Of a stretch of 64,000 bases of DNA, positions 1 to 64,000 are shown piece after piece (positions within the stretch are counted from its first letter, which is position 1; every line of letters begins with the position of its first letter). Source of the DNA: Psychromonas sp. 14N.309.X.WAT.B.A12 (GTDB taxonomy: Bacteria; Pseudomonadota; Gammaproteobacteria; Enterobacterales; Psychromonadaceae); NCBI RefSeq assembly GCF_030397575.1, contig NZ_JAPNXS010000004.1:186001-250000 (forward strand), written 5' to 3'. The notes beneath the pieces were generated by a model. That model did not search any database and had not been told where the DNA came from. It was given only the letters and a program-made list of their open reading frames with translations. Position numbers and translations under genes: made by a program.

Positions 1-750
1 ATCTTCATAAGCTGGCATGTACTCACCTGGACGCCCTTGATCCTGTAAAAGGAACATTTGATCCGTTGGTTGTCCTTCACCTAATGTTGGCTCTACTGGT
101 TGGATGGCAACTATGTCACCAGTTTCATTCTGTGTTGCTTGATGGGCATCGTATTTCCAACGGCACGAGTTAGTACATGTACCTTGGTTTGGATCGCGTT
201 TATTAATATATCCCGATAATAGGCAACGTCCTGAATAGGCCATGCACAATGCCCCATGTACAAAGACTTCAATTTCGATTTCAGGACAATGGAAACGAAT
301 GTCTTCTATTTCATCCAAGGAAAGTTCACGAGAAAGAATGACTCGTTCGATACCTTGTTGATACCAAAACTTAACGGTAGCCCAGTTGACGGCATTAGCT
401 TGTACACTTAAATGAATTGGCATATCAGGGAAGACATCACGTACCATCATAATTAAACCAGGGTCAGACATAATTAATGCATCTGGTTTTAAATCAACCA
501 CGGGTTTCATATCTCGGATAAATGTTTTTAATTTAGAGTTATGTGGTTGGATATTACACACGACATACAGTTTTTTGCCTTGAGCATGGGCTTCATTTAT
601 ACCTATTTGTAGTTTTTCAAGGTTAAACTCATTGTTACGTACACGTAAAGAGTATCGAGGTTGACCGGCATAAACTGCATCTGCACCATATGCAAAAGCG
701 TAACGCATGTTTTTTAAAGAGCCTGCTGGCGATAATAGTTCAGGTTTCAT
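1..750 (-). CDS. trhP: TrhP (YegQ), U32-family tRNA hydroxylation protein, 3' end cut off by the window
   Basis: Only the N-terminal 250 residues are inside the window; the frame is open to base 1. The protein begins MKPELLSPAGSLKNMRYAFA and contains YGADAVYAGQPRYSLR, the typical opening of the U32 peptidase-like family. Further in, a cysteine-rich segment reading GALCMAYSGRCLLSGY and then GTCTNSCRW matches the iron-sulfur ligand region of the family. In E. coli, TrhP (YegQ) helps make 5-hydroxyuridine at wobble position 34 of certain tRNAs, using prephenate-derived chemistry. The start at 748-750 fits the family's usual first residue. UbiU and UbiV further along are relatives, but the opening and length of open frame here suit TrhP. 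It is divergent from proQ. Confidence 0.9.
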   Translation of the reverse strand, partial: MKPELLSPAGSLKNMRYAFAYGADAVYAGQPRYSLRVRNNEFNLEKLQIGINEAHAQGKKLYVVCNIQPHNSKLKTFIRDMKPVVDLKPDALIMSDPGLIMMVRDVFPDMPIHLSVQANAVNWATVKFWYQQGIERVILSRELSLDEIEDIRFHCPEIEIEVFVHGALCMAYSGRCLLSGYINKRDPNQGTCTNSCRWKYDAHQATQNETGDIVAIQPVEPTLGEGQPTDQMFLLQDQGRPGEYMPAYED

Positions 751-804
751 CGGTCCCTCTAGGTTAAAAATCAAACAAAATAACTTGTAAATAATGTGAA
801 GATT

Positions 805-840
805 CTACTTGTTTTTATAAAAAAGGGGTAGAACAAGTAG
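805..840. repeat. 9-bp perfect inverted repeat in the trhP/proQ divergent region
   Basis: CTACTTGTT at 805-813 is exactly complementary to AACAAGTAG at 832-840, with an 18-base spacer. It lies 55 bases upstream of trhP and about 175 bases upstream of proQ, so it could be a leader hairpin of trhP or an operator. No poly-U tract follows on either strand. Its function is unknown. Confidence 0.4.
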
Positions 841-1016
841 ATAAACATTAACTATTCATAATAAATATCATTAAATTAGCTGGAATAAGCGGCTAGAGCG
901 ATAATTCGTTTCACATTTAATAAACGCAACATTATACTACTGAATAATTTTCTTAATGATAATCAGAGATTTACTTTGGCTATCTTTCAACATCGTTTTT
1001 AAATATTAGGTTTTAC

Positions 1017-1646
1017 ATGGAAAACACAGAAAAGTTTACAAATAACAAACAAATCATTGCCTTCTTAACAGAACAGTTCCCAGCTTGCTTTATCGCTGGT
1101 TCTGAGTCTGCAAAACCATTAAAAATTGGTGTATTTCAAGAATTAGCTGCTCGTCTAGAAAATGAACCTCGTGTTAGTAAAACACAATTACGTGGTGCAT
1201 TACGTCAATACACAATGAGCTGGCGTTACCTGCACTGTGTAAAAGCCGGGGCAAAACGTGTTGATTTAGACGGTGTTGAAGGTGATGAAGTATCACAAGA
1301 ACATGCTGATCACGCACAGTTATCATTAAAAGAAAGCAAAGAAAAAGCCTTTGCTAATAAAAAGAAAAACGAGACGGCTAAAACGCCAAATCGTGCAGCT
1401 AAAAAAGTGGCTATTCCAACGCGTAAAAAAGACGCACCCAAGAAAGCTGCTAAGAAACCTGAAATTGACTTAAGCCAATATAAAGAAGCTAACCATAATG
1501 AACTTAAAGTTTCTCAGCCAGTCAAAGTCTTGCTAGGTAAGTCTCCCGTCTCTGCTACAGTAGTAGAAATCTTAAAAGAAGAAGTTCAAGTGCAACTAGA
1601 TTCAGGAATGGTTGTGAAAGTGAAAGCTAAGCATTTAATCGTATAA
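1017..1646 (+). CDS. proQ: ProQ, RNA chaperone of the ProQ/FinO family
   Basis: This is a global RNA-binding protein that stabilises small RNAs and mRNA 3' ends. The N-terminal ProQ/FinO domain spans about residues 1-115 ([20 protein letters not shown], then [15 protein letters not shown]). A lysine/alanine-rich linker (about 115-150) follows, and a C-terminal Tudor-like domain (about 155-209) ends KVKAKHLIV. The length of 209 residues is close to the E. coli 232. It lies 12 bases upstream of prc, the same gene order as in E. coli, so co-transcription is likely. Confidence 0.95.
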
Positions 1647-1658
1647 AAGGTCTTTTTA

Positions 1659-3653
1659 ATGAAAAAACTCTTTCGTCATGTATTAATTTTATCCCAGCTC
1701 TGTTTTGTTGGGGTCACCTTTGCCGCCTCTGATAGTACAACACTAAACGAGATTCCACAGCTGCATCAAGAGTCTCAACATGCAAAAGTGGCGAAAAGAG
1801 TGAGTGACTTATTTAGTCGCTCTCATTATAAATATATTCCTCTAAATGATGAATTATCAAAAAAAGTATTTGATCGTTATATTGAGCAGTTAGATTTTAA
1901 TAAACAAATCTTTATGCAAAGTGATATCGATGAAATGAAAGCTTATCAATACAGCTTCGATGATAACTTGAAGTTTGGTCAGTTAGATTCTATCTACGCT
2001 ATTTACCAGTTAAACTTAACCCGTCGATTTGAGCGTTTCAGCTATGCATTGTCGTTATTGGATAAAGAGATCACGTTTGATACAGAGCAATCTTATCAAT
2101 ATGATCGTACCGATGCGGATTGGCCGAAAGATAAGCAAGAATTAGATGCGTTATGGCAAGCTCGTGTTAAGTCTGATGCACTCACTTTAAAACTATCTGG
2201 TAAAGAATGGCCTGAAATTAAAACGTTATTAACTAAACGTTATAATTATTCGTTGAAATACCTAACACAAACTGAAAGTGAAGATGTATTCCAAACTTTT
2301 ATGAATGCGTATGCTTATACTATTGAACCGCATACCAGTTACTTATCACCTCGCAATGCAGAACGTTTTAAAATGGAAATGAATCTGTCATTAGAAGGGA
2401 TTGGTGCAGTGCTTCAGCTAGAAGATGATTACACTGTAGTACGTAGTTTAGTGCCAGGTGGACCTGCTGAAAAATCCAAACTATTAGCAAAAGACGATAA
2501 AATTATCGGTGTCGGACAAGAAGGCGAGAAGATCGTTGATGTGGTTGGCTGGCGTTTAGATGACATAGTTGAGCTTATTAAAGGGCCAAAAGGCACTACG
2601 GTTCAATTACAAATATTATCTGGCAAAACCGGTGATGTGAACAAAGTCATTAAAATTGTGCGTGAAGAGATTCACCTTGAAGACAGAGAAGCGAAGTCGT
2701 CTGTTGAAGTGATTGATGGCAAAAATATTGGTGTTATCTCGATTCCAAGTTTCTATATTAATTTAAGTAAAGATGTTGAACGTGAATTGGCTTCATTAGC
2801 GAAGAAAGATGTTAAAGGTATAGTGATTGATCTGCGTAACAATGGTGGTGGTGCGTTAAGTGAAGCTACATTACTAACAGGTTTATTTATCAAAACTGGA
2901 CCTGTTGTGCAAGTTAGAGATAGCCGCCAAGAAATCTCAGTACAATTCGATGATAATGAAGATATCTCTTATGATGGCCCATTGACTGTGTTAATTAATC
3001 GTAATAGCGCTTCTGCCTCTGAAATCTTTGCTGCAGCCTTACAAGATTACGGCCGTGCAATTATTATTGGTGAGCAAAGTTACGGTAAAGGTACCGTTCA
3101 ACAACATCGTCGTATTGCTCGCTACTATGATACAAATCAAGATGCTGTAGGCTCTGTACAATATACTATCGCTAAGTTCTATCGCATTAATGGAGGCAGT
3201 ACACAAAACAAAGGTGTAGTACCTGATATTGCTTTCCCGACAGCAATTGATTCAAAAGACACAGGTGAAAGTTTAGCGAAAAATGCACTACCATGGGATA
3301 ATATTAAATCAGCTAAATACAACAAAGTCGATGATTTGAGCAAGGATGTTAAGATCCTTGAAGCAGAGCATCAACAACGTATTAAAAAAGAAGTTGAGTT
3401 TACTTACTTAGCTGAAGATATCGAAGAGTATCGTCTAGAAAAAGATGATAAGAGTATCTCTTTAGTAGAAAAAGAACGTGTAGCCGAGCGTGAAAAAAAT
3501 AAAGCTAAAAATCTAATTCGTACTAACGAACGTCTTAAACGTGCAGGGCTTAAAACAGTTAAGTCATTAGACGATGTGCCAGATGATTTTGAACCGCTTG
3601 ATGCTTTTTTAATAGAAGCTGCACATATCACTTTGGATTATGCTAATTTATAA
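1659..3653 (+). CDS. prc: Prc/Tsp, periplasmic tail-specific carboxy-terminal protease
   Basis: This S41-family serine protease degrades periplasmic proteins with non-polar C-termini and, in E. coli, controls peptidoglycan hydrolases. A signal peptide covers about residues 1-22 and ends VTFAA. An N-terminal helical region is followed by a PDZ domain (about 235-320; NLSLEGIGAVLQLED) and the protease core. The catalytic serine is S452 in NSASASE and the lysine is K477 in SYGKGT, the same numbers as the E. coli precursor. A C-terminal DUF3340-type region rich in lysine and glutamate follows. The length of 664 is near the E. coli 682. It is transcribed with proQ and ends at a clear terminator. 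Confidence 0.96.
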   Translation: MKKLFRHVLILSQLCFVGVTFAASDSTTLNEIPQLHQESQHAKVAKRVSDLFSRSHYKYIPLNDELSKKVFDRYIEQLDFNKQIFMQSDIDEMKAYQYSFDDNLKFGQLDSIYAIYQLNLTRRFERFSYALSLLDKEITFDTEQSYQYDRTDADWPKDKQELDALWQARVKSDALTLKLSGKEWPEIKTLLTKRYNYSLKYLTQTESEDVFQTFMNAYAYTIEPHTSYLSPRNAERFKMEMNLSLEGIGAVLQLEDDYTVVRSLVPGGPAEKSKLLAKDDKIIGVGQEGEKIVDVVGWRLDDIVELIKGPKGTTVQLQILSGKTGDVNKVIKIVREEIHLEDREAKSSVEVIDGKNIGVISIPSFYINLSKDVERELASLAKKDVKGIVIDLRNNGGGALSEATLLTGLFIKTGPVVQVRDSRQEISVQFDDNEDISYDGPLTVLINRNSASASEIFAAALQDYGRAIIIGEQSYGKGTVQQHRRIARYYDTNQDAVGSVQYTIAKFYRINGGSTQNKGVVPDIAFPTAIDSKDTGESLAKNALPWDNIKSAKYNKVDDLSKDVKILEAEHQQRIKKEVEFTYLAEDIEEYRLEKDDKSISLVEKERVAEREKNKAKNLIRTNERLKRAGLKTVKSLDDVPDDFEPLDAFLIEAAHITLDYANL

Positions 3654-3674
3654 TTTCGGTTAAAAATTAATTTT

Positions 3675-3703
3675 AAAAGCCGACTTTGCTAGTCGGCTTT
3701 TTT
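3675..3703 (+). terminator. Rho-independent terminator of proQ-prc
   Basis: AAAAGCCGACT at 3675-3685 pairs with AGTCGGCTTTT at 3691-3701 around a 5-base loop, and runs into a T tract. It sits 22 bases past the prc stop and just before fadD. Confidence 0.9.
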
Positions 3704-3722
3704 ATGTCAGTAGGAATGACTC

Positions 3723-5387
3723 ATGTATAAACCATGGCTAGATAATTACCCGCCCGGTGTCAGTGCTGAAATTAATGAAAGCACATTAATCAATCTTGTT
3801 GATATGGTGGAAGATACCTTTGAACGCCATCCTGAGCATACTGCCTACATTAATATGGGGCATAAATTGACTTTTGCTGAGTTAGAAGTGAAATCTCGTC
3901 ATATAGCGAGCTATTTACAGCATGCAACAACCTTAAATAAAGGTGATCGGGTTGCTGTTATGATACCTAACTTATTACAATATCCGATTATCTTGCTCGG
4001 TATATTAAGAGCAGGGTTAATCGTTGTTAATGTCAATCCTTTATACACTCCTTTTGAACTAAAACACCAGTTAAATGATTCCGGTGCAAAAGCGATTTTT
4101 ATTGCTGAAAATTTTGCACATACACTGCAAAGTATTATTCAAGAAACTAATATTAAACATCTCGTATTAACCAAAATAGGAGATGGCTTGCCATTCATCA
4201 AACGTCGCTTGGTCAATTTTACCGTTGCTCATGTTAAACGTATGGTACCTAGATTTAAATTGGCGAATACCTGTGATTATCATAGGGCATTAAAAATAGG
4301 CGCTAAAGGGCAATATACTCGTCCTATGATCAGTATTAATGATATCGCATTTATTCAATATACAGGTGGGACGACAGGAGTACCTAAAGGTGTCGCTATG
4401 ACACATCGTAATATGGCAAGTAGTCTTGCTCAAGTTGAAGAAACATTTGGCTCTTGTTTAACTCAAGGAAAAGAGTTACTAGTAACCGCATTACCTATGT
4501 ATCACGCATTTGCATTAAATATTAATTGTTTCTTTTTCCTAAAAAGAGGAGATTCTAACCTCTTAATTGAGAACCCTAGAGACATAGATTCTTTTATTGA
4601 TATCTTATCTCAGTACCAATTTACTTCAATTACAGGCGTTAACACTTTATTTAATGCATTACTTAACCACTCTAAGATCGGAAAGGTGGACTTTTCTCTC
4701 CTAAAATTTACAATTGCAGGAGGAATGCCTACACAACATAAAGTTGCTGAAGATTGGAAAAATATAACTGGTAATACCATTATTGAAGGCTATGGATTAA
4801 CCGAAACAACAGCAATCGTTAGTGTTAATGCTTATAATTTAGCTAAGCATACGGGGGCAGTAGGCCTACCGATGCCAAACACTGACGTACGTTTAATTGA
4901 TCAAAACAACTTTGTAGTTGAAGATTTGAACTGCGTCGGTGAAATTCAAGTCAAAGGACCACAAGTTATGACTGAATACTGGAATAACCCTACTGAAACT
5001 GAGGCTGCTTTTGATCAGGGTTGGTTTAAGACAGGTGATATTGGATTATTTGATAATGATGGTTTATTACGTATAGTTGATCGTAAAAAAGATATGATTT
5101 TAGTATCTGGCTTTAATGTGTATCCTAATGAGATTGAAGATACAGTACTGAAATTAGCTGGTGTTTATGAAGCTGCAGTAATTGGCGAAAAAGATAAAGA
5201 CGGTAATGAAGCGGTTATATTATTTGTTGTTATCAATGATCTGCAAGTGTCCATTGATAAGATAAAGGCCCATTGTCGCGATTATTTAACAGGTTATAAA
5301 CAACCTAAAAAAATCAAAATAGTTAATGAGTTACCTAAGAATAATGTGGGTAAAGTACTAAGGCGTTTATTAAAAGAAAAACCATAA
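3723..5387 (+). CDS. fadD: Long-chain-fatty-acid--CoA ligase (FadD-type)
   Basis: This ANL-superfamily enzyme activates fatty acids to acyl-CoA with ATP, feeding beta-oxidation or lipid synthesis at the inner membrane. The AMP-binding P-loop YTGGTTGVPKG is at residues 213-223 and GYGLTET at 356-362. The C-terminal signature TGDIGLFDNDGLLRIVDRKK and the catalytic lysine region GKVLRR complete the fold. The length of 554 matches FadD (561 in E. coli). It opens MYKPWLDNYPPGVSAEI, a common start in gammaproteobacterial FadD. A FadD paralogue with another acid preference cannot be excluded. It is monocistronic, between the prc terminator and convergent lpxH. Confidence 0.9.
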   Translation: MYKPWLDNYPPGVSAEINESTLINLVDMVEDTFERHPEHTAYINMGHKLTFAELEVKSRHIASYLQHATTLNKGDRVAVMIPNLLQYPIILLGILRAGLIVVNVNPLYTPFELKHQLNDSGAKAIFIAENFAHTLQSIIQETNIKHLVLTKIGDGLPFIKRRLVNFTVAHVKRMVPRFKLANTCDYHRALKIGAKGQYTRPMISINDIAFIQYTGGTTGVPKGVAMTHRNMASSLAQVEETFGSCLTQGKELLVTALPMYHAFALNINCFFFLKRGDSNLLIENPRDIDSFIDILSQYQFTSITGVNTLFNALLNHSKIGKVDFSLLKFTIAGGMPTQHKVAEDWKNITGNTIIEGYGLTETTAIVSVNAYNLAKHTGAVGLPMPNTDVRLIDQNNFVVEDLNCVGEIQVKGPQVMTEYWNNPTETEAAFDQGWFKTGDIGLFDNDGLLRIVDRKKDMILVSGFNVYPNEIEDTVLKLAGVYEAAVIGEKDKDGNEAVILFVVINDLQVSIDKIKAHCRDYLTGYKQPKKIKIVNELPKNNVGKVLRRLLKEKP

Positions 5388-5435
5388 CAGCAATTAACTT
5401 ATCTATTAACATAACTTATTTAATATAATTGCTGT
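5387..5435. terminator. Possible weak bidirectional terminator between fadD and lpxH
   Basis: ACAGCAATT at 5387-5395 and AATTGCTGT at 5427-5435 form a 9-bp inverted repeat with a 31-base AT-rich loop between the convergent gene ends. The loop is long and there is no strong T tract, so the call is tentative. Confidence 0.35.
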
Positions 5436-5462
5436 AACAGGTTTATTTTTAATCGATGAGAT

Positions 5463-6203
5463 TTATTGTTGGTAATAATCAATTGGTAATACAACCAATT
5501 CAGTACCTTCAGGGTTTGCATCTACAAAGCTTAAGTTTTTATACCAATCACCAACATCAAAGCGATTGCCTGTTTGACCATTGACTTCAAATTGATGGTT
5601 AAAGGCTTGGTGTGTATGTCCATGAATTAATTGCTGGACACCGTGGTATTCCATTAGGCGGATCACTTCCTGTTCTGTCACTCCCATCATATTATTATTT
5701 TTATATTGTTTTTTTGATTGGCTTGCAGTACGAATTTTCCAACCAATTCGTTTACGTAAGCTCAATGGCAAGCAATTAAAAATAAACTGTAAAACTGGGT
5801 TATGGATCACCTTACGCATACGCTGATAATTCTTATCAAAAAGACATAAAGTATCGCCGTGCATGATTAAGGTTTTGGTACCATACAAATCAATTTCAGT
5901 GTGCTCTGGAAGAAGTATCATCGAAGCTTGTTTCGCATATCGTTTGCCTAGCATAAAATCACGATTACCATGAATATAATAGATTTTAGTATTATTCTTT
6001 TTGGCATAGGTCGTTAATTTTTGCGCAACTTCATCCATTAACGGGGTATGTTCATCATCTCCGATCCAAACTTCAAACATATCCCCCAAAATATACAGGG
6101 TCTCTGCATTGGTTGCTTCTTTATCAAGAAAACCAAATAGGGCGTCGGTAATATGACGATGATGCTCACTTAAGTGTAAGTCGGCAATGAATAAAGTGCG
6201 CAT
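5463..6203 (-). CDS. lpxH: LpxH, UDP-2,3-diacylglucosamine pyrophosphatase
   Basis: The enzyme hydrolyses UDP-2,3-diacylglucosamine to lipid X and UMP in lipid A synthesis, at the inner face of the cytoplasmic membrane. It is a calcineurin-like metallophosphatase: metal-ligand motifs DLHLSEHH (residues 8-15), GDMFEVWIGDD, HGNRDFMLG, MHGDTLC and HGHTH are all present in order. The length of 246 matches E. coli (240). It follows ppiB with a 6-base gap on the same strand, an order shared with many gammaproteobacteria opposite cysS. Confidence 0.95.
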   Translation of the reverse strand: MRTLFIADLHLSEHHRHITDALFGFLDKEATNAETLYILGDMFEVWIGDDEHTPLMDEVAQKLTTYAKKNNTKIYYIHGNRDFMLGKRYAKQASMILLPEHTEIDLYGTKTLIMHGDTLCLFDKNYQRMRKVIHNPVLQFIFNCLPLSLRKRIGWKIRTASQSKKQYKNNNMMGVTEQEVIRLMEYHGVQQLIHGHTHQAFNHQFEVNGQTGNRFDVGDWYKNLSFVDANPEGTELVVLPIDYYQQ

Positions 6204-6209
6204 AATATG

Positions 6210-6704
6210 TTACGCTACAGTAACTTTATTAATCACTACATCTTCAAGTGGTACATCTTGATGTACAAAATGAGAGTTACCTGTTGCAACACCTTTGATT
6301 TTATCTACTACTTCTTCACCAGCAACTACTTTAGCAAATACACAGTAACCCCAACCATCAGTGGTTTCTGATTTAAAGTCTAAGAACTTGTTATCACCTA
6401 CGTTAATGAAGAATTGAGCTGATGCTGAATGTGGTTCCATAGTACGAGCCATTGCTACTGAATACTTTACATTTGATAGACCATTATTTGCTTCATTTTT
6501 AATTGGCTTTTGGCTATCTTTTTCTTCCATGTTAGGTGCAAAGCCACCACCTTGGATCATAAATCCGTCAATAACACGGTGGAAAATTGTATTGTCATAA
6601 TGACCACTTGTTGCGTAATTAATGAAGTTGGCTACTGTTTTTGGCGCTTTTTCTTCGTTCATTTCTAAAGTGATATCACCGAAGTTTGTATGTAAAGTAA
6701 TCAT
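6210..6704 (-). CDS. ppiB: PpiB, cytoplasmic peptidyl-prolyl cis-trans isomerase (cyclophilin)
   Basis: This is a cyclophilin that speeds proline isomerisation during protein folding. The hallmark segments [22 protein letters not shown] and the conserved tryptophan/phenylalanine region near [16 protein letters not shown] are present. At 164 residues without a signal peptide it matches the cytoplasmic PpiB form rather than periplasmic PpiA. It is first gene of a ppiB-lpxH operon, divergent from cysS. Confidence 0.95.
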
Positions 6705-6956
6705 TGTTAAATCCTATCTATAAAAAGAGTTTCATCATACCTTAAACGCCTTTAAATTAAAAAGACAGGTAACTTTGGAAACATAAAATACTGGTAAAAT
6801 AAGACCTTTTTTAACGTTATTTTAATGGCTTAGTATTTCAGATAAATTATTGACAACAGAAATTGATTAATTACTTCAATGAAGTGATAGAAAGGGTGAA
6901 TTTGTCCTTTTTGCAGGTTAGAATAAGATTTTTACAGTAATCGTATTGGATGGAAA

Positions 6957-8354
6957 ATGTTAAAGATCTATAACACCCTAACTCGAACCAAAGAAGAATT
7001 TAAACCCCTTGTTGCCGGCAAAGTGGGAATGTATGTATGTGGTGTTACTATTTATGATTATTGTCATATTGGCCATGGCCGAACCTTTGTAGCTTTTGAT
7101 ACTGTTGCTCGTTATTTCCGCTTCAGTGGTTATGACTTAAGCTTTATCCGTAACATTACCGATGTCGATGATAAAATTATCAAACGAGCAACAGAGAATG
7201 GTGAAACTTGTGATCAGTTAACCGAACGTTTTACCGATGCGATGCATGCCGACTTTGATGCATTAAATATGATTCGCCCGGATATCGAGCCACGTGTAAC
7301 GGATCATATGCCAGATGTTATTGAAATGGTTGAAAAGTTGGTTGAAAAAGGCCATGCCTATGTTGCTGATTCTGGCGACGTGTTGTTTTCTGTTTCTTCA
7401 TTTCCAGAGTATGGACAATTAAGTGGTCAGAACTTAGAAATGCTTCAAGCAGGTTCTCGCGTTGAAGTAGAAGATAGCAAGCATGATCCTTTAGACTTTG
7501 TATTGTGGAAAATGGCTAAGGAGGGCGAGCCATCTTGGTCTTCTCCATGGGGCGAAGGTCGTCCAGGTTGGCATATCGAATGTTCTGCAATGAATAAAAA
7601 ACATTTAGGTGAAGTGTTTGATATTCATGGTGGTGGTTCAGACTTAAGTTTCCCTCATCATGAAAATGAAATTGCACAGTCATGTTGTGCTCATCACGGT
7701 CAATACGTAAATACTTGGATGCATTCCGGTATGGTGCAAGTTGATAAAGTAAAAATGTCTAAGTCTTTAAATAACTTTTTTACTATTAAAGATGTATTAG
7801 AAGTTTATGACAGTGAGACAGTACGTTATTTCCTTATTTCAGGTCATTACCGTAGCCAGCTAAACTATTCTGAAGATAACCTTAAACAGGCGAGAGCTAG
7901 TTTAGAGCGTTTATATACAGCGATTCGTGATGTTGAATTGGTTGATCTTGCTAATGTTGATCAACAAGTTAAAGATAGTAAATTCTACCAAGGTTTTGTG
8001 AAAGCCATGGATGATGATTTTAATACACCTGAAGCGCTAGCGGTATTGTTTGATCTAGCTAAAGAAATAAATCGCACCAAAACCGATGATGAACAACAAG
8101 CGTCATTATTGGCTAGCATGTTGGTAAATTTCGCTAACGTCTTAGGTTTATTATCTCAATCACCAGAGCAGTTTTTACAAGGTGATGCGGGAACATCGGA
8201 TGAAGTGGCTGAAATTGAATCATTAATTTTACAACGTAATACAGCACGCGCAAATAAAGATTGGGCAAGTGCCGATGATGCTCGTGATAAATTAGCCGCT
8301 TTAAATGTTGTCTTAGAAGACGGTGCTAACGGCACTACTTGGCGTAAAGTATAA
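6957..8354 (+). CDS. cysS: Cysteinyl-tRNA synthetase
   Basis: This class I aminoacyl-tRNA synthetase charges tRNA-Cys. The zinc-binding cysteine of [19 protein letters not shown] and the HIGH-type motif lie near residue 37. GWHIECSAM supplies another zinc ligand, and HHENEIAQS is present. The KMSKS motif follows as [10 protein letters not shown]. The C-terminal anticodon-binding part ends [11 protein letters not shown], as in E. coli. Length 465 (461 in E. coli). It is monocistronic with a strong terminator. Confidence 0.97.
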
Positions 8355-8420
8355 GCCACTATAATTTATGTTAAATTTTACAATATCGAGGTTAAGTAGG
8401 TACTTTGTTGTTGCATAGAT

Positions 8421-8452
8421 AAAAAAAGGAGAACTCAGGTTCTCCTTTTTTT
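8421..8452. terminator. Bidirectional rho-independent terminator after cysS
   Basis: AAAAAAAGGAGAAC at 8421-8434 pairs with GTTCTCCTTTTTTT at 8439-8452 around a 4-base loop. T tracts follow on both strands, so it can end cysS and the convergent dinG-ybaM run. Confidence 0.9.
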
Positions 8453-8516
8453 ACAATTGCTTATTTTTTGGGGCTTGTTTATGGGTTCATCATTTGCAAA
8501 TTTCCAAGAGGTTATT

Positions 8517-8699
8517 TTACTCGGAGATAGGGTGTGCGCGTTTGTTTTTGAAGTCCTTTAATGCAATTTCTAAAGCTGAGATGGTCGTTTCTAACTCAAC
8601 ATCAGTTTCTTCCAACAATTGAATAAGGTCCACAGCTAACTTAAGTTCAATAGGGGCATTGGCTAGAGTTGTCCTAGCTTCAGTAACTTCTTTAGTCAT
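8517..8699 (-). CDS. ybaM: YbaM-like DUF2496 small protein
   Basis: This is a 60-residue protein with the YbaM core LANAPIELKLAVDLIQLLEE followed by a charged helix, resembling E. coli YbaM (about 53 residues), whose function is not established. In E. coli ybaM follows priC, as here. The start overlaps the end of priC by 8 bases, suggesting translational coupling. The family assignment rests on the shared NAPxxxKLAVDLIxLLEE pattern and on synteny. Confidence 0.8.
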   Translation of the reverse strand: MTKEVTEARTTLANAPIELKLAVDLIQLLEETDVELETTISALEIALKDFKNKRAHPISE

Positions 8700-9255
8700 T
8701 ATCTAAGGCGTCCATTTTAAATTCTAAGGATTGAGTAAACTCATTACATTTTTGGTAGCGCTCTTTTAATACATTGACACGACTTCTATGAATCTCTTTA
8801 TGTGCCAGTGGCGCAGCCTCGTATAAGATATTTTCTTCATCAATCATGGTCAAGAGCCTTTTTTCATATTGATATTGACGCTGTAGCTGTTGATATACTT
8901 TTTCCTGTTGCGTTGAGTATCGTTTATATAATCCTTCGGCTTTACCAGCATCCAATTGATTAACGATATTAAGCAGGGCAGAAAATTGATTAACGAATTG
9001 CTCACACTCATAATTAATAATGATTTCACCCATATTATGACTGATCACATAACGTAAATGTGAAAGGGTATTTGATAATTGTTCACTGTAACCGCTTAAA
9101 GTTAAGCTACTTTGTTTGAAAAGATGTACTTCAAATCGGAACGATTTATTTTCCGTAAGCGTTATTTTACTATCCCATTCTTGGCAACGTAAATGTAAGG
9201 CTTTTACTTGTTCATCTAACGCTGCTAAGTGTTTTAAATCGACGGGCTGAACCAT
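8692..9255 (-). CDS. priC: PriC, primosomal replication protein N''
   Basis: PriC helps reload DnaB helicase at stalled forks in the PriA-independent restart route. The 187-residue protein is mostly helical. Recognisable points are FRFEVHLFKQ near the N-terminus, YEKRLLTMIDE in the middle, and the C-terminal ERYQKCNEFTQSLEFKM, which line up with E. coli PriC (175 residues). The N-terminus is not rich in arginine as in some homologues. It overlaps the upstream permease gene by 22 bases and the downstream ybaM by 8. The identification leans on weak similarity plus the priC-ybaM order. Confidence 0.8.
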   Translation of the reverse strand: MVQPVDLKHLAALDEQVKALHLRCQEWDSKITLTENKSFRFEVHLFKQSSLTLSGYSEQLSNTLSHLRYVISHNMGEIIINYECEQFVNQFSALLNIVNQLDAGKAEGLYKRYSTQQEKVYQQLQRQYQYEKRLLTMIDEENILYEAAPLAHKEIHRSRVNVLKERYQKCNEFTQSLEFKMDALDND

Positions 9256-10022
9256 GCATTGTATCCTAAATTAAGTGCCATGATTAAGACAATAATAATA
9301 AATAACGGGCGAATAAATTTAGCACCAAAATAGATCGCTGAGTGCGCACCAATAAACGCACCAAGCATTAGGCATGCTCCCATGGTTAAACCGATAAACC
9401 AATTAACCTGCCCAAAATAAATAAAAGTTAATAGAGAAACAAAGTTACTAGTGAAGTTCATAGCTTTCGCTACACCACTAGAAAGTAGTATATTTAAACG
9501 GTATAAATGCATATTTGATATCACCCAAAAAGCACCAGCACCAGGGCCAGAGGCACCATCATAAAAGCCTAAGATAAACCCTTGAACTCGTTGGGTGAAT
9601 CTTTGCATTGGTGACTTTTTAGGTAATATCGCATTGTCAATTTCTTTAACTCGACTGATTAATGTATAAACAGCGGCTATCATAATAACAACAGGTAAAA
9701 ATTTATTAAGTAGTGAAGCTGATATGTAGTTGACGAAAATGGTGCCACATAAGGCGCCGATCAAAGTGCTATAAAAGCAATGTTTCCAGAAAGCGGGATC
9801 AAATAATTTTTTACGAAAGTAAGTAAAAGCGGCTGTACCAGAGGCAAAACTAGCGGAAAGTTTATTCGTGCCCAATGTTAAATGGGGCGGTAAGCCCACA
9901 CTTAATAGTGTAGGGACAGTTAGCATACCACCACCTCCAACAACGGCGTCGATAAATCCTGCTAATAAACCAACAAACGCTAATGCCATCCAACTATGTG
10001 GATCTAATACAAATTCAGTCAT
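9234..10022 (-). CDS. TSUP (TauE/SafE) family membrane transporter, YfcA-like
   Basis: This is a polytopic inner-membrane protein with about eight hydrophobic segments. It begins with GFIDAVVGGGGMLTVPTLL (about residues 21-39), the signature of the TauE/SafE/TSUP family, and repeats a similar motif near the middle (GFYDGASGPGAGAF). These proteins are thought to export sulfite, sulfoacetate or related organosulfur anions; the substrate here is unknown. Length 262 fits YfcA. It begins at the base directly after the dinG stop and overlaps priC, so it is part of a dinG-TSUP-priC-ybaM transcription unit. Confidence 0.88.
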   Translation of the reverse strand: MTEFVLDPHSWMALAFVGLLAGFIDAVVGGGGMLTVPTLLSVGLPPHLTLGTNKLSASFASGTAAFTYFRKKLFDPAFWKHCFYSTLIGALCGTIFVNYISASLLNKFLPVVIMIAAVYTLISRVKEIDNAILPKKSPMQRFTQRVQGFILGFYDGASGPGAGAFWVISNMHLYRLNILLSSGVAKAMNFTSNFVSLLTFIYFGQVNWFIGLTMGACLMLGAFIGAHSAIYFGAKFIRPLFIIIVLIMALNLGYNAWFSPSI

Positions 10023-12080
10023 TTATTTCTCTATCTTTAAAGCAAAGGGGGGAAGAGCATCAATAAGGCTTTTTCCATAACGTTTAGTGATCACGCGTTT
10101 GTCTAGCAAGGTGATTTTACCAGTATCAGTCTCTTTACGAATTAAACGTCCACAAGATTGGATCAGTTTTTTACTGGCCTCTGGAATAGTAATTTGCATA
10201 AATGGGTTACCACCTTTTGAGGTGATCCATTCAGCATGGGCTTCTTCCACTGGGGAATCTGGTACAGCAAAGGGTAATTTAGTAATAATTAAATTAGTCA
10301 GGTAATGCCCAGGCAGATCTAAACCCTCGGCTAAACTACCAGTACCAAATAAGATACTGGTCAAACCTTGGTCGCAATTGTTTTTATGCAGAGAAATCAT
10401 TTTAGTGCGTGATGTTTCACCTTGTACTAATAATGATTTAGGAAATTTACGTCTTAATTTCTCGGCCACTAAATTCATCTGCCAATAAGAGGCAAATAAA
10501 ACTAAATTACCTTCTTTCAATTCAATACGTTGAGCAATGTTGTCGATTAATTCGTTATCAAAACCTGACTCTGTTGGGTCGTTTTTCATTGCTGCTACAT
10601 GAAGGTTGATATTGGGATAATCAAAAGGTGATTTTAAACGTAAATACTGTGTGCCGTCATTTTGTGCTAGGCCAGCTTGGCGCATGAAATAATCAAAACT
10701 GTTTAGTGATGTTAAGGTCGCTGAGCACAATACAACTCCTGCGGCTTGCGACCACAGCATATATTCTAACAAGCCTCCGACTTCTAAAGGACTTGCGCAT
10801 ATCGTATAAGCGTCATTTTCATTATTTATCCAGGCTGCGATTGGCGCTTGATTTGATCTGCGATCTTTTAAAAGCATTTTCCACAGGTCAGAAAGCGCTT
10901 CTAAGCGTTGAATATAGAAACCCGTTTCAATCAATATTGGTTCTGCATCGCTTAGTTTAATATTGTCGTCTTTTAATTCTTCAGAGGTAATATTAGAAAG
11001 TTTGTTTACCGCACTTAGGCACTTTTTAGTCTCTTCTTTTAAGCTAATCAATGAGTTAACAATACCTTGCGGAACTTCACCCATGCTAAAACGATATTGA
11101 TTAGACTTGTTATAATTAAGAGGGTTGTTTCTAAAGTAAAGCTCAATATTATTTAAATCTTTAACCATTTCGTTCGCACTTTCCAGCATATTTAAGCCGG
11201 GTGTAATAGTGGTTTGTCTATGTACCACGCGATTGACATGGGTGCTGACTTGTTTAATCTTTTTTAACCAGTCTTGGCTGGTTTTAATATTAACACTGGC
11301 ACTAGAAAAGTCTCGAGCAATTTTTGGTAGGTGATGCGCTTCATCTAACACATAAAAAGACGCGTCTGGTTCAGGTAAAATAACACCGCCACCTAATTCT
11401 AAGTCTGCTAATAGCAGGGCATGATTGACTACAATGACATCTGCTTTATTGATCTTGTCTCGGGCACGATGAAAAGGACACTGACGATGGTTAGTTAAGG
11501 CTTTTTTACAGCTGTGCTTATCGGAGATAATTTGTTGCCATACACGACGCGGGATCGGCTTTGGCCAACTATCCTGATCACCATTCCATTTACCGTCTAA
11601 GTAAGCATTTCTAAGTCGATCTAACAACTCACGGTCACCCGCTTGTGGCTTTTCAGTAAATAGCTGAGTTTGTTCTGTATTGTCTACTTGTTGGTTGAGT
11701 AACTTGTGTTCACAACAGTATCGTTGTCTGCCTTTAGCTAGGGTAAATGTAAATTTGTAATCACTGTGACGGAGAAAGAAAGGCAGATCTTTAGTTATCA
11801 ACTGCTCTTGAAGTGTCACCGTCGCGGTTGAGATGATCAGTTTCTTATTAGCGCGCAATGCAACAGGTAATCCTGCTAAAATATAAGCTAGGGATTTACC
11901 AATACCGGTTCCTGCTTCGGCCACTAAAATACGACGTGCTTTATCATAGTTCCCTGCTAAAACTTTTGCGATTTCAGCCACTAAATAGTTTTGTGCTTTA
12001 CGCGCTTTAAATTGCGGTAATGCCTGTGTGATGAGTTCGTAATTGGTACGAATTTCTTTTTTTAGTGAGTCTGAAAGCAT
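10023..12080 (-). CDS. dinG: DinG, ATP-dependent iron-sulfur DNA helicase
   Basis: This superfamily 2 XPD-like 5'-3' helicase acts on D-loops, R-loops and forked DNA. Walker A AEAGTGIGKS is at residues 54-63 and the DEAH box at 246-249; later motifs include LCSATLTSL, GTGSLAEGLDLPG and SCGRLIRKETD. Length 685 (716 in E. coli). The iron-sulfur domain between motifs Ia and II holds C122-C123, C191 and C201 (CKKALTNHRQCPFHRARD). The C-x4-C-x5-C spacing known from E. coli DinG is not seen; the middle cysteine of that trio is missing and two adjacent cysteines stand at the first position. No LexA box was recognised upstream. Confidence 0.93.
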   Translation of the reverse strand: MLSDSLKKEIRTNYELITQALPQFKARKAQNYLVAEIAKVLAGNYDKARRILVAEAGTGIGKSLAYILAGLPVALRANKKLIISTATVTLQEQLITKDLPFFLRHSDYKFTFTLAKGRQRYCCEHKLLNQQVDNTEQTQLFTEKPQAGDRELLDRLRNAYLDGKWNGDQDSWPKPIPRRVWQQIISDKHSCKKALTNHRQCPFHRARDKINKADVIVVNHALLLADLELGGGVILPEPDASFYVLDEAHHLPKIARDFSSASVNIKTSQDWLKKIKQVSTHVNRVVHRQTTITPGLNMLESANEMVKDLNNIELYFRNNPLNYNKSNQYRFSMGEVPQGIVNSLISLKEETKKCLSAVNKLSNITSEELKDDNIKLSDAEPILIETGFYIQRLEALSDLWKMLLKDRRSNQAPIAAWINNENDAYTICASPLEVGGLLEYMLWSQAAGVVLCSATLTSLNSFDYFMRQAGLAQNDGTQYLRLKSPFDYPNINLHVAAMKNDPTESGFDNELIDNIAQRIELKEGNLVLFASYWQMNLVAEKLRRKFPKSLLVQGETSRTKMISLHKNNCDQGLTSILFGTGSLAEGLDLPGHYLTNLIITKLPFAVPDSPVEEAHAEWITSKGGNPFMQITIPEASKKLIQSCGRLIRKETDTGKITLLDKRVITKRYGKSLIDALPPFALKIEK

Positions 12081-12137
12081 AGCTACTATTACTGTTTCTC
12101 AATGTCATTGTGCAGAAATTAGGGTGGAATTAAACGC

Positions 12138-12175
12138 AAAAAACCTTTATCTGGTAGTGTACCAAAATAAAGGTT
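12138..12175 (-). terminator. Rho-independent terminator of narXL
   Basis: A near-perfect long hairpin is made of AACCTTTAT (12142-12150) with ATAAAGGTT (12167-12175), and an inner TGGTA (12152-12156) with TACCA (12160-12164). On the minus strand it is followed by six T residues (12138-12143). It lies about 90 bases beyond the narL stop and separates narXL from dinG. Confidence 0.85.
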
Positions 12176-12263
12176 CATTATCTGCGATAATATCGCTATA
12201 TGATATGTCGATATTGTTTGCTATTGAAGAGGTTGTAAGCGTTAAAAACCGTTTATAAACAAC

Positions 12264-12899
12264 TTATTTTGGTTGCTCTAAAAACAATACAGCAGCTTCA
12301 ACTCGAGACTTAATTTCAAGCTTTTTCAATAGACTTTTTACATGTACTTTCACAGTACCTTCAGAGATATTAAGGTTATCTGAGATTTCTTTGTTACTTA
12401 ATCCTTTTGAAATTTCTCCCATAATTTGGCTCTCACGACGGGTTAATGTCGCAATCTTTTCTCTGATGTTATTTTCTTGATCTAAGCAATCGAGGTATTC
12501 AGTTAGTTCTTCACTAACGACTAATTTACCTTGTTGAATACGGTGTAAATTTTCCAGCAAAATCTCAGGATCTGTGTCTTTTAAAAGATAGCCATCAGCA
12601 CCTTGGTTAATTAATGAAATAACATCTTGTTTTGCATCCGAAACAGTTAAAATAACAATTTTACTGCTGATGCCATCGTTACGTAATGCCTTTAAAGTTT
12701 CTAAGCCTGAAACTGCTTTCATGTTTAAATCTAGCAGTACCATATCAGGGTGTTGCTTTTTAACCATGCTCACAGCTTCAATGCCGTTGGTTGCTTCATC
12801 TATTACCACAAAATTTGGGTCAATACTGAGTAGTTGTGTCACACCTTTACGCATAAGTGGGTGATCATCAACAACAATAACGGTAGATACGTTGTTCAT
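12264..12899 (-). CDS. narL: NarL/NarP-type nitrate/nitrite response regulator
   Basis: This is a cytoplasmic two-component regulator that controls anaerobic respiratory genes. From the chosen start, the receiver domain spans about residues 5-120 with acidic pocket DD (11-12) and phospho-acceptor D57 in LLDLNM. The LuxR-type HTH is C-terminal (LTRRESQIMGEISKG, then SEGTVKVHVKSLLKKLEIKS). The ATG at 12897-12899 has AAGGA nine bases upstream and yields 211 residues, near NarL/NarP length. The longer frame to 12935 has no ribosome site. It follows narX by about 100 bases. Telling NarL from NarP is uncertain, but the linked NarX-type kinase favours NarL. Confidence 0.87.
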   Translation of the reverse strand: MNNVSTVIVVDDHPLMRKGVTQLLSIDPNFVVIDEATNGIEAVSMVKKQHPDMVLLDLNMKAVSGLETLKALRNDGISSKIVILTVSDAKQDVISLINQGADGYLLKDTDPEILLENLHRIQQGKLVVSEELTEYLDCLDQENNIREKIATLTRRESQIMGEISKGLSNKEISDNLNISEGTVKVHVKSLLKKLEIKSRVEAAVLFLEQPK

Positions 12900-13004
12900 T
12901 TGTAATTCCTTTATCGAGTCATAGTTAAAATACAATAATCGAAAACAATATAATGTAAATTAAAAATAGTAAGAAAAATGAAATATAAGTGATTTTTGTG
13001 AATC

Positions 13005-14693
13005 TTAAATTTCAAATATAAGTTTGATTTCAGTGCCAAGTGGTAAGTTTGTTATCTCAAATTTAGCATTAAGTTCAGCAGCGCGCTGATTCATAATTTC
13101 TATACCGTAGTGATTGTCTTTACCTGGCTTCTCTTTAATACCGATACCATCATCTGTAATAGTGATGATAACTTTTTGATCTATAATGACACAGTTTACA
13201 ATAATATTGCTACAATTTGCATGTTTCATTGCGTTGATCATGGCTTCGCGAATAATTTGCAATAAATGTATGTGTTGGTTTGCATGTGTTTGGAAATTAG
13301 ACTCAAATTCACCTAATTGAATTTTAGCGGTAGTTTGTTTCTGCAATTGAGAAATCATCACTAGTACAGCTTCTTTAAAATCAGACTCGCTGATATTTAA
13401 CCTAAAGGTAGAGAGTAATGAGCGTAGTTGAACATAAGCATCACTAACCGCTTCTTCAATATTACTGACAGAATTTTTGACCGCTGTCTTTTCACTGTCA
13501 GCGTCTATTTGTCTATTTAACACAGTGCATTGTATTTTAAGGAAAGATAAAGCTTGTGCGATGGAGTCATGTAATTCACGGGCAATAACGCCACGTTCGT
13601 CCATTAATAGTAATTTTTGTTCTTGTAAGCTGTATTCTTCTTGGTATAAGGCTCGGGCTAATAAACTACTAAAGCTTACGATTATTGAGGTGTTCTCAGC
13701 CATTGGAGTTGCTTGAATATAATTTAAATACCCAAAAGGTTCTCCATTAATCATGATTGGAATACGTTTGTTATTCTGGTTATTTTTTGTGGCACAGCCG
13801 TAATCACTATCTATTTCAACCCCGTTTACTAGTTCTAAACATAACTTACTTAAATTAGTTTGTTTGGCCAAAGCGTTTAAAGCTTCAATAATGATTGGAT
13901 GGGTCAATTTAACCGTACTCAGGGTTTGAGAGATGGTAAATAAAAACTGAATACTTTCATTGGCCGTTTCTAATTCCGTCTTCTTATCAAATACCTTCTT
14001 TTGCATTGCTGTAATTAATGACTCAAGCTCTTCGGACATACTTTTTAAGCCAGTCGATAGAAATCCAATTTCATTACTGGTTTCTATGAAATCAACATTA
14101 AAGTGGTGATTAGAAATGGAGTATACGTTTTCTTCCAGTTTGTTAAGTGGTGTGACAATACAACGGCGACAGTAAAACAGCAGAAATATCGCGCTGAGTA
14201 CCATAAAACTGAACATTATCATCTGCGATACAAAAATAACCGATGACTCTTTTTCGACCAAAGCTTGATATTGCGTGATAGTAAATTCAATACTTTCTTT
14301 TAAATGTGTTAACTTTAGGGTTAGCTCTTCATCGGACAACTGATCAAGCTGTTGTTGAATGGCGATGAGTTCAAACCTTAACTCTATATTAGCTTCGTGT
14401 ATTTGATTAACATCAAAGAATTTGTTTTGTAAAAGCTGATTTGCGACTAAAGGGGAATACTCGTTGATTATTAGTTGAATTTTTTGACGATCTAATCGAT
14501 TAGGAGAGATAAAACTTTCCGTCTCATATCGAAGAGTCGTTAAACTTTTGATAGCATCATCATTACTGCTTTGGCTCTGTGACGTTGTCATAAAAATGAA
14601 AACGTGCGTCCCTGATAAAATTAAGATCAGTAAAGCAATCGTCGAAATCACTTTTGTTATAGAAAGTGAATGTAATAGTAGATTAATCTTCAT
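13005..14693 (-). CDS. narX: NarX/NarQ-family nitrate/nitrite sensor histidine kinase
   Basis: This is an inner-membrane sensor kinase, partner of the adjacent NarL-type regulator. TM1 is about residues 13-36, a periplasmic helical sensor domain about 37-150, TM2 about 152-175, HAMP about 176-230, then a GAF-like region. The HisKA_3 histidine is H375 in ARELHDSIAQAL. The ATPase has REAMINAMKHA and DDGIGI. Length 562 (NarX 598, NarQ 566 in E. coli). The periplasmic P-box that binds nitrate is only partly kept: residues 46-60 read DAIKSLTTLRYETES. R55 aligns with the nitrate-binding arginine, but the usual AGSLRMQSYR context is lost. Ligand preference may differ. Confidence 0.85.
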   Translation of the reverse strand: MKINLLLHSLSITKVISTIALLILILSGTHVFIFMTTSQSQSSNDDAIKSLTTLRYETESFISPNRLDRQKIQLIINEYSPLVANQLLQNKFFDVNQIHEANIELRFELIAIQQQLDQLSDEELTLKLTHLKESIEFTITQYQALVEKESSVIFVSQMIMFSFMVLSAIFLLFYCRRCIVTPLNKLEENVYSISNHHFNVDFIETSNEIGFLSTGLKSMSEELESLITAMQKKVFDKKTELETANESIQFLFTISQTLSTVKLTHPIIIEALNALAKQTNLSKLCLELVNGVEIDSDYGCATKNNQNNKRIPIMINGEPFGYLNYIQATPMAENTSIIVSFSSLLARALYQEEYSLQEQKLLLMDERGVIARELHDSIAQALSFLKIQCTVLNRQIDADSEKTAVKNSVSNIEEAVSDAYVQLRSLLSTFRLNISESDFKEAVLVMISQLQKQTTAKIQLGEFESNFQTHANQHIHLLQIIREAMINAMKHANCSNIIVNCVIIDQKVIITITDDGIGIKEKPGKDNHYGIEIMNQRAAELNAKFEITNLPLGTEIKLIFEI

Positions 14694-14770
14694 AGATAGT
14701 TAAAAATAAAAGGTTACAAGTTGATTGAGAGGCCCAAGTAGGGAATTGATTTCATTCATATATTAATTAG

Positions 14771-14895
14771 CTCCGAGCTTTTATCACTAAGTTTAGCACG
14801 TTTTGTTTTAAATATGTGATGCTAGCCGCTTAACTGAACTTTTGGTTAAGAAGGGTATGCTTAGAAATGAGTTTGCCTCCCGTGTTTGGAAAGGA
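14771..14895 (+). promoter_or_regulatory. Moco riboswitch (MOCO RNA motif) in the moaA leader
   Basis: The 3' part, GAAATGA then GCCTCCCGTGTTTGGAAAGG (14864-14893), matches almost base for base the end of the E. coli moaA leader known to sense molybdenum cofactor. Upstream are CTCCGAGC (14771-14778), a stem ATCAC/GTGAT (14783-14787 with 14816-14820) and a stem CTTAAC/GTTAAG (14829-14834 with 14845-14850). This fits a multi-stem junction. The ribosome site AAGGA of moaA lies at its 3' edge, so cofactor binding could hide it and repress the moa operon. The exact 5' edge is uncertain. Confidence 0.85.
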
Positions 14896-14902
14896 ACTGA
14901 CC

Positions 14903-15880
14903 ATGCAATTAGTCGATAAATTTTATCGAAAGTTTGAATATTTGCGCCTATCGATCACCGATGAGTGTAATTTTAAATGTAATTATTGTTTACCCGATGG
15001 ATACCAACGTACTCATCAAAAACAATTTTTGTCACAAAATGAAATACAAAACTTAATTACTGCCTTTGCAGAATTAGGAACCAGTAAAGTTAGGATCACA
15101 GGTGGTGAGCCCAGTTTACGTAAAGACTTTTCTGGAATCATAGAACAAATTTCTGGTGTGCCAGGAATAAAAAAAGTCGCCACCACAACGAATGGCTTTA
15201 ATCTTAGTAAACATGCTATTGATTGGTATCAAGCAGGGCTGAATACTATTAATGTTAGTGTTGATAGCTTAGATGCTAATACGTTTAATATTATTACCGG
15301 TAAAAATATCTTCCATAAAGTGATGGAAGGTGTCGAGGCTTGCGTTCAAGCAGGGTTTGAGCAGGTGAAAGTCAACAGTGTATTAATGAAAGGGTTAAAT
15401 GATAACGACCTTAATACTTTCTTGTCCTGGATAAAAACGCAGCCTATTCAATTACGCTTTATCGAATTAATGCAAACCGATGATAATAATGAATTTTTTA
15501 GTCGTTATCATCTTTCTGGTGAAACCATTAAGCAAGCTTTGTTAGCGCAACAGTGGCAACAGAAACCGCGTATTGCTAACGACGGTCCTGCAGAGGTTTT
15601 TTCACACCCAGACTATCAAGGTGAAATTGGTTTAATCATGCCTTACAGTAAAGATTTTTGTGATAATTGTAATCGTCTACGTGTGTCTGCAGTAGGGCGT
15701 TTACACCTTTGTTTGTTTGGTGAAGAAGGTGTCGACTTAAGGCATTTATTACAAGATAGCAAAGATAAAGCAGAACTCAAAAGTACTATATTAGCCGCTC
15801 TAAAAGAGAAGAAATCATCGCATTTCCTCGATTTAGGACTCACCGGTGGCACGCCTCATTTAGCGTCAATTGGTGGTTAA
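14903..15880 (+). CDS. moaA: MoaA, GTP 3',8-cyclase (radical SAM) of molybdopterin synthesis
   Basis: MoaA converts GTP to 3',8-cyclo-GTP, the first step of molybdenum cofactor synthesis, together with MoaC. From the chosen start the radical-SAM cluster ligands are C22, C26 and C29 (CNFKCNYC). The C-terminal cluster cysteines lie in FCDNCNRLRVSAVGRLHLCLF (split CxxC plus a later C). The C-terminal GG pair needed for catalysis is present (SIGG at the end). The ATG at 14903 follows AAGGAACTGACC. The longer frame from 14867 starts inside the riboswitch and is unlikely. 325 residues, as usual. First gene of moaA-mobA-moaBCDE. Confidence 0.95.
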   Translation: MQLVDKFYRKFEYLRLSITDECNFKCNYCLPDGYQRTHQKQFLSQNEIQNLITAFAELGTSKVRITGGEPSLRKDFSGIIEQISGVPGIKKVATTTNGFNLSKHAIDWYQAGLNTINVSVDSLDANTFNIITGKNIFHKVMEGVEACVQAGFEQVKVNSVLMKGLNDNDLNTFLSWIKTQPIQLRFIELMQTDDNNEFFSRYHLSGETIKQALLAQQWQQKPRIANDGPAEVFSHPDYQGEIGLIMPYSKDFCDNCNRLRVSAVGRLHLCLFGEEGVDLRHLLQDSKDKAELKSTILAALKEKKSSHFLDLGLTGGTPHLASIGG

Positions 15881-15983
15881 GATAGTGTTTATTTATTGAA
15901 AAATTATTTTGAACATAATTTAATTGTAGTGCTTATCTTTCGGACTCTTAATGTTGAGTATGAGAGTGGGTATTGAGAAAGTC

Positions 15984-16613
15984 ATGAATGTAAAAATAGC
16001 GGGTATTGTCCTAGCGGGCGGACAATCTTTGAGAATGGGACAAGATAAAGCCATGCTCACCATTGATCAACATACCTTATTGGTACGTGCATTTAACTTA
16101 CTAAAGCAGGTCGGCTTAAGCGATTGCTTTGTAAGCGGGGATTATCCTGATTTTCCTTGTATTACAGATAAGCATAGCGGGTTAGGCCCACTTGCTGGTA
16201 TTGCAGCTTGTACTGAACATTTTTTTGATGATTATAATGCACTATTTATCATGCCAGTGGATATGCCTTTTTTGGCAGCACAAGATTGTATTACATTAAT
16301 TGAGGCTTATTCACAAAGGTTGTCGCAACAAGCAAGCTCGCCACAATCATTACCTCAAATAGCTGGCGTTTATTATCAAGAGGCTATTTTCCCATTAATT
16401 TTGACCCTAAATAAGCCATTACGTGATTATTTGTCAGATATCATTCAAACACCTCATAAAAAACATCGTTCTTTATATCGCTTATTTGAAACCCTTTCAG
16501 TACAAGGTATTCCAACTAATGCGAATAATATACAGCGATTTGAAAATACCAATACACCTGAACAATGGCTGCGCTGTTTAAGCAATTTTTCGAAGCCAAG
16601 TCAGTTCAAATAA
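15984..16613 (+). CDS. mobA: MobA, molybdenum cofactor guanylyltransferase
   Basis: MobA transfers GMP from GTP to Mo-molybdopterin to give the bis-MGD precursor used by DMSO-reductase-family enzymes such as nitrate reductases. The nucleotidyltransferase motif LAGGQSLRMGQDKAML is at about residues 8-23 from the chosen start, and the metal site is in MPVDMPFL. The ATG at 15984 is preceded by GAGAAAG and gives 209 residues; the frame could start as early as 15951. It sits between moaA and moaB, an uncommon but sensible position. The C-terminal half is more divergent than the N-terminal half. Confidence 0.9.
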   Translation: MNVKIAGIVLAGGQSLRMGQDKAMLTIDQHTLLVRAFNLLKQVGLSDCFVSGDYPDFPCITDKHSGLGPLAGIAACTEHFFDDYNALFIMPVDMPFLAAQDCITLIEAYSQRLSQQASSPQSLPQIAGVYYQEAIFPLILTLNKPLRDYLSDIIQTPHKKHRSLYRLFETLSVQGIPTNANNIQRFENTNTPEQWLRCLSNFSKPSQFK

Positions 16614-16649
16614 ACATTTTTATAACTTTATATAGTGACAAGGATTAAC

Positions 16650-17168
16650 ATGAGCCATCTATCAACCAAAGCATTTACACCGGCTACTATTGCCGTATTA
16701 ACTGTCTCAGATACCCGTGATGAATCGACAGATACCTCGGGTGGTTATTTAGTCGAATCTTTAAAAAAAGCTGGGCACCACCTTGCAGATAAACAGATCG
16801 TTATCGATGATCCCTATAAAATACGTGCCGTGGTATCTCAATGGATTGCAGACCCTGCCATAGAAGTTATTTTAACGACTGGCGGAACTGGTTTTACAGC
16901 AAGAGACACAACGCCTGAAGCAGTATCTGTTTTATTCGATAAACAGGTGGAAGGCTTCGGAGAGGTATTTCGTGCTGTCTCATATCAAGAAATTGGGTCA
17001 TCAACAATTCAAAGCCGTGCGCTCGCTGGGTTTGCTAATAATACAGTTATTTTCTGTATGCCGGGCTCAACAGGTGCTTGTAAAACTGCTTGGACAAATA
17101 TCATTGAGGAGCAAATAAACTCTCAACATAAACCCTGTAATTTTATGCCACATGTAGGAGCTAAATAA
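16650..17168 (+). CDS. moaB: MoaB/MogA-family molybdopterin adenylyltransferase
   Basis: This is a MoaB/Mog-type protein expected to adenylylate molybdopterin before molybdate insertion, though E. coli MoaB itself is inactive. Motifs [37 protein letters not shown] and [14 protein letters not shown] mark the MPT-binding fold. The ATG at 16650 is preceded by AAGGATTAAC; a GTG at 16635 in the same frame is a poorer start. 172 residues. Its stop codon overlaps the moaC start by one base. Confidence 0.92.
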
Positions 17169-17671
17169 TGTCTAGCGGTTTTACACATATTAACCAAGAT
17201 GGTAAAGCGAATATGGTTGATGTAACAGGCAAAGACAGCACAGTTCGTCAAGCTATTGCAGAGGCCTATGTTGACATGTCTACAGAAACATTAGACCTAA
17301 TTATTAACGGTCACCACCATAAAGGTGATGTCTTTGCCACTGCACGGATTGCTGGAATAATGGCGGCTAAAAAGACTGCTGATTTGATCCCATTATGCCA
17401 TCCATTAGCATTGACCAAAGTAGAGGTGCATATTAATGCTGAGCCTGAATCTAATCGGGTTAGAATTGAAAGCTTATGCAAACTTTCTGGTAAAACGGGT
17501 GTTGAAATGGAGGCGCTGACAGCTGCTTCTGTTGCCGCTTTAACCATTTATGATATGTGCAAAGCCATTCAAAAGGATATGGTGATCTCAGCGGTTAAAT
17601 TACTTGAAAAAACCGGCGGGAAATCTGGGCATTATTCATCACAACAGAATGCACAACAGGATAAGGCATGA
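17168..17671 (+). CDS. moaC: MoaC, cyclic pyranopterin monophosphate synthase
   Basis: MoaC turns the MoaA product into cyclic pyranopterin monophosphate. Recognisable segments are [18 protein letters not shown] at the start, [15 protein letters not shown] and [20 protein letters not shown], which carry the conserved active-site lysine, histidine and glutamate residues. Length 167 (161 in E. coli). It overlaps moaB by 1 base and moaD by 4, so translation is probably coupled along moaBCD. Confidence 0.97.
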
Positions 17672-17916
17672 TTACGGTTTTATTTTTTGCTAAATTGAGC
17701 GAGCAATTAGGCGTTAGAAGTTTGCAAGTTGAATGGCGACAAGCACAAGATACTGATCAACTATTTCAATATTTAACTGAATACAAAGCAGAGTGGGCGG
17801 TTACGTTAACTTCTCAACCTTGTCTGAAAGCGGTTAATCAAGCTATGGTTAATAATAATATTGCGTTAAAGGAAGGTGATGAAGTTGCTTTCTTTCCACC
17901 TGTTACAGGCGGTTAA
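17668..17916 (+). CDS. moaD: MoaD, molybdopterin synthase sulfur-carrier subunit
   Basis: This is a ubiquitin-like sulfur carrier that donates thiocarboxylate sulfur to cyclic pyranopterin. The 82-residue protein ends FFPPVTGG; the C-terminal GG is the site of adenylation and thiocarboxylation (by MoeB, not in the window). The opening [14 protein letters not shown] is standard for the family. It overlaps moaC by ATGA and abuts moaE directly. Confidence 0.96.
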
Positions 17917-18366
17917 ATGATCAGTGTGCAAGAGCAAGATTTCAACCAACAGGTTGAGTATGAACGTTTACGGTGTCAGTCATCAATTGGTGCTATCGTT
18001 ACTTTTACAGGTTTAGTGAGAGATATCAATGACGGGCATACAGTCAGTGATTTATCTCTAGAGCATTATCCTGGTATGACTGAAAAGTGCTTGGTTGATA
18101 TAGTTGAAAAAGCTAAAGTTCGCTGGAATATTATTGCTTCTACCGTGATTCATCGAGTTGGGCATTTAACTATTAATGATCAAATTGTATTTGTTGGTAT
18201 AGCCAGTCAGCATCGTGGTGATGCTTTTGCGGCTTGCGAATTTATAATGGATTACTTAAAAACTGAAGCGCCATTTTGGAAAAAAGAAACCATGGAAGGT
18301 GGCGAAACAAAATGGGTTGATGCTAGGGAAAGCGATCAAAAGACACTCTCTAAGTGGGCTTTGTAA
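17917..18366 (+). CDS. moaE: MoaE, molybdopterin synthase catalytic subunit
   Basis: MoaE, with two MoaD, inserts the dithiolene sulfurs to make molybdopterin. Family segments: GAIVTFTGLVRD, LSLEHYPGMTEKCL, IHRVGHLTINDQIVFVG, AFAACEFIMDYLKTEAPFWK with the active-site lysines, and ETKWVDAR. Length 149 (150 in E. coli). It is the last moa gene; modABC follows after an 87-base gap on the same strand. Confidence 0.97.
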   Translation: MISVQEQDFNQQVEYERLRCQSSIGAIVTFTGLVRDINDGHTVSDLSLEHYPGMTEKCLVDIVEKAKVRWNIIASTVIHRVGHLTINDQIVFVGIASQHRGDAFAACEFIMDYLKTEAPFWKKETMEGGETKWVDARESDQKTLSKWAL

Positions 18367-18453
18367 TGAACTTGTAGGTCATTGCTGCCATTTATTTCTC
18401 TAGTCATATCCTACACAAATCCGTGTTATGGATAGTAATGAAGGTGCTCAAAA

Positions 18454-19176
18454 ATGTATGGTTATGTTGCGTGTTTTTATTTCGTAGTCTTCAGTTTGTT
18501 TAGTATATCAAGTCAAGCGGCAATTAATGTTGCTGTTGCCAGTAACTTTAAGATATCTGCGATGGAGATAGCTGAGCAATTTACTGAAAAATATAATATC
18601 AAGGTAAATATTTCTAGTGCATCAACTGGAACTCTGTATCAACAAATTTTACATGGTGCACCTTTTGATCTCTTTTTATCAGCCGATCAACAACATGTAC
18701 AGTTACTGCAAGAGGCGAATAAAGTCGGTAATAACCAAAGTTTTGTTTACGCTCAAGGACGGTTAGGTTTTTGGATGCCTTCAGCTGAAAGCGATCCTAC
18801 TATTGAAGATTTTATGGCTTACGCTGGTCGTTTGGCCATTGCTAATCCTAAGTTTGCACCCTATGGAGTGGCGGCACAACAAGCTTTAACTTCTGCAGGT
18901 AAATGGGGTAAACAACAATACATACAGGGCAGTAATATTAGTCAAACTTATCAGTTTGTTGAGTCAAATAATGTTGCTGCAGGCATGGTTGCTTTTGCTA
19001 CGTTAGTACAAAAAAATCAACAACATTATCTGTTGATTCCAGCTAAGTGGCATCAACCAATCATACAAGCTGGTATTGTTTTAAATACTCAACAAGTTGA
19101 GCAAGCAAACTTATTTCGTGATTTTCTACTTTCAAAACCAACCCAACAATTGATTCATGCACAAGGTTATAATTAG
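18454..19176 (+). CDS. modA: ModA, periplasmic molybdate-binding protein
   Basis: This is the substrate-binding component of the molybdate ABC importer. A signal peptide covers about residues 1-22 (ending SSQAA). The mature protein opens INVAVASNFK and contains ISSASTGTLYQQI, with serines at the oxyanion site, and GAPFDLFLSAD. Length 240 (257 in E. coli). Its stop codon overlaps the GTG start of modB, so it heads a modABC operon next to the cofactor genes it supplies. Confidence 0.94.
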   Translation: MYGYVACFYFVVFSLFSISSQAAINVAVASNFKISAMEIAEQFTEKYNIKVNISSASTGTLYQQILHGAPFDLFLSADQQHVQLLQEANKVGNNQSFVYAQGRLGFWMPSAESDPTIEDFMAYAGRLAIANPKFAPYGVAAQQALTSAGKWGKQQYIQGSNISQTYQFVESNNVAAGMVAFATLVQKNQQHYLLIPAKWHQPIIQAGIVLNTQQVEQANLFRDFLLSKPTQQLIHAQGYN

Positions 19177-19862
19177 TGTTAAGTGATGGTGATTTACAAG
19201 CGATTTGGCTTACTCTTAAATTAGCAGGGCTAACGACGCTTTTATTAATGATTATTGCGCCACCTTTAGCTTGGTGGTTAGCACGAAGCCAAGCTAAAAT
19301 TCGACCTTTAGTGGAGTCGTTAGTGGCGTTACCATTGATCTTACCACCCACAGTGCTAGGCTTTTATCTATTGATCGCATTTTCCCCTAATCATTTTCTA
19401 GGCCGTTGGTGGTTAAGTTTTAATGAGCAATCTTTGGCCTTTTCATTTACTGGATTAGTGATTGCCTCCATTGTTTACTCTTTACCTTTTGTGGTGCAAC
19501 CTCTGCAAAGTGCCTTTGTGCATTTAGACAAGCGTTATCTTGAGGTCAGCGCTACCTTAGGTTATGGAAAGTATGAACGGTTATATAAAATAATTTTTCC
19601 GATGTTGTTGCCTAGTTTTATTATTGCAGCAGCATTAGGTTTCGCCCATACGATTGGTGAATTTGGGGTGGTGTTGATGATAGGGGGTAATATTCCTGGT
19701 GAGACACAGGTGCTATCAATTCAATTATTTGATCACGTGGAGTCATTACAATATGACCAAGCGCATCAACTATCTCTTATGTTATTGGCCTTTTCTGTTT
19801 CTTTGTTAGTGGTGATCTATGGCTTTTTACAGAAAAGACAACAAAGGATATTAAATGCTTAA
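19176..19862 (+). CDS. modB: ModB, molybdate ABC transporter permease
   Basis: This is an inner-membrane permease with five to six hydrophobic segments and the EAA loop that contacts the ATPase (LEVSATLGYGKYERLYKIIFP). VALPLILPPTVLGFYLL and TIGEFGVVLMIGGNIPGET are hallmarks of ModB. Length 228 (229 in E. coli). The start is GTG at 19176, sharing its first base with the modA stop. It overlaps modC by 8 bases. Confidence 0.95.
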   Translation: MLSDGDLQAIWLTLKLAGLTTLLLMIIAPPLAWWLARSQAKIRPLVESLVALPLILPPTVLGFYLLIAFSPNHFLGRWWLSFNEQSLAFSFTGLVIASIVYSLPFVVQPLQSAFVHLDKRYLEVSATLGYGKYERLYKIIFPMLLPSFIIAAALGFAHTIGEFGVVLMIGGNIPGETQVLSIQLFDHVESLQYDQAHQLSLMLLAFSVSLLVVIYGFLQKRQQRILNA

Positions 19863-20928
19863 GTTTGATATTCAAAAGTCATTTATCAATCAACATACTG
19901 GGACGAGTAGCGAGCTTCATTTTAAAGCTCATATCGATTTGTCTGGGGTATGTGTTATTTTTGGCGACTCAGGTGCAGGAAAAACAACATTATTGCGTTG
20001 TTTGATTGGCTTAGAGGAGTGCGTTGGTGATATTCAATTTAAACAACAGGTTTGGAAATCTAAGTATCAAAAGCAATATGTGCCAACGGAAAAGCGTCGT
20101 ATTGGTGTGGTATTTCAAGAGCCAAGATTATTTCCCCACTTAAATGTACAGCAAAACTTACAATTAGCTGTGAATAAAGCGTCTTCAAATACCTTCAATA
20201 TTGAACAACTTGCTAATAAACTAGGGTTTTCTGAACTTTTAGCACATCAAACCACTCAGTTGTCTGGGGGGCAAAAACAGCGTGTTGCTATTGCGCGTGC
20301 TTTATTAACAGATCCTCAGTTATTGGTCATGGATGAGCCACTTTCATCCTTAGACCAAGGTAGCAAGCAATTGTTATTACCCTTCATCAAAGAGATTAGT
20401 CAGCAAATCCCTATTTTATATATTACTCATTCTGAACAAGAACTGTTTTATCTTAGTCGTAATATGTTGCTAGTGAATGATGGGCAAATAGAAGCGAGTG
20501 GCGAACCGCAACAGTTGTTTTTAAACAGTGATTTATCATTAATTAAATTGGCACATCAAGGGCTAATATTAAGCGTAGATGTAAAAAGTTATGATCCAGA
20601 TGAAGCATTAATTAAAGGCTGTTTAGATGGTCAAAATTTGTATATTTCAGCTGAAACTTCACCATTCTCTGAGCAGGTACAAGTCAAAATTAATAGCCGA
20701 GATGTCATTGTGGCACTACAGCCTATTGAGGGTAGCTCTTTATTAAATTGTTTATCTGCAAAGATAGTGGAGTTCGCCATTGATACGCAAAAAGCGGTGG
20801 TATTGACCTTACAGTTCGACTCACAATATCTGTATGCCTACATCACCCTACGGTCATTTAACAAACTGCAGTTAGCGGTAGGCAGTCAAGTCTTTGCACA
20901 TGTAAAAACCATGAGCATTGTTAATTAG
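19855..20928 (+). CDS. modC: ModC, molybdate ABC transporter ATP-binding protein
   Basis: ModC is the ATPase driving molybdate import. Walker A is GDSGAGKTTLLR, the ABC signature is LSGGQKQRVAIARAL, Walker B is LLVMDEPLSSLD, and the switch histidine is in ITHSEQE. A C-terminal Mop/TOBE-like domain (about residues 280-357) may bind molybdate. Length 357 (352 in E. coli). It is convergent with ubiV, with only 19 bases between them and no clear terminator. No modE regulator is in the window. Confidence 0.95.
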   Translation: MLKFDIQKSFINQHTGTSSELHFKAHIDLSGVCVIFGDSGAGKTTLLRCLIGLEECVGDIQFKQQVWKSKYQKQYVPTEKRRIGVVFQEPRLFPHLNVQQNLQLAVNKASSNTFNIEQLANKLGFSELLAHQTTQLSGGQKQRVAIARALLTDPQLLVMDEPLSSLDQGSKQLLLPFIKEISQQIPILYITHSEQELFYLSRNMLLVNDGQIEASGEPQQLFLNSDLSLIKLAHQGLILSVDVKSYDPDEALIKGCLDGQNLYISAETSPFSEQVQVKINSRDVIVALQPIEGSSLLNCLSAKIVEFAIDTQKAVVLTLQFDSQYLYAYITLRSFNKLQLAVGSQVFAHVKTMSIVN

Positions 20929-20947
20929 TTATGTTTATTGGTATGGT

Positions 20948-21823
20948 TTAACCTTGCCCTAATCCGGGGATGCTATGCCAATAACCGTTACATTGTGAGC
21001 TATTTAGTGGGCGGTAGTGGTTTTGCTGCAATAGTTGTCGTTTGAACTCAGTTACCGTTTCTAAACTGTTTAGGGAGTTTGGACTGATCCGAAGGATATC
21101 CACTAAATCGTGCATGCTTTCAAGGTCATTAATTAAGTTATAACAATATCCAGACAAGGTTTGTATACCATTTAGTACAAAAACTTGTTGCTCCTCTTGA
21201 GTATGAATCAGGCGACCTTGTGGATAGTTGATGCAGGTTAAACCACAATCGTCTTTTGCTTTATTTTCTGAACGAGCAGTGAAACACCGAGCTGAATAAG
21301 CTAGGGGTAAGTGGCCATAGGAAAACACCTCTACTTCATATTGGTCGCGCAATCCCATTTTATGGGAGTCTTCAACTAGGTCCGCTAACCAATCTCGTGA
21401 TAACTCTACAGGCATCACCCAGCGTTGCATACCTTGATTAATCAGTAATTTTAATGTTTGTGCGTTGTAACAGTTGATAGCGGGCCCACATATAAAGGGC
21501 AATTTCTTTTCGGTTAATATCTGCACTGTCGCTAGGTCATTGGCTTCAATACTCACCTCTCCATTTTCACAAAGCTTTTTTATGACACTTAATTCAGATG
21601 GTGCCTCTAATAGCGCCATAGTAGATAACACTATCTCCTTATTATGTTTATTCAGTGAGCTAGCTAATTCAATCCAATCTCTGGTTTTTAGCTCTCTGCG
21701 TTTACTGCATACGGTTTCACCTAGATAGATAATATCAGCATCGCTGCTGATTGCATGTTGGTAAAAATCTATAGTTTGCTGTTTTGGCCAATAATATAGC
21801 AATGGGCCTAATGATACTTTCAT
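20948..21823 (-). CDS. ubiV: UbiV, O2-independent ubiquinone hydroxylation protein (U32 family)
   Basis: With UbiU it carries out the hydroxylations of ubiquinone synthesis without oxygen. The four 4Fe-4S ligands known for E. coli UbiV are at identical positions: C39, C180, C193 and C197 (VCSKR; ARCFTAR; DDCGLTC). 291 residues (292 in E. coli). It follows ubiU by 20 bases on the same strand. The U32 fold is shared with TrhP at the left edge, but the cysteine pattern and pairing identify UbiV. Confidence 0.96.
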   Translation of the reverse strand: MKVSLGPLLYYWPKQQTIDFYQHAISSDADIIYLGETVCSKRRELKTRDWIELASSLNKHNKEIVLSTMALLEAPSELSVIKKLCENGEVSIEANDLATVQILTEKKLPFICGPAINCYNAQTLKLLINQGMQRWVMPVELSRDWLADLVEDSHKMGLRDQYEVEVFSYGHLPLAYSARCFTARSENKAKDDCGLTCINYPQGRLIHTQEEQQVFVLNGIQTLSGYCYNLINDLESMHDLVDILRISPNSLNSLETVTEFKRQLLQQNHYRPLNSSQCNGYWHSIPGLGQG

Positions 21824-21843
21824 ATATTTCCTGTCGTGACTTT

Positions 21844-22839
21844 TTATTGCCAGCTACGGTGATAGGCACCAAGCGTAGTTTGATTACCTTCGGAGAGATT
21901 TTCTAATTGCTGATCCCATTGTGGCTTCACTTGATATTGGGCTGGGGACTGCATGTAGCTATCAATGGCTGCTCGCCACACTCTGGTTATTTGTTCCACA
22001 TAAGCTGGGCTGCGTTGACGACCTTCAATTTTTACTGAGCTAATACCCATCTCAATTAAGTCGGGTAAAAGTGATAGGGTATTTAAACTGGTAGGCTCTT
22101 CGAGTGTATGATATATCTGCCCATCAAGGTTAAAACGACCTTTGCATAAAGTGGGATAGCCTGCTTTTTCATCATTATGATATCGGTCGATTAAGATGTT
22201 ATTTAAACGCGATGTTAAACCTTGTGACGTTTCTTGCCAGCGAACAAATTTGGCGGGAGAACAGGCTCCAACAGTATTGGGTGATTCACCCGTAAAATAA
22301 GAAGATAAGTAACATCGTCCCTCTGCCATAATGCATAAGCTACCAAAGGCAAATACTTCTAAAGGAATATGGCTGTTACGAGCGAGTTGTTTAACTTGAT
22401 GCAGCGATAAAACACGCGGTAATACCACGCGTTTGATATTAAAATTACGCTGATAAAACTCAATAGCAGCGGTATTAGTAGCAGAAGCTTGTACAGATAA
22501 ATGCAGTGCTAAATCTGGGTATTTTCGGGTGGCGTAATCTAAGGTGGCAATATCTGCAATAATTGCGGCATTTGCTCCTAGGTCAACACATTGGTCAACC
22601 GCATTATACCAACGTTTTTCTTGACCTGGGTGAGCAAAGGTATTGATTGCCACATGTAAATGTTTGTTATTATCAGCAACGTACTGCGCACCTTTTACTA
22701 GCTTGGATGCATTAAAGTTAAGTCCTGCAAAGTGTCGTGCATTAGTCTCATCCTTTAAACCGATATAAACAGCATCCGCACCGCAATCAATGGCTACTTT
22801 CAACGCAGGTAAACTGCCAGCAGGGCATAATAATTCCAT
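21844..22839 (-). CDS. ubiU: UbiU, O2-independent ubiquinone hydroxylation protein (U32 family)
   Basis: This is the partner of UbiV in an iron-sulfur heterodimer for anaerobic ubiquinone hydroxylation, probably using prephenate. Ligand cysteines C169, C176, C193 and C232 are at exactly the E. coli positions. The protein opens MELLCPAGSLPALKVAIDCG, like other U32 proteins. 331 residues (same as E. coli). It has the ribosome site AAGGAG and is divergent from ubiT across about 200 bases containing a candidate FNR box. Confidence 0.96.
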   Translation of the reverse strand: MELLCPAGSLPALKVAIDCGADAVYIGLKDETNARHFAGLNFNASKLVKGAQYVADNNKHLHVAINTFAHPGQEKRWYNAVDQCVDLGANAAIIADIATLDYATRKYPDLALHLSVQASATNTAAIEFYQRNFNIKRVVLPRVLSLHQVKQLARNSHIPLEVFAFGSLCIMAEGRCYLSSYFTGESPNTVGACSPAKFVRWQETSQGLTSRLNNILIDRYHNDEKAGYPTLCKGRFNLDGQIYHTLEEPTSLNTLSLLPDLIEMGISSVKIEGRQRSPAYVEQITRVWRAAIDSYMQSPAQYQVKPQWDQQLENLSEGNQTTLGAYHRSWQ

Positions 22840-22964
22840 ACTTACTCCTTTTTAACCACTTATTGTAGTGGGTAAATGGATGGTTTTATTGATGTAGGGC
22901 ATACATTGTAGGGTTAATAGTGATCCCATCAAATAATTGAGATATGCGAAAAAAACATGATTAA

Positions 22965-22978
22965 TTGATGTATAGCAA
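22965..22978. promoter_or_regulatory. Candidate FNR box between ubiU and ubiT
   Basis: TTGAT-GTAT-AGCAA matches the FNR consensus TTGAT-N4-ATCAA at nine of ten positions. It lies 58-71 bases before ubiT, a spacing compatible with activation of a promoter centred near -41. FNR control of this gene set is known in E. coli; its use here is inferred from the motif alone. Confidence 0.55.
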
Positions 22979-23035
22979 GTTGTTTTTAGCGGAACAGATT
23001 AGAGTAAACATTCCATTCGTCATAGACTAAGAGTA

Positions 23036-23572
23036 ATGATTATGTTGGCCTTGTTTAAAAAAGAGATACACCATCAACTTGTTATTAACGCACCTAAAGT
23101 ATTAGCTATTCCGTCTCGGTTGATGCCTTTTTATATGCAGCAAAAGGGATTAACTGTAATATTAAATCGATTATTTGATGAACAGATTAAAGAGGGGGAT
23201 TTAGACTTTTTAAAGGGTAAGTGGCTGACGATTGCTATCGATGACCTGTCTGTATCCTGGCAAGTAAGTTTTAATAAGGAGCTGGTTATTAGAGCAAATG
23301 ATGGTACACCGGATGTTACTTTCACCTCTAATATTAATGACTTGATTTTAATAGCAGGGCGAAAAGAAGACCCAGATACATTGTTTTTTCAGCGTCGCTT
23401 AAACATTGAGGGAGATACTGAACTAGGATTAGAAGTGAAGAACCTTTTAGATAATATTGATTTTGATAATTTTTCCCCTTTTTTACAAAAACTAATGACG
23501 CAATTTTCTTTGTTTGTGCAACAGGGCGTTAATCAACCTAATCATTTTATGCCAATTATATTAAACGACTAG
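23036..23572 (+). CDS. ubiT: UbiT, SCP2-domain accessory factor of anaerobic ubiquinone synthesis
   Basis: UbiT is a lipid-binding protein needed with UbiUV for ubiquinone synthesis without oxygen. The SCP2 sterol-carrier-like domain occupies about residues 45-135 (LKGKWLTIAIDDLSVSW; PDVTFTSNINDLILIAGRKEDPDTLFFQRRL), followed by the typical NIEGDTELGLEVKNLLDNID. 178 residues (174 in E. coli). The first ATG is at 23036, with another in frame two codons later that is better spaced from AAGAG; either could be used. It is divergent from ubiU. Confidence 0.93.
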   Translation: MIMLALFKKEIHHQLVINAPKVLAIPSRLMPFYMQQKGLTVILNRLFDEQIKEGDLDFLKGKWLTIAIDDLSVSWQVSFNKELVIRANDGTPDVTFTSNINDLILIAGRKEDPDTLFFQRRLNIEGDTELGLEVKNLLDNIDFDNFSPFLQKLMTQFSLFVQQGVNQPNHFMPIILND

Positions 23573-23628
23573 ATTAAATTTTACGCAAGGAAATAGCCAT
23601 AGTTAAAGAGGGCAGCTTGAACCTCATA

Positions 23629-23647
23629 AAATTAACTCGGTTAATTT
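23629..23647. repeat. Compact inverted repeat downstream of ubiT
   Basis: AAATTAAC (23629-23636) and GTTAATTT (23640-23647) are perfectly complementary with a 3-base spacer. It is in the 240-base gap between ubiT and the next gene, about 170 bases before that gene. It could be an operator or a small hairpin; there is no T tract. Confidence 0.35.
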
Positions 23648-23814
23648 CTCGGCGGAGGAATAAGGAAAGGTGATAATTATTAAATGGTACTTCCCTTTAC
23701 GAAACTTACCATAAAGAAATAAGTTATTTTACCCAGTAAAATTGTATGGGAACGGTATCTTTTAAGCGCCAAGGTCTATAGGCTTAGTATTTTATATTTA
23801 ACGCCAGTGAACAG

Positions 23815-24135
23815 ATGCCAAACGATAACTCAACTCCAACTGCTGAATCGATAGCAGTGACCAATATAGATAAAAGTGAATTAACTTGTGCTAAATGTAA
23901 TGCTGCCTGCTGTCAGTTAGAAGTGATGTTGATTACTGATACGGGTGTACCTGAACAGTATATTGATCGCGACCAATGGGGTGGTGAAACTATGAAAAAA
24001 TTAGATGATGGCTGGTGTATCTGTGTCGATCGTGAAACCAAGTTGTGCACTATTTATGAAAATAGACCTTGGGTTTGTAGAATTTTTGAAATGGGGTCCT
24101 ACGAGTGTAGCGATGAGTTTATTCCAGCAAATTGA
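23815..24135 (+). CDS. YkgJ-family cysteine-cluster protein
   Basis: This is a 106-residue protein of the CxxCxxxCC family (UPF0153/YkgJ), thought to bind zinc or iron-sulfur; no enzymatic role is established. The first cluster is CAKCNAACCQ at about residues 25-34. Further cysteines follow in WCICVDRETKLC and VCRIFEMGSYEC, with the conserved YENRPWVCR. The first 20 residues are hydrophilic and variable. It stands alone before a terminator and is convergent with epd. Confidence 0.8.
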   Translation: MPNDNSTPTAESIAVTNIDKSELTCAKCNAACCQLEVMLITDTGVPEQYIDRDQWGGETMKKLDDGWCICVDRETKLCTIYENRPWVCRIFEMGSYECSDEFIPAN

Positions 24136-24166
24136 CATGAGTTGAAGCTAGTAAGTTAATACAGTA

Positions 24167-24202
24167 AAAAGGAGGTAGATTAACTAACCAACCTCCTTTT
24201 TT
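24167..24202. terminator. Bidirectional rho-independent terminator between the YkgJ-type gene and epd
   Basis: AAAAGGAGGT (24167-24176) pairs with ACCTCCTTTT (24191-24200) around a 14-base loop, with T tracts outward on both strands. It ends two bases before the epd stop codon. Confidence 0.85.
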
Positions 24203-24203
24203 A

Positions 24204-25223
24204 TTATTGAGTCGCTAGTTGTTTGAAATACAAACAGGTATCAATTAAGCGATTAGCAAATCCCCACTCATTGTCACACCACACTAGCAATTTTACTAAA
24301 TGGCCATCACTGACACGTGTTTGTGTTCCATCAATAATGCAAGATCGTGGGTCATGATTAAAATCCACCGATACTAAAGGTGCTTCCGTATACCCTAAAA
24401 TCCCTGATAAAGATGTTGTTGAGATCTGTTGTAAGCATTGGTTAATGTCATCAATGGATACTTTTTTATCAACAGTAATACTTAAGTCCATTGCAGTGAC
24501 ATTGATGGTGGGAACACGTACTGCAATGGCTTCGAATTTATCTGCAAATTTAGGTAAAATACGTTCAATACCTGCCGCTAATTTAGTATCAACGGGAATA
24601 ATTGATTGGCTCGCCGCGCGTGTTCTGCGCAAATCATGGTGATAAGAGTCAATCACAGGTTGATCGTTCATAGCAGAGTGAATGGTGGTGATCGTGCCAC
24701 ATTTAATATCAAAGGCAGCATCTAAACTGGCAATTACTGGTACAATACAGTTAGTAGTGCAAGAAGCACCTGAAATATAGGTTTCTTGTCCTGTTAATGA
24801 TAAGTGGTTAACACCATAAACAACCGTTGCATCTACATCTTGATCAGCTGGGTGAGAAAAAATAACTTTTTTAGCGCCGGCTGTTAAATGTGCCTGAGCA
24901 TCTACCTTTGAGCCATAAATCCCAGTACAGTCGATGACTATATCGATATCTAATGCTTCCCATGGCAAATCACAGATCTTTTCAAAGGCTAACAACTTGA
25001 TAGCATGATCGGCAATAATGAGATTTTGCTCACTTTGTTTTACGCTAAAAGGAAAGCGTCCATGGGTTGAATCATATTGTGTTAAATGGCAGATAGCATC
25101 CGCAGCTGCTAGTTCATTAATGGCCACAATCTCTATTTGAGTTTGATGATTACCTTCAAATAAAGCGCGCACCACACTGCGGCCAATGCGGCCATAACCA
25201 TTAATTGCAATTCGAAGAGACAT
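24204..25223 (-). CDS. epd: Epd, D-erythrose-4-phosphate dehydrogenase (GAPDH family)
   Basis: Epd oxidises erythrose 4-phosphate to 4-phosphoerythronate, the first step of the pyridoxal 5'-phosphate pathway. The NAD-binding INGYGRIGR is at residues 8-16, catalytic C155 in SGASCTTNC, and H182 in TTIHSAMND. Segments [29 protein letters not shown] and [20 protein letters not shown] match Epd more closely than glycolytic GAPDH, which has DNELVS-type openings. Length 339 equals E. coli Epd. Unlike E. coli it is not followed by pgk and fba. A residual GAPDH activity cannot be excluded. Confidence 0.9.
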
Positions 25224-25617
25224 TTATTGTTCCATAGTTGAAGGTGGATAGCAGATCATCACTGATAAAGACAACTTATGTTGTGCTCAGGTATTTATAT
25301 GGCGGTTAACTATGTTAGAAAACGCTATGCTGAATAGAAATGCTATAAAAAGCACATTGTAAAACAAAAACATCTGAAGCACAGAAAAAACTGTCTGAAT
25401 TTATGGAAAGTAATCAATTAATTAAAAGTGCGCTTATTACTTATTGGTGCTCATCTAATATAAGTAAAACTAGGGGGAGCAGAGTGATACGAATCGTTTT
25501 TATGAATAGGTTAAAAAACTAAATTTATTTAAATCACTGAAATGTCATATTGGTTTTGTTAACATAGTCACGGTTTTAAAGATACACAAACAGAGTGAAT
25601 ACTCTAAATGAGGAAAA
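25224..25617. other. 394-base intergenic region between epd and the BCCT transporter
   Basis: This AT-rich divergent control region contains no convincing gene. A 39-codon frame (25403-25522) lacks a ribosome site. TGAGGAAAA just before 25618 is the ribosome site of the transporter. No clear promoter or operator was recognised. Confidence 0.6.
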
Positions 25618-27198
25618 ATGAGTTTAAATAAGGATAAGTACAGTATTGATAATACTGACTACACAGTAGGTCAAGATAACGTACAAAAGTGGGGTTTTGA
25701 TGTTCATAACCCTGTATTTGGGTTTAGTGCAGGTTTTATCGCACTATTTTTAGTGACGATTATGTTTGTTGACCCAGAGTTATCTAAAGCAACATTAGAT
25801 GGGTTAAAATGGGAAATAATTGGTTCATTTGATGGACTATTTATGTGGTCTGCCAATATATTTGTCATATTCTGTCTTGCATTAATTGTATCACCTTTTG
25901 GTAAAATTCGTCTTGGTGGTGCAGAAGCAAAAAGTGATTATTCAACACTATCATGGTTATCTATGCTATTTGCTGCCGGTATGGGGATAGGTTTAATGTT
26001 TTGGGGGGTTGCAGAGCCAGTTGCTTATTTCACTGGTTGGTATGAAACGCCGTTGAATGTTGAACCTAATACACCGGAGGCTGCTAAACTGGCACTAGGT
26101 GCAACTATGTTCCACTGGGGTCTTCACCCTTGGGCAATTTATGGTGTTGTTGCATTGTCATTAGCTTTTTTTGCTTACAATAAAGGCTTACCGCTTTCAA
26201 TGCGTTCTATTTTTTATCCAATCTTAGGCGATCGTACTTGGGGTTTACCCGGCCACATTGTTGATATTTTTGCGGTCATCGCGACATTATTTGGTTTAGC
26301 AACATCTTTAGGGCTAGGTGCACAACAAGCAGCAAGTGGTTTTCATCACGTTTTTGGTATTGATGATGGATTAACTACACAAGTCTCAATCATTGTTGGT
26401 GTAACTATTTTAGCCATCATATCAGTTGTACGTGGCATTGACGGTGGTGTTAAATTAATTAGTAACATCAATATGCTACTGGCAATTGTGTTAGTGGTGT
26501 TTGTTGCATTAGTCACTCTAGCGGTTTCTATGGGAACTATCCCAACAACGGTCATGGGTTACATTGAAAATATTATTCCTTTAAGTAACCCACATGGTCG
26601 TGAAGATGAAGCTTGGATGCATGGTTGGACAGTGTTTTACTGGGCTTGGTGGATTTCATGGTCACCATTCGTAGGTATGTTTATTGCGCGTGTTTCACGT
26701 GGTCGTACAGTACGTCAGTTTTTGACTGCAGTATTAATTATCCCAACATTAGTGACTATTCTTTGGATGTCTGTATTTGGTGGTGTTGCAATTGATCAAA
26801 TTATGAATAATGTTGGTGAGTTAGGTACAAACGGGCTAACCGATGTATCACTTGCGATGTTTCAAATGTTTGACCAATTACCATTGGGTAATATTTTATC
26901 TTTAATTGCTGTTGTATTAGTCTTGGTATTTTTCATTACCTCTTCTGATTCAGGGTCATTGGTTATCGATAGTATTACTGCTGGTGGTAAAGTTGATGCC
27001 CCTGTTCCACAACGCATTTTTTGGGCTTCAGTAGAAGGGGCGATTGCTATTGCATTATTGTGGGTTGGAGGAACATCATCAATTCAAGCGTTACAAGCGG
27101 GAGCGATCTCAACGGCATTACCGTTCACAATTATTCTATTAATCATGTGTGTAAGCTTGATTATGGGAATGAGAACAGAGCCTAAATTAACAAAATAG
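25618..27198 (+). CDS. BCCT-family betaine/choline/carnitine transporter
   Basis: This is an inner-membrane secondary transporter for a quaternary ammonium compound, likely part of osmoprotection. It has twelve predicted hydrophobic segments. The family motif GMGIGLMFWGVAEP is at residues 121-134; the GMGIG form is the one found in sodium-coupled betaine carriers such as BetP. A tryptophan-rich segment FYWAWWISWSPFVGMF and then RVSRGRTVRQF mark the substrate site and the following loop. The short C-terminus (526 residues in total) lacks the long osmosensing tail of BetP or BetT. The exact substrate is unknown. Confidence 0.9.
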   Translation: MSLNKDKYSIDNTDYTVGQDNVQKWGFDVHNPVFGFSAGFIALFLVTIMFVDPELSKATLDGLKWEIIGSFDGLFMWSANIFVIFCLALIVSPFGKIRLGGAEAKSDYSTLSWLSMLFAAGMGIGLMFWGVAEPVAYFTGWYETPLNVEPNTPEAAKLALGATMFHWGLHPWAIYGVVALSLAFFAYNKGLPLSMRSIFYPILGDRTWGLPGHIVDIFAVIATLFGLATSLGLGAQQAASGFHHVFGIDDGLTTQVSIIVGVTILAIISVVRGIDGGVKLISNINMLLAIVLVVFVALVTLAVSMGTIPTTVMGYIENIIPLSNPHGREDEAWMHGWTVFYWAWWISWSPFVGMFIARVSRGRTVRQFLTAVLIIPTLVTILWMSVFGGVAIDQIMNNVGELGTNGLTDVSLAMFQMFDQLPLGNILSLIAVVLVLVFFITSSDSGSLVIDSITAGGKVDAPVPQRIFWASVEGAIAIALLWVGGTSSIQALQAGAISTALPFTIILLIMCVSLIMGMRTEPKLTK

Positions 27199-27227
27199 AG
27201 AAACGTTAAGCTACATTAAAGTGACTT

Positions 27228-27262
27228 AAAAACCGATTAATCTGTGATTAATCGGTTTTTTT
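27228..27262 (+). terminator. Rho-independent terminator of the BCCT transporter gene
   Basis: AAAAACCGATTAAT (27228-27241) pairs perfectly with ATTAATCGGTTTTT (27247-27260) around a 5-base loop and runs into Ts. Confidence 0.92.
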
Positions 27263-27309
27263 ATATTTAGTGGATATCAAAACAAGCAAGTACAACTATC
27301 GTTCTAACA

Positions 27310-28026
27310 CTATAACCATAAGTCTTTGATTGGTGTTTCTGGACTGTAATGATAACGCACTTGAGCTTGTAGTAATTCTGCAGTAGCGATGGCATCAGTT
27401 AAGGCATCATGAGGTTGATAACTGGGTAGATTATAACGTAAACGGCTGTTCCCTAAACGAATCGATCCCGGTTTTTTACGTTTTAACCAGTTTAAAAATC
27501 CCTCACATTGTTTGCTTTGTATAGTAGCTTCAATTTGCATGGTATCTATGACTGGAAAAATGACACCTTCATCGATGAGCGCTCTTAAGTTTAAGTCTAA
27601 GAAAGCTCTTTCAATGTTGCGGTAATGGACCACGACCACTTTACCAGCTATTTGTTCTAAAAAGGGCCCTAAAACTCGTAGTAAATCTGGTGCACCTTTT
27701 AAATCTGAGTGAGTGATTCCATGAATAATAATTGATTCTTCCTCTAACTTATCTTGCGGAGTGATATACCATTTTTTGGCTTTACGGCATAAAACTCGAT
27801 TTAAATTGAAGGGCACTAAACCAATGCTAATAATACTGTTTTGTTTGGGGTCTAAACCTGTAGTTTCAAAATCTAACGCAACAAACTCTATCTCTTTCAG
27901 TGGGGTGTCATCGTTGTAAGTGCCGGCCTGATAGAATTCAGCTAATCGTTTATCTTTACAATGTCGCCCCTGCAATTGTAAATAAGCATTCCAATTTAAA
28001 ATCTCTTTATTAATAAAGTTATGCAT
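27310..28026 (-). CDS. DEDDh 3'-5' exonuclease (DNA polymerase III epsilon-like)
   Basis: This exonuclease-fold protein has the acidic motifs of the DnaQ family: FVALDFETTGLD (about residues 47-58), VVHYRNIERAFLDLNL, and HDALTDAIATAEL. An N-terminal extension of about 45 residues precedes the domain. At 238 residues it resembles stand-alone DnaQ-like proteins, not the replicative epsilon subunit. It follows the cNMP/CBS/DUF294 gene with an 8-base gap, a pairing also seen in other marine gammaproteobacteria. Its substrate is unknown. Confidence 0.85.
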   Translation of the reverse strand: MHNFINKEILNWNAYLQLQGRHCKDKRLAEFYQAGTYNDDTPLKEIEFVALDFETTGLDPKQNSIISIGLVPFNLNRVLCRKAKKWYITPQDKLEEESIIIHGITHSDLKGAPDLLRVLGPFLEQIAGKVVVVHYRNIERAFLDLNLRALIDEGVIFPVIDTMQIEATIQSKQCEGFLNWLKRKKPGSIRLGNSRLRYNLPSYQPHDALTDAIATAELLQAQVRYHYSPETPIKDLWL

Positions 28027-28034
28027 ATAAAACC

Positions 28035-29903
28035 CTAAAAAGTATTAGCCGTATAACGGTATTTTAAAAAGTTTTGTGCGTTACTTAATACTAGAAAGGC
28101 ATCTTTTAAATAACGTCTTTCAAGGTCAGACATATTCTCTGGCTCAATATTATTATCTGGTTCAATATCTGATTCGACATCAAGCGCCTGATGACGTAAG
28201 CGGACAATTGATATCAATTCCATTGCATGATGTAAATCAGCCCCTTTAGATTTTGGTAAAATTCCTGCTTCAATAATATCATCTAAGCGTTGAAATGAGT
28301 TTTGAGATTGTGAACCAATGGCTAATGCATGAACACGTATCAAATCTGCTAATGGTGCAGTACCACGGCGTTTAAGATTAATAGAGTTATTATGACGTCC
28401 ATCGTTTTCCATAACAAAATCTTTGAAGAAACCCAAAGGTGGTTTACGGTTCAATGCGTTACGCGCTAAACAAGCTAAGAAGCGTTTATTGTTTTTAGTG
28501 CGGCTAAGAATAAAGCGGTTCAGTTGTTCAGCCCATTTTGTACGGCCATACACTCCATTTAAATCAAAGAAAATATTACAGTTTAATAACGCTTTCGGAT
28601 TAGGATCGTCAATCCATTCACCAAAGCAGGCTTCCCACTGCATTTGTGTCTTACGGTACTCTGGATTAGTGGCCATAATATCGCCAGTACAATAAGTGTA
28701 ACCACAAGCATCCAATCCATCACACACAAAATGCGCTAGTTTTTCAAAGTATTCACCATGTATTTCTGGATCATAGTTATTATCCAGTATTAAACCGTTG
28801 TCTTGATCTGTTACCAAGAGTTGCTCATCACGTGCCATTGAACCAAGAGCTAAAAAGCAATATGGTATAGGTGGTGGGCCAAATTTTTCTTCAGCAAGTT
28901 CAAGTAAACGTTGTTTAAAGCTCCGTCCAATTTCAGACATCGCTCTTCCCACCATGTGCGAGTTAGCATCTTCATTAACCATACGGATAAAACAATCTTT
29001 CAATTGGTTAGATAATTGCGCTAAATCTTCGGTGCTTTGTTGCTGGAAAATACTGCTTACAAATAATAAACTGTTTTGCGATTCATACCTTACGATATCA
29101 GATACTTCGATTAAACCAATCGGGCGATCTTTCTTTAAAATGGGTAAGTGATGGACATTATTACGTAGCATTAACAACATAGCTTCGGAAATATAAGCAT
29201 TGTGATCCAGTGAGATAAGATCCGTAGACATAACACTTGAAACAGGGTTATCTACCGTTAAACCTGAGGCAATCACTTTGGCACAAAGATCGTGCTCTGT
29301 AATTAATCCCACAAAGTGTTTTTCTTGCTCATTGTTAAGGTCGTTAATTAAGGCTGCAGATTGACCTTCTTCTGCCATAATTTGAGCAACACGTTGAATA
29401 GTTGTATCACTAGCAAGGATCAATGGTTCACGAGTTAACAGTGTGGTTACTTTAGAAGTGGTTAAATCAGATCCTTGATTTTTACTGGTTACTGCTTGTT
29501 TTAAGCGTGCGCTATCTTCCGATTCTACATAATCGGCAAAGTATTCAAAACGTTCACATAAATCATAAAAAATATGACCTGGAATACAATAGAGCAAGGT
29601 GTCTTTAGTTGCTTTTGCTGGAAAGCGAACTTTATTATTAGTTAGTAACCCCATTTGACCAAACAAACCGCCTTGGTCTAATCGGTTATAAAGGTTGCCG
29701 TTACGTCGATAAAGCTCAACAACACCACTGCGTAGCATATATAATTCATTGATTTCATCTTTGAACTCAACAATATTAGTATTCGCACGTTGATAAGATA
29801 TTTCTATGCTTTTAACAACCTCTATCAGGGCATCTTCAGGAAGCTCATCAAAAGGGGGATATTGGCTGATAAAGTCTTGAATTTCTAATAACTCAACTTC
29901 CAT
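28035..29903 (-). CDS. Cyclic-nucleotide-binding / CBS / DUF294 nucleotidyltransferase-like protein
   Basis: This is a cytoplasmic multidomain signalling protein of 622 residues. The order is: a cNMP-binding domain (about 15-130; VVELYRRNGNLYNRLDQGG), two CBS domains (about 155-285; EGQSAALINDLNN, GLITEHDLCAKVI, MLLMLRNNVHHLPIL), then a DUF294 nucleotidyltransferase-like domain with FLALGSMARDEQLLVTDQDN (GS...DxD-type site), and a DUF294-associated C-terminal helical domain. Such proteins are presumed regulators that sense cyclic nucleotides and adenosyl ligands; the target is unknown. It is the first gene of a two-gene operon with the exonuclease. Confidence 0.88.
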   Translation of the reverse strand: MEVELLEIQDFISQYPPFDELPEDALIEVVKSIEISYQRANTNIVEFKDEINELYMLRSGVVELYRRNGNLYNRLDQGGLFGQMGLLTNNKVRFPAKATKDTLLYCIPGHIFYDLCERFEYFADYVESEDSARLKQAVTSKNQGSDLTTSKVTTLLTREPLILASDTTIQRVAQIMAEEGQSAALINDLNNEQEKHFVGLITEHDLCAKVIASGLTVDNPVSSVMSTDLISLDHNAYISEAMLLMLRNNVHHLPILKKDRPIGLIEVSDIVRYESQNSLLFVSSIFQQQSTEDLAQLSNQLKDCFIRMVNEDANSHMVGRAMSEIGRSFKQRLLELAEEKFGPPPIPYCFLALGSMARDEQLLVTDQDNGLILDNNYDPEIHGEYFEKLAHFVCDGLDACGYTYCTGDIMATNPEYRKTQMQWEACFGEWIDDPNPKALLNCNIFFDLNGVYGRTKWAEQLNRFILSRTKNNKRFLACLARNALNRKPPLGFFKDFVMENDGRHNNSINLKRRGTAPLADLIRVHALAIGSQSQNSFQRLDDIIEAGILPKSKGADLHHAMELISIVRLRHQALDVESDIEPDNNIEPENMSDLERRYLKDAFLVLSNAQNFLKYRYTANTF

Positions 29904-30236
29904 GGTGTTCTCGATAATGTTGGGGATAGATTAATGCCGATATTACACAAGTTTATTTGAGTATGTTAGTGGTGAATAAAGAAAATAATAGGATCAATGA
30001 TCGCTATAAATAAGTAAAAATATTGAATTACATTAGTTTGTCTTCATTTACAAATGTTCAACGAAGAAAGCAGTGTTGAGAAGACTATATTTATGATAAA
30101 TATAGATATTTTAAGTAAGAAAATGTATACATCCAGTCTGACTTTATTTAGCTTTTCGTGTATTCGACTGTTTTGTTATAGGCTAGCTGTTTGCCTTATT
30201 AGTTTGCGCTAATGATTTATTAAAGGATTAATTATA
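29904..30236. other. 333-base intergenic region upstream of the LysR gene
   Basis: This AT-rich divergent region contains no supported gene. A 39-codon frame (30093-30212) lacks a ribosome site. AAAGGATTAATTATA before 30237 is the ribosome site of the regulator gene. Confidence 0.6.
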
Positions 30237-31184
30237 ATGGGTATGTCAACGAGACTCGATCTCTTTTTAGATGTTGTACAGCATGGATCGTTTGCTAAAG
30301 CTGCAGGGGTAAGAAACATTGATCGTTCTGCGTTATCGAAGCAGATAAAAATATTAGAAGATGATTTAGGTGTGCGATTACTGAATCGTTCAACACGCGC
30401 TTTATCTTTAACTGATGCCGGCAAAGAGATTTTAAAACAAGCCGAATCAGTGCGTGAGTTATTAGCTAATACACAACGTTTAGCGGAATCTTATCATTCA
30501 ACACCCAAAGGATTATTAAGAGTTACTAGTCCCTCTCTGTTTGGGAAAATGTATATTCAAGATGCAGTTACCCAGTTTATGGCGGAGTATCCAGAGACAC
30601 ATATAAAACTTGTTTTAGAAGATAGACGCGCAGATATTATTGGTGAGCGTTTCGATATTGCATTTCGTATAGGGCCTCCACGAGATTCTAGCCTTATTGC
30701 ACGTAAACTGGCGAATAATAATACCGCTATTTTAGCCTCACAACATTTTATCGACACTTATGGAGAGCCTACCACACCTGAAGAGTTAGTTAAGTTACCG
30801 GCTATTATCTATTCTAATGGTGAAATTACAGCCAATAAATTAATTATTTCAGATAAACCGAATAGTGAACAGATGGAGACACATGTTTTATCTGGGAGAC
30901 TTGAGGTGAATGAACTGAGTGTATTGATGGATGCAGTGGAAGCAGGACTAGGCTTTTCACAACGTAGCCTATTTGCATTAGACAAAAATATTAAAGAAAA
31001 AGGCTTAGTGCCACTTTTAACTAATTATAAGTTACCTGAAACAAATTGGGGATTATATGCAGTATATCCACACCGAAATCAAACGCCATTAGTAAAGTTA
31101 TTTATCGATACAGTGCAAAAGATGATAGGAACACCACCTATTTGGGAGTCGTACATAGATGACTATAAAGAGATGTATAAATAG
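30237..31184 (+). CDS. LysR-family transcriptional regulator
   Basis: The N-terminal winged HTH (about residues 5-65; FLDVVQHGSFAKAAG, SALSKQIKILEDDLGVRLLN) is followed by a periplasmic-binding-protein-like effector domain (about 95-305). The family subtype resembles the broad group that includes DsdC/AaeR-like regulators; no ligand can be named. It has a good ribosome site (AAAGGA). There is no divergent partner gene nearby apart from the DUF294 gene 333 bases away, so its target is unclear. 315 residues. Confidence 0.9.
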   Translation: MGMSTRLDLFLDVVQHGSFAKAAGVRNIDRSALSKQIKILEDDLGVRLLNRSTRALSLTDAGKEILKQAESVRELLANTQRLAESYHSTPKGLLRVTSPSLFGKMYIQDAVTQFMAEYPETHIKLVLEDRRADIIGERFDIAFRIGPPRDSSLIARKLANNNTAILASQHFIDTYGEPTTPEELVKLPAIIYSNGEITANKLIISDKPNSEQMETHVLSGRLEVNELSVLMDAVEAGLGFSQRSLFALDKNIKEKGLVPLLTNYKLPETNWGLYAVYPHRNQTPLVKLFIDTVQKMIGTPPIWESYIDDYKEMYK

Positions 31185-31192
31185 TAGAAAGC

Positions 31193-31218
31193 AAAATGCC
31201 AGCATAAAAGCTGGCATT
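31193..31218 (-). terminator. Hairpin between the LysR gene and the DUF3316 genes
   Basis: AATGCCAGC (31195-31203) pairs with GCTGGCATT (31210-31218) around a 6-base loop. On the minus strand TTTT follows. It lies 26 bases after the end of the first DUF3316 gene and 11 bases past the LysR stop. Confidence 0.65.
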
Positions 31219-31243
31219 GATTCAATTAAGTTTAGCAATCAGA

Positions 31244-31588
31244 TTAATGATTTTCAGACTTAATTGTAGAGAAGTGGTAGTCAACATCAACTACAGCACG
31301 GTAAACAATTTCACCACGTTGTTGAGCAAATTCTTGAACTGATACTTTAGAGTTATCAATTTCAATGTTGTTTGCCGGTGATTGAGTGATGATCAATAAT
31401 TTTTGACGTAATTGAGCATCAGATAAATTTTCTAGGTTATCGACATAAGCAAAACCTGCTTCGTATGCTTGTGCTTTATCAGCAAATGCATCTGTGTTGA
31501 AGTTTTTCTCTGAGTGTACAACTTGTGTGCTTGCTAGTGCGCCAGTGCTGATTAATAAAGCGGCTGCTAATGTAGTTAATTTTTTCAT
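31244..31588 (-). CDS. DUF3316 secreted protein, copy 1
   Basis: This is a 114-residue protein with a signal peptide (about 1-19, ending TGALA). The mature part matches the DUF3316 family, small periplasmic proteins of marine gammaproteobacteria with no known function: an AYEAGFAYVDNL helix, LSDAQLRQKLL, and the C-terminal YRAVVDVDYHF. It is a tandem duplicate of the next gene upstream, about three quarters identical by eye including the signal peptide. 80 bases separate the two. Confidence 0.82.
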   Translation of the reverse strand: MKKLTTLAAALLISTGALASTQVVHSEKNFNTDAFADKAQAYEAGFAYVDNLENLSDAQLRQKLLIITQSPANNIEIDNSKVSVQEFAQQRGEIVYRAVVDVDYHFSTIKSENH

Positions 31589-31668
31589 TTTTTATACCTT
31601 AATTCTGTTCGTTTCTGTACCGTGTGTGGCGATTAAAAGGCTCCGTTACGCGGAGCTACTTCATATAA

Positions 31669-32010
31669 TTAGTTGTCGTTTTTAAGTGTAGTAAAGTGGT
31701 AATCTACATCTACAACTGCACGGTAAGCTACTTCGCCACGAGCTTGAGAGAATTCTTCAACAAATACTTTAGAGTTGTCGATTTCAATGTTTGTCGCTGG
31801 AGTTTGAGAGATAACTAATAATTTTTGACGTAATTGAGCGTCAGATAAATCTTTTAAGTTATCTAGGTAATCAAAACCTGCTTCATAAGCTTGTTCTTTA
31901 TTATCGAAAGAATCAGTGTTAAAATTCTTGTCAGAGTGAACAACTTGTGTACTTGCAAATACGCTTGTGCTGATAAGTAAAGTTGCTGCTAAAGTAGTTA
32001 ATTTTTTCAT
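31669..32010 (-). CDS. DUF3316 secreted protein, copy 2
   Basis: This is a 113-residue paralogue of its downstream neighbour, with a signal peptide ending SVFA. The same landmarks are present (STQVVHSDKNFNTD, QAYEAGFDYLDNL, YRAVVDVDYHF). It is probably the first gene of a two-gene unit. The role is unknown; abundant small secreted proteins of this kind are sometimes stress- or metal-responsive, but nothing here shows that. Confidence 0.82.
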   Translation of the reverse strand: MKKLTTLAATLLISTSVFASTQVVHSDKNFNTDSFDNKEQAYEAGFDYLDNLKDLSDAQLRQKLLVISQTPATNIEIDNSKVFVEEFSQARGEVAYRAVVDVDYHFTTLKNDN

Positions 32011-32681
32011 GTTTGTTGCCTCTATAAAATTTCAGAAAGTTTGTTTATTACTTCTATTTATAGAGTGAGTAGCATATCCCTATAGGCTTTCCTCTCACTC
32101 GATGGAAAACATTATGAGCTTATTTTTTGTGATCGTCATCACATTATATTTCCATTCATTGTGGCATTTTTTGCACCAATCATTTTATTCTTATGCTGTC
32201 CGAGCAAATTACTAAATAATAAAAATCATATTAAAATTTATAGGGCCACTTTAAGTAATTGATTTTATTTGTTTAATTTTCCCATAGAGATATGTTGATT
32301 TTTCGTTATTATTTTCGTCCTTAAACAGACGTTGCTAATATGATTGTAAAATTACTATTTAGGGTATTTCTTATGCTTTTTTTGAATAATGCCAAATATA
32401 TTAATGAAGAGAGCTAAATTTAAGTAGGTACAGGCTTAGTTTGAGGCTTAAGTAGACATTTGTTCTGCTGGGTAATAAGTGGTTAAATGATTTCAGTTAT
32501 AGTTTCAATAAATCACCTCGTACCGCGTAACACTGATGTCATTGTATAATCTAAAAAATATTATAATTTTAAACATAATTCCCCTTTCATTAACCAGAAT
32601 TGACGCTATATAGCTAGAGCTTGATAGTCACAAAATTTATATCTGCAAGCGCTACTTAAAATAAAGGCACGTTAAAACATC

Positions 32682-32731
32682 AGCCTACCACTGCCTGTAT
32701 GGCGTTTTACATGATGCCCTGGTAGTCGGCT
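32682..32731. repeat. Imperfect 50-base hairpin in non-coding DNA
   Basis: AGCC-TACCA near 32682-32690 pairs with TGGTA-GTC-GGCT at 32720-32731 with a three-base bulge, and an inner GGC/GCC stem surrounds ATGGCGTTTTACATGATGCC. Its GC content is higher than the surroundings. It could be a REP-like element or a vestigial RNA. Confidence 0.35.
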
Positions 32732-32864
32732 TAAACAGTAAGCATTTTTAACTTCACCTTTTAAAACTGATTCCATTGCGTAAATGGGCTACCTTCACCT
32801 GGTCCCTTTGTACTTTCTTGTGAAAGAAAGTTATATAACGTTCTGTATGAAACCGTTGTAATGC

Positions 32865-32996
32865 TTATATTGTTGCTAAACATGAATCAATAGACGTTTG
32901 GTTTCTGGGTTTGATAGGAAGTCGTTGCTTGAAAATAAATGCCACGGTCATCATAAATAGAGCGATTGCCTGTATCGTGCTATATACAAATGTCAT
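32865..32996 (-). pseudogene. Remnant of a membrane transporter C-terminus
   Basis: A 43-codon frame starts TFVYSTIQAIALFMMTVAF, one hydrophobic helix followed by basic residues (KQRLPIKPR), like the last transmembrane helix and tail of a multi-drug or MFS-type transporter. Stop codons occur immediately upstream in frame, there is no ribosome site, and the rest of the gene is not found. It is read as a decayed gene; family identity is a guess. Confidence 0.35.
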
Positions 32997-33049
32997 GGTA
33001 TAAAAAGCCTATTTTATCTGTCATAGAAAACCTTATTTAGTCTAACCTT

Positions 33050-33088
33050 AAAATATAAAGACATCTAAGCTTAATCGCTTAGATGTCT
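33050..33088 (-). terminator. Terminator of the NhaC-type transporter gene
   Basis: AGACATCTAAGC (33059-33070) pairs perfectly with GCTTAGATGTCT (33077-33088) with a 6-base loop. On the minus strand a T-rich TTTATATTTT follows. It lies 80 bases after the transporter stop. Confidence 0.75.
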
Positions 33089-33168
33089 GTGCACTTCTAT
33101 TTAAGGGGGGATGATGCGATTATTCGCTAATTTCTTTGGTCATTTTACTTAACTATTTTTATAGACTT

Positions 33169-34647
33169 TTAAGCAAGAATAAGAAAAAACACAACAGATA
33201 TTGCCGCTGTGATTAACGTATAAGGTAATTGCGTTAAAGCATGATTCATTGGGCTAATGCCGCATGCTTTAGCAGATAACACCGTTGAATCACCGTAGAA
33301 ACAAGCATGTGAACCAAAGGCCGATGCGGATATTAATGCACCTACGACTATGGGTAAATCTGCACCTAAGTTCATTGCTAGTGGTATAACAATCGGCATC
33401 CCCACAACAAATATGCCCCAGAATGATGCTGTTGCAAAAGCCAATGCTGCCATGGTGATAAATACAAGGGCAGGTAAGTAAGCCACTGTCATGAATTGAG
33501 ATACGGATTCAATCACATAGGATGTTGTTCCTAATGAATCATTTACCTGTGCTAACATAAAACCACAAAATAAGGTGCCTAATGGTGCAATCATATCGAT
33601 AAAGCCACTTAAAATAGCATCGAACATTTTTCCGATAGGCATAATATTTTGTACTGCATATAAACCTACAGTTAAAAAAATGGCAGCCATTGCACCGGCC
33701 ATAACGTCGATATCAAATAACCAAGTAAAGAATATAAGCGCACCGATTGGGATAAAGAAGTTAAGCATATTACTGTTTTTCACTGCTGGTTTTATTTCTT
33801 GCTCTGCTGCTGCATCTTCTTCACACAATACCGCTCCAGTAGTCATTGCACGTTCTTCAGCGGCTTTCATTTTACCGAATAAAGGAATGTTACGGTTAAT
33901 AACTAAAGCAACAACAATAAGACAAACCCAAGCATAAATCATATAAGGAATAGCGCTAATAAATAGATCCATGCCTCCACCTTCTCCTACAGCGCCAGTT
34001 TCCTCAAGCAAGCCAGAGAAAAATACAGCCCAAGTTGAGAAAGGTAAAATGATGCACACTGGTGCAGCTGTCGAGTCAACAATATAAGAGAGGAATTCAC
34101 GAGATACTTTAACTTTATCGGTTGCTTTACGCATTGATGAACCAATGGTTAGGGCATTTAAATAATCATCAATAAAAATCACCAACCCCAATGCCATAGT
34201 AGAGAATAATGTGCCTTTGCGACTAGTCACTTTATTGGATAACCAGTTACCAAAGCTGTCTGCACCACCAGCACAACTTATTAAAGCAATCATACTGCCC
34301 ATCAATCCACAGGCAATAAATATCCACGCAACAACATCATTTTGAAATACGGTTAAAAATATATCACCTAATGATGGAATAAATTCAGCCGGTGATTTAG
34401 TCATTAATAAGCCTACTATAACCCCAATAAATAGAGACTCAACCGTACGTTTAGTGTAGATAGCTGTAGTAACGACAACCAATACGGGTAATAAACTCCA
34501 AGCACCATATTCAGATTTTTCTGCGCCTATTACGTGGTAGCAAGCTAAGGCAATGGTGGCGACTATAAATGCGATAATGGTTACTTTAATATTGATATGA
34601 TTTTTTTGTATACGGCCTAATTCGGGACCCATCTTTGGTCTTGTCAT
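33169..34647 (-). CDS. NhaC-family Na+/H+ antiporter-like carrier, candidate agmatine/polyamine transporter
   Basis: This 492-residue inner-membrane protein has about 11-12 hydrophobic segments and belongs to the NhaC/ion-transporter superfamily. Typical segments are AGGADSFGNWLS, FIDDYLNALTIGSSMR with conserved aspartates, SREFLSYIVDSTAAPVCII, and SAFGSHACFYGDSTVLSA. Family members include Na+/H+ antiporters and carriers for amino acids. It lies immediately downstream of aguA on the same strand, separated by a hairpin, so a role in agmatine uptake or agmatine/putrescine exchange is plausible. That role is inferred from context; nothing in the sequence proves the substrate. Confidence 0.82.
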   Translation of the reverse strand: MTRPKMGPELGRIQKNHINIKVTIIAFIVATIALACYHVIGAEKSEYGAWSLLPVLVVVTTAIYTKRTVESLFIGVIVGLLMTKSPAEFIPSLGDIFLTVFQNDVVAWIFIACGLMGSMIALISCAGGADSFGNWLSNKVTSRKGTLFSTMALGLVIFIDDYLNALTIGSSMRKATDKVKVSREFLSYIVDSTAAPVCIILPFSTWAVFFSGLLEETGAVGEGGGMDLFISAIPYMIYAWVCLIVVALVINRNIPLFGKMKAAEERAMTTGAVLCEEDAAAEQEIKPAVKNSNMLNFFIPIGALIFFTWLFDIDVMAGAMAAIFLTVGLYAVQNIMPIGKMFDAILSGFIDMIAPLGTLFCGFMLAQVNDSLGTTSYVIESVSQFMTVAYLPALVFITMAALAFATASFWGIFVVGMPIVIPLAMNLGADLPIVVGALISASAFGSHACFYGDSTVLSAKACGISPMNHALTQLPYTLITAAISVVFFLILA

Positions 34648-34722
34648 GATTAACTTCCTTTGTATTCTCTTTCAGAACCATGATGCATCAGCAATGATAA
34701 TGGTTCATGGTATTATTTTTAA

Positions 34723-34756
34723 AACATTAAATTGCAATGTTTGGCAATCTAATGTT
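34723..34756. terminator. Hairpin between aguA and the NhaC-type gene
   Basis: AACATTAAATTGC (34723-34735) pairs with GCAATCTAATGTT (34744-34756) with one mismatch and an 8-base loop. T residues flank it on both strands (TTTTTT on the plus strand, TTTT on the minus). It may reduce read-through from aguA into the transporter gene. Confidence 0.65.
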
Positions 34757-34773
34757 TTTTAATTAAAGGGGGG

Positions 34774-35877
34774 TTATTTTTCGGTATTAATTACTTTAGG
34801 TTGTTGCTGGGTGATACAGTGGATATTGCCCCCACCAAGCAGTATTTCTCGAGCGGGAATACCAATGACTTCTCTATCTGGAAATTGTTCCGCTAAAATC
34901 GCTGCTGCTGTTTCGTCTTTTTTAGGATCTAATTTTGGAAAGACAATATGTTTGTTAGCAATATAAAAATTCGCATAAGAGCCTGCTAAACGCTGACCTT
35001 CTTCGCGTGGTTGACTATCTTCATTATCATCAATACCGGTGGCTTCTTCTTTACTGATAAAGAGTGGGCCAGGGTGGGGTAATTTGACCACTTTTAATTG
35101 TCTGCCTTGCGCATCAATGCTGTTGGTTAAAATATGATAAGCATCTTTAGATATTGCGTGTTGAGGGTCATTTGGATCATCACAGTAATGAAGAGCTACA
35201 ACACCTGGTTTAATGAAGCAACATAGGTTGTCGATATGTCCATCCGTTTCATCTTCTATGGTGCCTTGGTCTAACCAAATAATACGTTCTACATTTAAAT
35301 AGGCTTTTAATAATTGTTCAATCTGCTCTTTACTTAGATTTGGATTACGGTTTGGGTTAAGTAGGCACTCTTTTGTTGTAATTAATGTTCCTTGGCCATC
35401 AACATGAATTGAGCCACCTTCTAAAACGAGTGGGGCATCAAAACGCGTTGCATCGGTAATTTCACATACTTTTTGTGCTACGCGACTATCTTTAGACCAA
35501 TCAGGATAAAGTCCACCTTGTTCACCACCCCATGCATTAAAGTCCCAATCGACAGCGGCAAGATCGCCGTTGTCGTTGACTAAAAAACTTGGGCCAATAT
35601 CACGCATCCAAGCATCATTGCTACTCATTTCCACTACTTTAATATGGTCAGGTAATAGGTTACGGGCATTATCATATTGCTGATCACTCACTGCCACCGT
35701 CACTTCTTCACTTTTAGCGATTGCACAGGCAACTTCCACAAAAGATTTTTGGGCAGGTACGGCGTTTAAACGCCATACATCATTACGTTCAGGCCACAGC
35801 ATCCAACAGCCATCGTGAGGTTCAAACTCACCGGGCATTCGAAAACCTGCTTCTACCAAACTATTGTTATTTGTCAT
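34774..35877 (-). CDS. aguA: Agmatine deiminase (AguA)
   Basis: AguA hydrolyses agmatine to N-carbamoylputrescine and ammonia. It belongs to the peptidyl-arginine-deiminase-like guanidino-group family. From the chosen start, WMRDIGP is at residues 90-96, the catalytic histidine in TDGHIDN (H214) and the catalytic cysteine in GGGNIHC (C354). 367 residues, as usual for bacterial AguA. The ATG at 35877 has AGGTGG just upstream; a GTG three codons earlier is in frame. It is preceded by the aminotransferase gene with no room for a promoter, so the two are one unit. Agmatine specificity rests on strong family resemblance. Confidence 0.94.
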   Translation of the reverse strand: MTNNNSLVEAGFRMPGEFEPHDGCWMLWPERNDVWRLNAVPAQKSFVEVACAIAKSEEVTVAVSDQQYDNARNLLPDHIKVVEMSSNDAWMRDIGPSFLVNDNGDLAAVDWDFNAWGGEQGGLYPDWSKDSRVAQKVCEITDATRFDAPLVLEGGSIHVDGQGTLITTKECLLNPNRNPNLSKEQIEQLLKAYLNVERIIWLDQGTIEDETDGHIDNLCCFIKPGVVALHYCDDPNDPQHAISKDAYHILTNSIDAQGRQLKVVKLPHPGPLFISKEEATGIDDNEDSQPREEGQRLAGSYANFYIANKHIVFPKLDPKKDETAAAILAEQFPDREVIGIPAREILLGGGNIHCITQQQPKVINTEK

Positions 35878-35886
35878 GGCCACCAC

Positions 35887-37272
35887 CTATATGAATTTGT
35901 CTATTTTTAAGTCTTCAATAGTCGATTCGATTGCAGAACGAAGAATAGACACAACCTCATCTACTGTATCGCGTGTCCAAATAAGTGGAGGTGAAAGTAC
36001 ATTTAAGTGTGCTATTGGTCTAACGATTAATCCTAAATTTTGGCAATGTTGGGCAATACGCTTTCCAACATTGGCTTCATAAGGAATAAGTTCTTTTGTC
36101 TCTTTATTAGCAACACTCTCAATGCACATCATAAAATGACTACCACGTACATCACCTACAATTGATAACTCTTTTAATGTTTTAAGTTGTTGCTCTAAAT
36201 AAGGGCCTACTGCTAATACGTTTTCACATATTTTTTCACGTTCCATTATTTCGATATTTTTTAATGCTACAGCACAGGCAACAGGGTGACCAGAGTATGT
36301 AAATCCAGTACTAAAAACCGCACCTTTGGCTTGTGGTTTTTTGATTACATCGTAAATTTCATCACTTAATAATGTTGCACCTAATGGGATATAACCTGAA
36401 GTTATTCCTTTTGCACAAATGATGATGTCAGGTTGAATACCAAATACTGACTCACTAGCAAAGAAGTGTCCTAAACGTCCAAATGCGGTCACTACTTCAT
36501 CTGAAATAAATAGGATGTCATTGGCTTTACATAAATCAAAAATTCTTTTGTGGTAACCTTCAGGTGCGACTAAAACACCGCCTGCTCCCATAATTGGCTC
36601 TGCTATAAAGGCGGCAACTTGATCTGCGCCTCCCATTTCAGAAAGGTTGGTTTCAAAGTCTTTGACTAGATAGTCACAGTATTCTGCTTCATTCATTCCT
36701 TCAGGCATGCGGTAACAATTGGCTTCACTAATATGCGTCACTAAGTCGTTGACTACATCAAATCCTTCATTATTACCGACAGTCCCAGTAAGAGTTGATG
36801 CCATGTAAGTGGTGCCATGATAACCACTGTGGCGAGACATAATTTTCTTTTTACTTGGCTTACCAATCTGGTTGAAGTAATAATGGACAATGCGTATTGC
36901 CTGATCATTCGCGACTGAACCACCACAGCTGTAAAATACATGATTTAAATTAGATGGTGCTAGGGAAGCAAGTTTGGTTGAAAGTTGAATTGCAGGGATG
37001 TTAGATAAGTTATTAAAAGGTGAGTAATAAGCCATTTTAGTTGCTTGTTCAGCCATTACTTGACCCAACTCAGCTCGTCCATGTCCTATATTGACACACC
37101 ATAATCCTGCAATACCATCTAAATACTTATTGTCATTGATATCATAGATATACGCACCTTCACTGTGAGCGATGATATCGCAGCCAGATTGATGAAAGTC
37201 TGAGAAATCAGTAAATGGATGTACGAAGTGGTCTTTATCTTGTTGCCATAGTGCTTTAACATCATATTGCAT
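35887..37272 (-). CDS. Class III aminotransferase, putrescine--pyruvate type (SpuC-like)
   Basis: This is a PLP-dependent omega-aminotransferase of 461 residues. GIAGLWCVNIGHGR lies near residues 53-66, SGYHGTTYMAST at 149-160, the cofactor aspartate at D258 in SDEVVTAFGRLG, and the Schiff-base lysine at K288 in CAKGITSGYIPLGA. This form resembles SpuC/PatA2-type enzymes that transfer an amino group from putrescine to pyruvate, giving 4-aminobutanal, rather than GabT. It lies directly before aguA and divergent from the first LuxR-type regulator, across a candidate operator. The specific donor is inferred from context. Confidence 0.87.
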   Translation of the reverse strand: MQYDVKALWQQDKDHFVHPFTDFSDFHQSGCDIIAHSEGAYIYDINDNKYLDGIAGLWCVNIGHGRAELGQVMAEQATKMAYYSPFNNLSNIPAIQLSTKLASLAPSNLNHVFYSCGGSVANDQAIRIVHYYFNQIGKPSKKKIMSRHSGYHGTTYMASTLTGTVGNNEGFDVVNDLVTHISEANCYRMPEGMNEAEYCDYLVKDFETNLSEMGGADQVAAFIAEPIMGAGGVLVAPEGYHKRIFDLCKANDILFISDEVVTAFGRLGHFFASESVFGIQPDIIICAKGITSGYIPLGATLLSDEIYDVIKKPQAKGAVFSTGFTYSGHPVACAVALKNIEIMEREKICENVLAVGPYLEQQLKTLKELSIVGDVRGSHFMMCIESVANKETKELIPYEANVGKRIAQHCQNLGLIVRPIAHLNVLSPPLIWTRDTVDEVVSILRSAIESTIEDLKIDKFI

Positions 37273-37358
37273 ATTTATAACCCATTGTTTATTATGAAGT
37301 AAGTATCATTGAAGATATATCATGCTTTTTAAATTACTATCAGTGCTAAGATGTTTGA

Positions 37359-37376
37359 TATACCGCTAGGGGGGTA
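37359..37376. promoter_or_regulatory. Candidate operator A, TATACC-N6-GGGGTA
   Basis: TATACC (37359-37364) and GGGGTA (37371-37376) form an inverted-repeat-like site between the divergent aminotransferase and luxR-type genes. It ends about 42 bases before the regulator ATG and about 87 before the aminotransferase ATG. Similar sites occur at 38225-38242 and 46063-46082. Confidence 0.5.
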
Positions 37377-37418
37377 AATAGTTAATTTATTCATCTTTTA
37401 TTACACTAAAGGACAGTT

Positions 37419-38189
37419 ATGGATTGGAATAAATCAATAGCAAATATGATCAATCATATGTCGCTACAGAGTTGGCCTGGTGTCATGATTGAAAGTCTAC
37501 AAGACTTAGCGCATTTCGATACTTGGTTAGTTGCTACCTATAAACAACAATTCAAACCGATCGTTGTTCACACTTCGTATCAGATTGAATCGCAGAAGAA
37601 AATTCATCGCTTTCTTAATAAAGCCTATTTATTAGATCCGCTTTTTAACGCTATAGAAAATGGGTTGAACGACGGTTTATACCGTTTGCGAGATCTCGCC
37701 CCAGATCAATTTAATAATACAGAGCAATATAAAAGTTGTTACAGCGATTTTGATTTAAGTGATGAGATAATTTTTGTCACCCGTTTTGATAATGGTGTGG
37801 TGTTTACTATCTCTTTAGGTAGAACATCAAAATTAGGTGGAATTAGTCGTGTTGAGCTTAATCGATTAAAGAGTGTCCAGCCTATTTTACAAGCAATGAG
37901 TAAACAATTTTGGAATACACAATTTTCCCAGTATGTGCATGATGAGCAATCACGTTACTCCTTAGAATATGCAATTAATACTTTTGATAGTAACGTATTG
38001 ACGCCTCGTGAAAAACAAATAACTGGTTTGATATTGCAAGGACATTCATCTAAATCAATTTCTGAGTCGTTGAATATCAGTGTGGGAACAATCAAGGTGC
38101 ACCGTAAAAGCATTTATATGAAACTGGATATCTGTAGAGAGTCAGAATTATTCTCACAATTTATTAATCATTTACGCACCCTCTCATAA
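37419..38189 (+). CDS. LuxR-type regulator 1 of the polyamine island
   Basis: The 256-residue protein has a C-terminal LuxR HTH (about 194-250; LTPREKQITGLILQG, SVGTIKVHRKSIYMKL) and an N-terminal sensor domain of about 165 residues with no phospho-acceptor. The N-domain shares a pattern with the second regulator at 45209: YLLDP (70-74), then DLAPDQF (92-98), a YK..YS segment and a DE pair. No acyl-homoserine-lactone signature was recognised. It is divergent from the aminotransferase-aguA unit and just upstream of the M20 carbamoylase. It probably responds to a polyamine-pathway metabolite, which is inference. Confidence 0.85.
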   Translation: MDWNKSIANMINHMSLQSWPGVMIESLQDLAHFDTWLVATYKQQFKPIVVHTSYQIESQKKIHRFLNKAYLLDPLFNAIENGLNDGLYRLRDLAPDQFNNTEQYKSCYSDFDLSDEIIFVTRFDNGVVFTISLGRTSKLGGISRVELNRLKSVQPILQAMSKQFWNTQFSQYVHDEQSRYSLEYAINTFDSNVLTPREKQITGLILQGHSSKSISESLNISVGTIKVHRKSIYMKLDICRESELFSQFINHLRTLS

Positions 38190-38190
38190 A

Positions 38191-38242
38191 TATACCCCTC
38201 TCTAAGCAACCATTCTAGATAACTTATACCTGTAGGGGTATA
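38191..38242. promoter_or_regulatory. Candidate operator B plus a half-site upstream of the M20 hydrolase
   Basis: TATACC-TGTA-GGGGTATA at 38225-38242 is the best copy of the repeat, with perfectly complementary outer arms TATACC/GGTATA. A half-site TATACCCC lies at 38191-38198. The site ends 54 bases before the hydrolase ATG. Confidence 0.5.
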
Positions 38243-38296
38243 GGTTTGCTATCGCATGCTCCTTATTATCAAGGCAAACAGATATAAGGAGGTGTA

Positions 38297-39532
38297 ATGA
38301 ACAACCCAAGAATTAATCAAAGTAGACTCTGGGATAGCCTGATGGAAATGGCTAAAATTGGTGCCACAGAAAAAGGAGGCTGTTGTCGTCTTGCTCTGAC
38401 TGATATTGATAAGCAGGGACGTGATCTATTTATTGACTGGTGTATTAAAGCTGGTTGTTCAATTCATATTGATAAAATGGGTAATATATTTGCTCGCCGT
38501 GAAGGCAGTGAACAAAGAGTTGCAGCTATTGGCACAGGAAGTCATTTAGATACACAACCTACTGGTGGTAAGTTCGATGGTATTTATGGTTGTCTTGCAG
38601 GTCTAGAGGTGATTCGTAGTTTAAATGACCAAAACATCACAACCAGTCGTCCCATTGAAGTGTCTGTTTGGACTAATGAAGAGGGCTCGCGTTTTGCTCC
38701 TGCTATGGTTTCTTCTGGAGTATACAGTGGAAAATTTGATTTAGAATACGCACATCAACAAATAGATAGTGACGGTATCAGCATTGCAGAAGCTTTGCGT
38801 GCAATAGGGTACATGGGAGATGATGAAGTCGGGCAACGTGACCTGCATAAGTTCTTCGAGTTACATATCGAGCAGGGCCCAGTACTAGAGCAAGAAAATA
38901 AACAAGTTGGGATCGTTACGGGTGTGTTAGGCATGCGCTGGTATGACGTTACCCTAACGGGTACCTCTGCACATGCCGGCCCAACACCAATGAGTTACCG
39001 TAAAGACGCTCTTTATGCTGCAACACAAGTGTTTAACGAACTTTATCAAATCGCTGAAAGAGGTGAAGGTGAAGGTGCGCGTTGTACAGTGGGTGAGTTA
39101 GCTATAATCAAAGGTTCACGCAATGTTATTCCCGGAGATGTAACCTTTACACTAGATTTACGTCATGCTGAGTTAGCGGGTTTATCTGACTTAGAAGTAC
39201 AAGCGAAACAAGTTATTAAAAACGTGGCAGAAAGCACTGGTGTAGAAATTAAGCTTGATAATATTTGGGATAGTCCTCCTGTTGCCTTTAATGATGATTG
39301 TATTGCCGCTGTTAGTCATGCCGTAGAAAACTCTGGATTAACTTACCAACGCTTAGTCAGTGGTGCTGGACATGACGCTGTTAATATCGCCAGTGTAGTG
39401 CCAACCTCTATGATCTTTATCCCCTCTATTGGCGGTATTAGTCACAATGAATCAGAATATTCTAGCCCAGATCAAGTGGGAGATGGCTGTCAGATTCTGT
39501 TTGATGTGATACTTAATGAAGCGAATAAATAA
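38297..39532 (+). CDS. M20-family amidohydrolase (hydantoinase/carbamoylase type), candidate N-carbamoylputrescine hydrolase
   Basis: This is a zinc-dependent amidase of the family that includes N-carbamoyl-L-amino-acid hydrolase, beta-ureidopropionase and allantoate amidohydrolase. Metal-site motifs are in order: TGSHLDTQPTGGKFDG, VWTNEEGSRFAP, ELHIEQGPVLE, and SIGGISHNESEYS. The dimerisation-domain segment GTSAHAGPTPMSYRKDAL is typical. 411 residues. The ribosome site is a full AAGGAGGTG. Between the AguA unit and PuuC, and with no nitrilase-type AguB in the window, it is a strong candidate to split N-carbamoylputrescine into putrescine, CO2 and ammonia. The substrate has not been shown. 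Confidence 0.85.
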   Translation: MNNPRINQSRLWDSLMEMAKIGATEKGGCCRLALTDIDKQGRDLFIDWCIKAGCSIHIDKMGNIFARREGSEQRVAAIGTGSHLDTQPTGGKFDGIYGCLAGLEVIRSLNDQNITTSRPIEVSVWTNEEGSRFAPAMVSSGVYSGKFDLEYAHQQIDSDGISIAEALRAIGYMGDDEVGQRDLHKFFELHIEQGPVLEQENKQVGIVTGVLGMRWYDVTLTGTSAHAGPTPMSYRKDALYAATQVFNELYQIAERGEGEGARCTVGELAIIKGSRNVIPGDVTFTLDLRHAELAGLSDLEVQAKQVIKNVAESTGVEIKLDNIWDSPPVAFNDDCIAAVSHAVENSGLTYQRLVSGAGHDAVNIASVVPTSMIFIPSIGGISHNESEYSSPDQVGDGCQILFDVILNEANK

Positions 39533-39686
39533 AGGCGCTAAATAAACTAATAAACAAGAGAAAATTTAATAACCAATCACCTCTTGTCTATTAACTACTT
39601 TATAACTAGCTACTATTTACCAACATAAACTTCATATGTGTTGAGTTGGTACCTGAATAAATTAATCATTTAACATGGAGTATGGA

Positions 39687-41177
39687 ATGAAAAGTTACTC
39701 ACAATGGCAAGAGATGGCCAGCTCAATCAAATTTAACACGGATGCTTTTATCAATGGCACATTTGTTCCTGCGCAATCAGGGGAAACATTTTCATCAATT
39801 AACCCTGCTACAGGAAATGTACTTGCTGAGGTAGCAAGTTGTGATAGCGAAGATGCCAACATTGCTGTAGCAGCAGCGAAGCAGGTATTTGATTCTGGTA
39901 CTTGGTCTAGAAAGCCTGCTTTAGAGCGCAAAAAAATATTATTAAAGTTTGCCGATTTAATCGAACAACATACCGATACCTTGTCATTAATTGATACCCT
40001 AGATATGGGGAAACCTATTTCAGATTGCGTTGGCTTTGATCTACCTAATACAGTAGAAACATTTCGTTGGACTGCCGAAGCAATTGATAAAGTTTATGGT
40101 GAAATTTCACCGACTAATACTAACAGTATGGCGTTAATGACCCATGAGCCGATTGGGGTAGTAGCGGCGATTGTTCCTTGGAACTATCCATTAATGATGG
40201 CTAGTTGGAAAATTGCTCCTGCATTGGCGGCAGGTAATAGTGTCATTTTGAAACCTTCTGAGAAATCGCCATTGAGTGCACTGTTTTTAGCAACGCTAGC
40301 AAAAGAAGCTGGTATTCCAGATGGTGTTTTTAATGTTTTACCTGGCTTTGGTCATACAGTCGGTAAGGCACTTGCCTTACATAATGAAGTTGATGTGATC
40401 ACCTTCACTGGGTCTACCAAGGTAGCGGGTCAGTTAATGGGCTATGCTGGGCAATCAAACTTAAAACGGACTTGGCTTGAGGCTGGTGGTAAATCACCTT
40501 GTATTATTTTTGCCGATTGTGAAGATTTAGAAGCTGCTGCGTTTGCTGCTGCATTTGGTATCTTTTCAAATCAAGGCGAAGTGTGTATTGCTACTTCACG
40601 GCTATTAATAGAAGAGTCTATTAAAGATAAATTTATCAGCTTATTAGTAGAACAAGCGAACAAATTTATTCCTGGTGATCCCCTTAATCCAGAGACCAAT
40701 ATGGGCGCTATTGTTGACCAGCAGCACCTTGATAATATTCTTAGCTTTATTGAGTCTGGCGTTAGGGAAGGGGCTAATTTATTGTACGGAGGTAAACAAG
40801 CCACAGTGGATGGTCAAGGCTGTTTTGTACAACCAACTATTTTTACCGATACGCAACAAAACATGAACATTGTTGAAAATGAAATCTTTGGACCTGTTGT
40901 TGCTGTGAATACTTTTACAACATGGGAAGAAGCTGTTCGCTTAGCAAATGATAGTAAGTATGGCTTAGCAGCGGGGGTCTGGACTGATAACCTGAAAAAA
41001 GCACATAAAACAGCACGCGTATTGCAAGCGGGTATGGTATGGATAAATAATTGGGCTGGCAGTGATTCGACAACACCTTTTGGTGGTGTGAAACAGTCAG
41101 GCAATGCACGGGATAAATCTCTTCATTCTATTGATAAATATACTGAGATGAAAACCACTTGGATTGATTTAAGCTAA
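39687..41177 (+). CDS. puuC: PuuC-like aldehyde dehydrogenase (4-aminobutanal / gamma-glutamyl-aminobutanal)
   Basis: This NAD(P)-dependent aldehyde dehydrogenase oxidises the putrescine-derived aldehyde to GABA or its gamma-glutamyl form. Motifs: VPWNYPLMM, GNSVILKPSEKSPLSA, FTGSTKVAGQ, catalytic glutamate in LEAGGKSP and catalytic cysteine in NQGEVCIATSR, and the C-terminal PFGGVKQSGNARDKSLHSIDKYTE typical of PuuC. 496 residues (495 in E. coli PuuC). The ATG at 39687 has GGAG seven bases upstream; the frame could start at 39675. No PuuA, PuuB or PuuD occurs here, so the direct transamination route is more likely than the glutamylated route. Confidence 0.9.
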   Translation: MKSYSQWQEMASSIKFNTDAFINGTFVPAQSGETFSSINPATGNVLAEVASCDSEDANIAVAAAKQVFDSGTWSRKPALERKKILLKFADLIEQHTDTLSLIDTLDMGKPISDCVGFDLPNTVETFRWTAEAIDKVYGEISPTNTNSMALMTHEPIGVVAAIVPWNYPLMMASWKIAPALAAGNSVILKPSEKSPLSALFLATLAKEAGIPDGVFNVLPGFGHTVGKALALHNEVDVITFTGSTKVAGQLMGYAGQSNLKRTWLEAGGKSPCIIFADCEDLEAAAFAAAFGIFSNQGEVCIATSRLLIEESIKDKFISLLVEQANKFIPGDPLNPETNMGAIVDQQHLDNILSFIESGVREGANLLYGGKQATVDGQGCFVQPTIFTDTQQNMNIVENEIFGPVVAVNTFTTWEEAVRLANDSKYGLAAGVWTDNLKKAHKTARVLQAGMVWINNWAGSDSTTPFGGVKQSGNARDKSLHSIDKYTEMKTTWIDLS

Positions 41178-41203
41178 TAGTCGTTAATAATACTGTTACT
41201 CAT

Positions 41204-41242
41204 AAAAATCCCCCCTAATGCATTCATTAGGGGGGATTTTTT
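41204..41242. terminator. Bidirectional terminator between puuC and gabT
   Basis: AAAATCCCCCCTAATG (41205-41220) pairs perfectly with CATTAGGGGGGATTTT (41225-41240) around a 4-base loop, with T tracts outward on both strands. It serves both convergent genes. Confidence 0.93.
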
Positions 41243-41309
41243 GTTAGCAGCCTTTATAAAAACCTATCAGGGAATACCGCGGATAGGTTTAGGAAGAGGA
41301 GCAATTTAA

Positions 41310-42599
41310 CTAACTATTTTTATCTACCACGCTATTAAATAAACGAGTAAATTTATCTAAACCTTCATTAATAATCTCGTTTGAAATAGTTAATGCTGGT
41401 AGGAAGCGGATAACATTACCGTAGAAACCACAGGCAAGAAGTACTAAACCATGTTCAGCAGCATTAGCAATAATAGCTTGGGTTAATGCGGTGTTTGGCT
41501 GTTCAGCATCACCATTTTTAACAAACTCAATGGCTATCATTGCACCTTGATTTCTGACATCTAGAATGACGTCAGGATGCTGTTGTTGTAATTGACTTAA
41601 ACGTTGATGAAACAAATCACCTATCTCAACAGAGCGTTGTACTAGGTTTTCTTCTTCGATTACCTCTAAAACAGCTAAAGCAGCCGCGCAAGCAACTGGT
41701 GAACCACCATAAGTACCGCCTAAGCCACCAGGCAGTGGTGCATCCATAATCTCGCTTTTACCTACAACTGCTGAAATCGGGAAACCGCCAGCAATACCTT
41801 TGGCCATGGTCATTAAATCAGGTTCAACACCAGAATACTCAAATGCAAACATTTTACCAGTACGGCCAAAGCCAGTTTGAATTTCGTCTGCAATTAACAT
41901 GATCCCGTGTTGGTCACAAAGCTCACGTAATGCTTGCAGAAACTCAGGTGGGGCCACGTAAAAACCACCTTCACCTTGAACGGGTTCAACAATGATAGCA
42001 GCTACATCAGTAGGGCAGATATCTACCTTAAATAAGTTGTTTAATGCTTTAAGTGAATCTTTAACAGATACGTCATGACGATCCATAGGAAAAGGCGCAT
42101 GGAAAATATCAGAAGGGAACGGACCAAATAAATTTTTATAAGGTGTTACTTTGCCTGTTAATGCCATGGTTAAATTCGTACGGCCATGGAACCCCCCATT
42201 AAAAGCAATGACACCACGACGACCAGTATGTGCGCGGGCAATTTTCACACAGTTTTCCACTGCTTCAGCACCCGTAGTCACAAAAATTGCTTTTTTAGGT
42301 GAGTTACCTGGTGCTGCTGCTGTTAGTTTTTCCGCTAACGTGACTGCAACTTCATAAGGATTAACCATGACACATGTATGGCTAAATTTATCGATCTGTT
42401 GTTTTGCGGCCTCAACAATTTTGGGATGGCTATGGCCGGTATTGCAGACTGCAATTCCAGTCCCAAAGTCGATATAACGTTGACCTTCCACATCCCACAG
42501 CTCAGCATTTTTAGCATGCTCTACATATATTGGATAAATGTTGCCTTGCCCACGTGCGAAGGCTTGTGTTTTTCTACTTTGTAAACTGCTGTTTGTCAT
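41310..42599 (-). CDS. gabT: GabT, 4-aminobutyrate aminotransferase
   Basis: GabT converts GABA and 2-oxoglutarate to succinate semialdehyde and glutamate. Class III PLP fold: GTGIAVCNTGHSHPK, FVTTGAEAVENCVKIARAHTGR, PVQGEGGFYVAPPEFL, LIADEIQTGFGRTGKMFAFE and TMAKGIAGGFPISAVVGK with the cofactor lysine. 429 residues (426 in E. coli). The second ATG at 42599 is better spaced from AGGA than the one at 42605. It follows gabD on the minus strand by about 67 bases. Confidence 0.95.
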   Translation of the reverse strand: MTNSSLQSRKTQAFARGQGNIYPIYVEHAKNAELWDVEGQRYIDFGTGIAVCNTGHSHPKIVEAAKQQIDKFSHTCVMVNPYEVAVTLAEKLTAAAPGNSPKKAIFVTTGAEAVENCVKIARAHTGRRGVIAFNGGFHGRTNLTMALTGKVTPYKNLFGPFPSDIFHAPFPMDRHDVSVKDSLKALNNLFKVDICPTDVAAIIVEPVQGEGGFYVAPPEFLQALRELCDQHGIMLIADEIQTGFGRTGKMFAFEYSGVEPDLMTMAKGIAGGFPISAVVGKSEIMDAPLPGGLGGTYGGSPVACAAALAVLEVIEEENLVQRSVEIGDLFHQRLSQLQQQHPDVILDVRNQGAMIAIEFVKNGDAEQPNTALTQAIIANAAEHGLVLLACGFYGNVIRFLPALTISNEIINEGLDKFTRLFNSVVDKNS

Positions 42600-42666
42600 G
42601 TTCATCTTCCTGATAGATAAAGAGTTTGGCTATTTATAGTTTGTATTGTCAGAGAGTTTGCTTGGC

Positions 42667-44124
42667 TTATTTATCTAAACCACCCATACATAAATATTTA
42701 ATTTCTAAGTAATCATCTAAACCATATTTTGATCCTTCGCGACCACTACCTGATTGTTTGATACCACCAAACGGTGCTGCAGCATTAGAAATCATTGCTT
42801 CATTAATACCAACCATGCCGTATTCTAAACCTTCTGATACACGCCATACTCTGCCAATATCACGAGAATAAAAGTAAGCGGCTAATCCGACTTCACAGTC
42901 GTTGGCCATTGCTAACACTTGATCTTCATCTTCGAATGCAATGATAGGAGAAACAGGGCCAAAAATTTCTTCGCGAGCAATGGGCATTTGGTTGGTCACA
43001 TTAGTTAAAATGGTGGGTTGGTAAAAAGTATTACCTGCGCTATCTCGTTGACCGCCTAATAAAACCTTAGCACCTAAAGCAACAGAATCGGTTACTAATT
43101 TCTCAACGCCATCAACTGCACTTGAAGAAATCATTGGGCCAATGTCTACGTCTTTTGTTAAGCCATCACCGATATTTAGACTGGCAACGGCTGTTTTAAA
43201 TTTTTCAGTAAACTCTTCTAATACCGAACGTTGTACAAAAATTCGATTAGTACAAACGCAAGTTTGACCTGCATTACGGTATTTAGAAGCCATTGCTCCT
43301 TGCACTGCTGCGTCAATATCTGCGTCATCAAAGACGATGAAAGGTGCGTTACCACCTAATTCCATTGATACTTTTTTTACCGTTGAAGCACATTGTTCAA
43401 TTAATGTTTTACCCACTGCTGTTGATCCAGTGAAAGTGAATTTTGCAATATCAGGATGCTGCGTCAACACTTTACCCATCCCTCTAGAGTCATCACCTGC
43501 AACAACATTGAATACGCCTGCTGGAATACCTGCGCGCTCTGCTAATTCAGCCATGGCGAGTGCAGAAAGTGGTGTTAATGCCGCTGGGCGAACGACAAAA
43601 GTACAACCTGCCGCTAATGCAGCTGCTGCTTTTCGTGCAATCATCGCATTAGGGAAGTTCCAGGGTGTAATAGAAGCGACAACACCCACAGGCTGTTTAA
43701 CAACAACAATACGTTTGTCACTTGATGGACCTGGAATAGTATCGCCATAAACGCGTTTGCCTTCTTCTGCAAACCATTCTATAAATGCTGCACCATAGCC
43801 AATCTCGCCTTTTGCTTCAGCAAAGGGTTTACCTTGTTCTAAGGTTAGAATACGTGCAAGGTCATCTTGATGTTGAATCATTAAATTGAACCAGTTTCGC
43901 ATTAAAGTACAACGCTCATTAGCTGATTTTGCCGACCACTTTTTTAATGCTTTTTTAGCTGCTTTTACGGCAAGTTTGGTATCTGCCACACCAGCATTGC
44001 ATACCTTTGCAAGTTCTTCGCCTGTTGCTGGGTTGGTCACGCTAAAGAATGAATCGCTGCTATGCCAACTACCATCGATGTAGGAAAATGTTTTGAGTAA
44101 ATGCTTATCTTGTAATGCGTTCAT
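42667..44124 (-). CDS. gabD: GabD, succinate-semialdehyde dehydrogenase (NADP+)
   Basis: GabD oxidises succinate semialdehyde to succinate, the last step of the island's pathway. Motifs: ITPWNFPNAMIARKAAAALAAGC, split by conserved residues; FTGSTAVGK; catalytic glutamate in MELGGNAPFIVFDDAD; catalytic cysteine in NAGQTCVCTNR; and the C-terminal GIKQSGSGREGSKYG. The two-cysteine CVC at the active site is usual for GabD. 485 residues (482 in E. coli). The ATG at 44124 has GGAG upstream; the longest frame begins at a TTG at 44136. It is divergent from a LysR gene. Confidence 0.95.
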   Translation of the reverse strand: MNALQDKHLLKTFSYIDGSWHSSDSFFSVTNPATGEELAKVCNAGVADTKLAVKAAKKALKKWSAKSANERCTLMRNWFNLMIQHQDDLARILTLEQGKPFAEAKGEIGYGAAFIEWFAEEGKRVYGDTIPGPSSDKRIVVVKQPVGVVASITPWNFPNAMIARKAAAALAAGCTFVVRPAALTPLSALAMAELAERAGIPAGVFNVVAGDDSRGMGKVLTQHPDIAKFTFTGSTAVGKTLIEQCASTVKKVSMELGGNAPFIVFDDADIDAAVQGAMASKYRNAGQTCVCTNRIFVQRSVLEEFTEKFKTAVASLNIGDGLTKDVDIGPMISSSAVDGVEKLVTDSVALGAKVLLGGQRDSAGNTFYQPTILTNVTNQMPIAREEIFGPVSPIIAFEDEDQVLAMANDCEVGLAAYFYSRDIGRVWRVSEGLEYGMVGINEAMISNAAAPFGGIKQSGSGREGSKYGLDDYLEIKYLCMGGLDK

Positions 44125-44280
44125 GGTTATCTCCAAGCTTATATATGTTTAAAAATGCTTAACAGTTTGAACTTGCCACTAGTCTCATTGGCGAGACTTG
44201 CTCTGTGAGCTTATTGAATAACAATTTAAAATAAGGTTAAATACAAAACTTTAAACAATAAGTTTGAAGCGAGTAAAACT

Positions 44281-45207
44281 ATGAAGAAATCGTCGATAAT
44301 TCCTAAACCTATCGCAGAGTATGATTTGCGTTTACTACGGATCTTTGTTTCTGTGGTCGAGAATGGAGGATTTTCTGCCGCCGAATCTGCTTTAGGGATC
44401 ACCCGTTCTACTATTAGTATTCATATGTCTAATCTTGAAGAACGTATGAAACTGAAGTTATGTTTGCGTGGCCGCGGTGGTTTTGCTTTAACTGAGGATG
44501 GGCACACTGTTTATCGCGCAGTGATTAATCTCTTTGATTCCTTGAATGATTTTTCATTATTAGTTGGCTCATTGAGTAATGAATTAAGCGGTGAGTTAGT
44601 CATTTTATGTGCTGACCAATTAAATCAAACAACGCAAAATAAATTATCTCAAGTGATTAAAATAATTCATCAAGATTCACCAAACTTACACCTGGTATTA
44701 GACAGTGAACCTATCGCTAATATTGAAAAGTCATTATTAAAAGATAAAGCACATATTGGTTTATTTCCTGGATATCAACAAATAGAAGGCTTGACCTACC
44801 AACATATTACCGATGAGGCTGTTTATTTATGTTGCAGTAAAGATCATCCTTTTTTTAATAAAGTTGATACTGTAATTAGTGCTGCTGATTTGGCTGAGGT
44901 ACCTGCCATTCATCCTGGGGTGGATATTGAGCCTTCTGGTAGTGAGCAATTGAAAAAATTAAACCTAATGGCCAAGTCGTATCAATTTGATACACGTAAA
45001 GCGATGATTATGTCTGGAAGTTACATTGGGTTTATGCCGCAAAGTTATATTCAGGAGGAATTAAATCAAGGCGAGATGCGCATCATTCGCCCTAGTGAGA
45101 TAACTTACCCATTTAATTTATCTTTAGTGGCTAAAAAAACACCCCGTGAAGCTAATAAAGTTGCATTACTGACCGAAGTATTTAACCGAGTTTTTAATGA
45201 GGTTTAA
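44281..45207 (+). CDS. LysR-family regulator divergent from gabD-gabT
   Basis: The N-terminal HTH (about residues 16-75; DLRLLRIFVSVVENGGFSAA, RSTISIHMSNLEERMKLKL) is followed by an effector-binding domain with GFMPQSYIQEEL near the C-terminus. 308 residues. The 156-base gap to gabD is a natural shared control region, so GABA or succinate semialdehyde is a likely effector; this is inferred. It is a different LysR subtype from the one at 30237. It converges on the second LuxR-type gene with a 1-base gap. Confidence 0.88.
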   Translation: MKKSSIIPKPIAEYDLRLLRIFVSVVENGGFSAAESALGITRSTISIHMSNLEERMKLKLCLRGRGGFALTEDGHTVYRAVINLFDSLNDFSLLVGSLSNELSGELVILCADQLNQTTQNKLSQVIKIIHQDSPNLHLVLDSEPIANIEKSLLKDKAHIGLFPGYQQIEGLTYQHITDEAVYLCCSKDHPFFNKVDTVISAADLAEVPAIHPGVDIEPSGSEQLKKLNLMAKSYQFDTRKAMIMSGSYIGFMPQSYIQEELNQGEMRIIRPSEITYPFNLSLVAKKTPREANKVALLTEVFNRVFNEV

Positions 45208-45208
45208 G

Positions 45209-46018
45209 TTACAATAAAGAGAGAATCGGCATCAATAAGGCAAATAATTCAGCTTGTGAGCTGATATTACATTTTGCATAAAGTTGTTTACGAAATACTT
45301 TAACTGTTTCCTTACTAATATTTAAATTAAGGGATATCGAAAGCGAGGAATGGCCTTGTAATATATACAGCGCAACTTCCGCTTGTCTTGGACTGAGACT
45401 AATATCATGTTGTTCTTTTAAGGTCGCTCTTAGGCGTTGGGTGACTGGTTGCAGGACAATATTTATGCCCTCTTTAGGTTTATAGTGTCGCCAATGGAAT
45501 GCACATAATCTTGACAATATAGTTTCGTAGGATTTAATTCTTTTCAGCTCACCTTTACTAAATTGAACGCCGCTACTCTCATCTCTACCAAAACAGACTG
45601 TTAAGGTTGTTTCATGAGCAATCCCATAAAACAGAGCAAATTCATCCACTAAGGTAGTGTTACTGTAATATTGTTTGAAGTAAGTCGTTTGTTTGAATTG
45701 GTCTGGCGCAAGATCAAAGATACGATGAATACCTGATTGTATTCCTCCTAATACCCCTTCATAGAAAGGATCTAATAAATAAGCCGCTTTAACATAGTAG
45801 TTATCTACTTGATTATAAACGTTGTCATCATTGCTCTCTCGATATAACCCTTCGGGATTGTGATCTTTATGATAAGCAATGATGATCATGTTATCGAAAG
45901 TGACAATCTTACTTACAAAGTGACTTAATGCTTCAGGAAAGTTCGCGGTATCCAAGTGACGCACTAACTCGCCTAATGCCTTATCTTGCTTGCTTTGCAG
46001 GTTGCTGGTTATTTGCAT
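45209..46018 (-). CDS. LuxR-type regulator 2 of the polyamine island
   Basis: This 269-residue paralogue of the regulator at 37419 has the same layout: an N-terminal sensor (YLLDP at 80-84, DLAPDQF at 102-108, then YF..YYS and DE) and a C-terminal LuxR HTH (LSPRQAEVALYILQGHSSLS, SKETVKVFRKQLYAKC). The two share the N-domain landmarks in the same spacing but are otherwise diverged, so they may sense different ligands. It is divergent from potABCD across a region with the TATACC/GGGGTA sites, suggesting control of polyamine uptake. Confidence 0.85.
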   Translation of the reverse strand: MQITSNLQSKQDKALGELVRHLDTANFPEALSHFVSKIVTFDNMIIIAYHKDHNPEGLYRESNDDNVYNQVDNYYVKAAYLLDPFYEGVLGGIQSGIHRIFDLAPDQFKQTTYFKQYYSNTTLVDEFALFYGIAHETTLTVCFGRDESSGVQFSKGELKRIKSYETILSRLCAFHWRHYKPKEGINIVLQPVTQRLRATLKEQHDISLSPRQAEVALYILQGHSSLSISLNLNISKETVKVFRKQLYAKCNISSQAELFALLMPILSLL

Positions 46019-46062
46019 TCCTTTACCTAATCAAATAATTAAATTATGTATATTTATTAAAC

Positions 46063-46088
46063 CATACCACACTGGGGTTATATACCCC
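46063..46088. promoter_or_regulatory. Candidate operator C between luxR-type gene 2 and potA
   Basis: CATACC-N5-GGGGTTATA (46063-46082) resembles sites A and B, and overlaps GGGGT-TATAT-ACCCC (46074-46088), whose right part TATACCCC equals the half-site at 38191. It is 44 bases from the regulator ATG and about 87 bases from the potA ATG, almost the same geometry as site A. Confidence 0.5.
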
Positions 46089-46175
46089 TTACTGAACAAG
46101 TTTTATGATTAATTCCATAATATTCGGGTTATGTTTTTGTTTGATGGCTAAATAAAGTTGAAAAAGGAACTTATT

Positions 46176-47270
46176 ATGACGACTGCAATATCGCTTAAGT
46201 CAGTGACCAAAAAGTTTAAAGACTTTCAGGCTCTCAATGAAATATCTTTTGATATTCAAGAGGGAGAATTCTTTACACTACTTGGTCCTTCAGGATGTGG
46301 GAAAACGACTTTATTGCGCCTATTAGGGGGATTTGAACAAACCAGCACAGGTGTTATCGAGTTGTTTGATGAAAAAATAGAAAACCTGCCAGCCAATAAA
46401 CGTCCAATTAATACTGTATTTCAACATTATTCACTTTTTCCACATTTAACCGTCCATGAAAATGTGCAATTTGGTTTAAAAATGCAAGGTGTTGCAAAAG
46501 CGGAAAGAGTTAAACGTGCCGACGAAATGTTAGCACTAGTACAGCTTGAAAAATTTGCTGACCGTAAACCTAATCAATTATCTGGTGGACAACAACAACG
46601 AGTTGCCTTAGCGAGAGCCTTAGCACCCAGACCAAAATTATTATTATTAGATGAACCTCTCTCTGCATTGGATCTTAAATTACGTCAAAACATGCGTTTA
46701 GAGTTGAAAAAAATTCAGCAACAAACAGGTATTACATTTGTATTTGTGACCCATGATCAAGAGGAAGCATTAACCATGTCGGATCGCATTGCTGTCATGT
46801 CAGCAGGGCACTTACAACAATTAGGCACACCATCAGAAATTTATGAAGAGCCAGTAAATGAATTTGTAGCTGATTTTATTGGTGAAACAAATCTATTAAA
46901 CGTTAATGTGTTAAAGAAAGGAGAACATTCTGCTGATGTCACTATTCAGGCATACGATACAGAGCACCACGACAGTGCTGTTATTCAGGTACCTTACTTT
47001 AATCGACTATTTTTAGGCCCAACTGCAAAGTTATCAATCAGACCTGAACGTATTACGATTGGCCCTTTGACCGGAGAAACCCCACTCACTGCGATTGTTG
47101 AACAAAGCATTTATATGGGGACTGATACACAATATATTGTGACTCTTAATACGGGCTGTGAATTATTAATACGTAGTCAAAATATTACTAGTGAGAAAAA
47201 GACTTTTGAGCAGGGCGATAAAGTAAATATTAGTTTCGATCTATCTACAGCTCGTTTAATTAGGGGGTAG
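46176..47270 (+). CDS. potA: PotA-type polyamine ABC transporter ATP-binding protein
   Basis: This is the ATPase of a spermidine/putrescine importer. Walker A GPSGCGKTTLLR, signature LSGGQQQRVALARAL, Walker B LLLLDEPLSALDL, switch histidine in FVTHDQEEAL, and a TOBE_2 domain at the C-terminus (about 270-364; LSIRPERITI). The ATG at 46176 follows AAGGAAC; the longest frame begins at a TTG at 46158. 364 residues. First gene of potABCD. The ligand could be putrescine, spermidine or agmatine. Confidence 0.92.
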   Translation: MTTAISLKSVTKKFKDFQALNEISFDIQEGEFFTLLGPSGCGKTTLLRLLGGFEQTSTGVIELFDEKIENLPANKRPINTVFQHYSLFPHLTVHENVQFGLKMQGVAKAERVKRADEMLALVQLEKFADRKPNQLSGGQQQRVALARALAPRPKLLLLDEPLSALDLKLRQNMRLELKKIQQQTGITFVFVTHDQEEALTMSDRIAVMSAGHLQQLGTPSEIYEEPVNEFVADFIGETNLLNVNVLKKGEHSADVTIQAYDTEHHDSAVIQVPYFNRLFLGPTAKLSIRPERITIGPLTGETPLTAIVEQSIYMGTDTQYIVTLNTGCELLIRSQNITSEKKTFEQGDKVNISFDLSTARLIRG

Positions 47271-47274
47271 GGGG

Positions 47275-48171
47275 ATGTTGAATATATTTAAATTATCAAA
47301 AGAAGAGAAAGTGCGTTATGGCCTGATTTCTCCTTCGATGTTGATGATCGGTTTTTTCCTACTGATACCCATCTCAATTGTATTTGTTTATTCATTTTTA
47401 CAACCGGGTACATACGGCGGAGTGGAATGGGTATTTTCATTAGATGCTTATAAACAGTTTTTATTTCAAGAAGATTTTTTAACTGAAGAGCTACAATTTA
47501 CTTCTGCATACTTAGAGATTTTTGGACGTTCGTTTTTACAAGCCGCTATCGCCACCTTATTGTGCTTTATGATTGGTTTTCCTACCGCTTATTTTATTGC
47601 CACAAGGCCTGCTAATACTCAAAGCTTATGGTTATTCGCAATCACTATCCCTTACTGGGTTAATTTATTAGTACGTACCATTGCCATGTTATTCATTATT
47701 AGAGATCAAGGTCCGCTCAATGAGTTTTTAATGTACTTAGATTGGATCGATACGCCTATCAAATTAGCTTACACTCCGTTTGCTGTATCACTAGGACTAT
47801 TCTATTCCTTCTTGCCCTTTATGGTGTTGCCAATTTATACCGCGTTGTCTCGTTTTGATATGTCACTTTTAACTGCTGCACATGACCTTTATGCAAGTCG
47901 TTGGGCTGCGCTTAAAAATGTACTCATACCAAGTGTATCGAATGGTATCTATGCGGGTTGTTTATTGGTATTTATCCCTTCAATTGGCTCATTTATTGCG
48001 CCAGATTTATTAGGAGGTGGGAAACAATTAATGATAGGTAATTTGATTGCATTACAATTCCAAGGTTCACGTAACTGGCCATTTGGTGCAGCCATCGCGA
48101 TTATTCTATTAACCATCATACTGATCACTTTACTGATTTTCTCTCTACGTAAAAAAGGAGAGCAACAATGA
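47275..48171 (+). CDS. potB: PotB-type polyamine ABC transporter permease
   Basis: This 298-residue inner-membrane permease has six predicted segments. The EAA loop reads AAHDLYASRWAALKNVLIPS. The opening segment SPSMLMIGFFLLIPISIVFV and the conserved SIGSFIAPDLLGGGK are typical of PotB. It follows potA by four bases and overlaps potC by four (ATGA). Confidence 0.93.
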   Translation: MLNIFKLSKEEKVRYGLISPSMLMIGFFLLIPISIVFVYSFLQPGTYGGVEWVFSLDAYKQFLFQEDFLTEELQFTSAYLEIFGRSFLQAAIATLLCFMIGFPTAYFIATRPANTQSLWLFAITIPYWVNLLVRTIAMLFIIRDQGPLNEFLMYLDWIDTPIKLAYTPFAVSLGLFYSFLPFMVLPIYTALSRFDMSLLTAAHDLYASRWAALKNVLIPSVSNGIYAGCLLVFIPSIGSFIAPDLLGGGKQLMIGNLIALQFQGSRNWPFGAAIAIILLTIILITLLIFSLRKKGEQQ

Positions 48172-48962
48172 AACACAGCATAAGTTATTACCCGGGTACT
48201 AAACCAATCACCATATTATGTTTATTTATTTTGTATACGCCACTTATCGTTATTAGTTTGTATTCTTTTAATTCGTTACGTTCGATTACTACGTGGGGAG
48301 AGTTTACATTTGATTGGTACATAAAAGCATTTAGTAACCCTGCTATTCAAAATGCCACGATGAACTCTTTATTAATCGCCGTCTTAGCCTCTTCAATTGC
48401 GACATTAATCGCACTTGCTGCAGCGATGGGGATGTTAAGAGGTGCACCATTAAGAAAGCAAAAAATAGTCGTGGGAGTGATCAACTTACCTTTGCTACTG
48501 CCGGAGATTGTAGTGGCAGTAGCAAGTTTAATCTTCTTCATTGCTATCGATATGACCTTGGGATTAGGAACGATTTTATTAGCTCATATTGTATTTTGTA
48601 TTCCTTTTGCGTACTTGCCTATTTCAACACGACTAAAGGATATCAAGCAGAGTTTTGATGAAGCTGCCTATGATTTATACGCCTCACGCTGGCAGGCATT
48701 CCGTCATGTTACTTTGCCAATGGCTATGCCGGGTATCGTCTCTGGTTTGATGCTTGCGTTTGTTGTTTCATTAGATGACTTTATCGTCGCTAATATGGTT
48801 GCTGGACCGGGCTCAAGCACTTTACCAATGACCATTTACAGTATGTTACGCATTGGATTAACACCAGAAATTAACGCTATATCGACTATTTTATTATTGA
48901 TTTCAATTTTGTTTGTTACTGCCTCTTGGTGGTGCAATCGTTCAAGTAAAAGTACTACATAA
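48168..48962 (+). CDS. potC: PotC-type polyamine ABC transporter permease
   Basis: This 264-residue inner-membrane permease is partner of PotB. The EAA loop reads AAYDLYASRWQAFRHVTLP, and SLDDFIVANMVAGPGSSTLP is the usual PotC segment near TM5. Its Leu-rich first helix (ILCLFILYTPLIVISLYSFN) also fits. It overlaps potB by 4 bases. Confidence 0.94.
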   Translation: MKHSISYYPGTKPITILCLFILYTPLIVISLYSFNSLRSITTWGEFTFDWYIKAFSNPAIQNATMNSLLIAVLASSIATLIALAAAMGMLRGAPLRKQKIVVGVINLPLLLPEIVVAVASLIFFIAIDMTLGLGTILLAHIVFCIPFAYLPISTRLKDIKQSFDEAAYDLYASRWQAFRHVTLPMAMPGIVSGLMLAFVVSLDDFIVANMVAGPGSSTLPMTIYSMLRIGLTPEINAISTILLLISILFVTASWWCNRSSKSTT

Positions 48963-48984
48963 ACTAAATGAAAGGAGTTCTATT

Positions 48985-50043
48985 ATGTTAAAAGTAAAAG
49001 GTATATTTCCCTATAAGGCAAAAGTATTGGCAATGGCTGTTACGGCGAGTTTATTAGGGGCAACAGCAGCTAATGCTGCAGGGCAATTAAATATTTATAA
49101 CTGGTCTGATTATATGGATCAAGCGGTATTAGATAAGTTCTCTAAAAAGTACGATATCAAGATAACTTACGACACATATGATAGTAATGAAACATTGTTG
49201 TCTAAATTAAAGTCTGGCGTTACGGGCTATGATGTCGCTGTTCCGGGCGATTATATGGTTAAAATTATGATTGATGAAGGGTTACTTGAAAATATCGAAG
49301 CGTCTAAATTAGATAATTTTAGTAACGTTAAGGAAGAATTAATAGATGTTTATTATGATCCTGGTCATCAATATTCAGTACCTTACCAAGCTGGTACTAC
49401 GTCATTTGTCGTTGATAAAGCAGTGTACGATGGTGATATTAATACCTTAGATATTTTATTTAATCCACCTGAGGAGCTTAAGGGCAAAATTAACATATTC
49501 CGTGATGTGAACGAAGTCATTAATGCAGCACTTCGTTATAAAGGTTATGAAATTTGTAATAGTAATCGTCAACAATTAAGTGAAGTAAATGATCTGTTAA
49601 GCGAAGCGAAAGAACACTGGTTAAGTATTGCGTCTGATGGTGCAAAAGAGATGTTGATTTCAGGAGATGCTGCCGCATCAATGTCATGGAATGGTATGGC
49701 ATTGCAAGCACGTTTAGAAAAACCAACCTTAGAGTATGCTTATCCTAAAGAAGGGATGACAGCATGGGCCGACAACCTTGTTGTGTTAAAAGGATCAAAA
49801 AATATTGAGAATGCAAAATTGTTCTTAAACTTTATGCTAGACCCTGAAAATGCAGCCGCTATTTCTAATGTCACAGGTTATACACCCGGTGTGAAAGGTG
49901 CTGACGCTTACCTTGTAAAAGAGTTTAAAGGCGCGCATGAATTAAACCTTCCTGAAGGTACTGCAACACCACAATTTGTACCACCATGTAGTCCTGAAGT
50001 CGTTAAATTATATGACCGCTTATGGACTAACTTATTAAGATAG
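48985..50043 (+). CDS. potD: PotD/PotF-type periplasmic polyamine-binding protein
   Basis: This is the substrate-binding component. From the ATG at 48985 (AAAGGAG upstream) there is a signal peptide of about 31 residues ending NAAG. The mature protein opens QLNIYNWSDYMDQAVLDKF, then ITYDTYDSNETLLSKLK and YDVAVPGDYMVKIM. 352 residues. A conserved WSDY and YDSNE pattern contacts the amine groups in PotD/PotF. The longest open frame would begin inside potC and is unlikely. Whether the preferred ligand is putrescine, spermidine or agmatine cannot be told by eye. Confidence 0.9.
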   Translation: MLKVKGIFPYKAKVLAMAVTASLLGATAANAAGQLNIYNWSDYMDQAVLDKFSKKYDIKITYDTYDSNETLLSKLKSGVTGYDVAVPGDYMVKIMIDEGLLENIEASKLDNFSNVKEELIDVYYDPGHQYSVPYQAGTTSFVVDKAVYDGDINTLDILFNPPEELKGKINIFRDVNEVINAALRYKGYEICNSNRQQLSEVNDLLSEAKEHWLSIASDGAKEMLISGDAAASMSWNGMALQARLEKPTLEYAYPKEGMTAWADNLVVLKGSKNIENAKLFLNFMLDPENAAAISNVTGYTPGVKGADAYLVKEFKGAHELNLPEGTATPQFVPPCSPEVVKLYDRLWTNLLR

Positions 50044-50055
50044 TTTGGCTGGTAT

Positions 50056-50083
50056 GGTGGAATAGCTGAGATGTTAATCCACC
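50056..50083 (+). terminator. Weak hairpin after potD
   Basis: GGTGGA (50056-50061) pairs with TCCACC (50078-50083), followed by TTTACTT. It may partly terminate potABCD before the M20 gene; the stem is short. Confidence 0.35.
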
Positions 50084-50159
50084 TTTACTTCAATTTATAA
50101 AATGGTTCTTCACTAATTACCTTGCAAGAACGTCTAATTCCTCAATAGGGAAAAGTAAA

Positions 50160-51428
50160 ATGGATAAATCATTATTAAATGCAATCCTCAAAGCTGTAGA
50201 AGATAGGCGTGACAATATTATTCATGAATTAACTGACTTAGTGTCTTCTGATAGTACTTTAGGTAATGAACAGCATGCGCAATCTATTATTAAAGAAACC
50301 TTTATAGAGTTAGGCACCGAAGTTGAAGAGGTAACTATTGACCTTGAAAAATTGGCTAGCTTACCAGGTTTTTCACCACCAGTGACTCATGATACTGATG
50401 GTCGAGTTAATGTAGTGGGCATTCATAAGCCTAAAAATACAGTGGGTAAGTCACTTATTTTAAATGGCCATATGGATGTTGTTCCTACTGGACCACGTCA
50501 CCTTTGGGAAGTTGATCCTTTTTCACCACATGTACAGGGCGACTGGTTTTATGGGCGTGGTAGTGGCGACATGAAAGCAGGAATTGTTGCCTATTGTAAT
50601 GCCTTTGCAGCATTAAAAGATTTAGGCTATCAACCTGCAGCTGAAGTTATTTTACAAAGCGTAGTAGAAGAAGAGTGTACCGGTAATGGCGCACTAGCGT
50701 GCCTAGATGCTGGTTATACTGCCGATGCGGCTGTTATCCCTGAGCCTTTCGGGCAGTCTTGTCTTGTTGCTCAATTAGGGGTGATGTGGTTTCAGTTAAA
50801 ATTAACAGGTAAACCTGCACACGTACTCGATACTTCAAATGGTAGTAACGTATTTGATTCGCTATACGTGGTGACAAATAAATTAAAAGCATTAGAAGAA
50901 GAGTGGAATAAACACGAGCATCGTCATCCTTGTTACAGCGGACATGATCATCCTATCAATTTTAATCTTGGTAAAGTACAAGGAGGGGACTGGGCTTCAA
51001 CGGTTGCTTGTTATTGTGAGGCTGATTTTCGTGTGGGTTTTTATCCAGGAATGTCGCTTGAATATGTTAAAGAAAAATTACAACAAACTATTAACGAAGC
51101 GGATGTTGCAAGTGATATCAAGGTTGAGCTTTGTTATACAGGTTTCCAAGCTGAAGGTTGTGCCATCGAAGAAGAGGCTCCATTAATTGTATCAATCAAA
51201 GAAGCACACCGCATTGTCGCGAATAAAGATTGCGAAACATTAGCTGTAACTTGTACAACTGATGCACGTTTCTTTCAGTTATACGGAAACACACCTGCTA
51301 CTTGCTATGGTCCTGTTGCTGAAAACATACATGGTTTTAATGAGCGAGTATCTATTAACAGCACAGTACAAGTTGCACAGGTCTTAGCTGTGTTTATTGC
51401 TAACTGGTGTGGTTTAGAGAAAATATAA
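50160..51428 (+). CDS. M20-family ArgE/DapE-like deacylase
   Basis: This is a co-catalytic zinc amidohydrolase. Metal-site motifs: LNGHMDVVPTG, YGRGSGDMKAG (bridging aspartate), QSVVEEECTGNG (general-base glutamate) and, near the end, PVAENIHGFNERV. 422 residues. The dimerisation loop GKPAHVLDTSNGSN differs from the usual HAGxPH. The family removes acyl groups from amino acids and amines; here, 117 bases after potD and before a GNAT gene, an acyl-polyamine or carbamoyl-putrescine substrate is conceivable. The annotation as acetylornithine deacetylase would be only a default. Confidence 0.82.
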   Translation: MDKSLLNAILKAVEDRRDNIIHELTDLVSSDSTLGNEQHAQSIIKETFIELGTEVEEVTIDLEKLASLPGFSPPVTHDTDGRVNVVGIHKPKNTVGKSLILNGHMDVVPTGPRHLWEVDPFSPHVQGDWFYGRGSGDMKAGIVAYCNAFAALKDLGYQPAAEVILQSVVEEECTGNGALACLDAGYTADAAVIPEPFGQSCLVAQLGVMWFQLKLTGKPAHVLDTSNGSNVFDSLYVVTNKLKALEEEWNKHEHRHPCYSGHDHPINFNLGKVQGGDWASTVACYCEADFRVGFYPGMSLEYVKEKLQQTINEADVASDIKVELCYTGFQAEGCAIEEEAPLIVSIKEAHRIVANKDCETLAVTCTTDARFFQLYGNTPATCYGPVAENIHGFNERVSINSTVQVAQVLAVFIANWCGLEKI

Positions 51429-51552
51429 TTAATGGTAATAAGTTATAGATGCTTATGCCATCAGCAGTAAATAGTGCTTAATCGGCTGTTTCTGATTAAA
51501 GTCATAGCCAACATCTCAGGGAGTTTTTGTTGGCGATAATAAGGTAAAAACT

Positions 51553-52095
51553 ATGTTAATGTTCGAAAGAATAGAGGATAAGCATCATCCTGATTTTGAA
51601 AAAGCTTTTGCAATTTATGAAAAGAGCTTTCCGGTTTTTGAAAGAAGAGCGAAGTATGATCAGGTCGCTGCTTTAACTGACAGTGAATACCATTTTATTG
51701 TTATTAAAAAGGTAGAAGGGGATCTGTTAGGAATTTTACTCACGTGGAATAAAGAAGATTTTATTTATATTGAGCATTTTGCTATTACGCCTTTAGCAAG
51801 GGGGAAAAGTTTAGGGACTCGTACTTTAAAACACCTTAAGAAGGTTGCAGATAAAACCATTTTGTTAGAAATAGATCCGCCCGTGGATACCGTCTCTAAA
51901 AAGCGTAAAGCCTTTTATCAGCGCCTTGGTTTTGTGGTTAGCGATAAAGAGCATATCCACCCATCCTATCGTAATGAGACTGAGCCACATTCGCTAGTCA
52001 TTATGTCTTACCCAGAATTAACAGAAGCACTTTATGTTAGTTTTCAAAGCAACTTAACCAATCAAATTATGCAATATTCAGAGATTGATTGCTAA
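51553..52095 (+). CDS. GNAT-family N-acetyltransferase
   Basis: This is a 180-residue single-domain acetyltransferase. The acetyl-CoA-binding region is FAITPLARGKSLGTRTLKHL (motif A) and a later AFYQRLGFVVS is motif B. The N-terminal part (YEKSFPVFERRAKYDQVAAL) and PPVDTVSKKRK are unlike SpeG or RimI. It could be a polyamine N-acetyltransferase given the context, but the substrate is unknown. It is 125 bases after the M20 gene, with AAGG upstream. Confidence 0.8.
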   Translation: MLMFERIEDKHHPDFEKAFAIYEKSFPVFERRAKYDQVAALTDSEYHFIVIKKVEGDLLGILLTWNKEDFIYIEHFAITPLARGKSLGTRTLKHLKKVADKTILLEIDPPVDTVSKKRKAFYQRLGFVVSDKEHIHPSYRNETEPHSLVIMSYPELTEALYVSFQSNLTNQIMQYSEIDC

Positions 52096-52136
52096 GCAGA
52101 TAAAGATTGAATTGCTCAGGTTTTATTATGTTTATG

Positions 52137-52163
52137 GTGGCAGTTCAAGAATGAATCTGCCAC
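52137..52163. terminator. Hairpin between the GNAT gene and the opg cluster
   Basis: GTGGCAG (52137-52143) pairs with CTGCCAC (52157-52163), with an inner TTC/GAA. It sits between two convergent genes but has no T tract, so termination strength is uncertain. Confidence 0.5.
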
Positions 52164-52215
52164 GTAAATTAAACATTAGATGATCTTATATCATTTTGGC
52201 CATATAGAATGGAGC

Positions 52216-53766
52216 TTATTTAATAGTGACTGTTGCATCACTTACCCACGTTTCTGTTATCGCTTGATCTTTTTTATCAGCTAAGTAAGCTCGTATACTC
52301 ACCGGGTTTTTATTAACCTGTTTATAGTCAAAGGTTAATCGCCATTGGTTTGTACCGACAATCGGGTAAGCGCGTATAGGTTCTAGAATTTCACCGTTGC
52401 TGGCTTCAACAATAGGTTGAATCTCACTGTCTCGATCAAGCCCTTCCAGTACAGGCCCTTCAAAATCAATGACCATTTTATTGATGTCTTCAGGTATTGG
52501 TTGCCCTGGAATTCCGCCTAAACCTTGTCGAGTACTGACTACACTTGCTAAGGCTTGTGATTTTGGATCTAGTGGACGCCACTCAATATCATAGGAAAAA
52601 CTAAACTCATCGCCTTTACGAGCGGGTTTCTCAGGTACCCAGTAAGCAACAATATTATCGAAGGTTTCATCCTTTGTTGGAATTTCGATTAATTGAACGG
52701 CACCTTTACCCCAATTTCCAAGAGGTTTAATCCAAGCTGAAGAGCGCTTATGGTAAAATACGCCGTCGTCTTGGTAGTGATTGAAATTACGGTCTCTTTG
52801 AATGAGTCCAAATCCTTTTGGATTTTCATCGATAAAACTATTGGTGGATACTGACTTCGGGTTATTTAGTGGACGCCAAATATGTTGCCCTGTACCTGTG
52901 TGGATAGCCAAACCATCACTGTCGTGAATCTCAGGACGCCAGTCCTTAGCGATGGTTTTATTGGTTTCTGAGTACCAATACATACTGGTTAACGGTGCGA
53001 TGCCTAATCGTTCAACATCTGCACGCATATATAAATTAGCGCTCACAGAGGTAATATGCCCTTTTGCATTTTTGTTATCTTTACTTAAGCCAAAACGATA
53101 GGCTCCAGTAATGGAAGGCCCTTCAAGTAATGCCCAAACCGACAAGCTTTCTCCTTCTTGTTCTGCAGGGCCAAGCCAAAATGCAGAAAAACGCGGGAAC
53201 TCTTCAGGTTGGCTCATGCCTGTATTGATAGCAATACCTCTGGCTGATAACCCATATTGCCTTTCAGGACCATCGGTACGAAAGTAGGATGCACCAAGAA
53301 ATGATATCCAATCAGGCTCCATCTTCGGACGCATGATTCTGAAGCCTGCAAATCCAAAGCCTTCAGGTAGGTCGTGGGCTGGGCTATCAGCCGGCATATC
53401 AAAAAATTCATTGTTAAAAGGTACGGATTGAACCCAGTTTTTATTGTCTCTGATGTAGATTCTCACTGGGTCTGGAAAATATCGTCCGGGGTAAAATAAT
53501 TGTACGGGCGAATTTTTCCCACTTGGGTAGAGGGTTTTTTCATTCTTAAAACTTATTTTCCAGTGTTGGTCATAAGTCATTTTATCGATTAACTCTGGGG
53601 CAGGGTTGACCGATGGAGAGTAAGGTTTGCTTGCAGCCTCTTTGGCAAGTGCTTTTAAGTCTTCGAAGGTAAACTCCCTTCCATCTAACACTTCTGCTGC
53701 CGAGGACAGCATAGAGATAGAAGCTGATGTAAAAATAATGATGACGGCAAGTAATTGTGATTTCAT
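52216..53766 (-). CDS. OpgG/OpgD-family periplasmic glucan biosynthesis protein (second copy)
   Basis: This is a MdoG-family protein acting in the periplasm on osmoregulated periplasmic glucans. The Sec-type signal peptide ends SSAA (about 1-23). The N-terminal beta-sandwich holds GRYFPDPVRIYIRD and the segment FAGFRIMRP; the C-terminal part contains IGLIQRDRNF-type GFGLIQRDRNFNHYQD and WGKGAVQLIEIPT. 516 residues. It lacks the twin-arginine signal known for E. coli OpgD, so calling it OpgG2 or OpgD is open. It is third in an opgG-opgH-opgX cluster, 127 bases after opgH. Confidence 0.88.
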   Translation of the reverse strand: MKSQLLAVIIIFTSASISMLSSAAEVLDGREFTFEDLKALAKEAASKPYSPSVNPAPELIDKMTYDQHWKISFKNEKTLYPSGKNSPVQLFYPGRYFPDPVRIYIRDNKNWVQSVPFNNEFFDMPADSPAHDLPEGFGFAGFRIMRPKMEPDWISFLGASYFRTDGPERQYGLSARGIAINTGMSQPEEFPRFSAFWLGPAEQEGESLSVWALLEGPSITGAYRFGLSKDNKNAKGHITSVSANLYMRADVERLGIAPLTSMYWYSETNKTIAKDWRPEIHDSDGLAIHTGTGQHIWRPLNNPKSVSTNSFIDENPKGFGLIQRDRNFNHYQDDGVFYHKRSSAWIKPLGNWGKGAVQLIEIPTKDETFDNIVAYWVPEKPARKGDEFSFSYDIEWRPLDPKSQALASVVSTRQGLGGIPGQPIPEDINKMVIDFEGPVLEGLDRDSEIQPIVEASNGEILEPIRAYPIVGTNQWRLTFDYKQVNKNPVSIRAYLADKKDQAITETWVSDATVTIK

Positions 53767-53893
53767 AAAAACTCCAATAAGTTGACTCTAAAACGTGCGT
53801 GTTTTCCACACTTCATTTATTAACTCTCTGAACTATTTTAGAAATAGCTTTAACTAAATATGTGTTTTTAAATAATGATCATGTTTGATAGGT

Positions 53894-56047
53894 TTATCTC
53901 GCTAAAGCCGACAATGCTTTAAATAAATCAGGTGTTGCCAGTACATAGGCTTGCTCCTGTTTATTAAGGTAACTAACTGCTTCAGCTACATTTTTTGCAT
54001 CGGATATTTTCATTGTGGCTGTGGCTTCAATGATATCGACTTGTCCAGCCTTTCTAATGGGAATTGCGTCGATTACTGCGAGGTGACGTGCATACCATTT
54101 AGGATCTGAAGCCATTCGAGCTAAATCAGGAGCATCATTCACCGACTGCTCATAAATACTTCTTGCTTCATTCATTGCTTTTAGAATGTTTGGCTCTGCT
54201 TTTTCATACTGTGTGGACAATATTCTGCATCTTTTAATAAAATCCCCAACGGCCCATGATCCTGTAAACATAGATAAAGGTACCGATAACAACATGCCGA
54301 TAATGGCAGGTGATAGCCAAGCTAATAAAGCTAATGAGTTGAGGTAACCTGCAAGGGTGAGTAATAGTCCTGCAATCATGTGCCAACGGTGTCGGTAAAT
54401 TAGGTGTTTAATGGGCAAGCTACCATCGTCACGTCGTTGCGGATTCCAACCTGAGTCTTGACCCATTAAAATCGACAAAACAGCGCCAGTATGAATAAGC
54501 ATCATAATAGGCGCGACCATCGCTGATAAAATAACTTCTACAATAAAGCTGATGATTAACATGAAAAAACCACCGCAGCTTTTTCTTAATCGGCCATCAA
54601 TTATGTAGGAAATCAAGCCTAAGGTTTTTGGCGTAAACAGTATCACCATGGTAAAAGCAAATAAGCTTAAGGCGCGAGCCGCATCCATTTGTGGCCAAGT
54701 TGGAAATAATGAAAATTCATCACCAAAGTATTCAGGGCGAATATATTCCGCCTGTAATGACAGTGCTAAACCAACAAGAATCAACATCAACCATAATGGG
54801 GAAGAGATGTAGGACATGATCCCCGTTAATAGATGCGAACGACTCACCCAATGTAGACCCTTTGCCGTAATAATACGACCATGTTGAAGGTTACCTTGGC
54901 ACCAGCGACGGTCACGAATAGCTAAGTCAGTCATAGAGGGAGGGCACTCTTCAAAAGAGCCATAGAGATCCGCTGCAATGGTGACGCTCCAGCCTGCTCG
55001 TCTAATTAAAGAGGCTTCAACAAAATCATGACTTAAAATATGGCCACCGAAGGGTGGTGCACCTTTAATACTGGGCAAACCAGCAGCAGACATCAGTGCT
55101 TCAGTGCGAATAATGGCATTATGTCCCCAGAAATTGCCTTCTTTATCACTCCACCAAGCAAGACCACCACCAACAACAGGGCCATAAACACAAGCGGCAA
55201 ACTGTTGTAATCTTGCCATTAATGTTGTGCCGTTAATCAGTTGTGGTATGGTTTGAATCAAACCCGCATCGGGATCTGCTTCCATACGACGAGCTAATTC
55301 CAACATGGTATCTGCTTCCATCAAACTATCAGCATCTAGCACTAATAGGTGATCGTAATTTGCTCCCCAACGAGTACAAAAATCTGTAATGTTACCTACT
55401 TTTCTGGCTGTATTTTTTTGACGTCGGCGGTAATAAACATTGATATCCTTGTCTAACCGCTCGCGCAGCTGGTGAAAGCAAGCTTCCTCTTTTAACGCAA
55501 CCTCTGGGTCTGTGGTATCGCTAATAACAAACCAGTCAAAGGCATTGGTTTCTTCTGATTGATAAATAGCCGTTGCCATCACTTCAATAGAGGCATAAAT
55601 ACGGTCAGGGTCTTCATTATAGGTTGGCATCAATACCGCAGTGCGACCCGCTAATTGATTGGTTAAACGTTTAGGCTTGCTACGGCGTTGTTTGCACACT
55701 AAAAAGAAGCCAACAATCGACGCACTGAAAGAGATGGTGATCCAACTAAAGGTTAAGGCGAATAAAACCAGAAATACATATTGGATAAAGGTCATGTTGT
55801 TCGCCCCTAGCACCGCATGCATTTCATTAATGCCCCAAACAGACAATAACAATGATGACCCTAGCACGACCCATCTTCTTAGCACTTGAGAACTAACCCC
55901 ATTAGGATTAACGCTAGCCCGTTTACTGCTGGCATCAAACTGGCTTAATGACTGAATAGGCATCTCTTTGAAATGCTCATCTGGCATGCCAGGTTCCACG
56001 GATTTCCACACTGATTGAGCTGCATTTTTATCTATTATTTTGTCCAT
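53894..56047 (-). CDS. opgH: OpgH, glucan glucosyltransferase
   Basis: OpgH is an inner-membrane family-2 glycosyltransferase that polymerises the glucan backbone from UDP-glucose. TM segments about 55-115 precede the catalytic loop: TAVLMPTYNEDP, the DxD motif in LVLDADSLMEAD (D238 and D240), SHDFVEASLIRRAGW, and the RDRRWCQGN box. Further hydrophobic segments follow. 717 residues from the ATG at 56047; the longest frame uses a TTG 12 bases earlier. It overlaps opgG by 13 bases, showing co-transcription. It is shorter than E. coli OpgH (847), mainly at the ends. Confidence 0.94.
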   Translation of the reverse strand: MDKIIDKNAAQSVWKSVEPGMPDEHFKEMPIQSLSQFDASSKRASVNPNGVSSQVLRRWVVLGSSLLLSVWGINEMHAVLGANNMTFIQYVFLVLFALTFSWITISFSASIVGFFLVCKQRRSKPKRLTNQLAGRTAVLMPTYNEDPDRIYASIEVMATAIYQSEETNAFDWFVISDTTDPEVALKEEACFHQLRERLDKDINVYYRRRQKNTARKVGNITDFCTRWGANYDHLLVLDADSLMEADTMLELARRMEADPDAGLIQTIPQLINGTTLMARLQQFAACVYGPVVGGGLAWWSDKEGNFWGHNAIIRTEALMSAAGLPSIKGAPPFGGHILSHDFVEASLIRRAGWSVTIAADLYGSFEECPPSMTDLAIRDRRWCQGNLQHGRIITAKGLHWVSRSHLLTGIMSYISSPLWLMLILVGLALSLQAEYIRPEYFGDEFSLFPTWPQMDAARALSLFAFTMVILFTPKTLGLISYIIDGRLRKSCGGFFMLIISFIVEVILSAMVAPIMMLIHTGAVLSILMGQDSGWNPQRRDDGSLPIKHLIYRHRWHMIAGLLLTLAGYLNSLALLAWLSPAIIGMLLSVPLSMFTGSWAVGDFIKRCRILSTQYEKAEPNILKAMNEARSIYEQSVNDAPDLARMASDPKWYARHLAVIDAIPIRKAGQVDIIEATATMKISDAKNVAEAVSYLNKQEQAYVLATPDLFKALSALAR

Positions 56048-57633
56048 TGATACATCCAATTTTCCGCTTTTCTACCATCGGTAAACTGTAAGTCCAATCT
56101 CAATTCAATTAATTCTGCATCAAGTGGATCAAGTTCAAAAGTGACGCGGTATCCATTATTGTGGTTTTTAGCGACAACCACGTTATGGATTTCACCCGCT
56201 GTATTTTCGATGTGCGCAGTAGGGTTTTGATTGTTGGTGTTGTCAGTTGGATTTGGAAAACGGTAGTCAATAACAAACAAACGTTTTTCAGTTGGACCAT
56301 TAATACTTGCTCGACCATTTCGTGTTGCTTCAACGATCGCTTCACCTTTATTCGCAGAGGGAGCTTGTCCCCACAATAAACGATAAGCAAAATGGTATTC
56401 CGAGCCTGCAGGTATCACCTCGTTAGGTGCCCAATAAGCAACAATATTATCGTTAACTTCAGAGTCTGTTGGGATTTCAACTAATACAACAGAGCCTCTT
56501 GCCCAGTCTCCCAAAGGTTCAACCCATAAACTAGGACGTTGCTCATATTTAGCTTCTAAGTCTTGAAAATTATTAAAATCACGGTTGCGTTGTATTAAAC
56601 CAAAACCAAGGGGACCATTATCACTAAACGCACTGACCTCTAGGTTATTAGGGTTACGTAAAGGGCGCCATAATCTATCTCCACGGCCGTTAATCATCAA
56701 TAATCCGTCTGAGTCGTGAACACGAGGACGAAAGTCATCTACTTGGTCTCGGTCGTAAGAAGAAAACATAAACATACTGGTTGCGGGCGCGAGGCCTACT
56801 TTATCTAAATCTTCACGAGGAAATAGGGTGGCTTCAACATCCATCACAGTATTATCGCCAGGGCGAATAGTAAAGCGGTAAGCACCTGTGGTACTTGGAC
56901 TATCTAATAAGGCATAAACAACGATCGAGCTATTATCATTGGCTGGTTTCTCAATCCAAAATGCGCGAAAAGCGGGAAACTCTTCGCCTTCAGGATCGGC
57001 AGTTTTCAGAGCCAAACCACGTGCTGATAAACCATAACCTTGATGTTTACCGAGAGAGCGGAAATAACTGCCACCTTGAAACACTGCGACTTCATCATAG
57101 TAATCTGTTGAATTTAAAGGGTTATGTAAACGAATACCTGCAAAACCAACATCAGCATTAGGCAAGGCGCGTTGCATTACTTCTCCTGTAGTAAACATTT
57201 CAGGGTTATAACGTAAATGCTGTGATTGGCCATTTTCAACGATAGCTACCTCTACCGTTTCTTTAAAGTAAAAGCCGCGATGAAATAGTTGCATTTGAAA
57301 AGGTAATGATTGATTTTTCCAAATAGACGCATTTGGGTTAAAACGGATATCTCGGTACTGGTCATAGTTTAGGTCTTGTAATTCAGCAGGTAGTGTAGAG
57401 TCAGGCTCTTGATATGACTCTTTAGCCAAATCACGCGCTAAATTAATTACCGTATTACGATTAAATTCACCATTTACTGCATAGATGATATTCGGCGTGT
57501 CTGCCGCTTGTGCACTTGGTAAAGTCTCATTAATAAAAGTGGTATCAGAGATTGCCAAACCGGGCAACAAACTGCTTACTACTATCAATTTTTTTAAAGT
57601 AAAATGACGCATGCTTGTAGATAACAATGGCAT
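56035..57633 (-). CDS. opgG: OpgG, periplasmic glucan biosynthesis protein G
   Basis: OpgG is needed for branching or synthesis of osmoregulated periplasmic glucans. Start at ATG 57633 with GGAGAG upstream; a signal peptide follows (LIVVSSLLPGLAISDT). MdoG-fold landmarks: HRGFYFKETVEVAIVENG, FAGIRLHNPL, SLGKHQGYGLSARGLALKT, YRFTIRPGDNTVMDVEATLFPRED (split), GFGLIQRNRDFNNFQD, and GSVVLVEIPTDSE. 532 residues. It is the first gene of the opgGH unit. The N-terminal tail is longer than in E. coli if the upstream start is used. Confidence 0.93.
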   Translation of the reverse strand: MPLLSTSMRHFTLKKLIVVSSLLPGLAISDTTFINETLPSAQAADTPNIIYAVNGEFNRNTVINLARDLAKESYQEPDSTLPAELQDLNYDQYRDIRFNPNASIWKNQSLPFQMQLFHRGFYFKETVEVAIVENGQSQHLRYNPEMFTTGEVMQRALPNADVGFAGIRLHNPLNSTDYYDEVAVFQGGSYFRSLGKHQGYGLSARGLALKTADPEGEEFPAFRAFWIEKPANDNSSIVVYALLDSPSTTGAYRFTIRPGDNTVMDVEATLFPREDLDKVGLAPATSMFMFSSYDRDQVDDFRPRVHDSDGLLMINGRGDRLWRPLRNPNNLEVSAFSDNGPLGFGLIQRNRDFNNFQDLEAKYEQRPSLWVEPLGDWARGSVVLVEIPTDSEVNDNIVAYWAPNEVIPAGSEYHFAYRLLWGQAPSANKGEAIVEATRNGRASINGPTEKRLFVIDYRFPNPTDNTNNQNPTAHIENTAGEIHNVVVAKNHNNGYRVTFELDPLDAELIELRLDLQFTDGRKAENWMYQWTK

Positions 57634-57660
57634 ATAATTTAACTCTCCAGTGATGACCAA

Positions 57661-58497
57661 AATATATTAACTAATAGATGACAATAAGATGTTACTAATA
57701 AGTGGTTTACATTTTTATTTAATGTGAAACTAGGTTTATATAAATAAATAGAAAGCTTTTTTATTTGGCTATAATATGAACATTTAACATCAATCACACA
57801 TTAATTAAAAGTCAATTCTCGATGGCTTTCATAATGAGAATGTTTATCGTTTAACTTGTTGTGTTTATGATGAATACATACTATTAATAAAGACTGCACA
57901 TAGGTTTAATAGTTTCATTTAAAAAATATTAAATTTAAAACTCTCGATATTTTCATTAATAACATCAAGTTAAAGTAACTAATTTATTGTTGTTTGTGCC
58001 TGGCATCATCAGGTTGATTATCATTTTTTATTTTCTTCTTGCTGTTTAGCAGCGCTATGTTGGCAATTTAGCAAATCGTATTCTAAAAATGAAAAGCACT
58101 TTTTTACCAATTAATTGGAGAGTGTTATTAATTCAATAACTAGATGTGTTCAAATTTACTATGTTAGTTTCTGCCGTTTTAGGTGTGGAGTTCATTAGCA
58201 AGAGATGAGTTTACTTACCCCGTTCAGGGGATAAGGTCATAATTTAGTGTAGTCTGTATGCTCAAAGGCACTGATCTAAGGAGAGAGGTGTTTTGTAACA
58301 TGAAGGTGTGTATTTGAGCATTAAATATCAATATAGGAAATATAGATACTAGCTAATTGAACAATAGATAGTTTTAGTCATATTACTTTGAGTTTTTATT
58401 AAAAGTAAAATTTAACAGAGGTTTAGGTGTTTTAAACAAAAATAGGGTATTCGCTTGTTAAATCAAAATATGTTTGTTGCGGTTTGAGACTAAAAAG
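57661..58497. other. 837-base intergenic region upstream of opgG
   Basis: No frame of useful length, RNA gene or repeat family was recognised in this AT-rich stretch. A small hairpin CCCC-GTTCA-GGGG occurs around 58218-58230. AGGAGAGAGG near 58280 looks like a ribosome site but the frame after it closes within six codons. It probably contains the opgG promoter and possibly an unrecognised small RNA. Confidence 0.55.
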
Positions 58498-58573
58498 TGG
58501 TGCTCGCTACTGGACTTGAACCAGTGACCTACGCCATGTCATGGCGGCACTCTACCAACTGAGTTAAGCGAGC
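58498..58573 (-). tRNA. tRNA-Val (anticodon GAC)
   Basis: A complete 76-base cloverleaf is readable on the minus strand, including an encoded CCA end. The acceptor GCTCGCT pairs with AGCGAGC, the D stem ACTC with GAGT, and the T stem ACTGG with CCAGT around TTCAAGT. The anticodon loop is ATGACAT, giving GAC (valine). The anticodon stem CCGCC/GGCGT has a C27-U43 mismatch at its top. It lies after ytjB on the same strand. Confidence 0.88.
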
Positions 58574-58690
58574 TTATTAAGAAGCTGTTGAAAGCAAAGT
58601 GATTTTGCGACATCTTGGTGAGACTGTCAATAAAACTTTACTAAGTTTAGACTGTTTGATGTATTTTTGTGCGGCGAAAGGCTTAAGTGT

Positions 58691-59341
58691 TTATTTATCC
58701 TCCGTTTTCTGCCATTTGGCGGCTTCTGATTTGGTACGCTCAATCAATTTAGGTATCTCTGCTAAGGATTGTTTGTAAATAATATTAACTCTTTTATAGC
58801 AAACGATGGTTAATAACATACCAGCTATAAAAGCTAACAAGGTTAATAGGCTCAAAATAGACAGGCCGCGCTCTTGATAAGTTTCGATCAAGCTTAGAAT
58901 TTTTCCCTGTTCTAATGTCACACGAATATAACCAATTTTTGTCTGATCAGAATAAAGCTCTGCAATATGTGGAATCACACCATCAACAGCATGTGAGCCT
59001 TCATCATTCAATTGTAGTAATTCAGGTAAAGGAAGCACTTGTTCTGATTGATAAATAATTTTTCCAAATTCATCATAGATAGTTGCGTCTCGAACAATAG
59101 GATCGTCGCTTAAATCATCTATTAATAACTTTAAATCTTCTTGGTTTTGTTGGGCTAGATAGCGCGAAGCTTCAGCTGCTGCAAGGTTAGTCAATGAATA
59201 GGAAAATTTTTCTGTTTGTTGGTAACGAACACCGTTGGATTCATTTTGTAGGCTGTTAAATTGGAAAGCAATGATCGCAAATAGACACAGTATTGCGGCT
59301 ATTTGTGACAGTCGTACTATCCAAAAAATTTTTTTACCCAT
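58691..59341 (-). CDS. ytjB: YtjB/AhpA-type (Smp) membrane protein
   Basis: This is a 216-residue inner-membrane protein with TM1 (about 9-27), a periplasmic region (about 30-155) and TM2 (about 160-182), then a charged cytoplasmic tail. It matches the YtjB/Smp (AhpA) family, of unclear function, which is divergent from serB in E. coli as here. Recognisable: SYSLTNLAAAEASRYLAQQN and DDPIVRDATIYDEFGKII. Confidence 0.85.
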   Translation of the reverse strand: MGKKIFWIVRLSQIAAILCLFAIIAFQFNSLQNESNGVRYQQTEKFSYSLTNLAAAEASRYLAQQNQEDLKLLIDDLSDDPIVRDATIYDEFGKIIYQSEQVLPLPELLQLNDEGSHAVDGVIPHIAELYSDQTKIGYIRVTLEQGKILSLIETYQERGLSILSLLTLLAFIAGMLLTIVCYKRVNIIYKQSLAEIPKLIERTKSEAAKWQKTEDK

Positions 59342-59468
59342 ATCTTTAACCCTTACGTTACACTATCTCTACTTGCATTATAAATTAGCAATCGTTATCT
59401 TGTGACTCATCTTTTTATTCTATTTTTATAACAGAATTTTACATCAATTAACCCATAGGCATATTACA

Positions 59469-60488
59469 GTGCAAACGACTATAACACTTCAACTCCCTTC
59501 AAACCCTCTTTCAATTATGCAATGGAAATCTGATTTACAGTCAATGATTGAAAATAACCATTCATTATTCTTGATTAATGGCTCAAATGATATAGCTACT
59601 CAATCTGAGTTAGTCTTAATGGGAAGAGATTTAAACACAAATACACTGATAACGTTAACTAATTTATTAATTAAGCAGTCAGTGTCTAAAGCACAATTGA
59701 ACCATTTAAGCCAAGTCGAAGGGGTTGATTTAGTTAGGTTATCTTTAGATAAAACAAAAGATGAGTTACAAGAAGTGATTAAGCAGTTTGCTACTGATAC
59801 GGGTTGTGACTTTGCTTTGGTAGCTAAATTACCAGATTTTTCTAAGCCGGGTTTAGTCCTAATGGACATGGATTCAACGACAATTCAAATTGAGTGTATT
59901 GATGAAATTGCACGTTTATATGGTGTGGGTGATCAAGTTTCTGCGGTAACAGCCGCTGCAATGCGAGGTGAGTTAGACTTTAATGAAAGTCTACGTACTC
60001 GTGTTGGTAAATTAGCGAATGCACCAGAAAGTGTGATTAAAGAGGTCGCTGATAATATGCCATTAATGCCTGGTTTATTAGCACTGATTGCAGGATTAAA
60101 AGCTGCAAATTGGAAAGTAGCGATTGCATCGGGGGGCTTTACTTATTTTGCTAACAGATTAAAGGACGATCACGGGTTTGATGCTGCCTATGCTAATACC
60201 CTAGAGATTGTAGATAATACATTAACCGGTCAAGTTATTGGCGAGATTGTTAACGCAGATGTTAAAGCACGTACCTTAAATGAGTTGGCTGAACAGTTTG
60301 ATATACCTATGTCTCAAACTGCTGCGATTGGCGACGGCGCTAATGATTTGGTTATGATGGCTGCTTCTTCTTTAGGCATTGCCATTCATGCTAAACCGAT
60401 TGTACAAGAGAAAGCTTCTGTGGCCCTTAATCACTTAGATTTGGAAGGGGCGTTAGGCTTGTTACAAGCTTCTTTACCTTTAGCTTAG
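59469..60488 (+). CDS. serB: SerB, phosphoserine phosphatase
   Basis: SerB performs the last step of serine synthesis, hydrolysing phosphoserine. It is a HAD-superfamily enzyme with the nucleophile aspartate in LVLMDMDSTTIQIECIDEIA, the serine motif in IASGGFTYF, and GDGANDLVMM near the C-terminus. An N-terminal region of about 125 residues precedes the catalytic domain. The start is a GTG at 59469; no better ATG is nearby. 339 residues (322 in E. coli). It is divergent from ytjB and followed by a hairpin terminator. Confidence 0.95.
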   Translation: MQTTITLQLPSNPLSIMQWKSDLQSMIENNHSLFLINGSNDIATQSELVLMGRDLNTNTLITLTNLLIKQSVSKAQLNHLSQVEGVDLVRLSLDKTKDELQEVIKQFATDTGCDFALVAKLPDFSKPGLVLMDMDSTTIQIECIDEIARLYGVGDQVSAVTAAAMRGELDFNESLRTRVGKLANAPESVIKEVADNMPLMPGLLALIAGLKAANWKVAIASGGFTYFANRLKDDHGFDAAYANTLEIVDNTLTGQVIGEIVNADVKARTLNELAEQFDIPMSQTAAIGDGANDLVMMAASSLGIAIHAKPIVQEKASVALNHLDLEGALGLLQASLPLA

Positions 60489-60496
60489 TCTTATAT

Positions 60497-60530
60497 GTTG
60501 AGTAGCTACTTAAAAGGCTACTCAACCTTT
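60497..60530 (+). terminator. Rho-independent terminator of serB
   Basis: GTTGAGTAGC (60497-60506) pairs perfectly with GCTACTCAAC (60517-60526) around a 10-base loop, followed by a short CTTT. It begins 8 bases after the serB stop. Confidence 0.8.
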
Positions 60531-60587
60531 ACATTTCCCTGTGCTTGGTAACAAATCTAACAACCCACATACTTTCAAAAGCAACGG

Positions 60588-62909
60588 CTACAACACTTGT
60601 TCTGTTCTATCTATGACCTGTATGATTGCTTTCACATTTAATAACTCTTCTTCTAAACGCTTACTAAGGTGCATAGCATGGCAAGAGATAATATCTAATT
60701 CTGATTTAACTAATGCCAAATTAGGGATATCAATAGTGCTTAATCGATAGTGAAGTATCTGCAACTGTTCAAGTTTTTTATGTTCAACAATAAATTCACG
60801 TTTAGCAAATTCAGACTCAAAATCTTCATCTAAATAAGTTTCAATAGACCACTTATTATTATCATCTTTAATTTTTTTGACGTACAGCGTGCGTTCAAAA
60901 TTGGAGACGGTTTCACCAAGATTAGTGTGTCGCAATGGCGTAACCAAGAGACGATCGAGTAATCGATTATTGGATAGCGGAATATGGTTATTTTGATTAT
61001 TGCTTTTACAGTCAAAGTTAAAAATTTGTTTCAGTGCGGATGAAGTACTCGTAATTGAAGAAAAGCTAATTTTAGGCTTACCATTAATGATTGAAACATA
61101 GAAAAAAGCAGGATGTAATGCGACCTCTGCTGCCTCATGTAAGCGCGGTGTAACCGGTTGTTTATATGACTTTAATGGGATTTCGTTAAAGTGGGCAGGG
61201 TTACTTCTCACTAGTAAACTAAAGAATTGCTGCATTGTCATATAGCTATCACGTGAAGCTATTTGTAAATGATAAATATGCTTTGCACTGGCTGAAACAA
61301 CGCGGTAATTAATGTTTGCTAAAGTGAACTGTTTTGTGACTTTTTGTAAATCAATAAAATTAATACTGACCAGACTACGCTTGGCAATCGCTTTAGGGGT
61401 TGCTAATTCAATCTTTAAACCAGACCCTGAAAAATCAACGACTTTCGCGGCTAATACTTGCTCTGCGACTTTGAGTTCGATATTACTTGTATAACTGTAG
61501 CGCTCTTCTTTACGTAATTCATCTGGAAATAGGTCATAAGTGGGAGTAAAGCCTTTCTCGGTATCTTTATGAACAAACTTATTGAGTAAATTGGGGTTAC
61601 CTTTTTCTGCTCTTGGATCAATTTCTATCATTTCATGTGTTGCGATTTCAGTTAACGTTGCAACATGAGTGATATCATTAAAAATTTTAGGGCGCACATC
61701 CGTTAGCTTGTAATTTTTGATGGCTTCATAGGTGTATTCTTGCAGTGTTAGGTGGTAGCAGTGCCAATTAGTCTTGCTTCTACCATATTCAATAAAAAGA
61801 TGTTTTAAGCCACTTTGTTGTAGCTCTTGCTCTGTAGCAGATAGCAGATATTCTTCACCCTCTTTAATGTAGGTAAAGCTGTAAATTGTAGTGCTCATTT
61901 TAGGTTGAGACAAATCCACAAAGGATTTTAAACGTTGAGCAGTAAACAGAAAGGGCATTTGATTGGTATTATTACAACGCCATTGATTCAGAATCTCTTT
62001 ATTTACTGCATTTCGCAGCATAAAAAGAATCGGCTTTTCTTGATTGCTATTTAGAAAAATCGGTAAGGTGTTTAATGCATTTAAGGTGCTATTCTTTAAT
62101 GCTTTTTCACGCGCAATGCTAAAGTAATACAGTACATCTAACTTATACTTATGCTGGTTGGCACGTATAAACCCTTGAATAAATTTAACAAATTCAGGTT
62201 TGTCATCTTCTAAATTGAGGTAAAGATAAAACCCAGTTCGTTCTTGCTGTTGTTTAACTAAACGGTAGCAAATTTTACGGTTGGTGATGGCTTTGTCTTT
62301 ATATTCACTGCCTAAAGCAGTAAACATGACTTTAACTAACTGCTCTTCTAAGTATTGTTCTTGTTCAGGTAATTTAACTTTAATACCAGTTACTGAAATA
62401 TTAGAGGTAGCAGCTTCGATGTTGGTACCATCCGCTAATATGATACTGACCTTAGACACAAAAAACATACGTGCAGCCGCTTGCCTGCGATGATTATTTA
62501 ATTCTATGTTTTCAGTGATATTTTCATTTATTTCAGTCGCACTGGCTTGTAGTGCTTTTGCATTTTGAATCTGCTTTACTTTTTGTACATGCTCGATGAC
62601 ATGTTCATAAGCACCGACTGTATAACCTCCGTATAGCTTAATTGCTGATTTAAGAGCTCTATTTGCCGATAAGGTAAGGTAGTGGGTGATTTCAAAATGT
62701 ACATATTGATCGGTTTTTTCTATGACTTTTTCACGTAAATCGATAATCCGTGTACAAGGTTTAACAAGACGATTGAGTTCCATCTTAATTAGGAATTTAT
62801 CGCTATTACTTTCCCCAAAAAATATCTTATCAAGCATGCTATTAAAATCTGGTTTATTTCTATAGGGAATCAATGCATTGATTTGAGGTTGGTAATCCTT
62901 AAAGTTCAT
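60588..62909 (-). CDS. Large protein with two PilZ domains
   Basis: This 773-residue cytoplasmic protein has no signal peptide or membrane segment. PilZ domain 1 (about 141-250) has RRQAAAR and SNISVTG, an altered form of the c-di-GMP motifs RxxxR and DxSxxG. PilZ domain 2 (about 465-575) has the canonical RKEER (R466, R470) and DFSGSG (D492, S494, G497). The rest has no recognised domain. It is likely a c-di-GMP effector for motility or biofilm; its partner is unknown. It converges on serB. Confidence 0.85.
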   Translation of the reverse strand: MNFKDYQPQINALIPYRNKPDFNSMLDKIFFGESNSDKFLIKMELNRLVKPCTRIIDLREKVIEKTDQYVHFEITHYLTLSANRALKSAIKLYGGYTVGAYEHVIEHVQKVKQIQNAKALQASATEINENITENIELNNHRRQAAARMFFVSKVSIILADGTNIEAATSNISVTGIKVKLPEQEQYLEEQLVKVMFTALGSEYKDKAITNRKICYRLVKQQQERTGFYLYLNLEDDKPEFVKFIQGFIRANQHKYKLDVLYYFSIAREKALKNSTLNALNTLPIFLNSNQEKPILFMLRNAVNKEILNQWRCNNTNQMPFLFTAQRLKSFVDLSQPKMSTTIYSFTYIKEGEEYLLSATEQELQQSGLKHLFIEYGRSKTNWHCYHLTLQEYTYEAIKNYKLTDVRPKIFNDITHVATLTEIATHEMIEIDPRAEKGNPNLLNKFVHKDTEKGFTPTYDLFPDELRKEERYSYTSNIELKVAEQVLAAKVVDFSGSGLKIELATPKAIAKRSLVSINFIDLQKVTKQFTLANINYRVVSASAKHIYHLQIASRDSYMTMQQFFSLLVRSNPAHFNEIPLKSYKQPVTPRLHEAAEVALHPAFFYVSIINGKPKISFSSITSTSSALKQIFNFDCKSNNQNNHIPLSNNRLLDRLLVTPLRHTNLGETVSNFERTLYVKKIKDDNNKWSIETYLDEDFESEFAKREFIVEHKKLEQLQILHYRLSTIDIPNLALVKSELDIISCHAMHLSKRLEEELLNVKAIIQVIDRTEQVL

Positions 62910-63012
62910 AAATATTAGTATCTCATGTATTCGGTAAAGCGTTGAAATATGGTGGTAAGTAGATAGTAATTAATTTACTTACCACTAGCAATAAGTCATT
63001 TATAGTGGCTAT

Positions 63013-63558
63013 CTACCACATTAAGTCATCAGGAATTGCAAATTCTGCGTACGGATCATCTTCATCAGTTGCAGTGTCATTTTCACTTTGGTCGTGTAAT
63101 GCAACTAATACTGACTCATCAATGGCACGTAACTTTTCTGCTGCTTCTTTATTAATTAAATAAAACTCATCGTTTAAAACACAAATTGCAAAACTACCCT
63201 TAATTAAGCCTTGTTGAATTTTAGGTGTTACAGCAATACGTTTCACTTTATTGTCATAGGTGAAATGATAATCCAGTTCGCCTTGATAATCCTTTTCACA
63301 ATGTTGTGCAATCATTTGTATTAGCTTGCCATGTGCGGCACGTGCTGCTAGCTCTTGTTGCGATTGTTGATTATTTTCTAAATCTTTTTGTTTTTGCAAT
63401 TCTGCTTTTTCTTGTACTGCTTTTTGAAGATCAGAAACAGCGACAGTGCCTTTTTTCTTTTTTTGTTTCGCTTGACGGCGTTTTTCAGTTTGCGCCTGTT
63501 TCGCTTTTTGTTTATTGATTAATCCTGAATTCATTAATTGATCTTGTAATGAAGCCAT
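63013..63558 (-). CDS. DUF2058 protein (YaiL-like)
   Basis: This 181-residue protein opens SLQDQLMNSGLINKQKAKQ. A basic coiled-coil-like stretch of about 80 residues (KRRQAKQKKKKG) leads to a globular C-terminal part with LDYHFTYDNKVKRIAVTP and a final acidic DPYAEFAIPDDLMW. The layout matches the DUF2058/YaiL family, found associated with nucleoid or ribosome fractions in E. coli but without a defined role. It has a ribosome site AAAGGG. It is upstream of, and may be co-transcribed with, the PilZ gene. Confidence 0.82.
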   Translation of the reverse strand: MASLQDQLMNSGLINKQKAKQAQTEKRRQAKQKKKKGTVAVSDLQKAVQEKAELQKQKDLENNQQSQQELAARAAHGKLIQMIAQHCEKDYQGELDYHFTYDNKVKRIAVTPKIQQGLIKGSFAICVLNDEFYLINKEAAEKLRAIDESVLVALHDQSENDTATDEDDPYAEFAIPDDLMW

Positions 63559-63680
63559 ATTGAAACCCTTTGGTAAAATTTGAAAAGATTAGTTTATCAC
63601 ACTATAGAATGTGCTATGTCGACTTTGTGATTAAAATGGTCTAGATTTAAAAAACAACATAAAAAATGAGGGATCTGAAT

Positions 63681-64000
63681 ATGTTAGATAATTTACAGGT
63701 GAAGAAATTCATGTCAGGTAAGACGATTGCATTTACTAAAGAAATGAATTTACAAACAGCAGTGGACAAGCTTTTAGCATCTAATTTAATTGGTGGACCC
63801 GTGGTCAACTCTGAAGGACATGTTGTAGGTTGGTTGTCTGAACAAGATTGTTTAGCTAAATTAATTGAAGCAAGTTATTACAGTGATCATTCTGCTTTAG
63901 TTGAGGATGTTATGTCTGGTGCTCCTTTAAGTATTCCTTCTACATTAAGTATTGTCGACTTAGCGCAAAAGATGATCAATGAGAAACCTAAAATGTACCC
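63681..64000 (+). CDS. CBS-domain protein, 3' end cut off by the window
   Basis: The first 106 codons of a frame that stays open to the window edge. It opens MLDNLQVKKFMSG and contains a full CBS motif (LIGGPVVNSEGHVVGWLSEQ, split at the glycines) and the start of a second (VEDVMSGAPLSIPSTLSIVD). Small tandem-CBS proteins bind adenosyl nucleotides and act as energy or metabolite sensors. GAGGGATCTG upstream is the ribosome site. It is divergent from the DUF2058 gene. Confidence 0.82.
   Translation, partial: MLDNLQVKKFMSGKTIAFTKEMNLQTAVDKLLASNLIGGPVVNSEGHVVGWLSEQDCLAKLIEASYYSDHSALVEDVMSGAPLSIPSTLSIVDLAQKMINEKPKMY

What the first reader, a model, noticed from the sequence alone, without database searches (positions are those of the whole stretch)
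33169..44124. Agmatine-to-succinate pathway with no AguB; an M20 carbamoylase-type enzyme stands in its place
The island encodes AguA, a putrescine-type aminotransferase, a PuuC-like dehydrogenase, GabT and GabD, which complete agmatine to succinate except for N-carbamoylputrescine hydrolysis. That step is normally done by AguB (nitrilase family) or by putrescine carbamoyltransferase. Neither is seen here. An M20 hydantoinase/carbamoylase homologue (38297-39532), a family that splits N-carbamoyl compounds, sits between these genes behind a shared candidate operator. A non-homologous replacement of AguB is the simplest reading.
Basis: partly seen in the sequence, partly recalled or inferred. 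Interest (0 to 1): 0.75.

Follow-up and report, generated by a model that had tools for sequence, protein, structure and literature searches.

The report
Agmatine breakdown without AguB
A bacterium seems to break down agmatine with a uracil-pathway type of enzyme in place of the usual AguB, probably by leaving the carbamoyl group on until the molecule has become an acid and only then removing it to give GABA.

Summary
The island (genus probably Psychromonas) encodes AguA, an aminotransferase, a LuxR-type regulator, an M20 carbamoylase, a KauB/PuuC-type dehydrogenase, GabT and GabD. Three congeners and two Marinobacterium genomes with this M20 gave the same result.

In 148 genomes of the order, 27 of 30 AguA loci have one of those three enzyme types nearby. 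The other three, all of this genus, have M20. The AguA/aminotransferase/dehydrogenase/M20/LuxR set recurs in Marinobacterium and Halomonas, with one palindrome (TATMCC-N6-GGKATA) before M20 and the aminotransferase.

So M20 very probably removes the carbamoyl group in this pathway. Its substrate is less certain. M20 is a relative of beta-ureidopropionases and keeps the arginine that holds the substrate's carboxylate; a characterised relative cleaves N-carbamoyl-GABA. I therefore favour a reordered route: N-carbamoylputrescine is transaminated and oxidised to 4-ureidobutyrate, which M20 cuts to GABA. No activity was measured.

The parts
33169..34647 (-). NhaC-like Na+/H+ antiporter-family membrane protein, possibly a substrate or product carrier
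   Evidence: PF03553, 71 bits; conserved near AguA in congeners, L019 and L094
34774..35886 (-). AguA, agmatine deiminase
   Evidence: TIGR03380 576 bits, cut-off 382
35887..37272 (-). class III omega-aminotransferase (PRK07036 type), directly upstream of AguA
   Evidence: NF005447 716 bits, cut-off 618; linked to AguA or AguA-family genes in Psychromonas, Marinobacterium, Halomonas, Phyllobacterium
37359..37376 (.). operator copy 1, TATACCGCTAGGGGGGTA, between the aminotransferase and LuxR1
   Evidence: 1 mismatch to TATMCC-N6-GGKATA; same position in L196-L198
37419..38189 (+). LuxR-type (GerE) regulator, candidate pathway regulator
   Evidence: PF00196 54 bits; homologues in the clusters of L196-L198, L019 and L251
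38225..38242 (.). operator copy 2, TATACCTGTAGGGGTATA, in front of M20
   Evidence: perfect inverted repeat, identical in four genomes; counterparts before M20 in L018, L019 and L251
38297..39532 (+). M20 carbamoylase, proposed 4-ureidobutyrate (N-carbamoyl-GABA) amidohydrolase; E128, Q193, H226, N276, R289, H359 and H383 conserved
39675..41177 (+). KauB/PuuC-type aldehyde dehydrogenase, same strand as M20 and downstream of it
   Evidence: NF007352 670 bits, under its cut-off; best solved relatives are labelled aldehyde dehydrogenase family protein (5iuu, 652 bits) and KauB (6b4r, 649 bits)
41310..42605 (-). GabT, GABA aminotransferase
   Evidence: TIGR00700 582 bits, cut-off 507
42667..44136 (-). 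GabD, succinate-semialdehyde dehydrogenase
   Evidence: TIGR01780 698 bits, cut-off 646
44281..45207 (+). LysR-type regulator beside GabD
   Evidence: PF00126/PF03466; kept in G158
45209..46018 (-). second LuxR-type regulator
   Evidence: PF00196; kept in G076
46063..46080 (.). weak operator-like site between LuxR2 and the transporter (2 mismatches here, 1 in L198)
46158..50043 (+). PotABCD-type polyamine or agmatine ABC transporter (four genes)
   Evidence: ATPase passes TIGR01187 potA (371, cut-off 356); the other three match PotB, PotC and PotD best, all under cut-off; a homologous set lies beside AguA-family genes, the aminotransferase and AguB in Phyllobacterium

Best explanation
The island is an agmatine-to-succinate route in which the decarbamoylating enzyme is an M20 metallo-amidohydrolase related to bacterial beta-ureidopropionase instead of AguB. 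Proposed order: AguA turns agmatine into N-carbamoylputrescine; the aminotransferase removes the free amine to give N-carbamoyl-4-aminobutanal; the KauB/PuuC-type dehydrogenase oxidises this to 4-ureidobutyrate; M20 splits 4-ureidobutyrate into GABA, CO2 and ammonia; GabT and GabD take GABA to succinate. The carbamoyl group would act as a protecting group that stops the aminoaldehyde cyclising, as gamma-glutamyl does in the Puu pathway (recalled). Shown by sequence: gene content, no match to AguB, PTC or AguY, conserved linkage, shared operator, conserved carboxylate-binding residues. Inferred: every substrate, and the order of the steps.
For: No AguB or PTC over cut-off and no full-length AguY homologue in the own genome, three congeners and two Marinobacterium genomes (completeness of the last two is not told). 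30 of 30 AguA loci of the order have an exit enzyme nearby: 15 AguB, 9 AguY-like, 3 PTC-like, 3 M20 (tallied by hand). In nine members of the genus, own genome included, AguA over cut-off and island-type M20 occur together in 3 and are both missing in 6. Same gene set in Marinobacterium nitratireducens and a Halomonas replicon, with the operator before M20 and the aminotransferase. The four ligand residues named for the R. radiobacter enzyme, including the carboxylate-binding Arg291, map to E128, Q193, R289 and H383 and are kept in the 120 listed relatives of 6630. That enzyme cleaves N-carbamoyl-gamma-aminobutyrate (PMC10952681, passages). The second-best solved relative of the dehydrogenase is labelled KauB, which I recall oxidises 4-guanidinobutyraldehyde. 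A separate own M20 paralogue sits with dihydropyrimidine dehydrogenase PreA (708 bits, cut-off 335) and dihydropyrimidinase (609, cut-off 393), so the pyrimidine role is covered.
Against: No activity data. In Phyllobacterium a 55%-identical aminotransferase sits beside AguB (448 bits, cut-off 410) and two AguA-family genes, so this aminotransferase type probably handles putrescine there; the order of steps is not fixed by the genes. The island M20s carry a new acidic residue (D325, mostly Tyr in the Pyd-linked group) that could bind an amine if it lines the pocket; no coordinates were available to check. The genome also has an agmatinase, so AguA is not the only agmatine route. The three M20 loci of the order survey are one genus, not independent. 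AguB status is unknown for Halomonas sp. PA16-9, of which one replicon is held.
Confidence: 0.58

Rival explanations
1. Direct replacement of AguB, the first reader's reading: M20 hydrolyses N-carbamoylputrescine to putrescine, which the aminotransferase, dehydrogenase, GabT and GabD then degrade.
For: M20 fills the AguB slot; in Phyllobacterium the same aminotransferase type stands with AguB; island M20s have distinct residues C99, L211, M213, D325, N363, S377 against mostly V, Q, Q, Y, Y, C in the Pyd-linked group, so the pocket may have changed; AguY shows that such replacements occur (PMC12283126).
Against: All mapped carbamoyl and carboxylate ligands are kept in the 120 listed relatives. 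The substrate analogues that I saw reported for the family carry a carboxylate, sulfonate or phosphonate (PMC10952681 passages), not an amine.
Confidence: 0.24
2. M20 acts on another ureido compound (N-carbamoyl-beta-alanine, or a ureido acid made from another guanidino acid) and only shares regulation with the agmatine genes; N-carbamoylputrescine is consumed by an unknown enzyme.
For: The family is broad; a third own M20 sits beside a DDAH-like deiminase, so M20s may serve other guanidine routes.
Against: Linkage and one operator with AguA genes in Psychromonas, Marinobacterium and Halomonas; the pyrimidine role is covered by the paralogue at C40.
Confidence: 0.15
3. Chance neighbourhood: M20 has no part in agmatine use.
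For: None beyond the lack of biochemical proof.
Against: Conserved linkage, shared operator, co-occurrence.
Confidence: 0.03

Closest known systems
AguA-AguB pathway (Pseudomonas aeruginosa type)
   Same: AguA (TIGR03380) makes N-carbamoylputrescine; downstream genes lead to GABA and succinate
   Different: No AguB; an M20 enzyme instead; probably a different order of steps
AguA-AguY pathway (Shewanella, Microterricola; PMC12283126)
   Same: AguB replaced by a non-homologous hydrolase linked to aguA
   Different: AguY is an amidase-family protein shown to act on N-carbamoylputrescine; here an M20 metallo-enzyme of unmeasured activity
Bacterial beta-ureidopropionase / N-carbamoyl-beta-alanine amidohydrolase (RrCbAA, PMC10952681; solved relatives 5thw and 8c46)
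   Same: Same family and same mapped carbamoyl and carboxylate ligands; the characterised enzyme also cleaves N-carbamoyl-GABA
   Different: Island enzymes form their own supported clade, have no PydA/PydB neighbours and differ at C99, L211, M213, D325, N363, S377
4-Guanidinobutyrate route and Puu pathway (recalled)
   Same: Far nitrogen masked while the amine is removed, then a KauB/PuuC-type dehydrogenase, and unmasking last to GABA
   Different: The mask would be a carbamoyl group and the unmasking enzyme an M20 carbamoylase, not guanidinobutyrase or PuuD

Membership tests
AguB N-carbamoylputrescine amidohydrolase (nitrilase family) | match to TIGR03381 over cut-off anywhere in the genome | tested here: not met
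   best 95 bits against 410
Putrescine carbamoyltransferase route | match to TIGR04384 over cut-off | tested here: not met
   best 240 bits against 500, an ornithine carbamoyltransferase; 0 of 7 genomes over cut-off, best 279. PTC-like genes elsewhere in the order score 432-482, themselves under the cut-off, still far above these
AguY N-carbamoylputrescine amidohydrolase (amidase family) | full-length homologue of the AguA-linked amidase | tested here: not met
   best own hit 83 bits over 12-243 of 567; positive control G142 1124 bits.
M20 beta-ureidopropionase / carbamoylase family | family profile and solved relatives | tested here: met
   NF006769 596 bits, cut-off 452; 5thw 463 bits
M20 beta-ureidopropionase / carbamoylase family | carbamoyl and carboxylate ligands E131, Q196, R291, H385 of RrCbAA | tested here: met
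   map to E128, Q193, R289, H383, taking a constant offset of 6 between paper and 8c46 chain numbering
Allantoate deiminase AllC | match to TIGR03176 over cut-off | tested here: not met
   283 bits against 598
Pyrimidine-catabolic beta-ureidopropionase (Pyd) | genomic link to dihydropyrimidinase / dihydropyrimidine dehydrogenase | tested here: not met
   island M20 has neither neighbour; the own paralogue in L194 has both
Pyrimidine-catabolic beta-ureidopropionase (Pyd) | place in the Pyd clade | tested here: not met
   six island rows form a clade outside it (support 97; 96; quick trees without bootstrap)
4-ureidobutyrate amidohydrolase activity | hydrolysis of 4-ureidobutyrate to GABA | not testable with these tools
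   needs an enzyme assay

The most novel reading that the evidence does not exclude
A carbamoyl-protected agmatine route: AguA's carbamoyl group is kept as a protecting group through transamination and oxidation, and an M20 enzyme related to beta-ureidopropionase removes it from 4-ureidobutyrate, so that putrescine is never formed.
Probability: 0.58. Interest if true: 0.75.

Novelty: new variant of a known kind. Interest (0 to 1): 0.62.

Why it matters
It would be a fourth non-homologous way to deal with N-carbamoylputrescine after AguB, PTC and AguY. If the order is as proposed, it would be a route that bypasses putrescine after AguA; what my searches of the open library listed held none. It would give a function to an M20 subgroup whose members in Psychromonas, Marinobacterium and Amphritea are named only 'Zn-dependent hydrolase' by the sources shown, and it suggests a simple assay that separates the two readings.

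Tried and rejected
AguB hidden elsewhere in the genome: rejected. The four nitrilase-family hits are at most 95 bits; I read two of their neighbourhoods and take those two for a Nit2-like gene and a plant-type nitrilase, by eye. Carbamoyltransferases: two own genes, 34-35% and 29-38% identical to the PTC-like proteins of the order; the first passes an ornithine carbamoyltransferase equivalog, the second was not scored. AguY: four own amidase-family genes, 26-32% identical over part of the AguA-linked amidase. M20 as the pyrimidine beta-ureidopropionase: rejected, that role has its own gene cluster.

The names in the order tally: AguB rests on TIGR03381 over cut-off and BLAST. 'AguY-like' rests on position, length and mutual identity; two of nine were scored and pass amidase model NF005127 (1150 and 1162 bits, cut-off 575), none was compared with the published protein. 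'PTC-like': all three have TIGR04384 as best model but score 432-482, under its cut-off of 500.

The repeat search over 33000-46300 did not show the operator in the part listed (20 of at least 60 direct families, 25 of 234 inverted pairs); it came from comparing intergenic regions. The class-wide search with the aminotransferase found 4 of 369 genomes including the own; in the other three I read, by eye, gamma-glutamyl-polyamine or polyamine-transporter genes and saw no M20 on the 13-16 kb fetched. Structure prediction was not run: the tool returns no coordinates with which to measure the pocket. MAG G530 (L094) has an AguB-like gene (247 bits, under cut-off) two kilobases from the start of arginine decarboxylase (589 bits, cut-off 369), so L094 is not an AguB-free case. 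Halomonad aminotransferase-AguA linkage was first seen only as equal contig lengths, then read directly in one record.

Rows dropped: in the first tree six duplicate loci (L158, L159, L160, L188, L181, L186) and rows covering 85% or less of the query; in the second 13 distant rows removed and L251 added. L094 and L251 sit on long branches, so their places are unsure. The protein searches list the best 120 of 6630, 6750 and 2387 hits. Paper searches listed 40 of 264, 14 of 14, 1 of 1, 25 of 40 and 14 of 14 papers; titles and abstract starts were seen, plus passages of PMC4581275 and PMC4016543, which hold the words in other senses.
Full report
WHAT IS THERE. On the minus strand stand an NhaC-like carrier, AguA and a class III aminotransferase, reading away from a LuxR-type regulator; on the plus strand LuxR1, M20 and a dehydrogenase; then GabT and GabD on the minus strand, a LysR regulator, a second LuxR regulator and a PotABCD-type transporter. 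AguA is a clear equivalog (576 bits, cut-off 382). M20 passes NF006769 (596, cut-off 452), a subfamily named allantoate amidohydrolase; it fails the AllC equivalog (283, cut-off 598), so 'allantoate' is not a reliable name. The dehydrogenase scores best with PuuC but under that cut-off; among solved structures the two best matches are labelled aldehyde dehydrogenase family protein (5iuu, 652 bits) and KauB (6b4r, 649 bits).

NO KNOWN EXIT FROM N-CARBAMOYLPUTRESCINE. The genome (3.77 Mb, 43 contigs, 99.98% complete) has no AguB over cut-off and no putrescine carbamoyltransferase over cut-off (the best hit is an ornithine carbamoyltransferase). I found no AguY either: the best own hit to an AguA-linked amidase is a partial match of 83 bits, while a control genome gives 1124. 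The same three searches covered G076, G094, G158 (same genus), M. nitratireducens (G528), M. profundum (G529) and the MAG of L094 (G530): 0 of 7 genomes pass either curated cut-off, and the six named here besides the own give only partial amidase matches (best 112 bits). G530 has an AguB-like gene at 247 bits. The own genome does have an agmatinase (484 bits, cut-off 302) next to arginine decarboxylase (873, cut-off 624), and a second arginase-family gene, so AguA is not its only way to use agmatine.

WHAT STANDS IN THE SLOT. In 148 genomes of the order, 28 hold AguA over cut-off, at 30 places. I tallied by hand, what lies near each: AguB 15, AguY-like 9, PTC-like 3, M20 3. How firmly each is named is told in Tried and rejected; the three PTC-like proteins score 432-482 against a cut-off of 500. 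All three M20 places are in one genus, so this is one event, not three. Among the nine members of the genus in that sample (own genome included), AguA over cut-off and the island-type M20 (88% or more identical) occur together in three (G000, G076, G094) and are both absent in six; one of the six (G056) has a distant AguA/AguB pair instead. Over 24 members of the genus, 4 have the island-type M20. The genus is probably Psychromonas: one member's paralogous M20 is identical in the tree to that of Psychromonas sp. RZ5.

CONSERVED CLUSTER. NhaC, AguA, aminotransferase, LuxR1 and M20 lie together in G094, G158 and G076, with the dehydrogenase in the latter two and GabT/GabD in G158 (the G094 contig ends after M20). 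Among the 80 M20 loci kept from the genome collection, the only two at 65% identity are Marinobacterium; the one with enough contig (L019) has NhaC, AguA, aminotransferase, LuxR1 and the dehydrogenase, and the other (L018) has the dehydrogenase on a 6.7 kb contig. The rest, at 46-58%, are mostly linked to pyrimidine genes or unassigned. A Halomonas sp. PA16-9 replicon has LuxR1 (36%), the dehydrogenase (59%), M20 (51%; NF006769 551 bits), aminotransferase (67%; PRK07036 712 bits) and AguA (63%) together. A metagenome-assembled genome (L094) has LuxR1 (27%), M20 (46%), a distant AguA (154 bits, under cut-off), NhaC (47%) and aminotransferase (56%); its M20 lies in another part of the tree, on a long branch, so M20 may have been recruited more than once. 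Equal contig lengths suggest that the M20/aminotransferase link extends to M. jannaschii, a Granulosicoccaceae MAG and others (inference from printed lengths only).

SHARED OPERATOR. Comparing intergenic DNA showed TATACCTGTAGGGGTATA before M20 in all four Psychromonas genomes and a related site between the aminotransferase and LuxR1. The general form TATMCC-N6-GGKATA (at most one mismatch) occurs in Marinobacterium before M20, before the dehydrogenase and between aminotransferase and LuxR1 (L019), and before M20 and the dehydrogenase (L018). It occurs at three places in 2.48 Mb of other fetched loci, some of which overlap. In Halomonas a perfect copy lies between the divergent M20 and aminotransferase. 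In L094 no copy was found. In the window alone, counts at up to two mismatches are not above chance, and one of the three sites with at most one mismatch (58216) is away from the island. I chose the general form after seeing the sites, so the background count is a guide, not a test.

WHICH SUBSTRATE. The nearest solved relatives of M20 are carbamoylases, one of them an N-carbamoyl-beta-alanine amidohydrolase (8c46). In PMC10952681 (abstract and passages seen) the R. radiobacter enzyme binds the carbamoyl end with Glu131, Gln196 and His385 and the carboxylate by a salt bridge to Arg291 (modelled ligands), and its specific activity rises more than 1.5-fold when the carbamide group moves from the alpha to the gamma position of aminobutyrate. 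These residues map to E128, Q193, H383 and R289 (this rests on a constant offset of 6 between chain and paper numbering, and on 8c46 being that enzyme). They are kept in 6 of 6 island and 57 of 57 Pyd-linked proteins and in the 120 listed database relatives. N-carbamoylputrescine would put an ammonium group against this arginine. 4-Ureidobutyrate, one carbon longer than N-carbamoyl-beta-alanine, fits the known chemistry, and the island encodes what is needed to make it: an omega-aminotransferase and a KauB/PuuC-type dehydrogenase (downstream of M20 on the same strand in Psychromonas, divergent from it in Marinobacterium). I recall, not tested here, that KauB and PuuC oxidise aminobutyraldehydes whose far nitrogen is substituted.

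AGAINST THIS ORDER. In Phyllobacterium a 55%-identical aminotransferase sits with AguB, two AguA-family genes and a Pot transporter. There the free diamine is presumably the aminotransferase's substrate, and M20 then looks like a plain swap for AguB. The island M20s also differ from the Pyd-linked group at a set of positions (C99, L211, M213, D325, N363, S377), a sharp break in the database list: P0001-P0030 and P0032 carry L211, M213 and S377 together, none of P0033-P0120 does (P0097 has M213 and D325 alone of these). A changed pocket could mean a changed substrate. D325, found in 29 of P0001-P0032, is an added acid that might bind an amine. The Halomonas enzyme, in the same cluster, shares only M213 of these changes, which weakens any reading of them as the mark of the activity.

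JUDGEMENT. That M20 does the decarbamoylation in this pathway I hold at about 0.82; that it does so on 4-ureidobutyrate, at 0.58. In three literature searches (full text of the open PMC library; 40 of 264, 1 of 1 and 25 of 40 papers listed) I saw no paper linking agmatine deiminase with an M20 carbamoylase, or agmatine with 4-ureidobutyrate as an intermediate; unlisted and subscription papers are not covered.

Noticed in passing
L195 6841-11917 (own genome C42): A third M20 carbamoylase lies between a LuxR-type regulator and a DDAH-like deiminase (76 bits to NF045659, under its cut-off of 300), followed by an isopenicillin-N-synthase-like oxygenase (by eye) and transporter genes; it may be a parallel guanidine-to-ureido-to-amine module for another guanidino compound.
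   Followed up: partly
L039 9986-12220 (Microbulbifer yueqingensis): M20 directly followed by what looks like a homologue of the same DDAH-like protein (by eye), so the deiminase plus M20 pairing may recur.
   Followed up: partly
L058 5875-11227 (Microbulbifer donghaiensis): M20 near an aldehyde dehydrogenase (37% to the island's) and an amino-acid permease 43% like the AguD-type carrier of agmatine clusters; possibly another agmatine-type route.
   Followed up: no
L252 2652-12284 (Phyllobacterium sp. T1293 plasmid): Two agmatine deiminase family genes, a Pot-type transporter, the same aminotransferase type and AguB in one cluster.
   Followed up: partly
   Followed up: partly
L010 9686-13712 (own genome C7): Second arginase-family gene inside what looks like an amino-acid ABC transporter operon, possibly a guanidino-acid hydrolase.
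   Followed up: no
L094 11.2-13.7 kb: What looks like a TonB-dependent receptor lies between M20 and the AguA-like gene in the MAG cluster, perhaps an outer-membrane uptake gene for the substrate.
   Followed up: no
window 41205-41242: Intrinsic-terminator-like hairpin (CCCCCCTAATGCATTCATTAGGGGGG, then T run) between the convergent dehydrogenase and GabT genes.
   Followed up: no
L198 6971-8392 (G076): A second NhaC-like gene (41%) is inserted between NhaC and AguA in this congener.
   Followed up: no
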